Positions 1-64,000 of a DNA stretch of 64,000 bases are shown here, in pieces. Origin of the DNA: Odiellus spinosus (taxonomy: Eukaryota > Arthropoda > Arachnida > Opiliones > Phalangiidae); the NCBI GenBank assembly GCA_963920705.1, contig OY987228.1, forward strand, positions 2,558,159 to 2,622,158, written 5' to 3'. Positions within the stretch are counted from its first letter, which is position 1. Each line of letters starts with the position of its first letter. A program made the position numbers and the translations under genes. The notes under the pieces were generated by a model. It worked only from the letters and a program-made list of their open reading frames with translations. It was not told the origin of the DNA and made no database searches.

Positions 1-51
1 GGGAGTCGGAGGGGCAATCCGAGGGAGTCGGAGGGGCAATCCGAGGGAGTC
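1..51. repeat. 22-bp tandem repeat at window edge
   Basis: A G-rich unit of about 22 bp (beginning GGGAGTCGGAGGGGCAATCC) is repeated a little over two times and is cut by the window start, so the full array length is unknown. The next 240 bp are AT-rich with repeated TTCTTAAGAA-like words and no gene. Confidence 0.8.
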
Positions 52-293
52 AAAGAAAAAGGATTTTCATCACTACAAAGAAAAATCTTAAGAACTACAT
101 ATAATAATATCTTTAGAAAAACTAATGGAGTATTTTCTAAAGAATTCTTAAGAATGTTTCTAAGGAAAAAGGTGCCAAATATACAAAAGACTCTATAGGA
201 ATTTTCTTGAGAATTTCTTAAGACATTACCTCAATTTGTTTTTGAAGAATTCTTAAGAAATGTTTTGTAAGGGTTGGGTGGTTTTTCCTCTTA

Positions 294-2741
294 TTAGAAA
301 TAATTTAGATTTGTTAGACACCCATACCGCAATGAAACGTATGTTTTTTCTCCGATTTCGTATTTATCTACCATGTGGTAATTGGTAAATTTCCCGGCTT
401 CAATAATTTTAAATTGACATTGCTCGCCAGATGAAATTTCATAACTATGTAATCGTTTTGAAAAAACTTCGCAGTGAGAGAGAGTTCCAACGATTATTAA
501 ACGGTTGTCTACAGAGAAAATATACTTAATTTCGAAAAGCGTTGGTTCTCGGGATCTACTTAGTTTGTAAACAAAAAGGTTTCCTATCGCAAACTGAATG
601 CTATCATAAGTTGCGCTTCTTACGGAGTATAATTGTTTTGGAATATCAGGGCTGAGTTGATTTTGTATTGCCGCTGGTAACGTCAATTGATCAACTAATG
701 ACCCTAATGACGTTTTCTCAATACAAGGGGATCTTTCTGACAGCCAATTATAACACTGGTAAAACTGGTGTTTGCAGGATAGAGTTTTCGTAATGTTTCT
801 GAAATTTTTGCAATTCTGAGCAATGGATTTGAAATAAGAATGTTTACTTTCAAACCTTATGCATGATATATGCCGTAAGGGACCAAACTTCCTAATACAA
901 TGCGCGTAATGAATCAAGTAGTGAAATTTAGGAGTAAAAAAATTGTTACCGCATACTTGCCCAACGTGTTTGAGAAAATTTTCAATAAGGTTTTCTATAA
1001 TAGGTAAACTATTTTCCGGTATGGAAGGGGCGAATAAATAATCGCAGATTTCTCTTAATTCGAGATACAAGTCCCAGTAATGATTATCGTCGTCAATAAA
1101 ATCAATTAGAATAAGAGGTAACAGCCTATACAGACAAAACATTTCAGTGGCAGTGCCTTTCAATTGGCCATTACCCAGAATTGCATTTCGAATTTGGATT
1201 TGAGGACGATTTGTTTCTGATTTTCCGTAAGGAAAATCGCAAAGTTTTCGATTAAAAACATCCAGACTTAATCCACGCGTGGAAATTAAATCCGATAGCA
1301 CTAGTTTAAGAATTTTGGTAATGACACCTTGCAAATCATGCATTATGTCAACAGGGAGCTGTTTTGTTAAATCAAAATACTTAAGTTTTAATAACGGGCT
1401 CTCAGACCGCACCCCGTAAATTGACCCCTCTTTTTCGTCCAAAGCTAAGCATTCTAAGTGGTAAAGATGCCGATTCATTGTCCTAGGTTCAACCTGCAAT
1501 TCGGAAAATGTTTCTGCTATCTCTGTTTTATCCGTCATACAAAATCGACAAATCCTACCGGAATTGAAACACGTGTTTAATCCAGCGAGTTTATGCAATC
1601 CTAAATTGTCTCCAGAAAATATACTGACGAATCCAAGTACAAATTGATCTAGGCATTTTGCAAAGATGCCTTCTGTCGATAGTTTTTCCAAATCGAACAA
1701 TAAGGGTCGAAATATATCGTGCCATCCAAATTCATCAGCGTCTTTTGATTTTGCGAGAAATATCAAATGGATGTCGCTCAGTTTGGTTCTATACTGATTT
1801 TTCCGGTTTAATATTGAAAAATAGGATCCAATAATTTTCTGTTTCCCTCTTTTTGACCCAATGGGATTAACAACTTCAAATTCGTCGATGTACAACTGAA
1901 GTTGAATGGTTTGAGGATCAAAGTTATTGTTCTCAATTATTTGTTTCGATATTTCCCCCTGTTTAAAATGAGCGATTACATTTTTGGGAATGTTTCTCGT
2001 GTTTATATGTCGTTGTGGTTCCTCACTTTTTTCGTAAATACACTCTAAAACCTTTAAAATAGGTACGTAGTGAAAGTGGCTAAGTTTTTTTCTCTCCAAG
2101 CTTAGAGAAAATGTAAACTGTTGAGGTTGAACCATTTTCAGTTCTGTTGCACAATGTGAAGATATTTTATGGCTCGTGTTAACGCTCATAAATACATTCC
2201 GAATCTCTTTGGTTTGTTGGATCAATGTTTTGTCCTCAAGTTCAATATTATTTTCTCGCAGAAAGCTTTTAATTTTGGAGCACTGGGCGTCCATCAAATT
2301 AGCACATAAGTCAAAGATATCGTTGATCAAATTTTCAATAACACTTTTTGGTACCAAATGTTTCTCTCTGTATTTCAAAATTAGTTTTACAATCTTGTCT
2401 CGCATCTCAAGGGGCTTCAAAAACATTTGCGCTTCGAGTTCTTCGTTGTTATCCAAATTTTCCTCATCTACGTTCATATTTTCATCAATAATTTCATCCT
2501 GAATTGTTGAAACTTCTTCAAACTGGGTTCTTTCATCTTCAATCACCTTTTTGTGATTTCTATAAACGTGTTTTCTGTAACTTTCTACATTTTTGAAACA
2601 TTTCCCACAGTTGTTTAAGCCACATAAAACGGTAAAATTTGGTTCGTGAGAATGTATGTTTTTAACGTGTGCTATCAATAAAGTAAATTTTTTAGCAAGG
2701 AATACACATTTTGCGCATTTGTAAAATCTATCAGCACTCAT
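294..2741 (-). CDS. C2H2 zinc-finger protein, CACTA/Tnp2-like transposase
   Basis: Uninterrupted 815-codon frame with no sign of introns. The N-terminus carries two C2H2-like zinc fingers (about residues 7-35 and 38-65; Cys pairs at FYKCAKC and LCGLNNC, followed by spaced His pairs), then an acidic stretch (about 80-105). The middle and C-terminal parts have the layout of animal CACTA/EnSpm (Tnp2-related) transposase-like proteins: a segment ending in GDNLGLHKLAG, a Cys cluster CRFCMTDK, the block VDIMHDLQGVI and the block RFESKHSYFK. Such proteins cut and move their own DNA element; here I could not find the matching terminal inverted repeats, so it may be a solo or domesticated copy. The first Met (MSADRF) sits just before the first finger and is a natural start. 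It is divergent to the gene starting at 3314, about 570 bp apart. Family assignment is from motif layout only; the intact ORF is certain. Confidence 0.65.
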   Translation of the reverse strand: MSADRFYKCAKCVFLAKKFTLLIAHVKNIHSHEPNFTVLCGLNNCGKCFKNVESYRKHVYRNHKKVIEDERTQFEEVSTIQDEIIDENMNVDEENLDNNEELEAQMFLKPLEMRDKIVKLILKYREKHLVPKSVIENLINDIFDLCANLMDAQCSKIKSFLRENNIELEDKTLIQQTKEIRNVFMSVNTSHKISSHCATELKMVQPQQFTFSLSLERKKLSHFHYVPILKVLECIYEKSEEPQRHINTRNIPKNVIAHFKQGEISKQIIENNNFDPQTIQLQLYIDEFEVVNPIGSKRGKQKIIGSYFSILNRKNQYRTKLSDIHLIFLAKSKDADEFGWHDIFRPLLFDLEKLSTEGIFAKCLDQFVLGFVSIFSGDNLGLHKLAGLNTCFNSGRICRFCMTDKTEIAETFSELQVEPRTMNRHLYHLECLALDEKEGSIYGVRSESPLLKLKYFDLTKQLPVDIMHDLQGVITKILKLVLSDLISTRGLSLDVFNRKLCDFPYGKSETNRPQIQIRNAILGNGQLKGTATEMFCLYRLLPLILIDFIDDDNHYWDLYLELREICDYLFAPSIPENSLPIIENLIENFLKHVGQVCGNNFFTPKFHYLIHYAHCIRKFGPLRHISCIRFESKHSYFKSIAQNCKNFRNITKTLSCKHQFYQCYNWLSERSPCIEKTSLGSLVDQLTLPAAIQNQLSPDIPKQLYSVRSATYDSIQFAIGNLFVYKLSRSREPTLFEIKYIFSVDNRLIIVGTLSHCEVFSKRLHSYEISSGEQCQFKIIEAGKFTNYHMVDKYEIGEKTYVSLRYGCLTNLNYF

Positions 2742-3313
2742 TTTTAAAATTTTCTAGTAAACTTGTGCTAAGAAAAACCGATTAAAATACATTATAAGCA
2801 AGACGAGGTATTCTACGTCACATCGGATACCAAAGGTATTCAAACTATTTTCGTTTTCTTTTCTACACTAAACAGTTTAACCCCCCCCCCCCGGGGTTTT
2901 CACGTAAATCCGCCCAACCCTCTCATATATAATTCCCCCTTCAAGAGTTATTTTTAGAAACTTTACGAAAATCGTTTTGCCATCCACGACCTTGGCATTC
3001 TACTCAACGGCCTATATGGATGCCTCTTCGTTGCCTTCATTCAATGACAGAGCACGAACAAACTTCTCGTGATGCGGTTCCCCCTCCCTCAGCTTGTAAA
3101 AATAAAGACGAATTCAAAAGTTACCCCTCTATAAGTTTCCCCCTTCTTTTGGCGATAAAGGGGCGCAGTTTTTTTCTTGGACTTGACCCAAAGTGCACCG
3201 CACGGCACGGCGCACGCGAGTGACGCGACCACGCGTCTTGTTCAGTTCGAAACGGTTACGGGATTCGGGACTGGCCATTTATTTCAAAAGAAAGCCAAAT
3301 CATAAATTTTAAA
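2742..3313. other. Divergent intergenic region
   Basis: Separates the minus-strand transposase-like ORF from the plus-strand spliced gene. Contains a C12 run at 2881-2892 and a CpG-rich patch around 3190-3250. No ORF or RNA gene is supported. A shared promoter zone is possible but nothing specific proves it. Confidence 0.5.
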
Positions 3314-3484
3314 ATGATGAAGGAAAATCAAACTTTGAAAGATCTAAAGGATTCTTTGGCCACAGATCCCGCCTTTGAGGATATCAAGGAAGGGAATTTC
3401 ATTTTCCAGGTATGTACTCTACTCAAATTCTTTAACCATTTGTTTGGGAAATGGTAGTTCAAATTTTTTAAACACTTTAAACTC

Positions 3485-3606
3485 ACTTCGGATGAGGCGT
3501 AATTAGCCGGTTTAATCAGATTTAACTGAAGTTTACCCAGCCTTCTCAGTTTTATTAACCTCGGTGAAATCTGATTAAACCGGGCTAATTACGCCTCGTC
3601 TGAAGT
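3485..3606. mobile_element. Foldback MITE, family A, in intron 1
   Basis: About 122 bp whose two ends are inverted copies of each other: the left end reads through GAGGCGTAATTAGCC and the right end is the complement, with a long internal stem (AATCTGATTAAACC). A second copy lies at 13281-13398. No coding capacity; non-autonomous DNA element. Confidence 0.8.
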
Positions 3607-3713
3607 AGAGGATAAGGAAGTAAAATTCGATCCACATTAGCGCACGAGATTTTTGGCGTTTATTAACTTGACTCTTAAAATCCTCAAATTAAGCCTAAGC
3701 GTCTCCCGCGTTC

Positions 3714-3850
3714 GACATCTCCCGATGGATCCCGGCTAAGCCTTATTTGGAATAGGCTATTAAATACTAGCTTGTAAATTAATTAGAAATAATTAACTAG
3801 AAATCAATTTTAAATTTACCCGAAAAGTAGGCTTAGCCGGGATTCATGTG
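3714..3850. repeat. Fragment of TTAA-flanked MITE (family B)
   Basis: Shares the words GGCTTAGCCGGGATTCATG and the internal AGAAAT..TTTAAA..TTACCC segment with the complete family-B MITEs at 7461-7833 and 20802-21220. The ends are missing, so this is an old internal piece in intron 1. Confidence 0.5.
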
Positions 3851-3993
3851 TTTCATAGATTTTACATTGGGAGAGTGCCAACAAATTATCAAACGCGAAT
3901 CAGGGTATCTTCGCAAACAGGCGAGTGCTCTGCGCGCGCTTTTTTTTTTTTCTAAATTAAAAGTCTATAATTGGGTATAATTATAATTAGGAG

Positions 3994-4771
3994 CAGTGTT
4001 GCCAATGAATGGGATATATCCCACATTGTGGGTGGGTTTTTTGGTCTTAGTGGGATAAAGGGATTTGTCAACAAAATTGGCCGATTTTGTGGGATTTTTG
4101 ACTATGGCGGGGTTTTAACGATCCTTTTTTTTACCAAAGAGGCAAAGATATTTTTCGAGCTTGACCAGACTTCACTAGCATTTTACAGTACAAAATATAA
4201 AATTCAGTAAAGCGCGAGGAAAAATAATAGTACAAGGTCGTTTGTTTAGTTATTTTCCCCTCCGTCAATGTTATACCACGTGTTCAGTGAAATTTCTGTA
4301 TTTTTGGAAATTTTCACAGTTAGGGTGCCATTATACAATAAAGTTTCAATTCTATATGTAGCAAGCCCTCTTTTTTATAGTCAACCATAGTTTGCAGCGT
4401 GTACAAACTTATGCTATACCTTATCTCTGTCAATTGTTTGTTTATTAGGATATTGAGCGCCTCGCTTCACGCGTGCTATCATGTTTGAATGTCGTTTAAA
4501 TGCAGCTGGTTGACTCTCTGTAGTTCACCTTAATTTGGCAGCACATATAATCCCACTCTTTCCGTTATCTCTATGAATTGTTTACTTAGAAATATAGGAA
4601 GCCTCATTTTTCGCGTGCTGACAATTTAATCTAGGGAGTTTAGTAAGAAAAAGGGTCCCACAAGATCATGCTGATACTAATAGTTGATATTATAAAAAAC
4701 CTTGGAACCAGTCGTAAAAGGAATAAAATAGCGACTGTGGGTTTTTCGGTTCATAAACATTGGCAACACTA
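3994..4771. mobile_element. hAT-like non-autonomous element in intron 1
   Basis: Terminal inverted repeats CAGTGTTGCCAATG (left) and its near-exact complement CATTGGCAACACTA (right) bound 778 bp with no meaningful ORF. CAGTGTTG-type ends are typical of hAT elements, and the complete hAT at 27771-31063 begins similarly. An 8-bp target duplication is not evident. Confidence 0.6.
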
Positions 4772-5694
4772 CCCCAAAGCGAGAATTTAGAGAGCGTAAA
4801 ATATACTTGCTTCCGTTTTTTCAGTATGCGCGCTGAAGTCTAGCATTTTTTAACCCGTTTTGGAGAGTATCATAAGTTTAAGGAGTGTCATAGGCTTAAC
4901 TTCGCTTGGGCTGCATAATCTAGGTTATTATCTACTTCACTAGGCTCTTGACTAATTTTTACTATATTCAATTTAGTCATACGACGCTGATTTTGACCAA
5001 GACGTTGATCTAAATAACCTATCAAAAATAGAAAACAAAATGATAATTAAAGTCATTGGAACGAGGACCTGCACGGTGTGTTAATAATTTGTTTAAATAC
5101 CAACAATTAATAAATAAAATTATTAATAACCATAATGTTTTCTAGATATCATCAGAGGACAGTCCTCCTAAGAAAATAAAATCCGATAGTGAAAATAATT
5201 TAATTGCCAATTCGGTAAGAGTTTAGTTGAATATTATTAATTTTGAAACTTATGGGATAGTTTTAATATTCGAAATGTGTGCACTGTTACAAATAATTTT
5301 AATATCATGCAGTCTATTCGAACTTTTCATCCAATAATTATTCTTATCATGGATTCATTGAGTATTAATTATTCTCAATTTAAAGGGTATAATTTATTGT
5401 TCTATAAGAATTAAAAACAGCCAATTCGAAGTGTTTTTCCTTCTTTTAGTAAATAGTGTTTCTTATAATAATTTTTTAAAATTTTAATAGAATGTAGAAA
5501 AGAACGAAGAATTAAATCTAGTGGAAGGTCGAAGCATTTCTTTAACTACAAATCAAGATTCTTGGTAATTATAAGATTAGTCTTAGGTTGATTTCCAAAT
5601 TCTCTATGTAAGAGTTTCTCGCTTGGAGTTCCTATTACATGGCCTGCTCCACCTCTCTCCTCTGAAATCCTAACCCCACCCTCATCATTCCGTT

Positions 5695-5696
<2 letters not shown>

Positions 5697-5745
<49 letters not shown>
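5697..5745. repeat. Poly(T) tract
   Basis: Forty-nine consecutive T in the intron between exons 4 and 5 of the composite gene. Could be a poly(A) tail of a reverse-strand retroposed sequence or simple slippage. Confidence 0.9.
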
Positions 5746-5746
<1 letters not shown>

Positions 5747-6910
5747 GATAATTTGGGAATTACCTTCTAAAAATTTTACTTTTGAAGTCATCGACGTTCG
5801 GGAGAAATTTAATATCTATAATTTCCTAATAGTGTAATGAATGGAGAAGTTCTAATCATTGACGAACAAACTAAGATTACACGATCAAAATTTACAGTAG
5901 AATACCAGCTTCCAGCCTTTCCAGTGACATTAATACAAAAAGACAAGTACAACTTGTATACTCCCTGCGAAAGAAAAAGAGCAAACAAGGAAATCTTGAA
6001 CATTCTTTACCACGATTTGGTTAATCGTTATTCATTGTACGTGGAAGATTACTTGATCACTATTCACTATATTAAGAACATATTAATAGAACTATACTTT
6101 TTTGCACTCTTAGATATCCACCATCTCACGCCCATGTTGCCGGAAAACTAACTAGTGAACTACCCTATATTGGAAATACGATAATAAAGTCACAAGTAAT
6201 AATACACCCAAGTTATTTCGTCTCATTGAATATTTTTTTCTATTTAGGAAACGTGGCGCCTTTTTTTGAGAAATAAATTCAAAAACAGCAGAAAGTATTT
6301 GAGAGATAACAAGAATGTTCAAGTGGCTAGAAAATTATATGGTAGAACCAATGAGCAAATCAAGGCAATGAAAGAAGCTAAGCAGAAGGAAATCGAAAAA
6401 CTATAAAAAAATCTCAAAGGCAACGCCAAAGAATCGGACATACCAGCGGATGATAGTACGGAGTCCATTTTCGAGGAAATGTCCGCAAATATTGATGATC
6501 CAACTACAGACCAAAACGGTAGTACAACCTCTACGAACGGGCTTGAAGAACCCGAAGGTCCTTCAAGCAAAAAAGACATAATTCCAAAGAAACGTGTTCT
6601 TCGGCATGAGGTAAAAATATTCTAAGCTTCAAAATTTACATTTTTAAATATTTTAATGGAAGAGCTGGATCAATTCTTTTAAGTATTGATGTAAATTATA
6701 CATGTATGCATAGGTAAAAGAAAAAGAATCATTTGAGGATGAAAAAAGTGTGGAATCGCACATTAAACAAATGAAGGAAGAGCTTCGAAAAACAAAAATT
6801 GATCAGTGCATAATTAATTCAAAAATGTCCAGGACATTTCAAGACAGAGCTATGAAAATTCGAAGGGGAATATCAATATCGAAGTCATTTAAAACAGGTA
6901 AACAATATAT

Positions 6911-6912
<2 letters not shown>

Positions 6913-6959
<47 letters not shown>
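6913..6959. repeat. (TA)n microsatellite
   Basis: Around 23 TA dinucleotides just downstream of the exon 8 donor (GTAAAC at 6898). Confidence 0.9.
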
Positions 6960-6960
<1 letters not shown>

Positions 6961-7460
6961 TTGGTTTTATATATCTCGTTCAATTTGCTGAACTGCGAAA
7001 TGACAGGCAGATGTTCCTTGCACTTAAGAAAGTTAAGAGTTTTATTGCATTTCCAGAGTTGTAACCTACAGAGTAACATTTATCCACTAAACCCCTCCCC
7101 TTTTATGAAGCCAAGCAATATGTATGCATTTTGCTGTAACACCCATTTCTTTCAAAAAAGTTTCTATTACAAGTAGAATATATAATTTGTAAAACTATAG
7201 TTTTTAACCTTGACCTTAAATCGTTTTTAGTTTCTATCAGAATTCCAACGGATAAAAGAAATTGACCCGGAAAAGAAATTATCTGAGTCAATTCAGAAAT
7301 ACTCAGAAAAAATTTGGCAGAATTCTCCTTCGAAAGATTTCAAAAATAAAATGCTAAGCGAGATTAATGAAGAAATTGATTTAGTTGAAAGGAAACGTAA
7401 GTATTTTTTATTAATTAAATTAAAAAGGTTGGACAAAAGAAACTTATTTTTTGGCTTTAA

Positions 7461-7833
7461 AGGGAGACTGCAACCAAACAATAATTTCTATCGATTCCTC
7501 ATCGTTTAGATAGGCCTAATTCATCAGTAAAAAAATACACTAGAAATATATTTTAAACTTATCCGGAAAATAGGCTTATCTGGATTCATGGAGATTGGCT
7601 TAACCTCTTCGCTTTAATCGACCAAAGTCTGTTTGATAAGGCAACATCTCCGTGACACTTCCAATAACATTCGACGCAAGAAATTCAGGATTTCCTCGAG
7701 TCCATTAAAAACTATTTTCCGATTAAGCTTTAAATTGATTTCTAGTTTTGTAAATTATGAAACTAGTGGATTATGCCGATTTAAAATACAAGCAATCGAT
7801 AAAAAAATCGCTTGTTGTAACTGTATTCTCCCT
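7461..7833. mobile_element. MITE family B (TTAA-type) in intron 9
   Basis: Begins AGGGAGACTGCAACC directly after TTAA (7457-7460) and ends in the complement (TGTATTCTCCCT) followed by GTAA, a one-base variant of TTAA. The arms contain ATCGAT and AGGCCTAAT words shared with 20802-21220. TTAA target duplications point to piggyBac- or Kolobok-type mobilisation. No coding capacity. Confidence 0.75.
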
Positions 7834-8735
7834 GTAAGGACTAGAATATCTCTAAAGCAAAAGGTTATTCTGATAAAGTCAATTTTGTTTACTTGTCTTG
7901 ATGCTTACCAAAAAAATAATATTAAAGAACACATGACTTTTATTTTTATAATTTATTTATTATAAAAACTGCATAACCTGTTGTAAAGCATAGTTTTTAT
8001 GAATACCACCCGGAACCAATGAGACTTGTTAAATACAAGTACTATTGCCTGCATAACAAAACGCTAAGGCTTTAGTGATCACCAGTCTATATTACTATCG
8101 ATTTAACGTGGTGTGTTTACGAACAAATTTCAAATTATATATTTTGGAAACTTACCTTCATCGACGGGGACTCGAAACAAGATTTACTGCTAGTATACCT
8201 AGTATCACTAGACAACGGTAAGACGAAAACCCCGTCGAAGTATAACATATTTCTTTCCGCTTATAAAGTAACGCTGCATATACAAAAATAAAATTTTTCA
8301 ATCAAATTCTTATTCAATCGAAACCCGCCGTTGGGCTAGATTTTTCAAATTTCAGCTAGAATTTTTCGGAAGAATGGGATGCAGTTGAATGGAAACCCCC
8401 TTTCAACGAAGTCAATTCATTATCTCTCTCTTGGTGGAATGCAAAATTAACGCGTTCTCGATTGCTAATTAAACATTGGCGAATATCGTGCGTCGCTATT
8501 AATATTTACCCAACCCTTAATTCGTTTCTCTACGACTTTTGATTTCTTTTCCACGTTTCGGAAATCGAAAGAAACGTAGTTTCGATTATTATCATTTTGC
8601 TCAAAACAAACGCCCAAATTGACCAATTTTTGGCGATCATTTCTCGGGCTAATTAATAGTTTGGTCCAACAATATTTCACTTACGAATTTTCCATAAACA
8701 ATCAATATTAAACGATCATTCGCGTCACGATTTAA

Positions 8736-8790
8736 AGGGAGAATGCAACCCTATAACGAGTGATTTTTATCGATTCCTTTAGCATGGGAA
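8736..8790. repeat. Terminal fragment of MITE family B
   Basis: TTAA followed by AGGGAGAATGCAACC and a GATTTTTATCGATTCC word as in the intact copies. Only about 55 bp of one end remains. Confidence 0.6.
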
Positions 8791-9836
8791 TTTCAAATTC
8801 TCAAATAAGGTTTTCTCAAACTTCCGGTGGCCAGAGATTTTTTTTATTATTTTTTCTGAACTCCCCAGGCCCTAAATAGTCTATGACCATCGTTATTTAG
8901 TGGGGGGTCGGTTAACGGAAATATCCCCAGTTTCTATTTAAGTCTACCTCATTTAGGATTAACAAAGAAACTGTTACAAATTTTGTCTTTGTAGAACTTA
9001 AGAAAGATCCCGCAAAAAACATCGCGAAGAATTGGAAACTCTACGACGAAAAAATGAACGTCTCCAGCTTGAAAATGACTTCCTCATGTTCATCGAAGGG
9101 ATTCAAACCCATGCAACATTAAAAACCGAACGATTCACTGATGAAACGTACGAAGCCTTGGTAATGACTACAAAATCTACAATAGGCAATAGCAGTAACT
9201 AAACATTTGCTAGAAATTGGGTTTCATTTTGTGCTAACCCGAAAATTATCAAGCGACACCATTGAAGAAAGCTTCAGCCAGCTAAGAAGAAGTGGTGGTT
9301 TTAACGATTGCATGAACGCAAGCCGTGGAAACAATATTGAAGTTTCAAACATTTACGGTAATAATACCAGGAACCAAATTGAAAAGCGCAAAGAAAACAG
9401 AGATCTCTCAATTGTGGCCCAGGCTGAAGAAATGAAAACTCATCTTTCATCGTACCTTCGGAAACTTTTGGAGATGATGGAGAATGTTACAGAAAAAGGT
9501 AAAATGTTGAATATTTGTCTAATCAGATGTCTCGTGTCGAATTCTAAAACTTTCACAATTTCAGATGGTTGTACTGTAACCATAAGAAACTGCACAATTG
9601 CATTAATGGGAGGATATTTAGTTAAGAGTCGCAGAAGAGCATTCCGAATGTGATAACTGTGTAGAAAAGCTAACCCATCCAGCCTCGAACTCACCATTAC
9701 CAAAGTTAATTAAAGCTCAAGACAATGGGGGTCTACGGTACCCCAGCCGTCTTTTTATTTACCTTAAAACAATTGTAACAGATTTTGCCCAAAATTCAAT
9801 TAATGTATTACCAAATTGCCTAGTACTAGCAACATA

Positions 9837-12800
9837 CCCTTACCAAAAAAAGAGTTGGCTTTTGGTATGCATTTAGTATGAAGGTGCATTATAAGTAGGT
9901 ATTATCTTTGTTATTAGTAGTCTCAAGTTGTCCATATATTTTGGTTAACTTTTAATAGTAGCAAAAGGTTGGTTTCCAGTTGGCAGTAAAAAAGTTAATT
10001 TTTTCAGGTTAGCAATTAGTTGGTTTAAAGTATTCAGAAATTTTCTGTGTTTTTTAAGTGTGTATTAAGTTGGTTCTATTTTGCAAAAAAGGTTTTAGCA
10101 GTTTTAGGAATTACTTTTCTAACAGACAACTTAATAACAAGTAACTCAATACTAACTTATAGTTGGTATTAAGTTTGGCGCAGTTAGCCTTTCATTGTCA
10201 AGTTAGCATTTAGTTGGTTTAAAATAGTAAGAAATATTCTTTTTTTCTTTTAAGTTTGTATTAAGTTTGTTTTCTTTCGCATAATGGTTTTAAAAGTTTT
10301 TCGAAATATTTATCTAAAGAACAACTTATTAATAACTAAATCTAACGTCAATTTTAGTTGGTATTAAGTTAGTGTCGTCTATGCTTTATTTCCCTCCGAG
10401 TGGCAAAGTATTTTTTATGTTGATAATAAGTGGGTTTCTCGTTGTAGGTGTTAAGACGAATCTTTTCCCTCTTAAATTGAATTCCTTTCAAGTAATCTTA
10501 AAAAGTATTCTTATTTTTAAGTTTGTATTAAGTGGGTCCTTAGTTGGCCCTTAATTGGCAATACCTAACCCCCAAGGTTTGAATGGATTACTGAAAAGGC
10601 ACAGGATATTAGAGGCGTGGTTAGTTGTCAAAAGAAAAAGGGGTCCCATAAAATGAAGTTCGACCTTGGATTTAAGAGTGAAAAAAATGTTAATTGCAAG
10701 CTTGGATAGCATTCTACTTCCCATAGAAAACAAGTTATTTTCATTGGGAACGGGAGAATACTCGAAGGTAAAAAGTATTATTATTTTTTAGTTTGAATTA
10801 AGTTGGCCCTAAGTTGGCCCTAATACCAAATGTTTGAATAGATTTTTGATAAGTCACAGGATATTAGAGGCGTGGTTGTTGTCAAAAGAAAAAGAGTACC
10901 ATACAATTGTTTTTCCGGCCTTAGATTTAAGAGAGTGAAGAAGATGTTGCGAGCTTGGATAGCATTCTCCTTCCCATAGAAAACAAGTTATTTTCATCAG
11001 GAACGGGAGAATTCTCAAAGGTTGCTATTTGCGAAGTTTAGACCTTGCGCGCGATTTTGCTTATGGTGAGGAAGAATAAACTGAAGATAAAAATCGTCAC
11101 GATTTTCAAATGCTTCTTTCTTGAGTATTTTAAAGCAAATATAATATTATTAACATGTAAACTATATATAGAAGTGTTCACCCCTTTGATTTGTGATAAC
11201 CCGGATAGTGGGTATGGCCCTATTCTCTTTTTTTTCTAATGGGGCGAGAGGAACCCAAGGAAATAGGAGGGGAAGAGTTCCGTTTATTTTTAAGAAACGA
11301 GTATAGTATAAAGACGTAAATGGAATTGTGTGGATTTTATATTATATTTAAGTACGCGAACTTTTTCATAGACGCGAATAGCCGGTTATCCAGTTAGCTT
11401 AAAACTTAACGGTGTTCGCGTGTACAAGAACAGCAACAGAGCTTTTTGGAAATTTATGAGGTAATGTAAATTTTGTTGATTAAATTTAACAGTACAAAAA
11501 TTAAGGTAAAGCTATACGGTTCAACCGAAAAGTATACAGTGGTATCTTGATTTCTTGACTATGTATTGACGTGAAAGATTTTATTATAAAGCTACATTAT
11601 TGTTTAATATATTGCCCGGTTTCATATTAATGGGCTTAAACCTAATTTATAAAATAAGATCGATTAGGTGTTTTTCCCTAATTCATTGTTCACAATTCTC
11701 AATGGTTTAATAGGAAAGAATAATCGGATTAGGTCTGGGAATATATTAAATACGTTTGCGTTCATTTTAAAATATTCCTCGACAGAATACGATATGCCTT
11801 TCCAATTAAAATATGGAGCATTTTAAACCATGAATTAGGGAAAACACTTGATCGACCCAAATTACATCTTAATTTATATATTACGTTTGGAGCTCATAAT
11901 ATTATATGTATTATACCTATTTCAGTAGTCTGTTGAACAGACCTATTCTCGAATCAACATTATAGCTTTACCTTAAATATATTTTTCAATTAAATGTTAC
12001 AAACTGGATACTATGATATATAATACATTAATTTTCATTTTCAGCTGAACCAGATAGAAGCTATTCGCCCTTCAACGACGCTACTTTTTCAACAGCTCAG
12101 CATGGAAATCTACTCTACTCCTTAAACACGCTTTTTTTCGGAATATTTAAGCAACAAACTTTTAAACGTCAATACCGGTGAATACTATATGTAATTAACT
12201 CTTTTTAATTTTCTATAAATATATTTTAATTTTCTGCTATATTTATTGTTTTCTGTTCAAGCAGGCAGTTCTTGACAATTTTTGCTTTAGAGAATCTAAT
12301 AAAATACTTTTTAAAATACTTAAGTGGTTTAAATGAAATTAATTTACATTCGTTTACTTACATCTGTTTTTTAAGGGTTTACGTGTGAACATTGTTGGAT
12401 TTGAAACTTTGTAATAATTTTTCTGTGTTTTGTAATATATATTTTGGTTGGTTTAAAGTCCCTATAAGTCTAATTATTAAGTTGGTTCTAAGTGGTTGGG
12501 TTAAGTCCGAATTGAGTTGGATTTAAGTCTTCTATAAATAGCAAGTATAAAGTTGGTTGTAAGTTGGGTATGTTTGGTAGGTATTAACTTGGTTTTAAGT
12601 GGTTTATATTTGGTAAGTATTGAGTGGGTTTTTAATAGTCTGTATTCTATTAGCATTAAGTTCGTTATAAGTAGTCTATATATGGTTAGTATTAAGTTGA
12701 TTGTAAGTTGTATATTTTTAGTTCCTATTGAGTTAGTTTTAAGTTGTCTATGTTTGTTCCGTATTGAGTTGGTTTTCAGTGGTCAGTATTTGGTTAGTAA

Positions 12801-13002
12801 CAAGTTGGTTTCGGGTAATAAGTTGCTTTTTATTTGGTTAGTATTAAGTTTAAGTTTAGTTGTCCATATCAATTTCGAATAGTATTTAGGTACTTATTTA
12901 AGTTGTATATAAGTACGCATTTGTTCCAAATACCAACTTAATAATAAGCAAGTTTACAATTTGTTTTAAGTAGTTTTTTGCAAACTTATTTTTTGGTAAG
13001 GG
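9837..13002. mobile_element. 3.17-kb DNA transposon with TA duplication, inserted in the P-type exon
   Basis: Left end CCCTTACCAAAAAA and right end its exact complement TTTTTTGGTAAGGG, similarity continuing to about 22 bp, flanked by TA on both sides (9835-9836 and 13003-13004). Removing the element plus one TA puts the two halves of the P-type exon back in one frame, which proves the borders. The interior has no convincing transposase. It is packed with degenerate copies of a TTAAGTTGGT-like word at both ends, suggesting subterminal transposase-binding repeats, and with a 260-bp duplicated block. TA duplication suggests mobilisation by a Tc1/mariner-like or other TA-specific enzyme. Confidence 0.85.
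10575..11025. repeat. Direct duplication inside the TA-flanked transposon
   Basis: A block of roughly 190 bp (words CACAGGATATTAGAGGCGTGG and CATAGAAAACAAGTTATTTT) occurs at about 10580-10770 and again at about 10840-11020 in the same orientation with moderate divergence. Confidence 0.8.
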
Positions 13003-13231
13003 TACTGCGAAATAATTTTCCCACATTTTATAAAACCTCTAAAATGCCACTGTCCAGGCAATGAAAATTTAATTAAATTGTTACTTTCAAAATATTTAAA
13101 GCCACTGTTACACAATCATGCTCGTGATATCTCGGATCGGGAAGAAATTAAGAAAACTCTTAATTCTAAACCGTTATCCAGGAAAGTATTGAAAGTATAA
13201 ATTAATTACCTTACACAAGAAAATAATTCCT

Positions 13232-13237
13232 AATAAA
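13232..13237 (+). terminator. Poly(A) signal of composite gene
   Basis: AATAAA 31 nt after the TAA at 13198-13200. Its position agrees with the reconstructed last exon. Confidence 0.6.
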
Positions 13238-13280
13238 GATTTTACAATTTCAATTTTTACGCTTTTAAATTAAATTTCTA

Positions 13281-13398
13281 ATACCCTTTTCAGACGAGGC
13301 GTAACTAGCTTGTTTAATCAGATTTAACCGTGGTTTAATCACTTAACCGAGTTTTATTGAACTGAGAAGGCTAATTTCGCCTCGTCTGAAGAGGGTAT
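13281..13398. mobile_element. Foldback MITE, family A
   Basis: 118 bp starting ATACCCTTTTCAGACGAGGC and ending in the complement (GCCTCGTCTGAAGAGGGTAT), with an internal AATCAGATTTAACC stem arm like the copy at 3485-3606. Non-coding. Confidence 0.8.
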
Positions 13399-13819
13399 AA
13401 GGTTTCCATTTAAACTACTTTTATTATCATCAAAAACATTAAAATCAACTAGTTTTAATAAATAATATGTTTATGGATGCCCCCTTGAAATTAGCGCCTT
13501 AATATTTCCAAATTAATAGATGTTCCCTTATTTCGGTACAGCTCGGAGTGCCATCTCACGGTAAAATAAAGAGAAAACAAGAAGTCACGTTTCCTAAAAG
13601 TCGCCCCCCCCCTCGAGAACACCGCGCACGGGCCTTGATTAACGTAGGCAGCGGTTCAAAGGAACAAACGTATGAAAGCGACGATTGCCTTTTATAGTTT
13701 CTGCTTTGGAAAATCTTTCTTCCAAAAAATTTACTTTTTCAATTATTTCATCATTAGTGACGTAGAAAAATGTAATATTCGAATAGAAAAGGCGATTTCA
13801 AATGAATGTGGAGATTATT

Positions 13820-14383
13820 TTGTTTCGTTCATTGACCCTCCAACACAACCAACTGCTCCTCTACCGATTGGCATGGTGCGAAACCAATTCCGTAAAGTCA
13901 TGACTGACCACCAACTAAGACTTTGGTTGGAGATGGATGGTCAAAGACAAACCAAGGAATTCATCCTTGGTCCGACTAAGCAAAGAGCGAGGTATTTACT
14001 CGCGCTCTCTAGGCCTAGTACTCGATTGGTTAGTGGTCTAATAACTGGACACTGTCAACTCAACAGGCACATCCACCTGATTGGTATTGGGGACGATCCA
14101 CTCTGCAGGGCGTGCCTTGCTCTGGAAACCTCCCATGTTCTGTGCAGCTGTGGTAACTACTCGGCTGAGAGGTTTGAGCATCTTGGTATGCATCAAATAG
14201 AAACACATGAGGTTTCGGACATCCCGGTGAAGCAAATTCTTCGCTTCAACACAGACTGTTTAAGTCAAATTGTCTGGGAGCTGTACAATGGACTACTAGT
14301 CGACGTGCTTGGCCGGATCTGTCCGGCCACCCCCTTCTTAATAATAATAATAACAATAATAATAATGATAATAATAATAATAA
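13820..14383 (+). pseudogene. 5'-truncated LINE: ORF2 C-terminus plus (TAA)n tail
   Basis: The frame encodes the region downstream of RNase H in I/R1-like LINE ORF2 proteins: LWLEMDGQRQTKEFILGPTK, LITGHCQLNRH, and a Cys/His cluster (DDPLCRAC ... SHVLCSC) thought to bind nucleic acid. The frame closes near CPATPFL and is followed by (TAA)n at 14338-14383, the 3' tail style of I-like elements. The upstream codons of the open frame (13672-13820) are unrelated flank. Related tails lie at 15484-15790 (plus) and 55007-55775 (minus). Confidence 0.75.
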
Positions 14384-14394
14384 GAAGATTCAGC

Positions 14395-15258
14395 CGGGCC
14401 AGAAGAAAGATTCAGCCCTCGGCTCAGAAAAAAACGTTTCAGCCCCCCGACGAGAAAAAAAGTTTCAGCCCCCGACGAGAAAAAAAGTTTCAGCCCCCGG
14501 GTCAGAAAAACGTTTCAGCCCCCGGGTCAGAAAAACGTTTCAGCCCCGGGCCAAAAGAAAGTTTCAGCCCCAGGGCCAGAGGAAAGTTTCAGCCCCGGGG
14601 CCAGAGGTAAGTTTCAGCCCCGGGGCCAGAGGAAAGTTTCAGCCCCGGGGCCAGAGGAAAGTTTCAGCCCCGGGGCCAGAGGAAAGTTTCAGCCCCGGGG
14701 CCAGAGGAAAGTTTCAGCCCCGGGGCCAGAGGAAAGTTTCAGCCCCGGGGCCAGAGGAAAGTTTCAGCCCCGGGGCCAGAGGAAAGTTTCAGCCCCGGGG
14801 CCAGAGGAGAGTTTCAGCCCCGGGGCCAGAATAAAGTTTCAGCCCTTGGGCCAGAATAAAGTTTCAGCCCTTGGGCCAGAATAAAGTTTCAGCCCTTGGG
14901 CCAGGAGAAAGTTTCAGCCCTTGGGCCAGGAGAAAGTTTCAGCCCCCTGGGCCAGGAGAAAGTTTCAGCCTCCTGGGCCAGGAGAAAGTTTCAGCCTCCT
15001 GGGCCAGGAGAAAGTTTCAGCCCCCTGGGCCAGGAGAAAGTTTCAGCCCCCTGGGCCAGGAGAAAGTTTCAGCCCCCTGGGCCAGGAGAAAGTTTCAGCC
15101 CCCTGGGCCAGGAGAAAGTTTCAGCCCCCTGGGCCAGGAGAAAGTTTCAGCCCCCTGGGCCAGGAGAAAGTTTCAGCCCCCTGGGCCAGGAGAAAGTTTC
15201 AGCCCCCTGGGCCAGGAGAAAGTTTCAGCCCCGGGGCCAGAAGTAAGATTCAGCCGGG
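14395..15258. repeat. GC-rich 25-bp tandem array 1
   Basis: About 34 copies of a 25-bp unit around GTTTCAGCCCCGGGGCCAGA. The unit drifts in blocks: AGAGGAAA variants up to about 14830, TTGGGCCAG variants to about 14940, then CCTGGGCCAGGAGAAA variants. Because 25 is not a multiple of 3 and the unit has no stop in any plus frame, all three forward frames stay open and spell the same 25-residue repeat. I read this as a repeat by-product, not protein-coding. Confidence 0.95.
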
Positions 15259-15269
15259 CCGGAAGTTTC

Positions 15270-15499
15270 AATGTACAAGCAGAAACAAACTTGTCAACAA
15301 CAATCAAAAAGAATTTCAAAGGGATTTTCAACGAAAGGTATAGTTAAAAGTACAGAATATTCATTCCGTTGTGTTCGTTACGGCTATGAAGCATTGAACA
15401 GTTTCAGTACTCGTACTTCAACGGCATTTGACTTCCCCACCCACCAAGGCACACAGCTGATTACTAGAATCGTTCAATGTAAATCAGCCCATTGTCAAC
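15270..15499. repeat. Duplicated unique segment, copy 1
   Basis: Nearly the same 230 bp (words AGTACAGAATATTCATTCCG and TTTGACTTCCCCACCCACCA) recur at 16228-16456. Together with the LINE tails and arrays this shows that a unit of LINE tail + array + this segment was duplicated in tandem. Confidence 0.9.
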
Positions 15500-15790
15500 T
15501 CAGCTGGCACCTCCACCTGATTGTTATTGGGGACGATCCACTCTGCAGGGCGTGCCTTGCTGTGGAAACCTCCCATGTTCTGTGCAGCTGTGGTAACTAC
15601 TCGGCTGAGAGGTTTGAGCACATTGGTATGCATCAAATAGAAACCCATGAGGTTTCTGACATCCCGGTGAAGCATATTCTTCGCTTCAACACAGAAATCG
15701 GACTTTAAGTCATAAATTGTCTGGCAGCTGTACAATGGACTAATAGTCGACGTGCTTGGCCGGACAGATCCGGCCACCCCCTCTTAATAA
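15484..15790 (+). pseudogene. LINE ORF2 C-terminal tail, second copy
   Basis: Closely matches the copy at 14050-14340 (HLHLIVIGDDPLCRACLAVE, SHVLCSC) but breaks frame near NTEIGL before the end and has only a short TAA tail. It begins abruptly after CAGCCCATTG, where the sister segment at 16440-16456 continues differently, marking the junction. Confidence 0.75.
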
Positions 15791-15794
15791 TAAT

Positions 15795-16227
15795 ACGATT
15801 CAGCCGGGCCAGAAGAAAGATTCAGCCCCCGGGTCAGAAAAAAACGTTTCAGCCCCCGGGTCAGAAGAAAGTTTCAGTCCCCTGGCCAGAAGAAAGTTTC
15901 AGTCCCAGGGCCAGAAGAAAGTTTCAACCCCAGGGCCAGAAGAAAGTTTCAGCTACAGTGCCAGAAGAAAGTTTCAGCTACAGGGCCAGAAGAAAGTTTC
16001 AGCTACAGGGCCAGAAGAAAGTTTCAGCTACAGGGCCAGAAGAAAGTTTCAGCCCCAGGGCCATGAGAAAGTTTCAGTCCCCGGGCCAAGAGAAAGTTTC
16101 AGTTCCCGGGCCAAGAGAAAGTTTCAGTCCCCGGGCCAAGAGAAAGTTTCAGTCCCCGGGCCAAGAGAAAGTTTCAGTCCCCGGGCCAAGAGAAAGTTTC
16201 AGTCCCCGGGCCAAGAGAAAGTTTCAA
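15795..16227. repeat. GC-rich 25-bp tandem array 2
   Basis: About 17 copies of the same 25-bp family with other variants (AGCTACAGGGCCAGAAGAAA and AGTCCCCGGGCCAAGAGAAA). All forward frames are open here too. Again adjacent to a LINE TAA tail. Confidence 0.95.
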
Positions 16228-16456
16228 GCAGAAACCAACTTGTCAAAAAGAATCACAAAGCATTTCTAAGGGATATTCAACCAAAGGTATAGTTAAAAGT
16301 ACAGAATATTCATTCCGTTGTGTTCGTTACGGCTATGAAGCATTGAACAGTTTTCAATACTCGTACTTTACCGTAATTGATATGGCATTTGACTTCCCCA
16401 CCCACCAAGGCACACAGCTGATTACTAGAATCATTTAATGTAAATCAGCCCATTGA
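16228..16456. repeat. Duplicated unique segment, copy 2
   Basis: Sister of 15270-15499 with small indels (for example TTTCAATACTCG, and TACCGTAATTGATATGG inserted). Confidence 0.9.
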
Positions 16457-18719
16457 CAGAATAAGTTAGGCTATGGAGCATTAAGCAGTTCTTAAAAGAA
16501 CTGAACTTATTTGTTTAGTTTGAGGACTTGGAATAGTAGCGATACTGTACTAAATATACGACATGACATGGAATCAAATAATATCAAATCAAAAGATAAT
16601 CAGGTTACACTCTAAAAGGTTTTAATTTTCTTTGTCTCACACGCACGGATGATTCTAGTATCACTCGAGACCATGACCGTGGAGTAATATTTAAATCAAA
16701 ACTGATTATAATCAAGCTCCGTAATTTCATTCGATGAATTAAGAAGTTGAATTTTCCAATTTCTCTATTGAACTATCATTGAAAGTGAATCTTTGATTAC
16801 TTCGGCTTCTGGTAATTACAAATCAATAAAATGGCTCAGTTTACCATCCTTTACTAAAATAAACTGTCTTGAATAGCAACTGCGATAGTTATCTTGCTCT
16901 TATTTTTCACATAATTCGTAAGCCTTCATTAGCAGTTCTTAAAAGAACTATACTAAATCCGAGTATATTTAGTAAAAGTAGTAGGGGCTGGTCACATTTT
17001 CCGAGGGAGAATACGTAAATTTTAGAAATCCGCCGATTTGCCCACCACTGGCCCACTGGGCTGGTGAAACAGTCATTCCTTCGAGGCATAGTATATCTAA
17101 CAATAAGTCCTTAAAAGAACTATAATCATTGCGTATACCAACCGTAACGTGATCAGGAAACTTTTGAGTTGAAAACATGAACCCAGACCCAGTTCGTAAA
17201 ACGGCTCTATTTAAACTTTAAAATCCTTCAAAGCGTTATATTACCGTTAAATTATAAAATGTTGATTGTTGAATTTTAGTAGCATTACTGAGCGACGTCA
17301 TTCTTAACAAAAATATTTTCCAATGGCGTCGGAGTGGCGTGCCGCGTGCCCAAAGAAAGACTATCTATAGGGCGTGGGATTCACAGCCAGGGGCGGAAAA
17401 AAGCTTTGGTTGTGGCAAAAAAATATTATTGTCCGATAGGAAACATTGGACAATTATCAAAAAATTATTATAGGTTCTATTCTGAAAATATATTAAGTAT
17501 ATTTGTCGATCACATAATGTATATTTGTCGATCACATAATGTATATTTGTCAATCAAATACTGTAGATTCAATCTTTCAGAAATTCAGACAACATATTTA
17601 TTAAAATGTCATCACTAGTTTTCGATCGACAACTGGATTTCGGTATGGTAACGACACTTTAGTCATCCAAGTCTGTGTATGTAGTATGTAGACTTTTCGG
17701 TAAATCTAGTAAAACGAGAACGACGATATAAAATAAATGTCTAACAACTTAAAAATTTAAAGCCAAAATTACGCTAAGCGTAACCAATTGTTCAAATGAA
17801 AAATTTTAACGTGGCGCAAACAAAAATTTCAGTGACCACGAAATTCTCTTTCGTAGTGTATACTGGTCTGTAAAGGCTACTTTTTATACAATCTCCAAAC
17901 TGAACTCATCGGATCTATTTACTTCCAAAAGTGTAGAAGGGAGGAAATGGTCAAATCGGCCCGTTGGAGTTGGCTAATACCGGCGAGCCAGTCGACTCGC
18001 TCACGCAGGAGAATTGTGCGGTTGTGTAATTGTCGCGTAATTGATGAAAGCTCAATAAAACCTGACAACAGCTTTTTTAGGGCGCTTGGCTAGTTCGATC
18101 AGAACATTATCTGAAGCGTACACTCGATTTATAGGGTGGTTCGATGTTACATCAAGGTCCGCGCACCAACACGAAGCGCCAAAAACGCGAACGCCACCGT
18201 CGTACCATGGATGTATTAAGAACTAGCTAGTTCTTTATACATCCATGGTCGTACCCATCTGATTATCAGGAACGGAAATAAATATATTTCTAATCGGCCG
18301 ATTAATCATTATTCAATAAACTCCTTTCACAAATTCGAGGTTATAGGATATTCTAAAATTTAATTAGACATTGCCAGATTTCTTATCGGGCAATTGTCCA
18401 GGGACTCCCCACTCGAAAATTAGAAGTAACGCTCATAAGTTCATAACTTCATTAACAATACCCTTAAGCTCCGTCGCCATAGTAACAGAGACGCTTTCTC
18501 TCTATAATAGAACAGGTCCAACAGGACAGGAGCCTAGGAATAGGATAACCAGCTTTTTAGCAGACGACAAAATAGCAATGAAATAGGTTAGTGGTCAGTG
18601 GTTATCCTTAAGTTACACTCACATTAATTTGTATTTAATTATTTAGGTAGCTAACCTATTTTCAAAGATTTGTCTAAGTCAAATATAAGTCCCGAAAAAA
18701 TTAAAGTTATCAATGACTT
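16457..18719. other. Non-coding stretch
   Basis: No supported gene. Three scattered copies of the palindrome-like word GTTCTTAAAAGAACT (variant at the third site) occur near 16488, 16932 and 17105. One strong hairpin lies at 18204-18249. The short open frames are random. Confidence 0.5.
18204..18249. repeat. Near-perfect 46-bp palindrome
   Basis: Arms of about 23 bp (starting ACCATGGATGTATTAAGAAC) meet with almost no loop and one mismatch. Could form a cruciform; no other role visible. Confidence 0.85.
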
Positions 18720-19747
18720 AGATCCTTATTAAAGTAACTCTAAGGATAGAGTGTAGATAACCCCAAGCAAGGATGATATGTTAAAAGGGCTGCCAAAATT
18801 TCAGAAGAATTTAGAAGTCTGTATCCCATGCCACCTATCAAAATCAACCAAAGCACCTTCGAAAGCGATTGATGAAATAAAAAATACCCGTTCATTGGAA
18901 CTTGGCCCCGGGCCAGTAGAATCATATAAAGGAGCTAAGTATTTCGTAAGTTTCATAGACGATTTCACCAGAAAAACTACAATTTATGTACTCAAGTAGA
19001 AGAAAGACCTCTCTATGAAGTTTCAAGAATATAAGTCGGGGGCAGAAAAACACCGGAAACAAGCTCAAAAGAATACGAACAGATAATGGACAAGAATTTT
19101 GCTCAACAAACTTTGAAGAGATTGGTCAGCAAGAAGGAATCCAGATTGAAAGGGTGAACACGTATACTCCTGCCATGAATGCAGTGGTGGAAAGATATAA
19201 TAGAACAGCATTAGATGGAGTTCGAGCGCTACTTGAAGATTCAGGATTACCACAAAGCCTGTGGGCCGAAGCGTTGTTCACATTTACCTCAACAATCGAT
19301 TACCTCACTCAAAGGTGGACGGTGTTGTTCCGGAAGGAAATTGTCAGCAAAACATTTAAAGCTATTCGGCTGCTTAACGTTCACCCACTTGCAAATTGGA
19401 AAGAAGAGCGAAAAAGGGAATCCTTCTTGGAGATTATATTATTGAATGGAAACACGTCACCTTTGACGAAAGCAAGAGAGGAATCGAAGAAATGAAGTCC
19501 TCATATAATGAAAATGCTTATGTTTGAAGATATAATGATGATTGGCCAGAGCTAGAAATCCATGATGTCACAGATGATGAGCAGACCGAAGAGTCACTGT
19601 GGAACTAAAACTCCCATCAGAAGAAGAAAGGAGTGGAGATGAGAATATCGATTCTGAATCCAGTGAATCTGATGAATCCTTCCCCGAAAATTACCCAGAG
19701 GCAAACAACAAAAGGGTTCTCGAACCAAAAATCCCTAAAACAGTAAT

Positions 19748-19878
19748 GGAACTACTTGGAAAAGGGAAATTAAACAACGGAAAACTGGAAATCAAAAAGA
19801 TGTATACTATCGACCTGAAGGTGAAAAAATAAAGTTCAAATCCTTAACTGATATTGAACAGCGCCTGAAAAGTAAAGG
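19748..19878 (+). pseudogene. MBD-like segment of copia-1
   Basis: In one frame the DNA between integrase and RT reads TTWKREIKQRKTGNQ, then KDVYYRPEGEKIKFKS. This has the MBD pattern W-x-R .. QR-K .. DVYY .. P-x-G-x-K .. (R/K)S. Relative to MeCP2 the equivalents of R111, D121 and Y123 are present and R133 is Lys. The frame differs from the neighbouring open frame, consistent with decay. Confidence 0.6.
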
Positions 19879-20801
19879 AGAACACTTCCATCCCAAGTTA
19901 TTTACATTTAGTACCAAGAAAAAAAACAAATGTAGAGGCAAATTTAATCGAAATCCCACGCAATTATCAAGAAGCCATGTCAAGTGTGGAAGCTGAAAAA
20001 TGGAAGGAGGCTATGGATTCCGAAATGAGTACCATCTAGCAAAGAAAGGTCTATGACGTAGTTCAGAAACCGACAGCAAAGAAGATCATTAGAACCAAAT
20101 GGGATTACGATCTGAAAAAGAAGTCAACTGGTGAAATAGGAAAATACAAGGTGAGGCTGGTGGCTCAAGGGTATTCTTAGAAGTATGGAGAAGATTACGG
20201 ACTAACGTATGGCCCAGTTATAAATTTTACCATCGTCAGAATGTTTGTATTCCTATGCATCATTTGTCTTGATTGGTGCCATAGACAACTCCACATCAAA
20301 TGCGCTTATCTCTATAGTAGCCTAGAAGAAGATATTTACGTAACTCAACCTGTAGGGTACACTACTGGAGAAAATTCTGTTTGGCACCTGAAGAAAGCGC
20401 TTTATGGCTTGAAGCAAAGTGGTCATCAATGGTTTAAAGAATTGGATTCTACGTTATACAAATTAAATACACAAGAATACAAGGATGTAATTATCTGTAT
20501 AGATACGGAACAGAAGCTATATTAATAGTATACGTAGACGATATCATAATATTTCAGGGTTCGAAAAAACCCAGGTTTTTCCGGAAAAGCCCAACCCACC
20601 GGGTTTTAATGGGTTTTATTGGGTTTTTCATTTTTAGTGCAAATTATATTGATATCTTTTTCAACTAAGAATAATATTTTTTCTTACAATATTTTTGCTG
20701 ATGCTGCCCCGCAAGCTCTGAGTCACTTGAAAGAGTTTTTTCGTCATTTGGAATAGTATGGTCAAAGCTACGAAATAGACTTGGAACCGAGAAAGCCTTA
20801 A

Positions 20802-21220
20802 AGGGAGAATTCAACCTAATTACAAGTGCTTTTTTATCAGTTCCTTATCGTTTAAATAGGCCTAATCAACCGATAAAAAGTTTACAATACAAATATTGAA
20901 CTAGAAATAAATTTAAAACTTACCCTGAAAATAGGCTTAGCGGGATTCATGGAAATCCTGAATCGCGTCCGTGTAAGGTCTAGCGACCAATGAGCAAAGG
21001 CCCGTCGTTCACGCGAGATCTCCACGAGACTTACGTCGCGCGCGATTGGTCGCGAGGAAAACAGGACCTCCATGAATCCCACTAAACCTATTTTCAGGGT
21101 AAGTTTTAAATTTATTTCTAGCTTAATATTTGTTTGTAAATATTTTCAGTAGTGGATTAGGCCTATTTAAACATTAAGGAATCGATAAAAAATCACTTCT
21201 TGTTAGGTTGCATCCTCCCT
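20802..21220. mobile_element. MITE family B (TTAA-type), complete foldback copy
   Basis: 419 bp flanked by TTAA on both sides (20798-20801 and 21221-21224). The ends AGGGAGAATTCAACCTAA and TTAGGTTGCATCCTCCCT are inverted, and the inverted similarity extends about 150 bp inward from each end. Non-coding. This is the best copy of a family also seen at 3714, 7461 and 8736. Confidence 0.9.
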
Positions 21221-21289
21221 TTAAAGCTATTTAATGTATAGAGGCATTGTCGTGATGAACCAAAGCATTGGTAAATTTGTATTTGAACA

Positions 21290-21821
21290 GGGTTCGTACA
21301 CAACCTGGAAAACCTGGAAAAGTCAGGGAAATAGAACAAAAGGTCAAGGAAAAGTCAGGGAAATAGAACAAAAGGTCAAGGAAAAGTCAGGGAAATAGAA
21401 CAAAAGGTCAAGGAAAAGTCAGGGAAATAGAACAAAAGGTCAAGGAAAAGTCAGGGAAATAGAACAAAAGGTCAAAGAAAAGTCAGGGAAATAGAAATTG
21501 GGTCCAAAAGGTCAAGGAAAAGTCAGGGAAATAGAAATTGGGTCCAAAAGGTCAAGGAAAAGTCAGGGAAATGGAAAATTGGTGAAAAAAGTCAGGGAAA
21601 TATTTTTTGGGTGAAAGTCAGGGAAAACGGTGATGATTTGTAGCAGTTGCGAAGTGGGTAATATTTTTAGCTGAAATGTTTTATACAGAATTATTTTTTC
21701 TCTCAACACTTCAATTTAAGGTGCAATTTCTTTTTCTACTAGGCTTTGTCATCCTCATCAATGGTCAGGGAAAACCTAGAAAAGACTAGGAAATTCAATT
21801 CGAAAATTTTGTACGAGCCAT
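21290..21821. mobile_element. Nested hAT-like MITE with internal tandem repeat
   Basis: Ends CAGGGTTCGTACAC and GTACGAGCCATG are imperfect inverted repeats. Inside, 21320-21600 is a tandem repeat of a 31-32 bp unit (GTCAAGGAAAAGTCAGGGAA...). A clear 8-bp duplication is not visible. Internal words CCTGGAAAAGTCAGGGAA are shared with the MITE at 56596-57002. Confidence 0.65.
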
Positions 21822-22809
21822 GTTGAAATTTCTTCCAAATTAGAGAATAAATATTCTAGTGTTTGAATTAAAAAAAAAAATGGTTTTCAAATAGGGTTTT
21901 ATTTGGTGGGTTTATGGTGGGTAAAACCTAGTAAAACCCGTGGGTTTTACTGGGCTGGGTTTTATTATGTCGAACCCTGTAATATTTGGCAAGACCTCTG
22001 ATCTGATGGAAAAGCTTGTAAAGAAGCTAAACTCAATTTTTGAAGTCACCAATTTGGGAGATCTAAAATATTTCCTCGGAGCGGAATTCGAATTCCCTAG
22101 ACATGGAGAAGGTCTTATTCACCAACGAAGTTATATTGATAAGATAAAGAAAGAATTCAATATGCAGCCTTCAGATAAGAAAACAGAAATCCCTCTTTCC
22201 AGTGGAAAGAAACGAAGATGAGAGCCCGTATAGAAAACTAATGGGAATTCTTCTTTACTTCTCACAGTGAACGAGACCAGATATAACGTTTATCGTATCA
22301 CGGCTTGCAAGATATTCATCTAATCCCGGTAAAAATCATAGCAAATACCTGAGAAGTGTGTTGCAGTACGTGATAGACACTGAGGAATACGCGCTTCACT
22401 ATCACAACACCTTAGATATCAGTTTGGTCAAGCAGTCCTGTGTTGCAGTGTCGACAATGGAGTCCGAGTATATCGCCCTAGCGGAGATGGCAAAAGAACT
22501 AGCCTGGTTGTCTCCGATTATGAATGAACTTTATAAACTATGCGGATAAACTGGATTTAGGTTTAACTAGGGTGTATTGTGAAACCAAGCAGCTAATGAT
22601 TTTTCTAGAAATGTGATTGAGAATAACCGTTCAAAACATATTGATATACGTTTCCATTTCGTTCGAGATTGTATTAATAGAAATTTATTTAATGTTTGTA
22701 AGAACAGAAAATAATAATTTATTTACAAAACTGTTACCAGTGAGAAAATTAAGAGAAATTTTGTATATTAATGAAACTAAGTTGAGAAGACTAATTTATA
22801 AGTAGGTTA

Positions 22810-24693
22810 GAGATTATCTAAGTCAAGGGGAGCGTTAGATTTGACATAGAGGATAGAAAGAAGAGGAGTAGGCCTGGCTTTGGCAAGGCAATTTTAGAGT
22901 TCTCGCTTTTTTTGTGTTATTCATTTGAAAAATTTGTCTCTTTACATCCGGTTCATCGCCAATGAACCAACCAGAGCCTCTATGATGTAATAGAAAAAGT
23001 CGCGCGCATACCGGAAGTTGACATGCAAATTGCCAAGCGAGAACTCTCCAAGCCAAGCCTTCTACTCCTTTCTACCCTCTATGCATTTCATGAGACTTGC
23101 ACATTGAACATCATGAGAGTAGGACTTAGATAACTTCTGACCTCCTACTCTCCTTTTAAGGGGGTGCAAAGGTCAACTATATGATCCTCCAATTTTTTGG
23201 ATAGACACGCCCCCAAATGACGTCATTTTTGTAGCTCTAGTAGTTAAAGTTTTGCCACGTGATAGCGGTTTCACTTCTGATGCTTGTTTGGTGGTGGCTA
23301 GTTAGGAGGTTAACTCATACGTTTATTAGGCTTAGCTGAAGTGATTAATAAGTAATGTAATTTAATATTAGTTTATACTTTGGTTAAATAAATTAAATCA
23401 AGATTAATCAAGTTGTCTATTTAATAACAAAAGGATACCAGATCAAAAGTTGCAACCCCTTTTTCTTTGTATAAAAAGAGGTTGCTGTTGATATTAATAA
23501 TAAAAATATAGATAGTACATGTCCGTAGATCTTTTAAGTTAATCTTTATTAATAATTAGAGTATTAAATTATAACATGAACTTGTTATAGAATTTAGTTA
23601 AGGAATACGTATTAAATATTTAAGATATATCCTAGTTCGATCATCGTGTAAAAAATTCATCCTATCATTGACCAAGAGTGACTTTTCTCCCGGGATTATT
23701 TAGTGTTTCGGGTGGCATCAGGGGGAATGACCCTCTTCAGCAGCGCCCTCTACGCGAGTTCTCCTCGTAGATTGTATTCCAGGTCGTCTGTCATTAAAAG
23801 CGCATGCTTCTGAGAATCTACGTTAGGAAAACTTTGTGTCTTTCATTGGTAAAGGAAACAAGGGGTCGTTCCCAACGTAAAACTTTCTCAGAACCCCTGA
23901 CTCGAGGGAAAACTGAGCGTACATATAGCCAGGCTAGATGCCATTATAGACGCGCCTTTCATAGCGACCGTGGCAGTTCGAAATGCTGTTTTCGTGAAAC
24001 TAAATTTATTTAACTTAAAAGGCGCGTTAAACATCGTAAAAACATAATCTCTCTTAAAAACGCTAAATCGAGCTTAAAAAATTCAATTAACAGTTTTGAA
24101 TAGAAACTATCGACGAGTGTTCCTATTGCGAATTCAAACACAGGCTGTCCACTCTTTTATAGAGCAGTCAGCGATCAAACAAATGTAATGGGAATTCTAG
24201 CGGCGATCTCGCCGTATCGACGGGTCTAGCAAAGACCCATTGGTCCCTGACCCTTCAACAAGAAGAAATTCGGCTGATCTCCACGAATCCAGCTAAGACT
24301 ATTTTCCGGGAAGGTTTCAAATTGATACGTATATGTTGTTTATTCTGGTGGATTAGGCTGCTATTTAAAAAAACGCCTCAAAGATGCCTGCTAAGCCTGT
24401 TTTCAGTTGTAATATATCACCCCCCCCCCCCGCCACAAATAATGGAAGATCACAGGAAAGGGAAAGAAAAAAAAAACAAGGAAGGTTATCAGGGGTTTAA
24501 TATGAGAGAAAACACAACATCATGAAAAAAAATTAAAGCGTGGTAGTGGGAACGAAAGTAACCCGATTATCAAAACAAAAGTAACCGCACAGTGAGCAGT
24601 AAAAAAAAAAAAAAAAAAAAAAAATGAAGCAAACCGCAAGATGGGAGAAAGACAAAACAATGTCCAACAAAAATTGTAATTAAAGAAATCTAT
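22810..24693. other. Non-coding stretch with low-complexity runs
   Basis: No supported gene. Contains a C11 run near 24421 and an A23 run near 24601. A degraded family-B MITE arm (CCAGCTAAGACTATTTTCCGG) lies near 24290. The purine-rich AAGGGGAGCG near 22825 may be the polypurine tract of copia-1, but the following LTR cannot be confirmed. Confidence 0.45.
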
Positions 24694-25284
24694 TTAACTC
24701 CAATGCACCCTAGAGGTATTATCGCGAATATGGTAAGCAAATTGGGATACCGACTCCTTACGGATCTCAGCCATAAGGTGGAGTAAAGGGTGAATTACCC
24801 CCAAGGTACTAGGACTATTTTCAGGTAATGGAAGACCAATGGTTTTTATCATCGGGGCATTATATTCTACTAAGATACGATTAATGGGGATTTGTCGTAG
24901 GGCTCCCACGTGAACAACACACCCTTCAAAGCTGCCGGGGAATAAGTGGGGATGTGTTTCAACATATTTATGAAAGGGTATCGTTACTTTATTTTCATGG
25001 GAAAATGGGCCAAACGAAAACAAAATATTCACATAAAGGATAGGGTTATCCTGCACTGATAAAGAATGAGTGGGCGAAACGTTTTTAGGCTCAGGGTGAG
25101 CATAACCAATAATGTCCTGTGAAACACTTCCATCTGAAGGGGACAGAACGGTTTGGGAGCAAATGGAACTTACCTCTTCTTTTCCAGAATTACGACTAAG
25201 TTCCTTACAGACTCCTACTGACAATAAAGTTTCATTGTCATTCGACTGTTGATAACTAGAAATTGAGCGATAATGAAGGTGCAT
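24694..25284 (-). CDS. Post-pol frame of gypsy-3, unknown function
   Basis: 196-codon frame downstream of the pol remnant. No domain recognised. It is not env-like: no signal peptide or transmembrane segment is apparent. Mentioned because a third ORF after pol also occurs in the gypsy at 36390-44577. Coding status uncertain because the element is decayed. Confidence 0.35.
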   Translation of the reverse strand: MHLHYRSISSYQQSNDNETLLSVGVCKELSRNSGKEEVSSICSQTVLSPSDGSVSQDIIGYAHPEPKNVSPTHSLSVQDNPILYVNILFSFGPFSHENKVTIPFHKYVETHPHLFPGSFEGCVVHVGALRQIPINRILVEYNAPMIKTIGLPLPENSPSTLGVIHPLLHLMAEIRKESVSQFAYHIRDNTSRVHWS

Positions 25285-25699
25285 CTTTCAATGGGATTTG
25301 ACTTGAAAGATTCTCTGTTGAATTAAGCGCTACTAAAGATTCTTCCTTCATTTGGGTTTGACTTAAAATGCTTTCTTCTACCAAATTGAGCGGTAATGAA
25401 GAGTCCTCCGTCAGTTGAGATTGACTTGAACTACTTTCTTCTGAATTAAGCGGTAATGAAGGTTCATCTTTCGATGGGTTTTGGCTGGAAAGACTCTTTG
25501 CTGAATTAAGAGCTACTGAAGATTCTTCCTTCAAATGGGTTTCACTCGATGCAGGGGTACTTGGTAGTTTGGTTTCTAATGTTTGAATTCTCTTAAGTGC
25601 ATCGAATGACGTTTGTTCCATATCAATGTTAGAATGCAACGTTGCACGACTCCTAGAAGGAGACAGGCCTCCTCGATAAGACCCTCTAGATAAATGCAT
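25256..25699 (-). CDS. Ser/Gln-rich repetitive post-pol frame of gypsy-3
   Basis: 147 codons containing four to five imperfect repeats of about 20-25 residues (pattern KEES-VALNS-...LSSQ / SLPLN..ESS-SQ). Acidic, Ser-rich, probably disordered. Overlaps the next frame by about 29 nt. Unknown function; may be a spacer of the third ORF. Confidence 0.4.
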   Translation of the reverse strand: MHLSRGSYRGGLSPSRSRATLHSNIDMEQTSFDALKRIQTLETKLPSTPASSETHLKEESSVALNSAKSLSSQNPSKDEPSLPLNSEESSSSQSQLTEDSSLPLNLVEESILSQTQMKEESLVALNSTENLSSQIPLKDAPSLSLNF

Positions 25700-25825
25700 C
25701 TATAAAAATATATGGACAACAATAAAATCACGAATGGCGTACAGATTCATATTAGGGATAAGCAATAGGTATAGCTTTCATTGAAAAGTTAGACCTATTT
25801 AGAATCGGGGGCGCAACTGCATGTA

Positions 25826-25970
25826 ATAAGAGATAATCTTCAATATCAGGAAATGAACGTAATTTTCTATCATTAGGGCCCGGGGTATAATAATGGACGT
25901 CTCCAAGACGCGAAACTTGGGATCTACGGAATACCACTTCCCTATGCCAACCATAAGAAAAAGGTTTTAA
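25826..25970 (-). pseudogene. MBD-like domain of gypsy-3
   Basis: Within the frame 25752-26207: YGWHREVVFRRSQ, then GDVHYYTPGPNDRKLRS, then a YL ending. This fits the MBD pattern G-W..R..R..D-V-x-Y..R-S. The residue equivalent to MeCP2 Y123 is His; the R111, D121 and R133 equivalents are kept. It follows the integrase C-terminal block as in the other two gypsy elements. Confidence 0.65.
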
Positions 25971-27470
25971 CAATGGATTATCCATTTCTCCCATACTTGT
26001 AGCTACAACAGGGTCAGTATTAACAACAAGGGGTTGTGGATCAACTACTGGGTTTAAAACAACCGGTATCTCTTCTATAAGGGGATTAGAAAATCTGACA
26101 ATTGACCATAAATAATAACGAGGAATTTCCTCATTCTCACTTCCACTAGAAGGCTCCTCGATAACTATAGAGCTACCCATTTGATCATTTATATTTCTGT
26201 CATTCAAAGGCTCATCTGAATCGGTTATATTTGAAGTATCTAAACTGGTATCTATTGGGTTAAAATATGGGACGAGGAAGATTCTATTTGTTCTACGGAT
26301 TCCGGTACTGTATTATCCTGTACTACAATAACTTCTAATAATTCTGAATCATCGGCGATATCAGTGGGAGCAATTCTGGCTGGAGGAAACATCAAAAAAG
26401 TTTGATCTGGGTCGATGGGAGGTTCTTCTACAACTGGTTCTATTACAACGGTTGGGTTAATCTGAGGTTCTAAGACTTCCTGCGTGTCTAGGGATGCCGT
26501 ACACATATATAATTTTAATTGATTAATGTGCCAGGTGCCAGCAAGGGCTCCAGTACTCATCTCCATAATTACATAACTCACTGGGGAAATCTTTTCAACA
26601 ATACGAAAAGGACTTCCCAACGAGGTGCAAACTTAGCAGAAAACTTGGCAGCAGCATTTGACAATCTATGACCCAACTTCCATACTAACCGACCCACTTC
26701 AAGTTCTCCGCTGGTATAATTTCTATCATAAAAATACTTCTGTTTCATGCTAGCTAGTTTATTTATTTCCTGTGCGAAATCTATAGCTATTTAGGTCCTT
26801 TTCCATACTCTAAAACAGTTTCTACATTAATTGGGACTCCCTAAAAACTTCTTTCATCCCAGGGTAACGTGGGTTCATAACCTTGGTGGACATAAAAAAG
26901 GGAATAACCAGTAGATGCGTGTACTGTACTATTAATAGCTAACTGAATCAATGGTAAATGTTCATCCCATATTATATGTAAATTTCCTGTATATGATTTC
27001 ACCCATAACTCGTGCAGTCATATTGGCCTGGGGATGATAAGGAGAAGTAAATTTTACTTTAATCTTCAACTTATGACATAATTGTTTCCAAAGGTTAGAT
27101 ATAAATTGGGTCCCATTGTCTGATAAAATGGCAGCCATAGTGCCATGCCTAGAAATATATTGGAGCAACACTTTACACAATATTGGAGCTGTAATGCTTC
27201 TGACGGGAAAAACTTCAACATATTTCGTAAAATAATCGACCATTACTACCAGGAATCGATTCTGATTTTTAGACCCATAATATCTATTCCCACTAAATCT
27301 CCAGGGTGTATTTTATACGAGGGGATCATAAGACCTGGACGCTTTGTATTTCTGCTCTTGCATCGTGGACAAACTTCGCATTCCTTAACATATTTCTTTA
27401 CCAGGATGTACAATTGAGGATGATAATAACGAGCCCTAATTTTGGCATAGCTAGCGGTTCTACCTCTATG

Positions 27471-27605
27471 ACCTTGTAATGGGGACCCTTTTTTTATCTT
27501 TAATGAAAGACCAAAAGCTTACCTAGGTTCATGAACGGCATGCTGTTAAATGGGACTTTATCATAATTTGAACCCTTGAGGAAACCTATGGAGGGCGCCA
27601 CTGTT
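27471..27605. repeat. Dispersed repeat, inverted partner at 34212-34345
   Basis: About 130 bp (words GAAAGACCAAAAGCTTACCT and AATGGGGAC) recur in reverse orientation at 34212-34345 with high similarity. It abuts the truncated end of gypsy-3. Confidence 0.85.
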
Positions 27606-28375
27606 TTGTTATAGAACTGAACTGAACTGATGTCTCTGTTTTAACCTAAATAAATAGACAGGGCTATACTAGCCCGGTGGTAATCTGCTTCGGGTGATCT
27701 TGGAGGAAGTATGTTAGATGGAGGCGCCGACTGTTCGTTTTACTATTGAAACGATGGTTAGGATTGCCGGCAGTGTTGTGCTAAGTGGTACGTTTGTACT
27801 TTTTTTGGTACATTTTGAAATTTTTGGTACGAAAATACGTTTTCAAATTTTCAATAGGAATATGGTACATTTCGAATTTTTTTCAAATAAAGCACGTTTT
27901 TGAATTTTTTAATGGCCTTTTGGTACACTTAGATATTTGGGGATTGAATTTGAAAATTGAATATAATTTTTTCAAGTTTATGTAGTGCATTTTTCCTATA
28001 AGCTCAGAAAAGCATTCTCGGAATGTACTCTTCTAAGTATGGGGTTTGGGGGTTTCCCATTCTTTTATTCTGTTGAAACTTGAAGGATTTTACAACAATG
28101 AGAATTATTTACTTAGAGAGATATAGGGAGCTTTACTTCGCACGTGCAGTGTGCTTATCACTTAGAGCTGATAATTCCAGTACCCCCCGCCAAGAACAGC
28201 CGAGAAAAACTGAACAATACCTTCCTACGCTGGGTTCATCTCAGCTCTACATCCCACTTCAAAAGACCCCTTAAGATTTAATCTTATGGATGAGACAGGA
28301 TGACCATCCACTTTCAAGCCTAACAGTACACATTAATATGATTTGCATCTCCAAAAATATCCAGCGGCGCACAAA

Positions 28376-28512
28376 GGGTCTTTTAATTAAAAATCGTTTC
28401 ATTTTAATTTTATCATTACTTCTAAGCTTCTCGTCGCTGTAATACGTCGGTTTTATCCTTTATAAAATTTTCCAAAAAAATTAAAATGAAACGATTTTTA
28501 ATTAAAAGACCC
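28376..28512 (+). promoter_or_regulatory. Perfect 36-bp inverted repeat across the hAT start codon
   Basis: The left arm 28376-28411 and right arm 28477-28512 are exact complements with a 65-nt loop. The right arm contains the ATG (28486) and the first nine codons. In the transcript this would be a stable stem hiding the start codon, if transcription starts upstream of 28376. It may limit translation or feed small-RNA silencing; that role is inferred. Confidence 0.75.
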
Positions 28513-30576
28513 AGTCAACTTCAAGAAAATAGAATAAATGAAACGGAATTTTTGGAAGAGTCCCTGGATCCTGCTGAAATCGAAAATGAACCAGAACCTC
28601 CAAATGCTAAAAAGACGAAAGTGGATCCTAGAAACTTTAAACAATCGTGGTTAAAGGATAATGAAGAATGGCTCATTGAAAAAAACAATTCGTTATTTTG
28701 CAAGGCTTGCAACAAGCTCTTCAAGGGAAACATAACGCATATTAATCGGCATAAGGAAACTTCAATTCATGTGAAGAACATGGATGCGGCTCGTCGGGCA
28801 CAAGAAAAACAAAAGGACATAAAAACGGCTTTTATTTTACAAAGCAAACAATCCCCATTGGATATGAAAATACGAGAAGCAGAACTTAAATTAGCAGCTT
28901 TTGTGGCGGAACACAATATATCATTTAATGCTATGGAACATTTGCCGCAAATTTTGAAGAGCGCTTTTCCAGACTCGGAAATCGCCAAGGGTTTAAAATG
29001 CGGAAGGAAAAAAACAACTAAGTTAGTACAAATGATTGGTGAGGATGCGCTGGAGAAGCTGAAAGATAAGTTGCAAAACGCACATTACTCTGTAATAATC
29101 GATGAAACCACTGATGTAAGTAGTTCGAAATGTATGGCTGTTTTGGCTAGGTATTACAATGAGGAAAGATCCAAAGTAGACGATAGTTTTTTAGGTTTAA
29201 TTGAAGTCCCTAAAGCCGACGCGGAAACTCTCGTTGCAAAACTCCTTGAGCTTTTAAAATCATTTGGTTTGTCGTTAGACAATTTAATTGGATTCGCCGC
29301 AGACAATGCCCCTGTTATGATGGGTAATAAAGGAGGGGATCAAGCTCTATTAAAGCAACATTGCCCCAATCTTTTTGTAATGGGTTGTGTATGCCACTCT
29401 TTCAACCTATGCTCATCGCAAGCCTGTCAAAAGCTACCAAAAACCATTGAGGATTTAGCTCGAGATATGTATTCCTACTTTGCCCACAGTGCGAAACGAA
29501 TTTCAGAATTGAAAGAATTTCAAGCATTTGTTAATGTTAAGCCCCATAAATTATTAAGGCCCTGTCAAACTAGGTGGCTATCTTTAGAAGCTGTGGTCAA
29601 ACGGTTAGTCGAGCAATGGGACGCTTTAATTTTATTTTTCACGTCCGCTGCTCTAGAAGACAACATCGCGGCAGCAAAAACGATATTAAATGCCCTAAAA
29701 GACCCCGTGTATAAATTATACTATTTTTTTTTGGAATATGTCTTGGGAGTAATTAATAAAATGAACTTAGTTTTTCAAAGTGAAAGCCCCAGAATTACTA
29801 AGTTTCATGATGAAATCAAGGCCCATTACATGACAATTTTAAGGAGCTTTATGCAAAAACAGTATTTAGATGAGACGCCTCTTAGTAAAGTAAATCCTAA
29901 AGACTCGTCTAAATGGCTAGGATTAAAGAAAATGTATGTGGGATCAAAAGCTGAGATACTGATATCACAAGGAAATATTAACCCAAATGATTTGTCTGTT
30001 GTTTTATCGAGATTTGTCGATTTTTTTGTAGAATTATCCCTGCAGATTAAAGCTAGGTTTAATATTGACGACGATGTTTTACAGAAGCTTTCTTGGTTAG
30101 AGCCCAAAAACGTCGTTTCTGGCGATATTAGTAGCATTGCCTCTTTAGCGATACATTTCCCAAATATTGTCAAGGAAAACGAGCTAGAGGAGTTGAACTC
30201 GGAATATCGAATGCTCCCAGATTATGAAAATCTTAAAAATTTAGGAAAATCAGCGGTTTCCCTAGAGGCATTTTGGTCAGAGGTGTTTGAATGTAAAAAT
30301 GCACTAGGTTCTCCAATGTTCCCTGTTCTCTCGCGATTTGCCAAAGCCATGATTTCCCTACCACATTCAAGTGCAAATGTAGAAAGGATTTTTTCTCATT
30401 TATTTTTAATTAAAACGGACCACCGAAATATGTTAAACACAGAAACGTGTAAAGCCCTTCTTTTAACCAAAGAACTTTTAAAACGCGAATGTTTTTGTTT
30501 CAAATGGAATCCCGGGGAGAATTTAGTAAAAAAAAAAATTTGCATCTGGACGAATGAAAAGATATTGTTATTTTAA
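28486..30576 (+). CDS. hAT transposase (BED zinc finger, hAT dimerisation)
   Basis: 696 codons, no interruption. N-terminus: KKTK basic patch (about 42-45), then a BED-like zinc finger C72-x2-C75-x13-H89-x5-H95 for binding the element ends. RNase-H-like catalytic core: YSVIIDETTD (candidate Asp D206 or D210), GFAADNAPVMMG (D273), the conserved CVCHSFNL, and a third acidic residue expected in PHSSANVERIFS (E633), which lies in the C-terminal hAT dimerisation region. It resembles the BED-finger, ZMYM/SCAND3-like branch of animal hAT proteins. AATAAA at 30600-30605 lies 24 nt after the stop. The last 20 residues follow an A11 run and may be a slippage-altered tail. The full length and intact motifs suggest it could be active. 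Confidence 0.95.
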   Translation: MKRFLIKRPSQLQENRINETEFLEESLDPAEIENEPEPPNAKKTKVDPRNFKQSWLKDNEEWLIEKNNSLFCKACNKLFKGNITHINRHKETSIHVKNMDAARRAQEKQKDIKTAFILQSKQSPLDMKIREAELKLAAFVAEHNISFNAMEHLPQILKSAFPDSEIAKGLKCGRKKTTKLVQMIGEDALEKLKDKLQNAHYSVIIDETTDVSSSKCMAVLARYYNEERSKVDDSFLGLIEVPKADAETLVAKLLELLKSFGLSLDNLIGFAADNAPVMMGNKGGDQALLKQHCPNLFVMGCVCHSFNLCSSQACQKLPKTIEDLARDMYSYFAHSAKRISELKEFQAFVNVKPHKLLRPCQTRWLSLEAVVKRLVEQWDALILFFTSAALEDNIAAAKTILNALKDPVYKLYYFFLEYVLGVINKMNLVFQSESPRITKFHDEIKAHYMTILRSFMQKQYLDETPLSKVNPKDSSKWLGLKKMYVGSKAEILISQGNINPNDLSVVLSRFVDFFVELSLQIKARFNIDDDVLQKLSWLEPKNVVSGDISSIASLAIHFPNIVKENELEELNSEYRMLPDYENLKNLGKSAVSLEAFWSEVFECKNALGSPMFPVLSRFAKAMISLPHSSANVERIFSHLFLIKTDHRNMLNTETCKALLLTKELLKRECFCFKWNPGENLVKKKICIWTNEKILLF

Positions 30577-30599
30577 AATTTTCTGTTATTAATTGCTCA

Positions 30600-30605
30600 A
30601 ATAAA
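30600..30605 (+). terminator. Poly(A) signal of hAT transposase gene
   Basis: AATAAA 24 nt after the transposase stop codon and inside the element. Confidence 0.6.
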
Positions 30606-32872
30606 ATCAAATGAAACCATTAATTAATTGGAGTGTTTAATTAGGCGTCAGCCTTCACGTACAAAGCTACACCAGTACACCATTGTAAATTTGTAATGGT
30701 ACGCTCTTTTTTTCCGTCAACATGTAGGTACGTCAATGGCGCGCTTAACCGCTTTACTAATATTGCTAATAATAATGAATAAAATTAAATTAATTTATTT
30801 ATCAAGAATTTAATTGCTCGATATTCCTAGACAATGATAATAAACTATAAATAAGCTAAATTTAATTAAAATATTTAAATAAAAAAAATAGATGGCGCTT
30901 AATGCGCTAAAGATATTGGAGCAAAACGGCACCCAAAACTGAACTGAAGACTGAACTAAAATGACGTCATAATCCTAAAAGTACGTTTTCCTCCTAAAAC
31001 CCCCCAAAAAGTACGTTTTGGGCTGAGAAGAGTACGTTCCCAAAATCGGCCGGCACAACACTGATTGCCGGGTCTAGAGCGCTGTGTTTTCCCCTTTTTG
31101 TGACCCCTTAGCTCCGGCGTTCGCGCGCTTCTACTTTCGCGCCGTACGTCATGGAATAAGCAAGCAAGTGTAGACCGGAATAACCGCCGTTTAGTTTGAA
31201 AGGTAAAAAGGATTTCCCAAGCCAAGTGAGTCGTGACGCCCCCCTTAAATATGCGCGTTACCTTAGTATGCGCGTCGCCGTAGGAGAGGCCGCTACGAGT
31301 AACGAAGTTTATAGGCAGTCGGCGCCTCCATCTAACATACTTCCTCCAAGGGTGATGAACGAGTATGTACGACGCGTTGATTAGTAGTAGTATTAGGGTA
31401 GGATTATTAAAAAAAATTAAAATTATTTGCGGCGGAACAATATTTTTTTAACTATTTTTTTTTAACTCCCCATGGTCTAATTAGTCAGAAAAAATGTTTG
31501 TTGGGTAAGTTAGATAAACTATAATCCAAGCAACATAACATGGATATGATACTCAAATTCTTCCAATTGTTCAGCAACAGGTACAATAAATTGAGGAGTT
31601 CCAGGAAGATGTTTCCATAAAGCACAACACTAATAGCCGTTGTAGAAAGATATACCACTTGAAGATAATGTCCAGGATTATGTCGGCAAAAAGAGGAACT
31701 TGTTCCTCTGAAGGGAGAATTGAAGGGAATCAATGCAATGAGCACATTTAGGCCTCCGCGAGCGTTGATGGAGATTCGCCCTTATCAAATACAAAGAACC
31801 CCAAAAAAACTCCACAACAAACAGTTGAACCGAACACCTTAACGCACCGGTAAAAAACGTAAATGTAACACTTCCTGGGATGATAGTTCAATAGCTGTCC
31901 AAACACATGGGGCTGAAATTAGGCACAGAAATTAGTAGTGTCCCCTGGAAATTAATGTTCACAGCAGATGGGGCTGCACACACCCCCGACCGAAAAAAAA
32001 TGAAAGACGGCGGCGCGAAAAAACGAAACCAACGAGCGGAAAAACTAATCGGCAATGGCCCTAATGGCAACTAAACAACGGCGCGAAAAAAAATGACAAT
32101 AACGGGCGCAAAAAAAACGAATCAGCGATGCCTCCATTTGTAACTGGTGGGTTTTTAACTGGGAATAATCAAACTGGTTTCACTTCTTAGAGTATTTTAA
32201 TGGGATCATATAATATAATTTAAACAAATAACATTATAAATAATTCAAGTTTAAACATGATATCCTGAGTTCGTTCTCCCACCAATTGATCTCCCTAGGT
32301 TTGTAGCTTTCCTTTTTGTGAATGATTTCCCTGGAAGTCACGTGACACTCTAGGTATGATAATGATGATCCCACATGACACAAGGCGCCGTTTCATAGCC
32401 TCCTCGATCACGCGCTTCGGCTGCGCTCGCGCTATAGAAGCCCCGGCAAAGAAAAAAATTAACATGTGTTTGAGAGAATAAATGGGAAATTAAAACTCCC
32501 CCAAAAGACGGCGCGAAAAAGCACTAAAATGTAGGGGGAAAAGTCGAGGGGAGAAACAAATTCTTGTCTAAAGTTTTAAATTTACGCTCCAGCTTCCTGA
32601 TTTTTTAACCACATCTAATTAAGTATGTACGGATAATTTACAAATTAATTCCAAGCCCTTGAGAATTACAGATTTGGCGTTAATAATTGTTGAAACTAGC
32701 GAACTTATAATTTTTCTTTACTGACGGAGCTTTTTGCGGTTTTCACCTATTGCGCGGGGTTCTTTTTAAATCTAAAGCCTTGATCCATTAACACAGGCAC
32801 TGCAGTCACGCTGTAGATGCTATTTATAAACTTATATTCTAATTTCACCCTCTGATTTGATTTTTATTCTAT

Positions 32873-33590
32873 GACAATATACTATTTTACTCAAAAACAA
32901 GTGTTAAAATTAATAAGGTTGCAATTGTGAGAATTGATAAGAGAGAGAAATTACTAAATTTTGAAGCCGGGTAATAGGCCTTATTATAAAATAATCTTGG
33001 AAACGAATAAAAGAACCGTTAAAAAGCACCCGTTTGTATTGATGATGGTCCCTTTTTTCAAGGCTGGTACAAAGTGTAGGATTTTCTATACTTTTTCCAG
33101 CCTTGAAACTAACAAAAAGAGCCGTTAAATAGAACCCGTTTATGCGGAAGATGGGACTTTTTTTCAAGGTTGAGACGTAGTCGGAATTTATGTTATCGTC
33201 TATTCGGGACAACTCTGTTTTCAAACCACTCTTCCCTGTTTCGGCTCGAAAATCTAAATACGGCGGTCTTCTCTTGTCTTTTCGTAGGATACAGTTGTCT
33301 AAAAATTTTGAGAGCTCTATGATGGGTATTTATTTCCTAGTAGTACATCACATTTTTGTACACTAACTTGTAAGAAATCCCTTAATATTTTCATAAACAA
33401 TAGCATTGTGGAATGAGAGTCCCCAAATAATTTGAGATTCTCTTTAAATTTAAAACATTCACCACCATCTTAACCTATGATCAGATAGTAGTAGTATCAA
33501 TATGTTGTAAAAAATATATTTATAAAACTATACCAATATAAGATTGCCCCGAACAACTTTTTTTCCAAACCTAGTTATTTAATCTAATCT
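32873..33590. repeat. Direct duplication, copy 1
   Basis: Matches 34341-34894 in the same orientation with indels (words AATCTAAATACGGC, TCTTCTCTTGTC, AGTAGTACATCACATT, TTTGAGATTCTCTTTAAATT). Might be a pair of LTR-like or tandem-duplicate units; ends do not show TG..CA. Confidence 0.75.
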
Positions 33591-33614
33591 AGGGTTGTAA
33601 GGCGAAATATTTCA

Positions 33615-33976
33615 CTAACCAGATTTCATAATCTTAGGGTGATAAATTTAAATTAAAAATTAATGATCAATGTAATGTGGTAGCGTGTAAGTTGTGAAAT
33701 TTTGGGAGAGAAGTTTTTTTGCCGTTTTCAAAACGCCATACATAGTTATTTAACTATAATGATAGTAGATTAACACTAATCTATTATCATTATAGTTAAA
33801 TACCTATGTATGGCATTTGGAAAATGGCAGGAAAACCTCTCTCCCAAAATTTCAAAACTTACCCGAGTTAATGATTGAAACACGCGGTAAAGCTTTGCAC
33901 ACGCTACAATCTTACGTTGATATTTAATTTTTTACTTAAAAACTAATCACCCTAAAACTATGAAACCTGGTTAGGG
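33615..33976. mobile_element. Palindromic MITE family C
   Basis: Long inverted arms from CTAACCAGATTTCATAATCT (left) to the complement ending GAAACCTGGTTAGGG (right), meeting at an almost perfect central hairpin (TTTAACTATAATGATAGTAG). A related copy lies at 50536-50924, and flanking homology (AATTGTGGCTTTTAAAAATC) follows both. Confidence 0.85.
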
Positions 33977-34340
33977 AGATAAAATAAACGAATTTGCAAA
34001 ACATATATTTTAATTGTGGCTTTTAAAAATCATTAAAGACCTGAAAAGGGCAAAACCCTTCAAATTTGGTCAGTTTCCCCCCTTTGAGACGTGCATCAGT
34101 TTGGGGGAGTTTTGTAAATCTCGAGAATTCATTTATTCGCGGATTTCGGCTGATTGCCGGGGCTTCTATAGCGCGAGCGCAGCCGAAGCGCGTGATCGAG
34201 GAGGCTATGGCCGTTTGCGCCCTCTACAGGAGGTTTCTTCAGGGGTTGAAAGCATGATCGAGTCCCATTTAATAGCATGCAGTTCATGAACCTAGGTAAG
34301 CTTTTGGTCTTTCATTAAAGGTATAAAGGAGTCCCCATTA

Positions 34341-34894
34341 CAATATATTATTTTACTCAAAAACCAGTGTTAAAATGAAGTATGCGAGACGCTAATAAGG
34401 TTGCAATTGCGAGACTTGATAAGAGAGAAATTACAGATTTTGGAAGCGTGTTATTCATTATTGCCGGGTAATTCCAGACAACCCCAGTTTCAAACCACTC
34501 TTTCGGTGTGAAAATCTAAATACGGCAGTCTTCTCTTGTCCTTTCATAGTATGCTAGTAGAATATTTACTAAATTCAGTTGTCTAAAAATTTTAAAAGCT
34601 CTATGATGGATATTTCTTTCATAGTAGTACATCACATTCTAGAACACTAACAAATCGCGTAATATTTTCGTAAACAACAGCGCTGTGGAATGAGCACCCT
34701 CAAATAATTTGAGATTCTCTTTAAATTTAAGACATTCAACACCATCTAAACGTTCGATTATAGTAGTATCAATATGTTGTAAAAAAATATTTATGAAACT
34801 ATACCATAGGCGGATTATCTTCTCCGCCTATGACTATACCAATATAAGTTGCCCCAAACAACAGTTTTTCTAAACCTAGTTATTTAATCTATGT
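34341..34894. repeat. Direct duplication, copy 2
   Basis: Second copy of 32873-33590, shorter by deletions. Confidence 0.75.
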
Positions 34895-35169
34895 AACCGG
34901 GAAATATTTTGGGAGGATTCCTCTACTTATTTTCTATCATATTCTCTAATCTATTTTCCCCAGGGTTACTTCTTTCCTTTCGGAGGAATTGTGAGGAGAT
35001 CCCTTTAAAGGGATACTATTAGCTGAAATGAAGTATTTTTTTCCCCGATTCTTTATGTAAAAATATGCTCCCCTGACGTTTTTCATAATTTTTGAAGTAC
35101 AAATACTATTATAGCGATTTCCACCGGGACGTTTCGAGCGCTCCGAGAGAGGGCTCCGAACTCGATTTT

Positions 35170-35424
35170 TGTTATGATTTTAAAAAAAAAAAATATTTTT
35201 ATTGCTTGGCTAATATATTTGGGTTAGAATATAACTGATTATAATTACACTAATGATTTAAATTTAAACTGGATGACTATCATAACTCAACTGATTAAAA
35301 CTTTCTCTAAACTAGCAGACGATACCTCTGTTATGCATATGTAGGTGATGACGTCATTTGTGACTACCGCCACCTATCTGATTTTTAATGGCAAAGCTCA
35401 TGGGTCATAATTTGAAATCCTACA
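35170..35424 (-). repeat. copia-2 3' LTR
   Basis: 255 bp bounded by TG...CA. It lacks a 35-bp stretch present in the other LTR (around 48686-48720). The adjacent purine tract reads AAAGAGGGGGAGAAT on the minus strand (35425-35439). Confidence 0.9.
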
Positions 35425-35464
35425 ATTCTCCCCCTCTTTGACATTCTGTAATAATCGTAACAGA

Positions 35465-36389
35465 TCAAGTTAATGTTAACATTTTTCTACAATTAATAAA
35501 GCTTTGCTTATTTAAGGCTTTCGTTAATACATCCGCAGCATTTTCTTTTGAGCGTACAAATTTTAAATTAAATAGATTTTGTTCGAATTTGTCCTTTAAA
35601 AAATGGTACCTTATATCTATGTGCTTTGAGCGATGTTTCTCTATAGAATTTTTCGCGAAACAAATAGCTGATTCATTATCACATAAAACGATTGGTTTTT
35701 CTAATTGCGTATTAAAGTTACTATTCAATTCTTCTATAATTGGTAGTAACCACAAAAGTTCTTTGACTGCCTCGGTTAGTGCCATGTATTCAGCCTCCAT
35801 TGTTGACAGGGAAACTGATTTCTGTTTACATGACCTCCACGAAAAAGGTGATGCGCCGAAATAACACACGTAGCCGCAAGTTGATTTTCGCGTGTCTTTG
35901 TCCGCTGCCCAATCACTATCCGAGTAAATGATTAATTTCGCGTTTAAATCCTTCGTGTAGTGTAGCCCGTAATCCGCCGTCGTAATCACGTATCGCGCTA
36001 ATTGAATTGTTGCCAATGAGTATATCCGGGATTTGAATTGAACTGTGAGAGGGTAATTACGGCGAAAAGGATATCTGGACGTGTTCTTTGCGCTAAGTAT
36101 AATAATGAACCGATGACAGCTTGATACGGGTATTTCTTCATTTTTTCTTGTTCCTGAGGTTCAGTTGGGCAATCGGCCCTCGTAAGTTGGTTAGTAGGAA
36201 TCAGTGGTAAACTGACTGGCTCTACGCAATTGATCTGATATTTCTTAGCCATTTCCTTTACGTATTTTTCTTGGTGTAATTTGATACCTTCTGAATTTAT
36301 GTCCAATTCGACTCCAAGAATTTTCTTTAATGGTCCCATATTCTTTATTTCGTAAATACTGGATATCTTCTTAAAAACTGATTTTAGTT
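35465..36389 (-). pseudogene. copia-2 pol, 3' segment (RT end, RNase H)
   Basis: Two overlapping frames (36408-35998 and 36016-35465) hold the end of RT (EIKNMGPLKKILGVELDI, YQAVIGSLLYLAQRTRPD) and copia RNase H (YSDSDWAADKDTRKSTCGY, SLSTMEAEYMALTEAVKEL, CDNESAICFAKN, RSKHIDIRYHFLKDK). A frameshift lies near 36000-36015. The segment continues from 44578 across the gypsy-1 insertion. Confidence 0.9.
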
Positions 36390-36897
36390 TGTAACAGTCT
36401 GACCCCACACCCCCCTTTTTTTTTTTTTTTCACTCTTCTCGATCGTCTGCTCTCAAAAAAACTTTGCATATATTTTTTATTATTTATATTGTCAAATTTT
36501 CTTATGTCCGGTCAAGGTCAGGACAGACAGAGTTTTTACGCGGTATTAGTTTTTTAGCGGGGGGATAAAACCAGCCCCTCGCCCGACAAAAGGAGAGAAC
36601 TCTCTCATCATTCAGTCGGGCAACTTCGTATTTTTTGTTTTATCCGCAAAAGTAATTCCTGTCGCGAGTACTTTTATAGAACGCGTTGGAAACTACTGAC
36701 TGTCAATCAATGGATAATTTGGTAATAAATCCTTTTCTTATTTAATAATCGAACTCTTGTCTTTATTTATTGTTTTCCGGTGAATTTTAATTCTTCGGCA
36801 CGTATCGAACCCCTATTTTAGTTTTCATTTTCTTTTCTAATTGTTAGCGGACAATTTATTGGCCTGTATTATTAGCTTAACTACTTAGTCCGTTACA
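36390..36897 (+). repeat. gypsy-1 5' LTR
   Basis: 508 bp, TG...CA, differing from the 3' LTR only by a poly-T length change and a handful of substitutions. About ten bases after it comes TGGCGAGCCAACCAGG, a possible primer-binding site; the tRNA is not identified. Confidence 0.9.
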
Positions 36898-36993
36898 TAA
36901 GAAGAGTGGCGAGCCAACCAGGATACGTGCACGGAATTAATTAAGACAAAAATTTCGATTTTTAAAATTTTCCATTGTTTATTTACGCGCGAA

Positions 36994-38145
36994 ATGTCTC
37001 AAACGTCTGGGAGTTCAGCGGGTTCGGGCGGTCCGTCCCGTCAGATAAAGTCTAGTCCAGGCCGAGGAGTCGGCCGAGGTAGAGGCCAGGCTACGATAGG
37101 TAGACCGACCTTTCTACAGTCTATAGCCTCACAACCAGTAGTTCCACCACCAGTGCAAACTGCGGTTGGACCATCAGTTCCGACTGTCACTATCTCACCC
37201 CCGGTAGCCTCTAGCTCGACTTTAACCCCGGAAGCGCTAACTTTTTTAGCTAATCAAATTAATGTAGGAGGTAGTAGACCTATACCCCCGCCGAAAAATA
37301 AACCTAAACCCCCAAGAGATTTATATTTTTATGGGAAAGAAGGAGAAAGCGCGCCAGAGTTTTTGAGAGCGTTACAAGAATTTGTCAATTACAATGATAA
37401 GACTGACCCTGAGATAGTTTTACTTTTGCCTCTCGTCTTAAGGGGTCGTGCATTAACGTGGTTTCGTGACCTAGGGACCCCGTTAGTTCCTTTAACTTGG
37501 GCTACTTTTCAAGGATTATTTCGCGATTATTTTTTCTCTGCAAGAGCAGAAGAAAATTTGAGATTATCTATCGCGCAATACCGTCAAACTCGCGGTGTGT
37601 CTTTTGCCACCTTTATAGCGAACGTGACTGGTATGAATCAAAATTTACGTAGGCCTTATTCAGAAACCGAGTTAATTAGTATTTTACGTAGAACAGTATA
37701 TCCTGAGATCGCGATACATGTAATTGACCCTAATATTACGAGTTTGAGGGAATTCTCGGAAAAATGTACAATTTCCGAAGAAATTTTACGAATGACCCCT
37801 TCAAGCTCGCTGTACGCCCTCAAGGCCGAGGCCGTGAAAAATGAGTCAGGCGAAAGAGAAAGAGGCAGGAGAGAGAGCTCTCCTGTACGTTCAGTGGGCC
37901 AAAACCAACACGTTAAAAAATCAGCTGGTAAACAAGCAGGGCGAGCACCCAAACAATCAGTTTCTCCCGCTAGTAAACCGGAAGTTTCCCGTCGAGGATT
38001 AGAATCGGTACAATGTTTTAAATGTGGGAATTTTGGGCACTACGCACCTGATTGCCCTGATTTAGCTCAAGCAAAGGTTAAGCCTCAGGAAAACAAGAAA
38101 GCGGGAAGACCCGAAGGGGGCCGTCCTCCCGCTCAAAACGAATAA
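36994..38145 (+). CDS. gag: gypsy-1 Gag
   Basis: 383 codons. N-terminus rich in Ser/Gly with an RG motif (GRGVGRGRGQ, about residues 25-34), then a capsid-like retrotransposon Gag domain (about 105-270; FYGKEGESAPEFLRALQEF, LTWFRDLGTP), a charged linker, and a CCHC zinc knuckle C341-x2-C344-x4-H349-x4-C354 (CFKCGNFGHYAPDC). It forms the particle and packages RNA. The pol frame lies at -1 relative to gag, and the frames overlap by about 65 nt (38082-38145), which implies a -1 ribosomal frameshift; no canonical heptamer is obvious. First ATG after the leader is used. Confidence 0.95.
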   Translation: MSQTSGSSAGSGGPSRQIKSSPGRGVGRGRGQATIGRPTFLQSIASQPVVPPPVQTAVGPSVPTVTISPPVASSSTLTPEALTFLANQINVGGSRPIPPPKNKPKPPRDLYFYGKEGESAPEFLRALQEFVNYNDKTDPEIVLLLPLVLRGRALTWFRDLGTPLVPLTWATFQGLFRDYFFSARAEENLRLSIAQYRQTRGVSFATFIANVTGMNQNLRRPYSETELISILRRTVYPEIAIHVIDPNITSLREFSEKCTISEEILRMTPSSSLYALKAEAVKNESGERERGRRESSPVRSVGQNQHVKKSAGKQAGRAPKQSVSPASKPEVSRRGLESVQCFKCGNFGHYAPDCPDLAQAKVKPQENKKAGRPEGGRPPAQNE

Positions 38146-40823
38146 AACCCTCACTAGATTTAGGATCTATGGTTGTGCGAAAGGGAAAGAAAGATCAACC
38201 TGTAGCCATAGATGCAATTTTTTCGTACGGTAAATTTTTAGTTAGACTAGATTCTGGTGCCGACGCTTGTTTCATTTCGATGGAACAGTGGCGCGCCTTA
38301 AACCAAAGATTAGACGAAACCCCCACAATACCCTTAGAGGAAGAAGAAACTAAATGAATTATATTAGGTGATGGTAGATATACTTTTACAAAAGGAGAAG
38401 CCAATATTTCGTTTCTTCTCGGTTCATTGAAAATTGAACAAGATTTTCATATTGTCCCTTCTCTTCCAAATGATTTTATTCTGGGAAAAGACTTTCTTTA
38501 CAAGTATAGGGCGGTCTTAGATTTTGGCAAGAAGACCTGTCAAATAGAGGGACATACCTTCCAATTTTCGACAAATAAACCGGGATTTAAGGAACCAACC
38601 CCTTCTCTAATAGAAGATATAGATAAGGCTGTCGATTCTCCGAATCTTGACCAAAGACAAAAACAGGAATTGAAGGAGTTATTACTCCGATTTCCTAAAT
38701 TGTTCGCGGAAAAAGCGGGTCGAACGAACCTTGTCTATCACGAAATTCATACCACCACCGATGTTCCAGTAAGTCAGCGAGCTTACCAAGTAAGCGACGC
38801 TAAGAAACGAATCATTGAGGAACATATCCACGAGATGATACGCGATGGTATCATAAAACCATCTGTCAGTCCTTACGCCTCTCCTGTCGTTTTAGTACAG
38901 CAGAAGGGCGACAAGATTCGCTTCTGCGTGGACTACAGAAAATTGAACCAAATAACCGTGAAGGATCCATATCCTATACCACGAATTGACGATCTTTTAG
39001 GAAAAATGGGAACACCTAAATTTATAACTGCACTAGACCTCAAAAGCGGTTATTGGCAAATCGAGTTACATCCACAATCTAAACCGAAGACTGCATTCAT
39101 CACGCACGCTGGAAAATTTGAATTTGAAGTTCTTCCGTTCGGAGTCGTCAACGGGCCCTCAAGTTTTGAGAGACTTGTTGATGAAGTATTCCGAGACGGT
39201 CAACATTTCTCAGTTTCTGTCTATCTCGATGACATCATCATACCATCAGAGACTTGGGAGGACCATTTAAAGGCTTTGGAGTATGCACTAACGAAACTAT
39301 CCGACGCTGGTCTTACCTTACAGACGAAGAAATGTCGTTTCGCCCAGAACGAAGCGGTCGTCCTCGGACACGTCATAAATGAACGTGGAATTCATATTGA
39401 TCCCGCCAAAACGGAAGCAATAGTCAAATTTCCAACACCAAAGAACGTGAAGGATATTCAAAGATTTCTCGGCTTAGCTGGATGGCACCGAAAATTTATT
39501 CCGCAATTTTCAAAGATAGCAGAACCTCTTAATCTCCTGAAAAGGAAGGATATTCCATTTCACTGGGGAGAAAAACAACAAGTGGCCTTCGATCAACTCA
39601 AAAATGCCATTTGCACTGCTCCACCATTGGCAGCATATAACTCATCTCTCCCGTGTATTCTGACAACCGATGCCAGTTACGCAGGATTGGGCGCTTTCCT
39701 GTCCCAAATCCAAGGAGATGTCGAAGTTCCAATTGCCTATGCTAGCAAGATCATACGAGGTGCTCAACTAAATTATACCACAACAGAGAAAGAATGCCTC
39801 GCGATTTATTGGGGAGTACAAAAGTTCCGTCCTTATCTAGAAAACAAACCATTCACAGTGATCACGGACCATAAGGCATTGCAGTGGTTGTTTAATTTGA
39901 AGGAACCGAATTCACGTCTTGTTCGTTGGGCAATGTACTTACAGACTTTTGATTTCAAGATTATACATAAAAAGGGAGTGGAGAATCGGGTTGCCGACGC
40001 TTTGTCAAGAGCTCCGGTATCTCTCTTAACACTCTCCTTGAGTACATCAAGTTCCAGCGGATCGACAAGTAATTCTGGTGGCAGTACTTCTACTGAATCT
40101 CCTTCTAGCGGTTCTTCCAGTGAAGACCGTCTACATCTTCCAGGAGATCATGCAATGTACCTCGCCTTTACTCTAGATGAGATCAGAACAGCACAAAAGG
40201 AAGATCCAACTATAAAGGAAATCATTACCTTGTTATCAGGTCCAAACCCCAAGAGACATAAATTCTTCGAAATGAAAAACAACGTAGTCTACCGCAGATC
40301 AATCAGACGATTACCGCCAAAGATATATTTACCTTTGCGTCTGCGGAGGGAAGTCCTCCGTCTATCCCACGATCATCCTTTATCCGGACATCGAGGACGG
40401 GATAGAACATTGGACAAGGTGAAAGTTCGATACTGGTGGCCATCGCTCAAAGAAGATGTGATAGATTATGTACGTGGTTGTACTTTGTGTCAAATGCATA
40501 AAGCCCGAAACAGTAAAATACCAGGATTAATGCAGCCAACAGCTTTATCTGAACCATTTGATCTACTAGGAGTAGATATCATGGGACCTTTGCCAGCGAG
40601 TAAACGTCACTACAAGTATTTACTCGTCTTCACGGACTATTCAACAAAATTTGTTGAACTACATCCTCTACGGAACATTACCGCGAAGAACTGCGCAAAG
40701 AAGCTTATTTCATTAATAATACGGTATGGCTGTCCTAAGACCATTGTCAGCGACAATGGGACGCAATTTGTTTCTCAGCTATGGAAGGACTTATTGAAGA
40801 TGTTCAAAATTAGACCGAGATAA
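38146..40823 (+). pseudogene. pol: gypsy-1 Pol: protease, RT, RNase H, integrase core (broken)
   Basis: Protease with catalytic RLDSGADACF near 38245-38280; an in-frame TGA at 38355-38357 interrupts it and the frame continues to 40823. RT has FVDYRKLN-type and LDLKSGYWQIEL blocks and the YLDD active site at 39222-39233 (VYLDDIIIPS). RNase H starts at TTDASYAGLGAF. Integrase has the HHCC region (HPLSGHRGRD ... CTLCQMHK) and two catalytic Asp blocks (LLGVDIMGPLP, IVSDNGTQF). One base appears to be lost near 40812, ending the frame at KIRPR; the rest of integrase follows in another frame at 40853. Length and order are normal for gypsy; as it stands it cannot make full Pol. Confidence 0.9.
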
Positions 40824-42301
40824 TCACTCCTTACCATCCTCAAGCAAATCTAGTGGAAAGAGTCAATCGTGTCATTGGAGAACTCATCTCGATGTTCGTA
40901 GGAGAAGATCATAGGAATTGGGATGAAAATATTCCGTTCATTCAGTTCGTAATCAACTCAACACCTCACTCTACAACTGGAAGATCTCCATTTTTTCTCA
41001 ATATGGGAAGAGAACCCAGAATACCGTGGGATTTAGATATAGGGATTCCACTCAAAGACTTCGCAGAAAGATCCACTACTACGGATTCGTTGGCTAAACA
41101 ACTCGCTCTTTCGAGAAAAATGGCCGAAAAAGCCAAGGCTCATCAGAAGCGATATTACGATCAAAGAAGAGCGGGAATTGAATTTCCCGTCGGCGCTTTG
41201 GTCTGGAAAGCAACTCATCCGATTTCACAAGCTGCTGCCAACATATCCGCGAAATTATGTCCCAAGTGGGAAGGACCGTATAAAATTTCGCGAAAAATCG
41301 ATCGATTGACTTATCAACTACAAAATCCGGAGACTGGAATCATTATTGGAAATGAAAATATCGCTCATTTGAAACTATATTGGTCTAATAGAGGAGTCTG
41401 TACAGGACCTAATAGAAGCGGAGAAGAACGTATATCATCTGGAGTCCAGACTGATACGTCTCGATCAACTTCATCTTCATCCGATGAATCTATAGTCAGA
41501 CCCCAACGAAGAGTTCGTCATGCTATTAGTACCAGTAATGAAGAAACATCAGCGACCGAGTTACAATCCAGCCCTCGAATTTCAACTTCAAATCAAGAGA
41601 CTCAAACAGATCACCCCTCATCTGCGGAAGGCGAAGTATCCGAACCAGAACCAGTAATACAACCAGATCTGCCAGATCATGGAATTCAGACTGACCTATC
41701 AGATCAATCTAATAATCTACCGGTTCAGGATGACGAAGTCCTCGAGCAGGATGAAGGAGTCGTCCTGTCTGATATACCTAACTTATCTCCAGACGAAGTG
41801 GAGCCAAGACCAATTGTTTCCGATTATCAGGAAGAATCTGATCCGGAAATATTTGAGCTTTTTTCTGATCCTCCTAGAGAATTCCGAATTAACAGAATTC
41901 CTCCATACCAATTACCGGTGAACTACAATGCGAGAGATGATTCTCTCTCGTCTTCTTCAGAAATTACTTCCGATGATGTTACTGAAACATCAGAAGTAGA
42001 TATTAGAGAAGAAGCCCCGTTACCTGGGACTCCAACAACCCCCGGGGAGTTCAAAAACCCATTTAGAAAAGGATGGAGACGAGAAGTAGTGATTAGGAAA
42101 AATCCTCAACCTGATGGTCCGAGCATGGATATTTATTATTATCCTCCTCCGACATTTAAACAGGAGCGAATCCGCTCAATTCCTCATCTTTCGAGATATT
42201 TACATGCTAATAAAATTTCGAACGTAAATTGGCATGAATTTTGCTTCGAGCGACGGTCTATCTCACGAGAACCGTGGGAGACGACTCGACCTGCGAATTA
42301 A
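40824..42301 (+). pseudogene. gypsy-1 integrase C-terminus with MBD-like domain
   Basis: Continuation of integrase after the frameshift: the HPQANLVERVNR block carries the third catalytic residue (Glu), then INSTPHSTTGRSPFFLNMGR, a C-terminal basic barrel-like part (WKATHPISQAAANISAKLCP, WEGPYKISRKI), a 200-residue acidic Ser/Glu-rich linker (about 41400-42030), and an MBD-like domain at 42059-42203. The short tail ends PWETTRPAN. The open frame from 40853 is intact for 482 codons. The domain sits where chromoviruses keep a chromodomain. Confidence 0.9.
42059..42203 (+). CDS. MBD-like domain of gypsy-1 (part of integrase ORF)
   Basis: About 48 residues: KGWRREVVIRKNPQPDG, then MDIYYYPPP, IRSIPHLSRYL. 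Compared with MeCP2, the equivalents of the DNA/methyl-CpG contacts R111 (IRK), D121 and Y123 (DIY) and R133 (IRS) are all present, as is the G-W start and the YL end of the fold. Known MBDs bind symmetrically methylated CpG; binding here is inferred. Confidence 0.75.
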
Positions 42302-42387
42302 ATTATTTGCTTTATTCTAGGGGCCGATGGGCACTTTCTGCCTTCGGGCGTCTCGTCCAGGGAATTCTCCTACCCACTACAATAGTA

Positions 42388-44007
42388 ATGTCAACTCCGT
42401 TCCCTCTAATTTCTACTGGAGCCTTAATCCGAATGGGATTCAAGGAGATCGATGCATTATGGGAATGGGAAGTCCTGGCTTTCAAATATCGATGGGAGAA
42501 TTTTCCACGACCGCTGCTGGTGGGGAGCTCACCGCCAGTCTCTCTCTCTCGACTGGATAATTCCCATCAATTCTTCATGGAACATGCGCTGGTCATTCAG
42601 GATGACCAGTCCCTTCTGCTAATGGACCTGCCATTACTCCGAAAAATGAAAGCGATGGTATGCCCATGTCTTAAATGCGCGGGTCTACTCTACGCTCCGG
42701 GAGTGGATAGATCGCTCACAGGACCGCCTCCCGGATTTGTCCAAGAATGGGTCGGGATCCGACACCAGGGGACTCAAATGTCCACGATTCCTATGTCCAA
42801 GAGAATCCAAGTCAAAGACACTCAAACTGACGAAATAATGGAAGAAGTTTTAATCTTGCAACCAGAAAGAAACGAATTGAAGGACTTATTAACTCCTCCA
42901 ATAACCCCTTCTCCTAGTGAAATGAACTTAGAAGGTCATGAAGCTACAAGAGAAGCTACGGCAAACCTGAACTCTCGCGGTTTCGGTCCTGTTCACTACC
43001 CGTCATCTACGACATCATTTTCTGGTATAATCAGAGGAGCAAATCAGAATGACTGGTCTTCTGGTGCTTGCGGGTATACATCAAGAAGTTATCCGTCTTC
43101 TGGTACTTGCGGGTACACTCCTAGAAGTGATCCGTCTTCCGACAATATATTCCGTTCAAGTACTCTTGGAAGAATGAATGAACCCAATTGGAAGTATGGG
43201 GCGTGCGGGACTGACTCTGGTGGTCATCCGTCTTCATCCTTCTTCACCATAGAAAATAGGTGGGGAGATAGGCCGGCTCCCACCAGGTCCTATTCGGCTC
43301 AACGCTTCCAAGATAGACCGATACATCAACCTCGTCCTTGGGGAAGTTCGTCGACTTGTGCTCCTCGACCACCCACTAATTGTCATCCACAACCAGGCGT
43401 GTGGTTTCCTATGAAACAACCATCGTCATTTACGAAGGCGGCTGACGATTCCTTTAGAATTCCGGAACACTTCTCTTACGATGAGACATTACCAGCGGCA
43501 GAAACAGCGAATCCTACTATTAGGACCCCTAACTCATCGAACACTGATTTACCTCCAAAGGGTAGAGGACGAGGGCGTGGGAGAATTCCTCCCAGTAGCG
43601 CTGTTGTTCAGCAAATAAATGAAAACGCAGTGCAGGCCCCGTCGATGGACAACGTTCCTGTTCCCGCTGTTCAACCGAGACATTTCAGTCCTTCGATGAG
43701 ACGATCTCCGACCTTACGAGGGAGAGATACAAGAGATGAACATTCATCCCACTTCGCCACAGCACCATCGTCCAGAAGTACTTCCGGGAAATCGAGTCGA
43801 GATGCGGAACCATCAACCACAAAATCAAGTACCGACATACGAATAAACCCTTGTAGGAGATGCTTAGTTCATATCCACCATGAACGGGATTGTCACCTGA
43901 AACGCCCTAAACCTTCACGAGCGAAGAAAGAAAGAAAAGCTTATAAAAAGTGGTTGAAAAAGCAAGGCCATCAAGAAAAGCAAACGTCATCTGAAGAATC
44001 CGAATAG
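42388..44007 (+). CDS. gypsy-1 third ORF with CCHC zinc knuckle, not env
   Basis: The frame is open from 42241; the first sensible ATG after the pol stop is 42388 (MSTPFPLISTG), giving 540 codons. N-terminal third is globular-looking (LIRMGFKEIDALWEWEVLAF, then a CPCLKCAG pair); the middle is Ser/Pro/Gly-rich and contains two to three repeats of a CGYTSRSYPSS type; next an RG-rich KGRGRGRGRIPP; the C-terminus has CRRCLVHIHHERDC (C-x2-C-x4-H-x4-C, a retroviral-type knuckle) followed by a Lys/Arg-rich tail. No signal peptide or membrane segment, so it is not an envelope protein. RNA- or DNA-binding is inferred. Unknown family. Confidence 0.75.
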   Translation: MSTPFPLISTGALIRMGFKEIDALWEWEVLAFKYRWENFPRPLLVGSSPPVSLSRLDNSHQFFMEHALVIQDDQSLLLMDLPLLRKMKAMVCPCLKCAGLLYAPGVDRSLTGPPPGFVQEWVGIRHQGTQMSTIPMSKRIQVKDTQTDEIMEEVLILQPERNELKDLLTPPITPSPSEMNLEGHEATREATANLNSRGFGPVHYPSSTTSFSGIIRGANQNDWSSGACGYTSRSYPSSGTCGYTPRSDPSSDNIFRSSTLGRMNEPNWKYGACGTDSGGHPSSSFFTIENRWGDRPAPTRSYSAQRFQDRPIHQPRPWGSSSTCAPRPPTNCHPQPGVWFPMKQPSSFTKAADDSFRIPEHFSYDETLPAAETANPTIRTPNSSNTDLPPKGRGRGRGRIPPSSAVVQQINENAVQAPSMDNVPVPAVQPRHFSPSMRRSPTLRGRDTRDEHSSHFATAPSSRSTSGKSSRDAEPSTTKSSTDIRINPCRRCLVHIHHERDCHLKRPKPSRAKKERKAYKKWLKKQGHQEKQTSSEESE

Positions 44008-44051
44008 ACAGGTTTTTTTTTTTTTTTTGAGGAGACGACCCGAATCTTTTT

Positions 44052-44062
44052 GTGGGGGAGGA
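44052..44062 (+). other. gypsy-1 polypurine tract
   Basis: GTGGGGGAGGA immediately before the TG of the 3' LTR; primes plus-strand DNA synthesis. Confidence 0.75.
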
Positions 44063-44577
44063 TGTAACAGTCTGACCCCACACCCCTTTTTTTTTTTTTT
44101 TTTTTTTTTTTCACTCTTCTCGATCGTCTGCTCTCAAAAAAACTTTGCATATATTTTTATTATTTATATTGTCAAATTTTCTTATGTCCGGTCAAGGTCA
44201 GGACAGACAGAGTTTTTACGCGGTATTAGTTTTTTAGCGGGGGGGATAAAACCAGCCCCTCGCCCGACAAAAGGAGAGAACTCTCTCATCATTCAGTCGG
44301 GCAACTTCGTATTTTTTGTTTTATCCGCAAAAGTAATTCCTGTCGCGAGTACTTTTATAGAACGCGTTGGAAACTACTGACTGTCAATCAATGGATAATT
44401 TGGTAATAAATCCTTTTCTTATTTAATAATCGAACTGTTGTCTTTATTTATTGTTTTCCGGTGAATTTTAATTCTTCGGCACGTATCGAACCCCTATTTT
44501 AGTTTTCATTTTCTTTTCTAATTTTAGCGGACAATTTATTGGCCTGTATTATTAGCTTAACTACTTAGTCTGTTACA
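44063..44577 (+). repeat. gypsy-1 3' LTR
   Basis: 515 bp matching the 5' LTR; ends GTTACA before the AGTT duplication. Confidence 0.95.
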
Positions 44578-47131
44578 AGTTTTTTCTCGTTTCGCGCTAA
44601 CACTATTAAATCGTCCACGTATACCAGGATGATTGTTTTTCTCGGACGATAATACACGCAATTTGTTCAAATTAATTTGGTGTATCCTAGGTTTTTGAAA
44701 GTCTTATCTAATTCATTAAACCAGTTTCTCCCGCTTTGGGGTAGTCCGTATAGCGATTTCTTTAGTTTTAAACAGTGCGTCGATGGGATGTGCGAAGAGA
44801 AACCTGGTATCGGTTTCATATAAACTGTATTGTCCAAATCTCCATAAAGATACGCGTTTTTAACATCTAGGTGACAATGTAACCATCCTAATGTTACTAC
44901 AAAGATAGCGATGAATAAACGAACCAGAGAAAAGTTTACTACTGGTGAGAAAACTTCGTCGTAATCGATCCCGGGTACTTGATTAAACCCTTGAGCAACC
45001 AGTCTTGCCCTATAACGTATGATCTGATTCTCGTTATTCATTTTGATGGTGTAAACCCAACGACATCCGACTATTTTCTTAGAAGTTGGTTTTCTTACTT
45101 TTTCCATTACTTTTCTCTCGGATAGAGTTCGTATTTCGTCATTCATCGCTTCTTGCCAGTATTGTTTTTCTGGTGATTTTATGGCTTCTTCATAAGTCCT
45201 TGGTATAATAATTTCGGTATTATGAACTTCCACGTGTTCTTCCTCTGATTCTAATTCGAGCTGTTCAGCCTCTTCTGGTTCGTTTGTGGTAAGTTCTGCT
45301 TTCGCCAATTTCTTTGAGAAACTAAAAAGTTCGATGTCATGATTGAGGTTTTTCTTCCGGAAATGTTCTTCAAGTTTCTTCTTTGATCGTTTACGTTTCC
45401 CCTTTGGATTGCGATAATAAACGTCGATTTCGCCCGCGCTTTCGCCCTTCTGCCGCGTAACTATTTCCTTTGACCAACCCGCTGGTAAACCAGATTTAAT
45501 GATTAGTGTTTTACCGGGTTGTTTCTTCGCCTCGTTGATTTCCCTTTCGGGGTTGATTTCTTGGGGTTCTTCACTCTGAATGGAACTTTCATCGTCCGTT
45601 TTGTGTATGTCTCCCTTCTGCTGTATGGTAGTTTCTTCGTCTGAATCGTCTTCAGTAGCGGGCCAAAGTGTGATGCTACTATTTTGTTTTTCCACTCCGA
45701 ATTTGTGTTCGTCGAAGATGACGTGTTGGGATTGTGTGACTCGTGATTCTTCCGGAAACCAGATTCTGTATCCCTTTGTTCCGATCGCGTAACCGACTAA
45801 AATTCCTCGCTTCGCTCGTGGCTGTAATTTGTGTCTTCGTTGCAGTTTATGAATGTGTACGAATGAGACACAACCAATCCTCTTCAGATGTCGAGCGCTT
45901 GGTTTATTTCCAGTCCAATGTTCTAGAGGAACTTTGTTTCCCAACTGAGAATGTTTTACTCGGTTCTTAAGGTATGCCGCGGTCATTACTAATTCGGCCC
46001 ATAAAGATATTGGTAATTTTGATTCTTCTAGATACGTTCGTACCATATCGACGAGAGTTCTGTTGATTCTTTCGGCAACTCCGTTCATTGCTGGAGAATA
46101 GACGTTAGTTCTTTCATGTTTGATTCCTGATTGGCGACAGATATCTTCAAATTTACGTGAGCAGTATTCCATACCATTGTCAGTTCGTATTGTTTTAATC
46201 CTTCGGCCAGTTTCATTTTCCACTTGCTTCTTGTACATTTGAAAATATTTAATGACTTCGTCTTTGGTTGCCATAACGTAAATTCTGATATATCGGCTGT
46301 AATCGTCCGTAAATGATACGTAATAACGTGCTCCCCCTATCGCAGTGATGGGAGCGGGACCCCATACGTCTGAATGAACCAGTTCGAGAATATTCTTACT
46401 GCGTATACTTCCTAGTTGTTTATGCGAATGAGCCGTGCTTTTACTGATTTTGCACGGATTACACGTGTCCAAATGTCCTCTTAAATTTTCAAGACCTAGT
46501 AGAAATTCATTTCGAGCCATGTATTTGAGATCCGCTTCGTTGATGTGTCCTAGACGACGGTGCCACATCTCAATCTGTTGTTCTTCACTTACGTGTGAAG
46601 TTGGTTTGATTTTCTTTGGTTCCTCCTTTCTGGTGTCTTCGTCTTCTGATTCATCCTCGGGCTTGAATACTTCTGCTTCAAACGTGTAAAAGTTATTTTT
46701 CAACTTCGCTTCTAATAAGACCCATTTGTGTCGTGGTGGAGGAAGATAGACGGTTAATTGTTGATTCTCAAATACACCTCTGTGGCCGGTGATATCCATT
46801 AATCTGGTTGAAATCAAATTCTTTCCCATGTCAGGTGCGTGAATAACTCCCGTTAGACAAATTTCCACCTCTTTCCCACGGGTATTTAGTCGTATCCAGA
46901 TATTACCTCTGCCGATAACTTTTGATTTTCCTTCGCCAAGGATTATATTTGATTTCGATGCCGTATATGTGTGAAACCATTCTCTTTTATTGCATACGTG
47001 ATGTGTTGCTCCTGAATCTATTATCCACTCGTTATCTGCCATATTAGTATAACAAGTTGTCGCCAAAAAATTGCTTCGGGTCTTATTTTTCTCTTCCCGT
47101 TTAAATTTTCTAGGGGCTCGACAGTCCTGCT
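44578..47131 (-). pseudogene. pol: copia-2 Pol: protease, integrase, MBD-like domain, RT start
   Basis: Open from about 47131 to 44667 on the minus strand. Protease WIIDSGATHHVC; integrase zinc motif (MWHRRLGHINEAD ... CNPCKISKST), catalytic blocks HSDVWGPAP and IRTDNGMEY plus the Glu region NVYSPAMNGVAERINRT; an acidic spacer; an MBD-like domain (45361-45495); RT from YEEAIKSPEKQYWQEAMNDE through WVYTIK and LDVKNAYLYGDL. A single TGA at 44664-44666 precedes VYYRPRKTIILVYVDDL. The RT then continues beyond gypsy-1 at 36389. Upstream it joins Gag across the MITE at 47132-47769. Confidence 0.9.
45361..45495 (-). CDS. MBD-like domain of copia-2 (between integrase and RT)
   Basis: Reads GLPAGWSKEIVTRQKGESAG, then EIDVYYRNPKGKRKRS and a KLEEHF end: the closest match here to vertebrate MBDs, with the L-P-x-G-W start, R-x-K-G-x-S-A-G, DVYY, N-P-x-G-K and R-S all in register with MeCP2. 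Equivalents of R111, D121, Y123 and R133 are present. It lies at the integrase C-terminus within the polyprotein. Confidence 0.8.
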
Positions 47132-47700
47132 GGGACAAATTGAAGAATAGGTCCCGGTAGCCAAAATTAAAAATAAAATACTTTTTCTAAAAGAGAAAAA
47201 TGCGAGAAAAATTATGGTGTAAAAATTATTTGGGGCCGACAATTATTAACGAAGATATGGACGTTTCAATTTCCCCGTGTTGCGCCATCGTGGTGCAAGG
47301 GAGGAAACGGCGGTAGACAGAGGGATACGGCTAGGAGAAAGGGGAGGGGGGTTTGACGGTGAAGGTTGGTGGTCGAAGCTTACTTTAAAGGGTAGGTGAC
47401 TTGAAATTTGAAATTAGAAAATGTTTTTTGTTTTTTTTCCAAAAAAAAATATTTTTAGGTTAGGCTAGGTTAGGTTAGGTTAGGTTTGGTTAGGTTATTC
47501 CAAAAATTTGTCTCCTTTCCTTTAAAATAATCCTTCGTTATTTTTACGAACCTTGGCGGTATCCCTCTAATCTACCGCCGTTTCCTCCCTTGAACCGCGA
47601 TGGCGCAAAACGGGAAAATGGCAAATTTGAAACGTACATATCTTTGTTGATAATTGTCGGCCCCAAATAATTTTGACACCATAATTATTCTCGCATTTTT

Positions 47701-47742
<42 letters not shown>

Positions 47743-47769
47743 TACCGGGACCTATTCTTCAAAACTCCC
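47132..47769. mobile_element. Long-TIR MITE inserted in copia-2 gag zinc knuckle
   Basis: About 638 bp. Ends are inverted (TTGAAGAATAGGTCCCGGTA and complement) and the inverted similarity runs roughly 200 bp inward, including GGAAACGGCGGTAGA. Flanks GTCCTGCTG and GTCTGCTG look like an 8-9-bp target duplication, fitting Mutator- or hAT-like mobilisation. It has A-rich and T-rich tracts (A37 near 47707) and a TTAGG array in the centre. It cuts the CCHC knuckle of copia-2 Gag after its third ligand. Confidence 0.8.
47455..47496. repeat. Interstitial (TTAGG)n array
   Basis: Eight consecutive 5-bp units: TTAGG six times, with one CTAGG and one TTTGG variant, in the loop of the long-TIR MITE. TTAGG is the ancestral arthropod telomere repeat. 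Confidence 0.85.
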
Positions 47770-48528
47770 GTCTGCTGCTCTATGACCTCTTTTTCCACAA
47801 TTATAACAATCACCCGTAAATGATTTAGCTTGCCTCTCTTTACTTAGTTCCACCGCTTTCTTATTCTCTGATTTACGTTCAAAACGTTTCGATTGCGTTG
47901 CTAATGCGTTGATTGAATCTGGTTGTTTCTCTCTCTCGACTTGCCGATTATACTCCGCTAATAATGTCTTCTTAACTAAGTCTGGTTTAAATTCTGCGTC
48001 ACTCATCTGATACATATGTTGCACCAATGCTTGATAACTTTCAGGTAGAGATCCTATTAATTGAAAAGATATGTGTCTCTCTGGAACTATTTCTCCGGCG
48101 TTACGTAGTTGATTGCAGACTTGTGATATTCTTCCAAAGAAACCGCTCATTGATTCGTTTGACTGATACGTGATTGAATAAAATTGCTTGTGTAAATCAG
48201 CTACTCTGGCGCGTGAAGAAGGTTCATATGTTTCTCGAAGATGTTCCCATAATTCGGTTGGAGTATTTAAATTTTCTGTGATGTTACGAATATCGTCACC
48301 CAAACTCATGGCTATGATTGCAAAAGCTCTTTGTTCTCTTGCCTCAAACTTTGCTAATACTTCAGGAGTTGACTTATCTGGATCTGGTGCCAATTCTTCA
48401 CTAGTCACGATTTTCCATAATGAACGCTCCCGCAAAAGTTGCTGCATAATAAATTTCCAGTCCTGATAATTTGTGCCATCGAGTTTAGCGACATGTCCGA
48501 GCGTGAATAAAGACGTGCCTTCTGCCAT
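47770..48528 (-). pseudogene. gag: copia-2 Gag (C-terminus cut by MITE)
   Basis: Starts MAEGTSLFTLGHVAKLDGTN, the usual copia Gag opening that leads to NYQDWKFIMQQLL; then the helical UBN2-type Gag domain (LWEHLRETYEPSS, LHKQFYSITY, LIGSLPESYQALVQ) and a CCHC knuckle beginning CYNCGKRGHRAAD, whose last Cys lies on the far side of the MITE (DCRAPRKF near 47120). The frame of Gag and Pol agrees once the MITE is disregarded, as in copia single polyproteins. Confidence 0.9.
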
Positions 48529-48566
48529 TGTGAAGCGTTAAGCCTTGCCGCCTCAGTCAACCACGC

Positions 48567-48578
48567 ACTTTGCTACCA
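48567..48578 (-). other. copia-2 primer-binding site
   Basis: On the minus strand TGGTAGCAAAG directly follows the 5' LTR (one base pair spacer TG), complementary to the 3' end of initiator-Met tRNA with one mismatch. Copia-type elements commonly prime from iMet tRNA. Confidence 0.6.
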
Positions 48579-48580
48579 CA

Positions 48581-48876
48581 TGTTATGATTTTAAAATAAT
48601 AAGGTTTTTATTTTTATTGCTTGGTTAATTTATTTGGGTTAGAATATAACTGATTATAATTACACTAATGATTTAAATTTAAACTTTCATTGAGGGAGAG
48701 AAGGTAGCCCATGATCCTTACTGGATGACTATCATAACTCAACTGATTAAAACTTTCTCTAAACTAGCAGACGATACCTCTGTTATGCATATGTAGGTGA
48801 TGACGTCATTTGTGACTACCGCCACCTATTTGATTTTTAATGGCAAAGCTCATGGGTCATAATTTGAAATCCTACA
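48581..48876 (-). repeat. copia-2 5' LTR
   Basis: 296 bp, TG...CA, followed by ATTTT (48877-48881), the same 5 bp that precedes the other LTR. Confidence 0.95.
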
Positions 48877-49190
48877 ATTTTGACGTCACAGATCGGTCGA
48901 GAATTCGCTTGAGAGTGGTCGAGCGAATCTCCCAGTGAAACACGACTCAATTATAAGAGCGACTCTCAAGGCAAGCTTTTCGCGGCAAGCCATGGCTGAT
49001 TCGAATCATGTTGTGTTCGAGAAACTTTTTGTTAACGAAGATGGTTCATTTTTACGAAATAATAAATAACCCTTGAATAAATTATTTTAAACAAATTATT
49101 TTAAACGATAAGCCTATGCGTAAAGGACTTCATTTTCGGAGTAGGAATGAACAACATCCTCAATATAACCCTTTATTTTAGGCCTTTTTA

Positions 49191-49310
49191 CTATCCTGTT
49201 GTTTGCTGTAAAAGATTAGCTACAATTTCCTCGTCGGAACTATCCGAAGACGATTCCAAAAATAAATACGCAGCCCGAATTTTGCTATTCCTATCTAGTT
49301 CCGCCATTTT
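49191..49310 (-). pseudogene. Harbinger-like N-terminal fragment
   Basis: Short frame MAELDRNSKIRAAYLFLESS followed by acidic DSSDEEIVANLL, stop at 49191. Acidic Ser/Asp starts of this type open many PIF/Harbinger nuclease proteins, and the frame lies inside the TTA-flanked element. No nuclease core is present. The weak family call rests on context. Confidence 0.4.
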
Positions 49311-49566
49311 TAATCGGAGCCCTCTCGGAGCTTCCCAGTACGTGGAAATCGCTATAAAAAAAATCACGAAAACCGCTCGAGATCCGTTGATCTGTCGAAT
49401 ATCTCGGAGCGATATTTTTGCTCTCAGAGCGCTCTCCGCGAGAGCAAAATCGCCAGTGGAACACGCGGATCTCGCCACGAGCCACTCTAAAGTCACCAGT
49501 GGAACACGAAATCTCATCGTGAGCGCTCTCGGAGCGCTCGAAACGTCCCAGTGGAATTCGCCATTA

Positions 49567-50535
49567 GAAAATATTTTTTAAAGTTTTATATCCTAAACAT
49601 GTATTTGAATTTTTCTACCATTGCCAAGAAGCCAATCAGAACCAAGGACTCATCCCCCCGACTTACTAAGTTAAAAAGTAGAGCCCCTAAAATAGCGACA
49701 TCTAGGTGATAACGTAGAGACTAGAGATCTTCGTTTAAATTTTGGATTTGATTTTTATGAAAATTAGGTTTATGAAAGATTGTAGGCATCATTATCATCC
49801 AAAGCTCGTTAATAGCGAAGCTTATAGTTTTTAAAACGTAGCTGCTGCTTCTATTGGAGAAAATTAGTAAACAATTCTATTTCAAATCTTCAATTTAAAC
49901 CAAGATCTTTATATTATCACCTAGGTTTCGCTAGGAGCTCTACGATCTAACTTCGATAGAGTCTCCTCTCATTGGCTCTTAGCTCTGATTGGTCCTTTGG
50001 CAACAGTGAAAAATTCAAACACATAGCTAAGCCTAATTAAGTTTTAAATAATTAATTCTCATCGAAATAATTTTTTAAAATATGTGAAAAAATTCAGCAG
50101 GATATATTTAAATGCAAGGATTCAGGTAAAAAATTAAAATGGGTATGGAATTTTCACCTAATAATCTTCCTTTAAGGGATATTTTATAAATATTATATTA
50201 CCCTTGCGTTGTAATTAACGTTGATCTCCTTTCCTCCGAAGTGACGAGATGATTTTTTTCTTACTTAAATAATTACAACTTTACTCTAAGCGTTTACTCA
50301 ATCTTTTATTTATAAATTCTCGTTGAGAACGCGATCTATCTGTTTTGAAATACATTACCAATTTGTTTTCTTATCTCTACAACATCTCTTTTTATGCAAA
50401 GAAAAAGGGGTGGAGATTTGCAACAGGGAGTCCAGCTGGAATATTCTATAAATTTGCATGGAAGGAGCGCTACCTATTTGGTGACATGACCTTCCAGCTG
50501 GACACCTGTTGCATCTAATCAAGTGTTAAAAATTT
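49567..50535. other. Non-coding stretch
   Basis: No gene seen. One imperfect 21-bp inverted repeat at 50419-50512 (GCAACAGGGAGTCCAGCTGG and complement) around a 50-nt loop. Confidence 0.5.
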
Positions 50536-50727
50536 CCCTAACCATGTTTCGTAATTTTAGGGTGATATGTTTTAAGTTAAAAATTAATCATCAGTGTAAT
50601 TTGGTAGCGTGTGCAAATCTTTACCACGTACAATTTGGTGCTTTAACCATTTTCAAAAAGCTATACATAGGTATTTAACTATAATGAGAGTAGATTAGTG
50701 CTAATCTACTCTCATTATAGTTAAATA

Positions 50728-50788
<61 letters not shown>

Positions 50789-50924
50789 AAAACGGCAGGA
50801 AAACATCTCGCGCAAAATTTAACAACTTACGCGAGTTAATGGTTGAAACACCAATGGTAAAGCTTTGATGCTTAATTTTTAACTTAAAAACTTATCATTC
50901 TAAAATTACGAAACCTGGTTAGGG
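50536..50924. mobile_element. Palindromic MITE family C, second copy
   Basis: CCCTAACCATGTTTCGTAAT at the left and the complement ending ACGAAACCTGGTTAGGG at the right; central hairpin ACTATAATGAGAGTAGATTA. A (TA)n run at about 50731-50783 has expanded in the right arm. Related to 33615-33976. Confidence 0.85.
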
Positions 50925-50984
50925 AGATACAATAAACTAAATTACAACGCGTATATTTTAATTGTGGCTTTTAAAAATCATTAT

Positions 50985-51845
50985 TAAACCCAATTTCATT
51001 ATCCCCTGGCCTTATTACACCCAATTTCTTAACTCCCTCACCTCCTTAAACCCAATTTAATTATTCCCTGACAATATTAAACCCAATTTCATTATTCCCT
51101 GACCTTATTACACCCAATTTCTTAATTCCCTCACCTTCTTCAACCCAATTTCATTATTCCCTGACATTATTAAACCCAATTTCGTTATCCCCTGACCTTG
51201 TTACACCCAATTTCTTAATTCCCTCACCTTCTTAAACCCAATTTCATTATTCCCTGACAATATTAAACCCTATTTCATTATTCCCTAACCTTATTACACC
51301 CAATTTATTAATTTCCTCACCTTCTTAAACCCAATTTCATTATTCCCTGACAATATTAAACCCAATTTCATTATTCCCTGACCTTATTACACCCAATTTC
51401 TTAATTCCCTCACCTTATTAAACCAATTTCATTATTCCCTGACCTTATTATATACACCCAATTTCTTAATTCCCTCACCTTAAACCCAATTTCATTATTC
51501 CCTGACATTATTAAACCCAATTTCATTATTCCCTGACATTATTAAACCCAATTTCATTATTCCCTGACCTTATTACATCCAATTCCTTAATTGTCTCACC
51601 TTCTTAAACCCAATTTCATTATTCCCTGACACTATTAAACCCAATTTCATTATTCCCTGACCTTATTACACCCAATTTCTGAATTCCCTGACCTTCTTAA
51701 ACCAAATTTCATTATTCCCTGACATTATTAAACCCAATTTCATTATCCCCTGACCTTGTTACACCCAATTTCTTAATTTCCGGAGCTCCTTAAGCCAAAT
51801 TTCTCAATTCCCCGACCTTACTAATATAAGATTTCCTAACCTTAT
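50985..51845. repeat. AT-rich minisatellite, ~30-bp unit
   Basis: About 28 imperfect copies of a 30-31-bp unit (ACCCAATTTCATTATTCCCT + GACCTTATTAA), alternating with a CTTAATTCCCTCACC variant so that a 60- and 90-bp higher-order pattern is visible. Decays into single copies by 51900. Confidence 0.95.
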
Positions 51846-53434
51846 CAAACTTAATTTCTTCATTTCCAGATATTTCAGTTTAACATATTTCCCTGAGCTT
51901 ATTAAAGGGAATAAAAGGTACTTACGCGTGGGTGGTGGGGGTGGCATTCCTCCGTCCGCATGAAACAAAGGGTTCTGAGTCGCTAGCAAGCATTCTGAAA
52001 TTAGAAAAATAAATCCAACATTAAAAATTTATCTTTATAACATGGACTTCAATGGAAAATTAACTTCAACATCATATGATCGTTTCTAAACAAAATGGAC
52101 AATATGACGTCATTCCCCATCGAATGACCCAGGATTGGTTAGATTTTAATAGAATTACGATAAGCCAATTCCGAGAAATTGTAATGTATGAGCAGGCATA
52201 CCATTAATCTCTATAACATGGACTTCAATGGAAAATTTACATATTTTGAAAAATATTTAACTCATCATGTGATCGTTTCTAAAATCGTGATTAAATTTAA
52301 TGATGATTAGGTTTAAATTCAAATTTAAGCCATCCCCTGTTTCGTCGCGTGATTAGAATTTAGTACTTTTTGATTATTTAACTTATTTTTCAGGTACATT
52401 ATTTTTAATTTATATATTTTTTGTCTATTTTAAATCAGTTTTAAATCGACTTAAAATTGTTTAATTTTATAATGATTAGGTTTATATTGTAGTTAAAGAT
52501 CTAGTCCGTCTCGTCACGTGTTAACATTCCCCCTAATTTAACCTATTTTAGTCTATTTGAATTTTTGAACAAAACTCCAAAACACTATTTAGTCATGTTT
52601 AAAAATGAATATTGACCAAAATAGGTTAAATTAGGGGGAATGATAATGCACGACGAGACAGACGAGATCTTAAACTACAATTTAAATCTAATCATTATAA
52701 AAATTAATCAAAATTAAGTCGATTTAAAACTGATTTAAAATTGATAAAAATTCCTGAATTAAGGAACGCACCTGATAAATAAAATATATCAAAATGGACT
52801 AAATTAGTGAGGAATCTAAGTGCATGAGGAGACAGAGGAGAAATTAAACTACAAACTAAACCTAATCATCAATATTAAACGCTTTCATAGTTAATGAAAA
52901 TTTATATCTCCGTCATTCTGCCTAATATCATTTTTTTATTTAACTATAAAAGAGTTTAATTTTAATTAAATTTAATGACTAGTTTTAGATTGTAGATAAA
53001 GATCTCGTCCGTCTCGTCGTACGTTAACATTTCCCCTATTTTGGCCTATTTGAATTTTTGAAAGCAACTCCAAACCACTATGACGTAGACATACAAATTT
53101 AGTCACATTTAAAAATGAATATAGACCAAAATAGGTCAAATTAGGGAGGATGTGAACGCGCGACGAGACAGACGAGATCTTAAACTACAATTTAAACCTA
53201 ATGATTTAAAATCGACTAAAGATCTGAATTAAGAAAGCTCGTACCAGATAAACTAAGTTAAATAATCAAAATGGACAGAATTATTGAGGAATCTAATGAC
53301 ACGATAAGACAGCGAACTTAAACTACAATTTGAAACTAATTATCATTAAATTTAATCAAAATTAAACGCTTTCATAGTTAATGAAAAATTGATATCTCCG
53401 TCATATTGTCTAATATTTCTTTCATTAACTATAA

Positions 53435-53890
53435 TAGGGTTGGCACAGGTTTTTCAGATTCAAATTCCCTGACTAATACTACACAATTTTTAACCTTTTA
53501 TTTGTATCTTTGTTCTAATCTATACAACTGTCACGGTCAGCTGAGAATCTTTTCCGCGTATAATGATTGGATTTCCCTGGCTTCTTGAAATATCTTAAAA
53601 TTCCCTAACTGTTGCGTATGTTCGTTCCAATTGATTTCCACATAATTAGTATACAAACAGGGGGTATTATTTATTTAGTTAAAAGAGTTACATTTGAGAT
53701 ACTGATAGATGCTATTCCCATAGTCCAGGATCCGAATTCCGAATTCCCTTCTACCTTCTTCTTGCCTCATGGTTTACCATGATTGCACCTGCCATCTATC
53801 TGTGGTTCTTTGTACAAATCTTATCCTAGCAGACGACACAACACTAACTTTTTAAAATATCTTAAAATTCCCTGACCTATGGCAACCCTG
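53435..53890. mobile_element. hAT-like MITE in the palindromic field
   Basis: Ends TAGGGTTGGCACAGG and CCTATGGCAACCCTG are near inverted; TATAA flanks both sides, and joining the flanks restores the surrounding repeat. Interior words ATTCCCTGAC are shared with the MITE at 56596-57002. Confidence 0.65.
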
Positions 53891-54780
53891 TATAAAAAGA
53901 GTTTAATTTTGATTAAATTTAATGATGATTAGGTTTCAATTGTAGTTTAAGTTTTCTGTCTAGTCGCGTGATTAGATTCCTCAAGAATTTAGTCCTTTTT
54001 GATTATTTCACTTAGATTATTCAGCAAGCTCTTAATTCAGGAATTTTTGCCATTTTAAATCAGTTTTAAGTCGACTTAATTTTGATTAATTTTTATAATG
54101 ATTGTTTAAATTGTAGCGTAAGATCTCGTCTGTCTCGGCTTGCAGTGACATCCCCACGTAATTTGACCTATTTTAATTTTTGAACACATCTAACATATAT
54201 ATCTCCGTCATACTGTCAAATGGTTTGGAGTTGCGTTCAAAAATTAAAATAGACCAAAACAGGTCAAATTAGGGGGAATGTTAACGCGCGGCGAGACAGA
54301 CGAGATCATAAACTACAATATAAACCTAATGATTATAAAAATTAATCAAAATTAAGTCGATTTAAAACTGATTAAAAATTGACAACAATATTGAATTAAA
54401 AACAATTATGTAGCTGAAAAACTAAGTTAAATAAATTAAAAAGTACTAAATTCTTGAGGAATCCAAACACACGACGATTCGGGGCAGATTGTAAACTACA
54501 ATTTAAAACTAATCATCATTAAAGTTACTCAAATTAAACTCTTTTATAGTTAATGAAAAAAATTATATTAGGCAGTATGACAAAGATATCAATTTTTCAT
54601 TAACTATGAAAGCGTTTAATTTAAATTAAATTTATTTGTGCTTAGCTCTAAATTGTAGTTTAATATCTCCTCTGTCTCGTCATGCACTTAAGATTCCTCA
54701 ATAATTTAGTTAATTTATTATACTTTGTTTATCCGGTAAGTTCCTTAATTCGGATGTTTTTGTCAATTTTAAATCAGTTT

Positions 54781-54956
54781 CAGAGATCGGGGTTTGGACA
54801 AGAAAATTTCTGATTACTTTATCTTTATTCATAACTTAAACTTTTTTGACGAAAGTCTATGATAAATCCAATGTAATCGCGAGTAATTTTACGTTTTTTT
54901 TTTGATTAACTGATTAACTGATAGTTGTGGATTATTTTGTCCAAACCCCGATCTCT
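54781..54956. mobile_element. 176-bp MITE with 9-bp duplication
   Basis: Inverted ends AGAGATCGGGGTTTGGACAA and complement, flanked by AATCAGTTT on both sides (54772-54780 and 54957-54965). A 9-bp duplication fits Mutator-like elements. Confidence 0.85.
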
Positions 54957-55006
54957 AATCAGTTTTAAATCGACTTAATTTTGATTCAATTTAATGATGA
55001 TTAGGT

Positions 55007-55775
55007 TAATTATTATTAAGAGAGGGGTGGCCTGATAAATCCGGCCAAGCACGTCGACTAGTAGTCCATTGTACAGCCCCAGGTTTAACACTTAAAAAGT
55101 CAGATTTCTGCGATGAATCAAAGAATTTGTTTGACCGGGATGTCAGAAACCTGATGGGTTTCCATTTGATGCGTACCAAGGTGCTCAAATCTCTGTGCCG
55201 AGTAGTTACCTCAACTACACAGAACATGGGAGGAGGTCTCCTCCTCAGTAAGGCAAGCTCTGAAGAGCGGATCGTCCCCAATACCAATCAGGTGGAGGTG
55301 CCAGTTGAGTTGACAGTGTTCAGTTAGTAGACCACTAACCAATCGGTACAGGAACAGTGCAGGGTTCTGATCCAAAGAACCTACCCTCCGACCCCCTCCT
55401 GGCTAGGATGTCAGCCTCCCTCGTTACCTTGATAGCCCTGATGTCCAGGTATCCAATAAAGGCGAACCTTATTACGGGTACTTAGCATTGAGAGTAAATC
55501 TATACAGCTACAAACTAGTTTTGAGGAAATATCAAACCTATTTATAGCTTTAAGAGCAGCTTGGCTATCAGAGAAAACCCGATTAACCTTGTCACGGTGA
55601 TTCTTCTTAAGACAGAAGTCAACACAGAAGCGTATGGCAGATAGTTCAGCCTGAAAAACACTAGAGTAGACCCTTAGAGTTTCGTAAAAACCCCAACTTT
55701 CCAGTTTGGCATTAGAACGCCCGCCCCTACACCAGAGTTGGTCTTGGAACCATCAGTGAACCAGACAAAATCGCC
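55007..55775 (-). pseudogene. 5'-truncated LINE: RNase H and C-terminal tail
   Basis: On the minus strand: RNase H1-like domain (WFTDGSKTNSGVGAG, then the DSQAALKAI and PGHQGYQGNE type motifs, with frame breaks), the tail with a Cys/His cluster (SELALLRRRPPPMFCVV in a shifted frame), and a (TAA)n end at 55007-55017. Flanked by TGATTAGGTT / TGATTACGTT, a 10-bp target duplication. Same family as 13820 and 15484. Confidence 0.8.
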
Positions 55776-56118
55776 TGATTACGTTTAAATTGTAGTGTAA
55801 GATCTCGTCTGTCTCACCGTGCATTAAAATTCCCCGTAAATCTCACCTATTTTGGTCTATTTTCATTTTTGAACAGATCTAAACTTGTATAGTGTATATT
55901 TTCTCCGTCATACTGTCTAATAAATTTGGAGTCTCGTTCAAAGATTAAAATACACCAAAATGGGTTAAATTAGGGGGAATGTTAACCCGCAACGAGACAC
56001 ACGAGATCTTAAACTATAATTTTAAACCTAATTATTATTAAATTAATCAAAATTAAGTCGATTTAAAACTTTAAAATTGACAAAAATATCAGAATTAAGA
56101 ACGGATAAACTGATTTAA

Positions 56119-56273
56119 AGGGACTATCCGCGTTTTTCAAATCCCTTTTAAAGTCGCTTTCTTTTCTAGCTTTGCAGGCGACGTGGTACAAAACAAATTG
56201 TACAGTCAAAGCTAGGCTCCATGCGTAAGGGAAGAGCATTTTAAAGGGGCAAGTTTCAGAGCAGATAGGGCCT
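56119..56273. mobile_element. 155-bp TTAA-flanked MITE
   Basis: AGGGACTATCCGC at the left and the loose complement GCAGATAGGGCCT at the right, flanked by TTAA (56115-56118, 56274-56277). Different sequence from family B but the same target specificity. Confidence 0.65.
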
Positions 56274-56595
56274 TTAAATAAGCAAAATTGTCTAAATTCT
56301 TGAGGATGTAAGGGTATGAGATATTAAACTACAATTTAAACCTAATCACAATTAATTTTAAACAAATTTAAACGCTTTTATACTTAATGAAAAAATGATA
56401 TTAGTCAGTATGACCGAGAAGATAAGCATTTTTTCATTAACTATAAACAGGTTTAATTTTATCAAAATTAAACCTGTTTATAGTTAACGAGCTGTAGATT
56501 GTAAATTACCTATTTAAGCGAACGTTTAATCGGCTCGTCCTCGGAGGCGATATAAAAACTTATTTATCTCGCTAAGCCTCGTCCTACTCTATAGC

Positions 56596-57002
56596 CAGAG
56601 TTGCCATTCCCCGACTTTTCCAGGTTTTCCCTGACCTTCTACACCGTTTTTCCCTGACCAAATTAAAGCTTTAAATTAGTAGAACTCCAAGGTTTGCTAG
56701 ATATTGGTGTAGGAGCTCTTCTTTGCTCGAATCAACTCTCCCCAAAAATAGGTGTTCTGTTAGACAGTATACTGTGAGAAAGTATTCATAAAAAAATGTG
56801 CTTTTCTCAATAGGGACTTTCCGTAAATATTTTGAAGGCTCTGATCCCGTATAATAAATTTTTACACATATTTATTGAAGCCTCCCTGGTCTAATTCAAT
56901 CCATACTATGAAATTCCACAATTTTATTTTTCCCCGACTTTTCCTAGACTTTTTAGACCAATTTAGAAATTCCCTGACTTTTCCAGGTTTTTCAGCTCTG
57001 TG
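56596..57002. mobile_element. hAT-like MITE
   Basis: Starts CAGAGTTGCCATTCC and ends CAGCTCTG; next to each end lie complementary CCTGGAAAAGTCAGGGAA-type words. 407 bp, non-coding, related to 21290-21821 and 53435-53890. A target duplication is not clear. Confidence 0.6.
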
Positions 57003-57449
57003 ATATAAATGGATTATTTACCTTTGGAAAAGTAAAGGATCGTACGAAAAACTACAATTTGAACGCGTTTCGAGCCCGTTTCATTCTCTCCCTTCCAATA
57101 ATAATCATTTAATAAAACATTTTTTGTCCCGAGTCGGGAAATTCAACTACTGTTCTTTGGAGTTTCCCATCCCTCTGAAACGCTAGATTACCTGGAAAGA
57201 TTTCACCGAGTAAGATGCGGAAGAGGGAAGCCCTTTTCTCCTTTAACGCTCGCGTCTCTCGATCCTTCGGCTAATCGTCCACGTTCATCTCCCAGTTTTT
57301 TTACAATCTATTTCCTTTAATCTAAAAACGAAAAAAAGATTTTGTTAAAACAACGAAATAAAGATGTCTCGGTCTCGCAAACTTACCCTTTAAAGCTAGA
57401 TTCGAATTAGATTGCATTTCGGTGGAGATTTTAAATTATCGCTGCAACT

Positions 57450-57870
57450 TTATAACGGATTACGGGGGAGATCTTAAATCCTAGCCGGGACGCCGATGGC
57501 CTAGGGTTAACTTATCAGTCAAAACTCCAACTTACCAACGCTGCCAGAGACATAATTCAATCTACTGTCTTACGCGGCTTCGAGACGTTAAAATCGATAA
57601 ATAATTTCAACTTGAACAAAAAAACAATAATCTTTTGGTTAGGTCTCGATAAATTTATTGCATACTAGAGCAAACTTTGCGCGGTACAAAAATAACTTAT
57701 GACTATATAACGGATTACGGGGGAGATCTTAAATCCTAGCCGGGACGCCGATGGCTTTAGGGCTATCTTAGACAAAGGAGAATCAAACTTACCAGCGCAG
57801 CCAAAGACATTCTTTCTACTTAGTCTTATAAGGCAAGGAAGCGTTAGAACTAGCACTAATAGTTTAACCA
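57450..57870. repeat. Direct duplication near the gypsy-2 LTR
   Basis: GATTACGGGGGAGATCTTAA followed by GCCGGGACGCCGATGGC occurs at about 57458-57512 and again at about 57707-57762, with similarity continuing about 90 bp further. May belong to the LTR of gypsy-2. Confidence 0.75.
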
Positions 57871-58171
57871 GAAATTAAACACGTTATTACGTCTGCTTCT
57901 CAATATTTATTTAAACAATAAATTACGCGGTATTATCCATACAATCTTTCAACCATCTGGTTGCGCGTCTGGCTCTCGTCTGCTTCTGTCTCTCTCGTAA
58001 CTTCCATTTTTGTAACGTTGGTGTACTATCGCACATGCGCAGTAAGAGGCAGAAGCAGACTACAAAAAAAAACAATTACGCAAAAAAACTAAATAACAAT
58101 AGTTATTATTAATGTCAAAATTGTAGGCCTAATAGTGTGTCGAAGAATAAGGTAAGTAAAAAATTCGGAAC
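57871..58171 (-). repeat. Probable 3' LTR start of gypsy-2
   Basis: On the minus strand an LTR would begin TGTGTAATGGTTCCG at 58171, right after a purine tract (58190-58240). The partner 5' LTR lies outside the window, so the other border is not defined. Confidence 0.45.
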
Positions 58172-58173
58172 CA

Positions 58174-58392
58174 TTACACAACCCCCCCCAAAAAAAAAAA
58201 AAAAAATTCTTTCTTCCCCTTTTTTTTTTCTTCCTCTCCTTTTTCATTAAAAAAGTATTCGTCCGGCACGGTGCAGTCCCGAGCGAAATGTCCTGGACCG
58301 CCGCAGCGATAACATCTTGGTCCTGTCCACCATGATGGTGCAGGCCGATTCAGTTCAAATAAAGGTTGAATATTTGTAGGTGTTGGCAGCAA
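58174..58392 (-). CDS. gypsy-2 small third ORF with CCHC zinc knuckle
   Basis: 72 codons after the pol frame: LPTPTNIQPLFELNRPAP, then CYRCGGPGHFARDC (C-x2-C-x4-H-x4-C). The tail after VPDEYFF is low-complexity and runs into the polypurine tract. It occupies the same place as the third ORF of gypsy-1 and carries the same knuckle type, so it is probably a reduced or truncated version of that ORF. Confidence 0.6.
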   Translation of the reverse strand: MLPTPTNIQPLFELNRPAPSWWTGPRCYRCGGPGHFARDCTVPDEYFFNEKGEEEKKKGKKEFFFFFLGGVV

Positions 58393-58487
58393 ATTGTATA
58401 GGAAATTGTATAGGAAAAATTCGTTATAGTTAATTTAATTTAGTATAATAAATTTAGTATGTATATAAATAATTTGTGTAAGTAATT

Positions 58488-59612
58488 CTATCGGATTATT
58501 TCCCAAGGGGGAGCATATATAAGTTGTCTTTTAAAATTAAACATGTCTCGAGTTAGTGTAGGAAAATAGGGGTAGTTGATTAGATAAGCTGCTGCTTCTA
58601 CGCTTGACCGCAATTTCTTATGATGCGGAGCAGGAGCATGATAGTAGATGTCTTTATCTACTCCTCCAGGCTGAACCGTCTGACGAAAAACCACTTCTCG
58701 AATAAATCCGTGCTCAAAAGGTTGGATGGTTTTTTCCGTTAACAATGGATATTGTCGAAGTATTGCTGAATGATTGAGTAGTTGCGTCTCGTCATCTGGC
58801 ACCTCTTCATCTGAAGTATCTAGAATAGTGTCTTGAGAAGAATCTATAAGGTTTGAGGTGTCTAGACCTGGATTAGGAGTTGAGTGTCGTATAGGACTGG
58901 TTAACGTATTCTCTTCAGTGTCTAGCTCGGAAGATTCATTTGCTACTGGTTCAGAGGGAGTTTGTGCTCCATCTGACTCATCAAGAATACTCTCAGGCAT
59001 TATTTCTCCAGTATTATGGAAAATCTTTAACTGGCTTATATGGCATTGGGAGCGTCTCTTAGTATTAATCTCTTCTAATTCGTAGACAAGATTAGAAATA
59101 TGTCTTATGATGGTATATGGCCCAATCCATTTAGGTAACAGTTTAGCAGAAATATTTCGTGCAGCATTTGACAACTGATGATTCTCTTTCCATACCATCA
59201 TTCCTGGTTGGAAATAGTCTTCATCTCTACGTAAATCATAATATTTACGCTGTCGAGCTTGATTTACTTCAATCGTTCGAGAAACTGCTAAAATCTCTCT
59301 TCCTAGAACCTCAATTCGTTCCTGATTCTCTAAGAGAAAATCAGCGCGATCAACTTCAGTAATAATGTCTTCATAAATTTCCCAAGGAGTATTGGGTTCT
59401 CGGCCATGATTCAGATAGAATGGAGTCCTACCCGTAGTTACGTGAGGACTACTATTAAGGGCAAATTGTAAAGTGGATAAGCTAGAATCCCAGGATTGGT
59501 GGTCATTTCTGACGTGTATAGGCAATAAGGCCTTAATAGAACGGTTTGTCCTCTCTACAGGGTTAGCTTGAGGATGGTAAGGAGAAGTATATCCACACTG
59601 GATATTAAACAA
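58488..59612 (-). pseudogene. gypsy-2 integrase C-terminus with MBD-like domain
   Basis: 374-codon frame continuing integrase: SPYHPQANPVERTNRS holds the catalytic Glu, then NSSPHVTTGRTPFYLNHGRE, the basic C-terminal part (LLPKWIGPYTIIRHI), an acidic linker and an MBD-like domain at 58579-58728 (GFIREVVFRQ, KDIYYHAP, KKLRS, AYL). The Trp of the G-W start is Phe; the R111, D121, Y123 and R133 equivalents are present. Ends YAPPWEIIR, like the PWETTR end of gypsy-1. Confidence 0.85.
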
Positions 59613-59622
59613 AGTGCAAGTC

Positions 59623-61848
59623 TCATTCTGATAAACATGTCTCTGATAGGATTTTCTTAGGTGATCCCCATCGTAAGATTAGGTCTTTTAAAGTAGCACT
59701 AACTGTGCTAGCTGTTATGTCTGGTATGGCTATCAATTCTACAAACCTGGTAAAAACATCCAGGTATACTAATAGATATTTATTCCCTTTATGACTAATG
59801 GGTAAAGGTCCCATCAAATCCACACTGACTAAATCCCAAGGGTTGTGTACCGTGGTGGATGTCATTAGGCCTGGTGTTTTCCGATTGCGACTCTTATATT
59901 GTTGGCAGGTCACACAGGTTGCTACATATTTAGCGACATCTGGTTTCAAAGTAGGCCAATAAAACCGAAACTTTACAGCTTCATATGTCTTATCTCTCCC
60001 TTTATGTCCAGCTAATAAATGGGTATGATAAAGTTGTAAGCAATTAGTTCGTAATGTCTGAGGTAGGAATAATTTCTTAGACTGATTTCCCCATGCCTTC
60101 CGGTACAGAGTATCACTTACTACCTCGTAAAGTTTTTGTAGGTTTGGCGAATTTGGTAGGAGGTTTTTTATATGTAGTGTCTCAGGGTCGGTATTTTGTT
60201 CTCTACGTATATCGTCTATAGAGAAGGTACCCATCACTAAAGGTGGTGGTGCTGGAAGAACGCTATTGTTTAGTAATACGGCCCCCAATGTAATAGGTGT
60301 AACTGCGTCCCTGGATAGATAATCTGCCACTACATTCTCAACTCCCTTTCTATATTGAATCTTAAAAGTAAAGGATTGCAAAAACATCACCCATCTAGCT
60401 ATACGTGCTGTCGGTTCTTTCTGGGAAAATAACCATTGTAAACTCTTATGGTCGGTAATCACTATGAACTCACGACCTTCAAGTAAATGTTTATATTTAT
60501 TCACCGCCCAAAATATCGCTAAGCATTCCTGCTCATAAGTAGAATAATTCTTCTCTGCTTTATTTAAAAGCCTAGACCCATATATTAAAGGATATTCTAT
60601 TGGTCCTTCTTTCTGAGAAATCATGGCTCCCAGGGCTATGCCACTGGCGTCTGTTGTTAAATAAATAGGTTTCTCTGGGTCATAGTGATATAGGGGGTTA
60701 GTAATAATTCCCAAAACAGAATCTTTTAGTGTCTGATAAGCATTGTCACATTCCGGTGTCCATTTCCATCTAACCTTTTTCCGTTTTAAAACATACAAGG
60801 GTGCAGCTATTTCGGCATAACGTGGAATAAATCGGTTATGCCACCCTGTAAAGCCTAAGAATCTTTGTAAAGATTTTTCATTATGAGGTCTTGGTAGAGA
60901 TTTTATTAGTTCTGTCTTTTCAGGATTTATGTGTATGCCTTCTTGATCTACTATATGTCCTAAAATTAGGGCTTTATTACGGGCAAAAAAACACTTTGAC
61001 GTATTTAGTGTTAAGCCTACTGACTGTAATTTCCTAAAAGCATATTCAAGGGCCCTAAGATGTTCGACCCAGGTTTTAGAGGCTACAATTATATCGTCTA
61101 AATAGATAGCGATATTAAACCCTGCTTTATCTCTAAAAATAGTATCCATAGCTTTTTGAAAAGTTGTCGGGGCATTACATAGGCCAAATGGCATTACGAG
61201 ATATTCAAATTTTCCAAAAGGGGAAACAAAAGCAGTTTTATTCTGACTGCTTGGATCCATCGGAACTTGAAAATATCCGGATTGTAAATCAAGGGTCGTA
61301 ATGAATTGTGGATTTTTAAGGTCAAATAGTATGCCTGCAATGTCTGGTAGTGGGTAAGGATCCTTTCTCGTTAATTTGTTTAAGGCTCGATAATCAATAC
61401 ACATTCGCCATCCACCTTCCTTCTTCGGGACTAGGCAGATGTTTGAAGACCAAGGACTATTAGATGGTTTAATAAGGCCTTCAGCTAGTAACTTATCAAT
61501 GTGTTCTTTAATTATAGCTCTTTGTGCTGGTGAAATCTTTCGAGGGTAGGCCTTACACGGATTTTCGTTCCCAGTGTCTATTAAATGAGAAGTTATATCC
61601 GTTCTACCTAACTGGCCTGAAAATAACGTAGAAAATTTCTCCATTAATAAACTAAGTTCTTGCTTCTGAATAGGTGTCGTGGCACTCTCTTCGACAGCCA
61701 ATCTAATGGTGTCGGATATATCAGAATTTTTTATTGGAGAAATAGGCTTAGGTGACGTGGTTAAGTTGAAAATGTTGTCTTCTAATTGTATGGTTCTATT
61801 TTTATAGTTTATAATTGCGTTATGTCTCAGATAGAAATCGTGTCCCAA
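59623..61848 (-). pseudogene. pol: gypsy-2 Pol: RT, RNase H, integrase core
   Basis: 741-codon frame. RT blocks MCIDYRALNKLTRKDPYPLP, LDLQSGYFQVPM and YLDD (AIYLDDIIVAS); RNase H from LTTDASGIALGAM to the DHKSLQWLF block; integrase zinc region (HTHLLAGHKGRD ... CVTCQQYKSRN) and the first catalytic Asp in SVDLMGPLP. The frame ends in SPKKILSETCLSE: bases are lost or changed just where the second catalytic Asp block (normally S-D-N-G) should be, and the rest of integrase continues in another frame at 59612. Probably inactive integrase. Confidence 0.9.
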
Positions 61849-62226
61849 GATTACTTCACAATAAAGGTTAGGAGCTAAAATAAACTCATGCTTGAACAGA
61901 TTATCATCTACTTTTGAAGGTTAGAGTATCTTTTCCTCGTGTAGGTAAAAATTGGCCATTTAGCATAAACGCACAATCGTCTACTAACTCCACTAACTCA
62001 TTTGGATCTTTAAGTTTATAGTAAGTGTCTAGCGACATAAAACTACCCTGAGCTCCATTATCTATCTGGGCATAAAGTATAAGTGAAGGCAGCTTAGAAT
62101 CAGGATAGGTAACTGGTAAAACAAAAGAAGGTTCATATCCTATTCTTGCACTGCCAATCCTACATTTCTTCCGTTTCTTAGGGGATTTAAATCGGCAAGG
62201 AAACCAACCCCTTCTACGGTCCTTGC
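61849..62226 (-). pseudogene. gypsy-2 protease region (broken)
   Basis: Frame reads ILYAQIDNGAQGSFMSLD: the catalytic triad position is D-N-G (62055-62063) where D-S-G or D-T-G is expected. An extra A at about 61911-61915 shifts the frame before it reaches the pol ORF (EVILGHDFYLR). So both a substitution and a frameshift mark it. Confidence 0.75.
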
Positions 62227-63921
62227 CTATACGTTTCCCTTCAAGTCAGGACAATTAGGCCTAATGTGTCCCTTTTTCTTACAATGATGACAGTTTAGGT
62301 TTGTATGAAAATTTCCCTTCCCTAATGTTATAGGTTTAGGGATAGTAGGAGTTGATGTCTTGGACCCACTTGAAACTGGTACCTGACTACTAGATTTATT
62401 AAATGTCTTGCTATAAGCTCTCATATCTTCCAACTTCCCAGCCTTTAGTTTTAACGAGGCTATGGTCGTACATTCATGTACTAAATGTTCGCCAATATCA
62501 GCCTTCATATTATTTAATAAATGATAAACTAATCTAGGCTCGGGAATGGGGACTCCTAAAGTCAGGTTAAGAGCTTGAATACGATTAATAAAAGCTACTG
62601 CGGTCTCACTAGGTCTTTGCCGGGAGCTTGTTATTTTAGCAGCTATCGCATGTTCCTGATCAGCTGATAAAAATGTGTCTCTTAGCTTTCTAGTAAGTAC
62701 AGGTAGGGAGGTTATGGCCTGACAATCTTCTGTACGCCACCATACTACAGCTTCACCCTTTAAACATTCAGGTATGATAGTTAATGTCTCGGCCTCGCTC
62801 AAAGAATGTTTCTTCTGAAATACCTCTAATTGGAATAAGAAATTAGTAACTTCGGTCATATCTCCCGAAAAAGAAAATGTAGGAGTAGGTAATTTCCTAG
62901 GTATTCTAGGCCTAGCTATCTGTCCTTGATGGTCTAATAGTTGTTGAGAAACTAGCTGCTGTTGAAGCGCTAATTGGGCCGCTAATTGTTGTTGCGCAGC
63001 TAGTAATTGTTGGCTAGCTAATTGTTGTTGATTAGCGCCTGTAAAATAAACTGACATATGCCCTAATAATTCCGTTAATAGATCATCTCTAGTAGTAGAC
63101 GTACCTCGTGGAGGTGAATGTATTCCCTGGGATAACCCATGAGAAGACGCTGAACTATTAGGGGAAGGTTGCCTAGCTTGCATTAACGTAGGACCTGCTG
63201 ATGGTTTAGCTTGCGCTATCGGAGAAGTCGAAGTTGTCCTTGGTAGGCCTTGAAAGGAAGCTGGCCTATTAGGTGTACTAGACTTATCAAATAAATTCTG
63301 TGGTGATAATGGCCTGTTATAATTATATCTAGGAGGAGATTGGGCTTGAGTTGGAGGGTTGAATGTTACCCTAGTATGTGTCCTAGAAGGGGATACCCTA
63401 TAATTTCTGATATATGGCTGTCTACTAGTAGGATTTATCAATATAGGTCTAGGTAACGAGTGACCCGTAGGCCTGGGCCTATTTATATCTGAATTTGCGG
63501 AATTGCCTACTTGTAGTACTTGGGTAGTATTAGGAGGAAATACCTGACCACTGGAAGGAATGGGATTTGTAAAAGGTGTCTGAGCTTGAAAAGAAACATC
63601 AAAGGCTGTGTCTAATAAAGAGTCAGCAGGATGAGGTAAAGGTGTCCTAGTAGGTGATATTCTTGACCAAGGGTCATTAAAAGCTAGACTAGTATTTGGA
63701 AAATTTTTGTTACTTCCCTCAATTTCCTGTGTTTCAGCTCGACGATCTTCTCTAGGCCTTTGTGTCTCCATGTTAAATTGTAGGTCATGTCTAGGAGGAT
63801 GTCTAGAAGCAGGGAGTCCTAAACGTAGGTGTGGCGGCGTGTCAAAAAATCCGGACTCTATCATAAAACGGGCTTCGCGTTCTGCGTTACTTTCCGGTAA
63901 TAACCTGTCTGAACGCGGCAA
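62227..63921 (-). CDS. gag: gypsy-2 Gag
   Basis: 564 codons, intact, longer than gypsy-1 Gag because of a 270-residue Pro/Ser/Arg-rich N-terminal region (MPRSDRLLPESNAEREARFM start) and a Gln-rich coiled stretch (about residues 285-330, repeats of QQLAAQ type). The retrotransposon Gag domain follows (LPTPTFSFSGDMTEVTNFLF, VVWWRTED) and a C-terminal CCHC knuckle CHHCKKKGHIRPNC. The protease frame starts directly downstream. The element's leader and 5' LTR lie beyond position 64000. Confidence 0.9.
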   Translation of the reverse strand: MPRSDRLLPESNAEREARFMIESGFFDTPPHLRLGLPASRHPPRHDLQFNMETQRPREDRRAETQEIEGSNKNFPNTSLAFNDPWSRISPTRTPLPHPADSLLDTAFDVSFQAQTPFTNPIPSSGQVFPPNTTQVLQVGNSANSDINRPRPTGHSLPRPILINPTSRQPYIRNYRVSPSRTHTRVTFNPPTQAQSPPRYNYNRPLSPQNLFDKSSTPNRPASFQGLPRTTSTSPIAQAKPSAGPTLMQARQPSPNSSASSHGLSQGIHSPPRGTSTTRDDLLTELLGHMSVYFTGANQQQLASQQLLAAQQQLAAQLALQQQLVSQQLLDHQGQIARPRIPRKLPTPTFSFSGDMTEVTNFLFQLEVFQKKHSLSEAETLTIIPECLKGEAVVWWRTEDCQAITSLPVLTRKLRDTFLSADQEHAIAAKITSSRQRPSETAVAFINRIQALNLTLGVPIPEPRLVYHLLNNMKADIGEHLVHECTTIASLKLKAGKLEDMRAYSKTFNKSSSQVPVSSGSKTSTPTIPKPITLGKGNFHTNLNCHHCKKKGHIRPNCPDLKGNV

Positions 63922-64000
63922 GGACCGAGTCGGATCATTCGTTGAGAAAATTTGCCGCTCCCCCTCTTCCTCACTACTGTCAGACGAGTTTAAACGAGTT

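Follow-up and report, generated by a model that had tools for sequence, protein, structure and literature searches.

What does a methyl-CpG-binding domain (MBD) do in a retrotransposon, and does this locus really hold one? A preliminary description of the window, i.e., the whole 64-kb stretch of DNA analysed here, placed such a domain between the integrase and the reverse transcriptase (RT) of a copia element, copia-2. To our knowledge, the integrase-linked tethers known so far read histones or bind proteins. A reader of DNA methylation beside integrase would instead couple insertion-site choice directly to the methylome of the host.

The MBD of copia-2 and its place in pol

A profile search of the copia-2 pol ORF had been proposed as a check on the domain, and a Pfam scan of the whole ORF returned a significant match to the MBD profile, PF01429 (E=7.3e-12, 45.2 bits; curated cut-off, 21 bits). 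When a 140-residue piece around the domain was submitted to Pfam, the match was again clear (E=6.9e-13). Pfam domains in the ORF run in the order Pol_BBD, gag_pre-integrs, rve, SH3_retrovirus (residues 409-480), MBD (549-613) and RVT_2 (676-820), i.e., the MBD is flanked by the SH3 domain of integrase and the RVT_2 reverse transcriptase. Among solved structures, the nearest by sequence was MBD2 (E=8e-10, 41.8 bits), and further matches were obtained to MeCP2 (1.3e-8), MBD3, MBD4, MBD1, plant MBD5/6 and BAZ2A. Of the 32 matches to solved structures with E no greater than 1, 31 were MBD or MBD/TAM proteins, the single match from outside the family being an unrelated protein at E=0.59. By its sequence, then, the copia-2 pol ORF carries a real MBD between integrase and RT, and the Pfam and MBD2 matches bear out the original claim. 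The span first assigned to the domain (45361-45495) covers its core but leaves out the last ~20 residues. Equivalents of R111, D121, Y123 and R133, which we take to be the MeCP2 numbers of the contact positions, had been reported for copia-2, and all four were indeed found in an alignment to MBD2 read by eye.

The preliminary description had also looked to structure prediction for the MBD fold, and here the outcome was mixed. In a Foldseek search with the low-confidence copia-2 model, the best 28 of the 50 matches listed were all MBD-family (probability 0.57-1.00). However, the structure models had mean pLDDT values of 54.5 and 64.3, i.e., low confidence, and the other fold comparisons were weak.

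Copia-2 is a single insertion on the minus strand, extending from 35170 to 48876; by eye, it is flanked by a 5-bp duplication of the target site (ATTTT). Its gag, its integrase followed by an RVT_2-type RT, its LTRs and its short target duplication are those of a Ty1/copia element. Since a second element, gypsy-A, sits inside copia-2, the ORF at 35465-36016 is the far end of copia-2; by eye, this ORF resembles copia RNase H, but Pfam returned nothing for it at E of 0.01 or below. A MITE-like element (47140-47763; ends read by eye) lies between gag and pol. The arms of its terminal inverted repeats (47182-47281 and 47615-47714) are 88% complementary, and it also carries a (TTAGG)n stretch and, at one end, an A/T tract; in our reading, it cuts gag/pol at the zinc knuckle.

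MBDs in copia and Ty3/gypsy elements of the window

Although copia-2 was confirmed, the initial account of one MBD-bearing copia proved incomplete, as four more LTR elements in the window carry the domain (Table 1). The segments in gypsy-A, gypsy-B and gypsy-C were first noticed at the ends of integrase ORFs in the ORF list and then confirmed by Pfam. A profile built from these three MBDs and that of copia-2, run over the six frames of the window, recovered its own four members and a segment of copia-1 (E=1.2e-5), while the next segment stood at 0.73. All five MBDs score above the PF01429 cut-off. Chance matches are ruled out by the Pfam E-values in five elements and by the gap to that next six-frame segment, and an artefact of assembly or of exons in a single copy is likewise ruled out, since the arrangement is common to five elements. 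The domain was present in 5/5 LTR elements of the window whose post-integrase region exists, a count made by tblastn with the copia-2 and gypsy-A, -B and -C proteins and thus confined to their relatives, BEL/Pao and other element types lying outside it.

Table 1. Positions of the MBDs and of the LTR elements that carry them.
Feature	Positions	Strand	Details
MBD of copia-2	45300..45494	-	Pol residues 549-613; Pfam PF01429
MBD of gypsy-A	42050..42268	+	Integrase C-terminus; PF01429 E=7.4e-11, 42.0 bits
MBD of gypsy-B	58521..58721	-	Integrase C-terminus; PF01429 E=2.2e-6, 27.6 bits
MBD of gypsy-C	25785..25982	-	PF01429 E=4.7e-9, 36.2 bits
MBD of copia-1	19757..19924	+	Between integrase and RT; PF01429 E=5e-7, 29.7 bits
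Copia-2 pol ORF	44667..47138	-	823 codons; contains only the first part of RVT_2; ORF list, Pfam
Copia-2 gag ORF	47752..48528	-	Retrotran_gag_2; ORF list, Pfam
Copia-2 5' LTR	48581..48876	-	Self-BLAST; ends read by eye
Copia-2 far part	35170..36389	-	Remaining RT; ORF 35465-36016; 3' LTR 35170-35424
Gypsy-A	36390..44577	+	Nested within copia-2; LTRs 36390-36897 and 44063-44577
Gypsy-B coding region	58491..63921	-	Gag, RT-RNaseH-integrase, MBD
Gypsy-C fragment	25737..27482	-	Integrase pieces in several frames, linker, MBD; tblastn
Copia-1, decayed	18766..20560	+	Integrase, MBD, RT; tblastn, frames

Copia and Ty3/gypsy elements of one genome therefore carry an MBD C-terminal of integrase. Gypsy-A and gypsy-B have an RVT_1-type RT and RNase H before integrase (Pfam), as Ty3/gypsy elements do. 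The order is integrase-MBD-RT in the copia elements and RT-RNaseH-integrase-MBD in the gypsy elements, so that the MBD follows integrase in both; in principle, the copia MBD could stay with RT after polyprotein cleavage. For copia-2, NCBIfam returned transposase models and nothing else, and for three gypsy ORFs it returned nothing; no part of the window reached the gathering score of an Rfam family.

Every copy is damaged: copia-2 shows several kinds of disruption, and each of gypsy-A and gypsy-B has a frame change in integrase. The LTRs of gypsy-A are identical at 502/506 ungapped positions, and those of copia-2 at 251/258 ungapped positions; the copia-2 alignment also contains one gap of length 37 and some other gap columns. 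Since LTR identity is this high, both elements inserted recently and both families were recently active. Gypsy-A is bounded by a 4-bp target duplication, AGTT (read by eye), and has, downstream of its MBD, a 588-codon open frame (42241-44007, plus strand), whose C-terminus is basic and for which Pfam returned nothing at E of 1 or below. For gypsy-B, the ORF list holds no ORF of at least 150 codons between 49581 and 58488, and a 5' LTR was not identified before the window ends at 64000.

Several other features were recorded in the window. Arrays of a 25-bp tandem repeat (14396-15255 and 15804-16226) are open in at least one frame and encode periodic peptides, a satellite-like array (31-bp / 93-bp) occupies 50979-51824, and many diverged repeats, mutually inverted and direct by self-BLAST, are clustered at 52288-56503. 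A 696-codon ORF (28486-30576, plus strand) matches the hAT C-terminal dimerisation domain at E=1.6e-8 (PF05699) and encodes a transposase of the hAT type or a related protein, and an 815-codon ORF (294-2741, minus strand) has weak N-terminal zinc-finger matches below the Pfam cut-offs.

Conservation of the MBD, its linker and its contact residues

Local alignment scores of the MBDs and of the linkers that join them to integrase were compared with those of 300 shuffles. Among the MBDs, z was 15.4 for gypsy-A/B, 17.3 for B/C, 10.7 for A/C and 8.0 for copia-1/2, and in each comparison 0/300 shuffles scored as high. The linkers gave z of -0.0 (A/B), 0.4 (C/B), 0.1 (C/A) and -0.1 (copia-1/2), their scores being equalled by 149, 100, 113 and 153 of 300 shuffles, respectively; for gypsy-C, the comparison took in just the final 70 residues of the linker. 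The MBD was thus kept while the adjoining acidic linker changed rapidly, beyond recognition. Since the domain is conserved between families and the linker is not, this points to selection on the MBD.

Conservation extends to the putative DNA contacts. In an alignment of all five MBDs (A1), the equivalents of R111 and D121 (R23 and D33 of copia-2) are invariant in 5/5 rows. The R133 equivalent is present in four of the five, copia-1 having K instead, and so is that of Y123 (read by eye), gypsy-C having H. A four-row alignment of gypsy-A, -B, -C and copia-2, without copia-1 (A2), has rows only 30-33% identical to the first. Among the columns that do not vary in it are R25, D36, R51 and S52 of gypsy-A, and we equate these with R111, D121, R133 and S134 of MeCP2.

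Possible functions of the MBD

The reading that we favour, by a modest degree, is that the MBD serves as a chromatin-reader tether. The complex of integrase and cDNA would dock on DNA through the MBD, preferably at methylated CpG, and the docking would bias where the element inserts, as chromodomains do in chromoviruses. Its observed basis is the domain itself, its position, its conservation, its contact residues and the recent insertion of elements that carry it. Copia and gypsy elements, which arrange RT and integrase in opposite orders, both place the MBD after integrase, and this position argues indirectly for a tether, as does the conservation of the MBD beside an unconserved linker. So does the chromodomain found in the corresponding post-integrase region of a distant gypsy element, L001, described below. 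Counting against a tether, the residues at Y123 in gypsy-C and R133 in copia-1 are substituted, the gypsy MBDs also resemble the TAM domains of BAZ2A/B, which are not known to be methyl-selective, every copy is broken, the structure models are of low confidence, the contigs searched gave no MBD-bearing relative from outside the window, and the window lacks overall CpG depletion.

The ratio of observed to expected CpG was 0.96 over the whole window, 1.11 in copia-2 with its nested insert, 1.05 in gypsy-A, 0.66 in gypsy-B (no TpG excess) and 0.71 in copia-1 (slight TpG excess, 1.16). Since CpG is not depleted across the window, strong local (germline) methylation is not evident. However, young copies say little about methylation, since CpG decay needs time. 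In most studied insects, methylation lies in gene bodies. If the tether reads 5mC, it may find its targets outside this nest of elements, gene bodies being one example.

The main rival, which we consider rather unlikely though still a serious contender, is that the MBD serves as a module for general DNA binding, one that gives integrase a firmer hold on DNA but does not read methylation, and perhaps, in copia-2, for nuclear import as well. The lack of overall CpG depletion would suit such a module, as would the charge of the MBD pieces, which is +7 in gypsy-A, +3 in gypsy-B and +6 in copia-2 beside linkers of -31, -19 and -10. Copia-2 also has a very basic run, KGKRKRSKKK, but this run is missing from the gypsy MBDs. 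Gypsy-A and gypsy-C match the TAM chains of BAZ2A/B first; however, gypsy-A keeps R, D and R-S where the aligned BAZ2A has K, E and K-Q. In one article, MBD/TAM is termed a generic DNA-binding domain, and most rotifer MBD versions are described as binding methylated and unmethylated DNA fragments alike (PMC8885841). Nevertheless, four residues invariant in A2 are equivalents of those that read mCpG, and they have remained so despite the low identity of its rows, which argues against indifference to methylation.

A separate question, whose answer is compatible with the functional readings, is whether a single retroelement MBD passed between the copia and gypsy lineages or the domain was captured twice from hosts. 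Comparisons of copia with gypsy MBDs beat their shuffles in six cases (z 3.7 to 8.8), with 0/300 shuffles as high in five and 1/300 in one, as any two MBDs may do. In single-sequence searches, by contrast, the first solved-structure chain was BAZ2A or BAZ2B for each of gypsy-A, -B and -C (not significant for B), and copia-2 is nearer MBD2 (41.8 bits) than the gypsy MBDs (15 to 29 bits). The A2 profile, copia-2 included, lists MBD2 first among solved structures, and the copia-1 MBD lists MBD4, weakly (0.014). For so short a domain, with pairwise matches only, two captures look more likely than one, and we regard a single origin as distinctly unlikely.

The MBD might alternatively be a protein-interaction or counter-silencing module that recruits host partners or shields methylated element DNA from host readers. 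Some MBD proteins act through partners, and one solved structure holds, by its title, the MBD of SETDB2 in complex with a protein partner. In plants, transposons are silenced through the methyl readers MBD5/6 (reviewed in PMC8616336). We think this quite improbable, since the DNA-contact residues are conserved and the post-integrase position in both superfamilies is better explained by a role in integration. Retroelements do pick up host sequence and all copies in the window are broken, but that the MBDs are functionless passengers captured from host genes is hardly credible, given a domain conserved beside an unconserved linker, across a gypsy pol divergence that reaches 45% identity (alignment A3), and present in recently inserted elements.

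Relatives and known systems

Among viral contigs, no relative was confirmed for the copia-2 MBD, copia-2 pol, gypsy-A pol, A2 or A3, which says little about animal genomes. A profile search of genome contigs with A3 found one distant gypsy element (L001, 37% identity in the best segment) at positions 1-6657 of contig JAJTHR010000327.1, from a MAG labelled Parachlamydia sp.; the contig is probably eukaryotic contamination. In this gypsy-type retroelement, which occupies a single long open frame, integrase is followed by a chromodomain (Pfam PF00385, E=2.3e-13), and the MBD profile finds nothing in the element below 0.1. The viral and genome contigs searched thus held no MBD-bearing relative outside the window. 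Conversely, neither gypsy-A pol2 nor gypsy-B pol2 nor the gypsy-C ORF matched PF00385 at E of 1 or below. Since they lack a chromodomain, these three elements are by definition not chromoviruses, though they are built alike.

The likeness to chromoviruses, among them MAGGY and Tf1, lies in the overall order, with a chromatin-reader domain C-terminal of integrase. They differ in that chromoviruses carry a chromodomain, whose ligand is a histone, whereas the elements of the window carry an MBD, whose expected ligand is DNA, and do so in copia as well. In Ty elements, the region between integrase and RT holds targeting motifs, and the extra segment of copia-2 and copia-1 likewise lies after integrase and before RT. 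In the yeast precedents, integrase binds Sir4 (Ty5) or AC40 (Ty1) through a short protein-binding motif, whereas the segment in copia-2 and copia-1 is a domain from a reader family already known. Precedents for tethering are given in PMC5738225 for Ty1, Ty5 and CRM, the last named as a chromodomain-bearing Ty3/gypsy element. Host MBD2/3, MeCP2, MBD4 and BAZ2A/B share PF01429 and, largely, the contact residues with the MBDs described here, which differ in lying within the polyprotein of a retroelement.

Surveys of DNA-methylation systems may already mention transposon proteins with MBD/TAM domains, and we therefore make no claim to be the first to note them. In the open-licence PMC literature, as distinct from subscription papers and Repbase reports, we found no LTR retrotransposon described as carrying an MBD. 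The retrotransposons of Symbiodinium and of the charophyte K. nitens that bear a DNA methyltransferase (DNMT) likewise took up DNA-methylation machinery, but theirs is a writer, carried by LINE, DIRS and DIRS-structured gypsy-like elements, according to PMC5890265, and the word MBD is absent from the main text of that article.

Our tentative proposal, which we hold to be plausible but somewhat short of probable, is that two LTR-retrotransposon superfamilies of one genome recruited methyl-CpG reading for integration targeting, perhaps in more than one event. If true, these elements would be DNA-methylation counterparts of chromoviruses, with the host methylome as their address. Should the host methylate its DNA like most studied insects, the preferred sites would be gene bodies, and should its repeats be methylated, they would be transposon-rich DNA. 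Methylation could then attract transposons as well as silence them.
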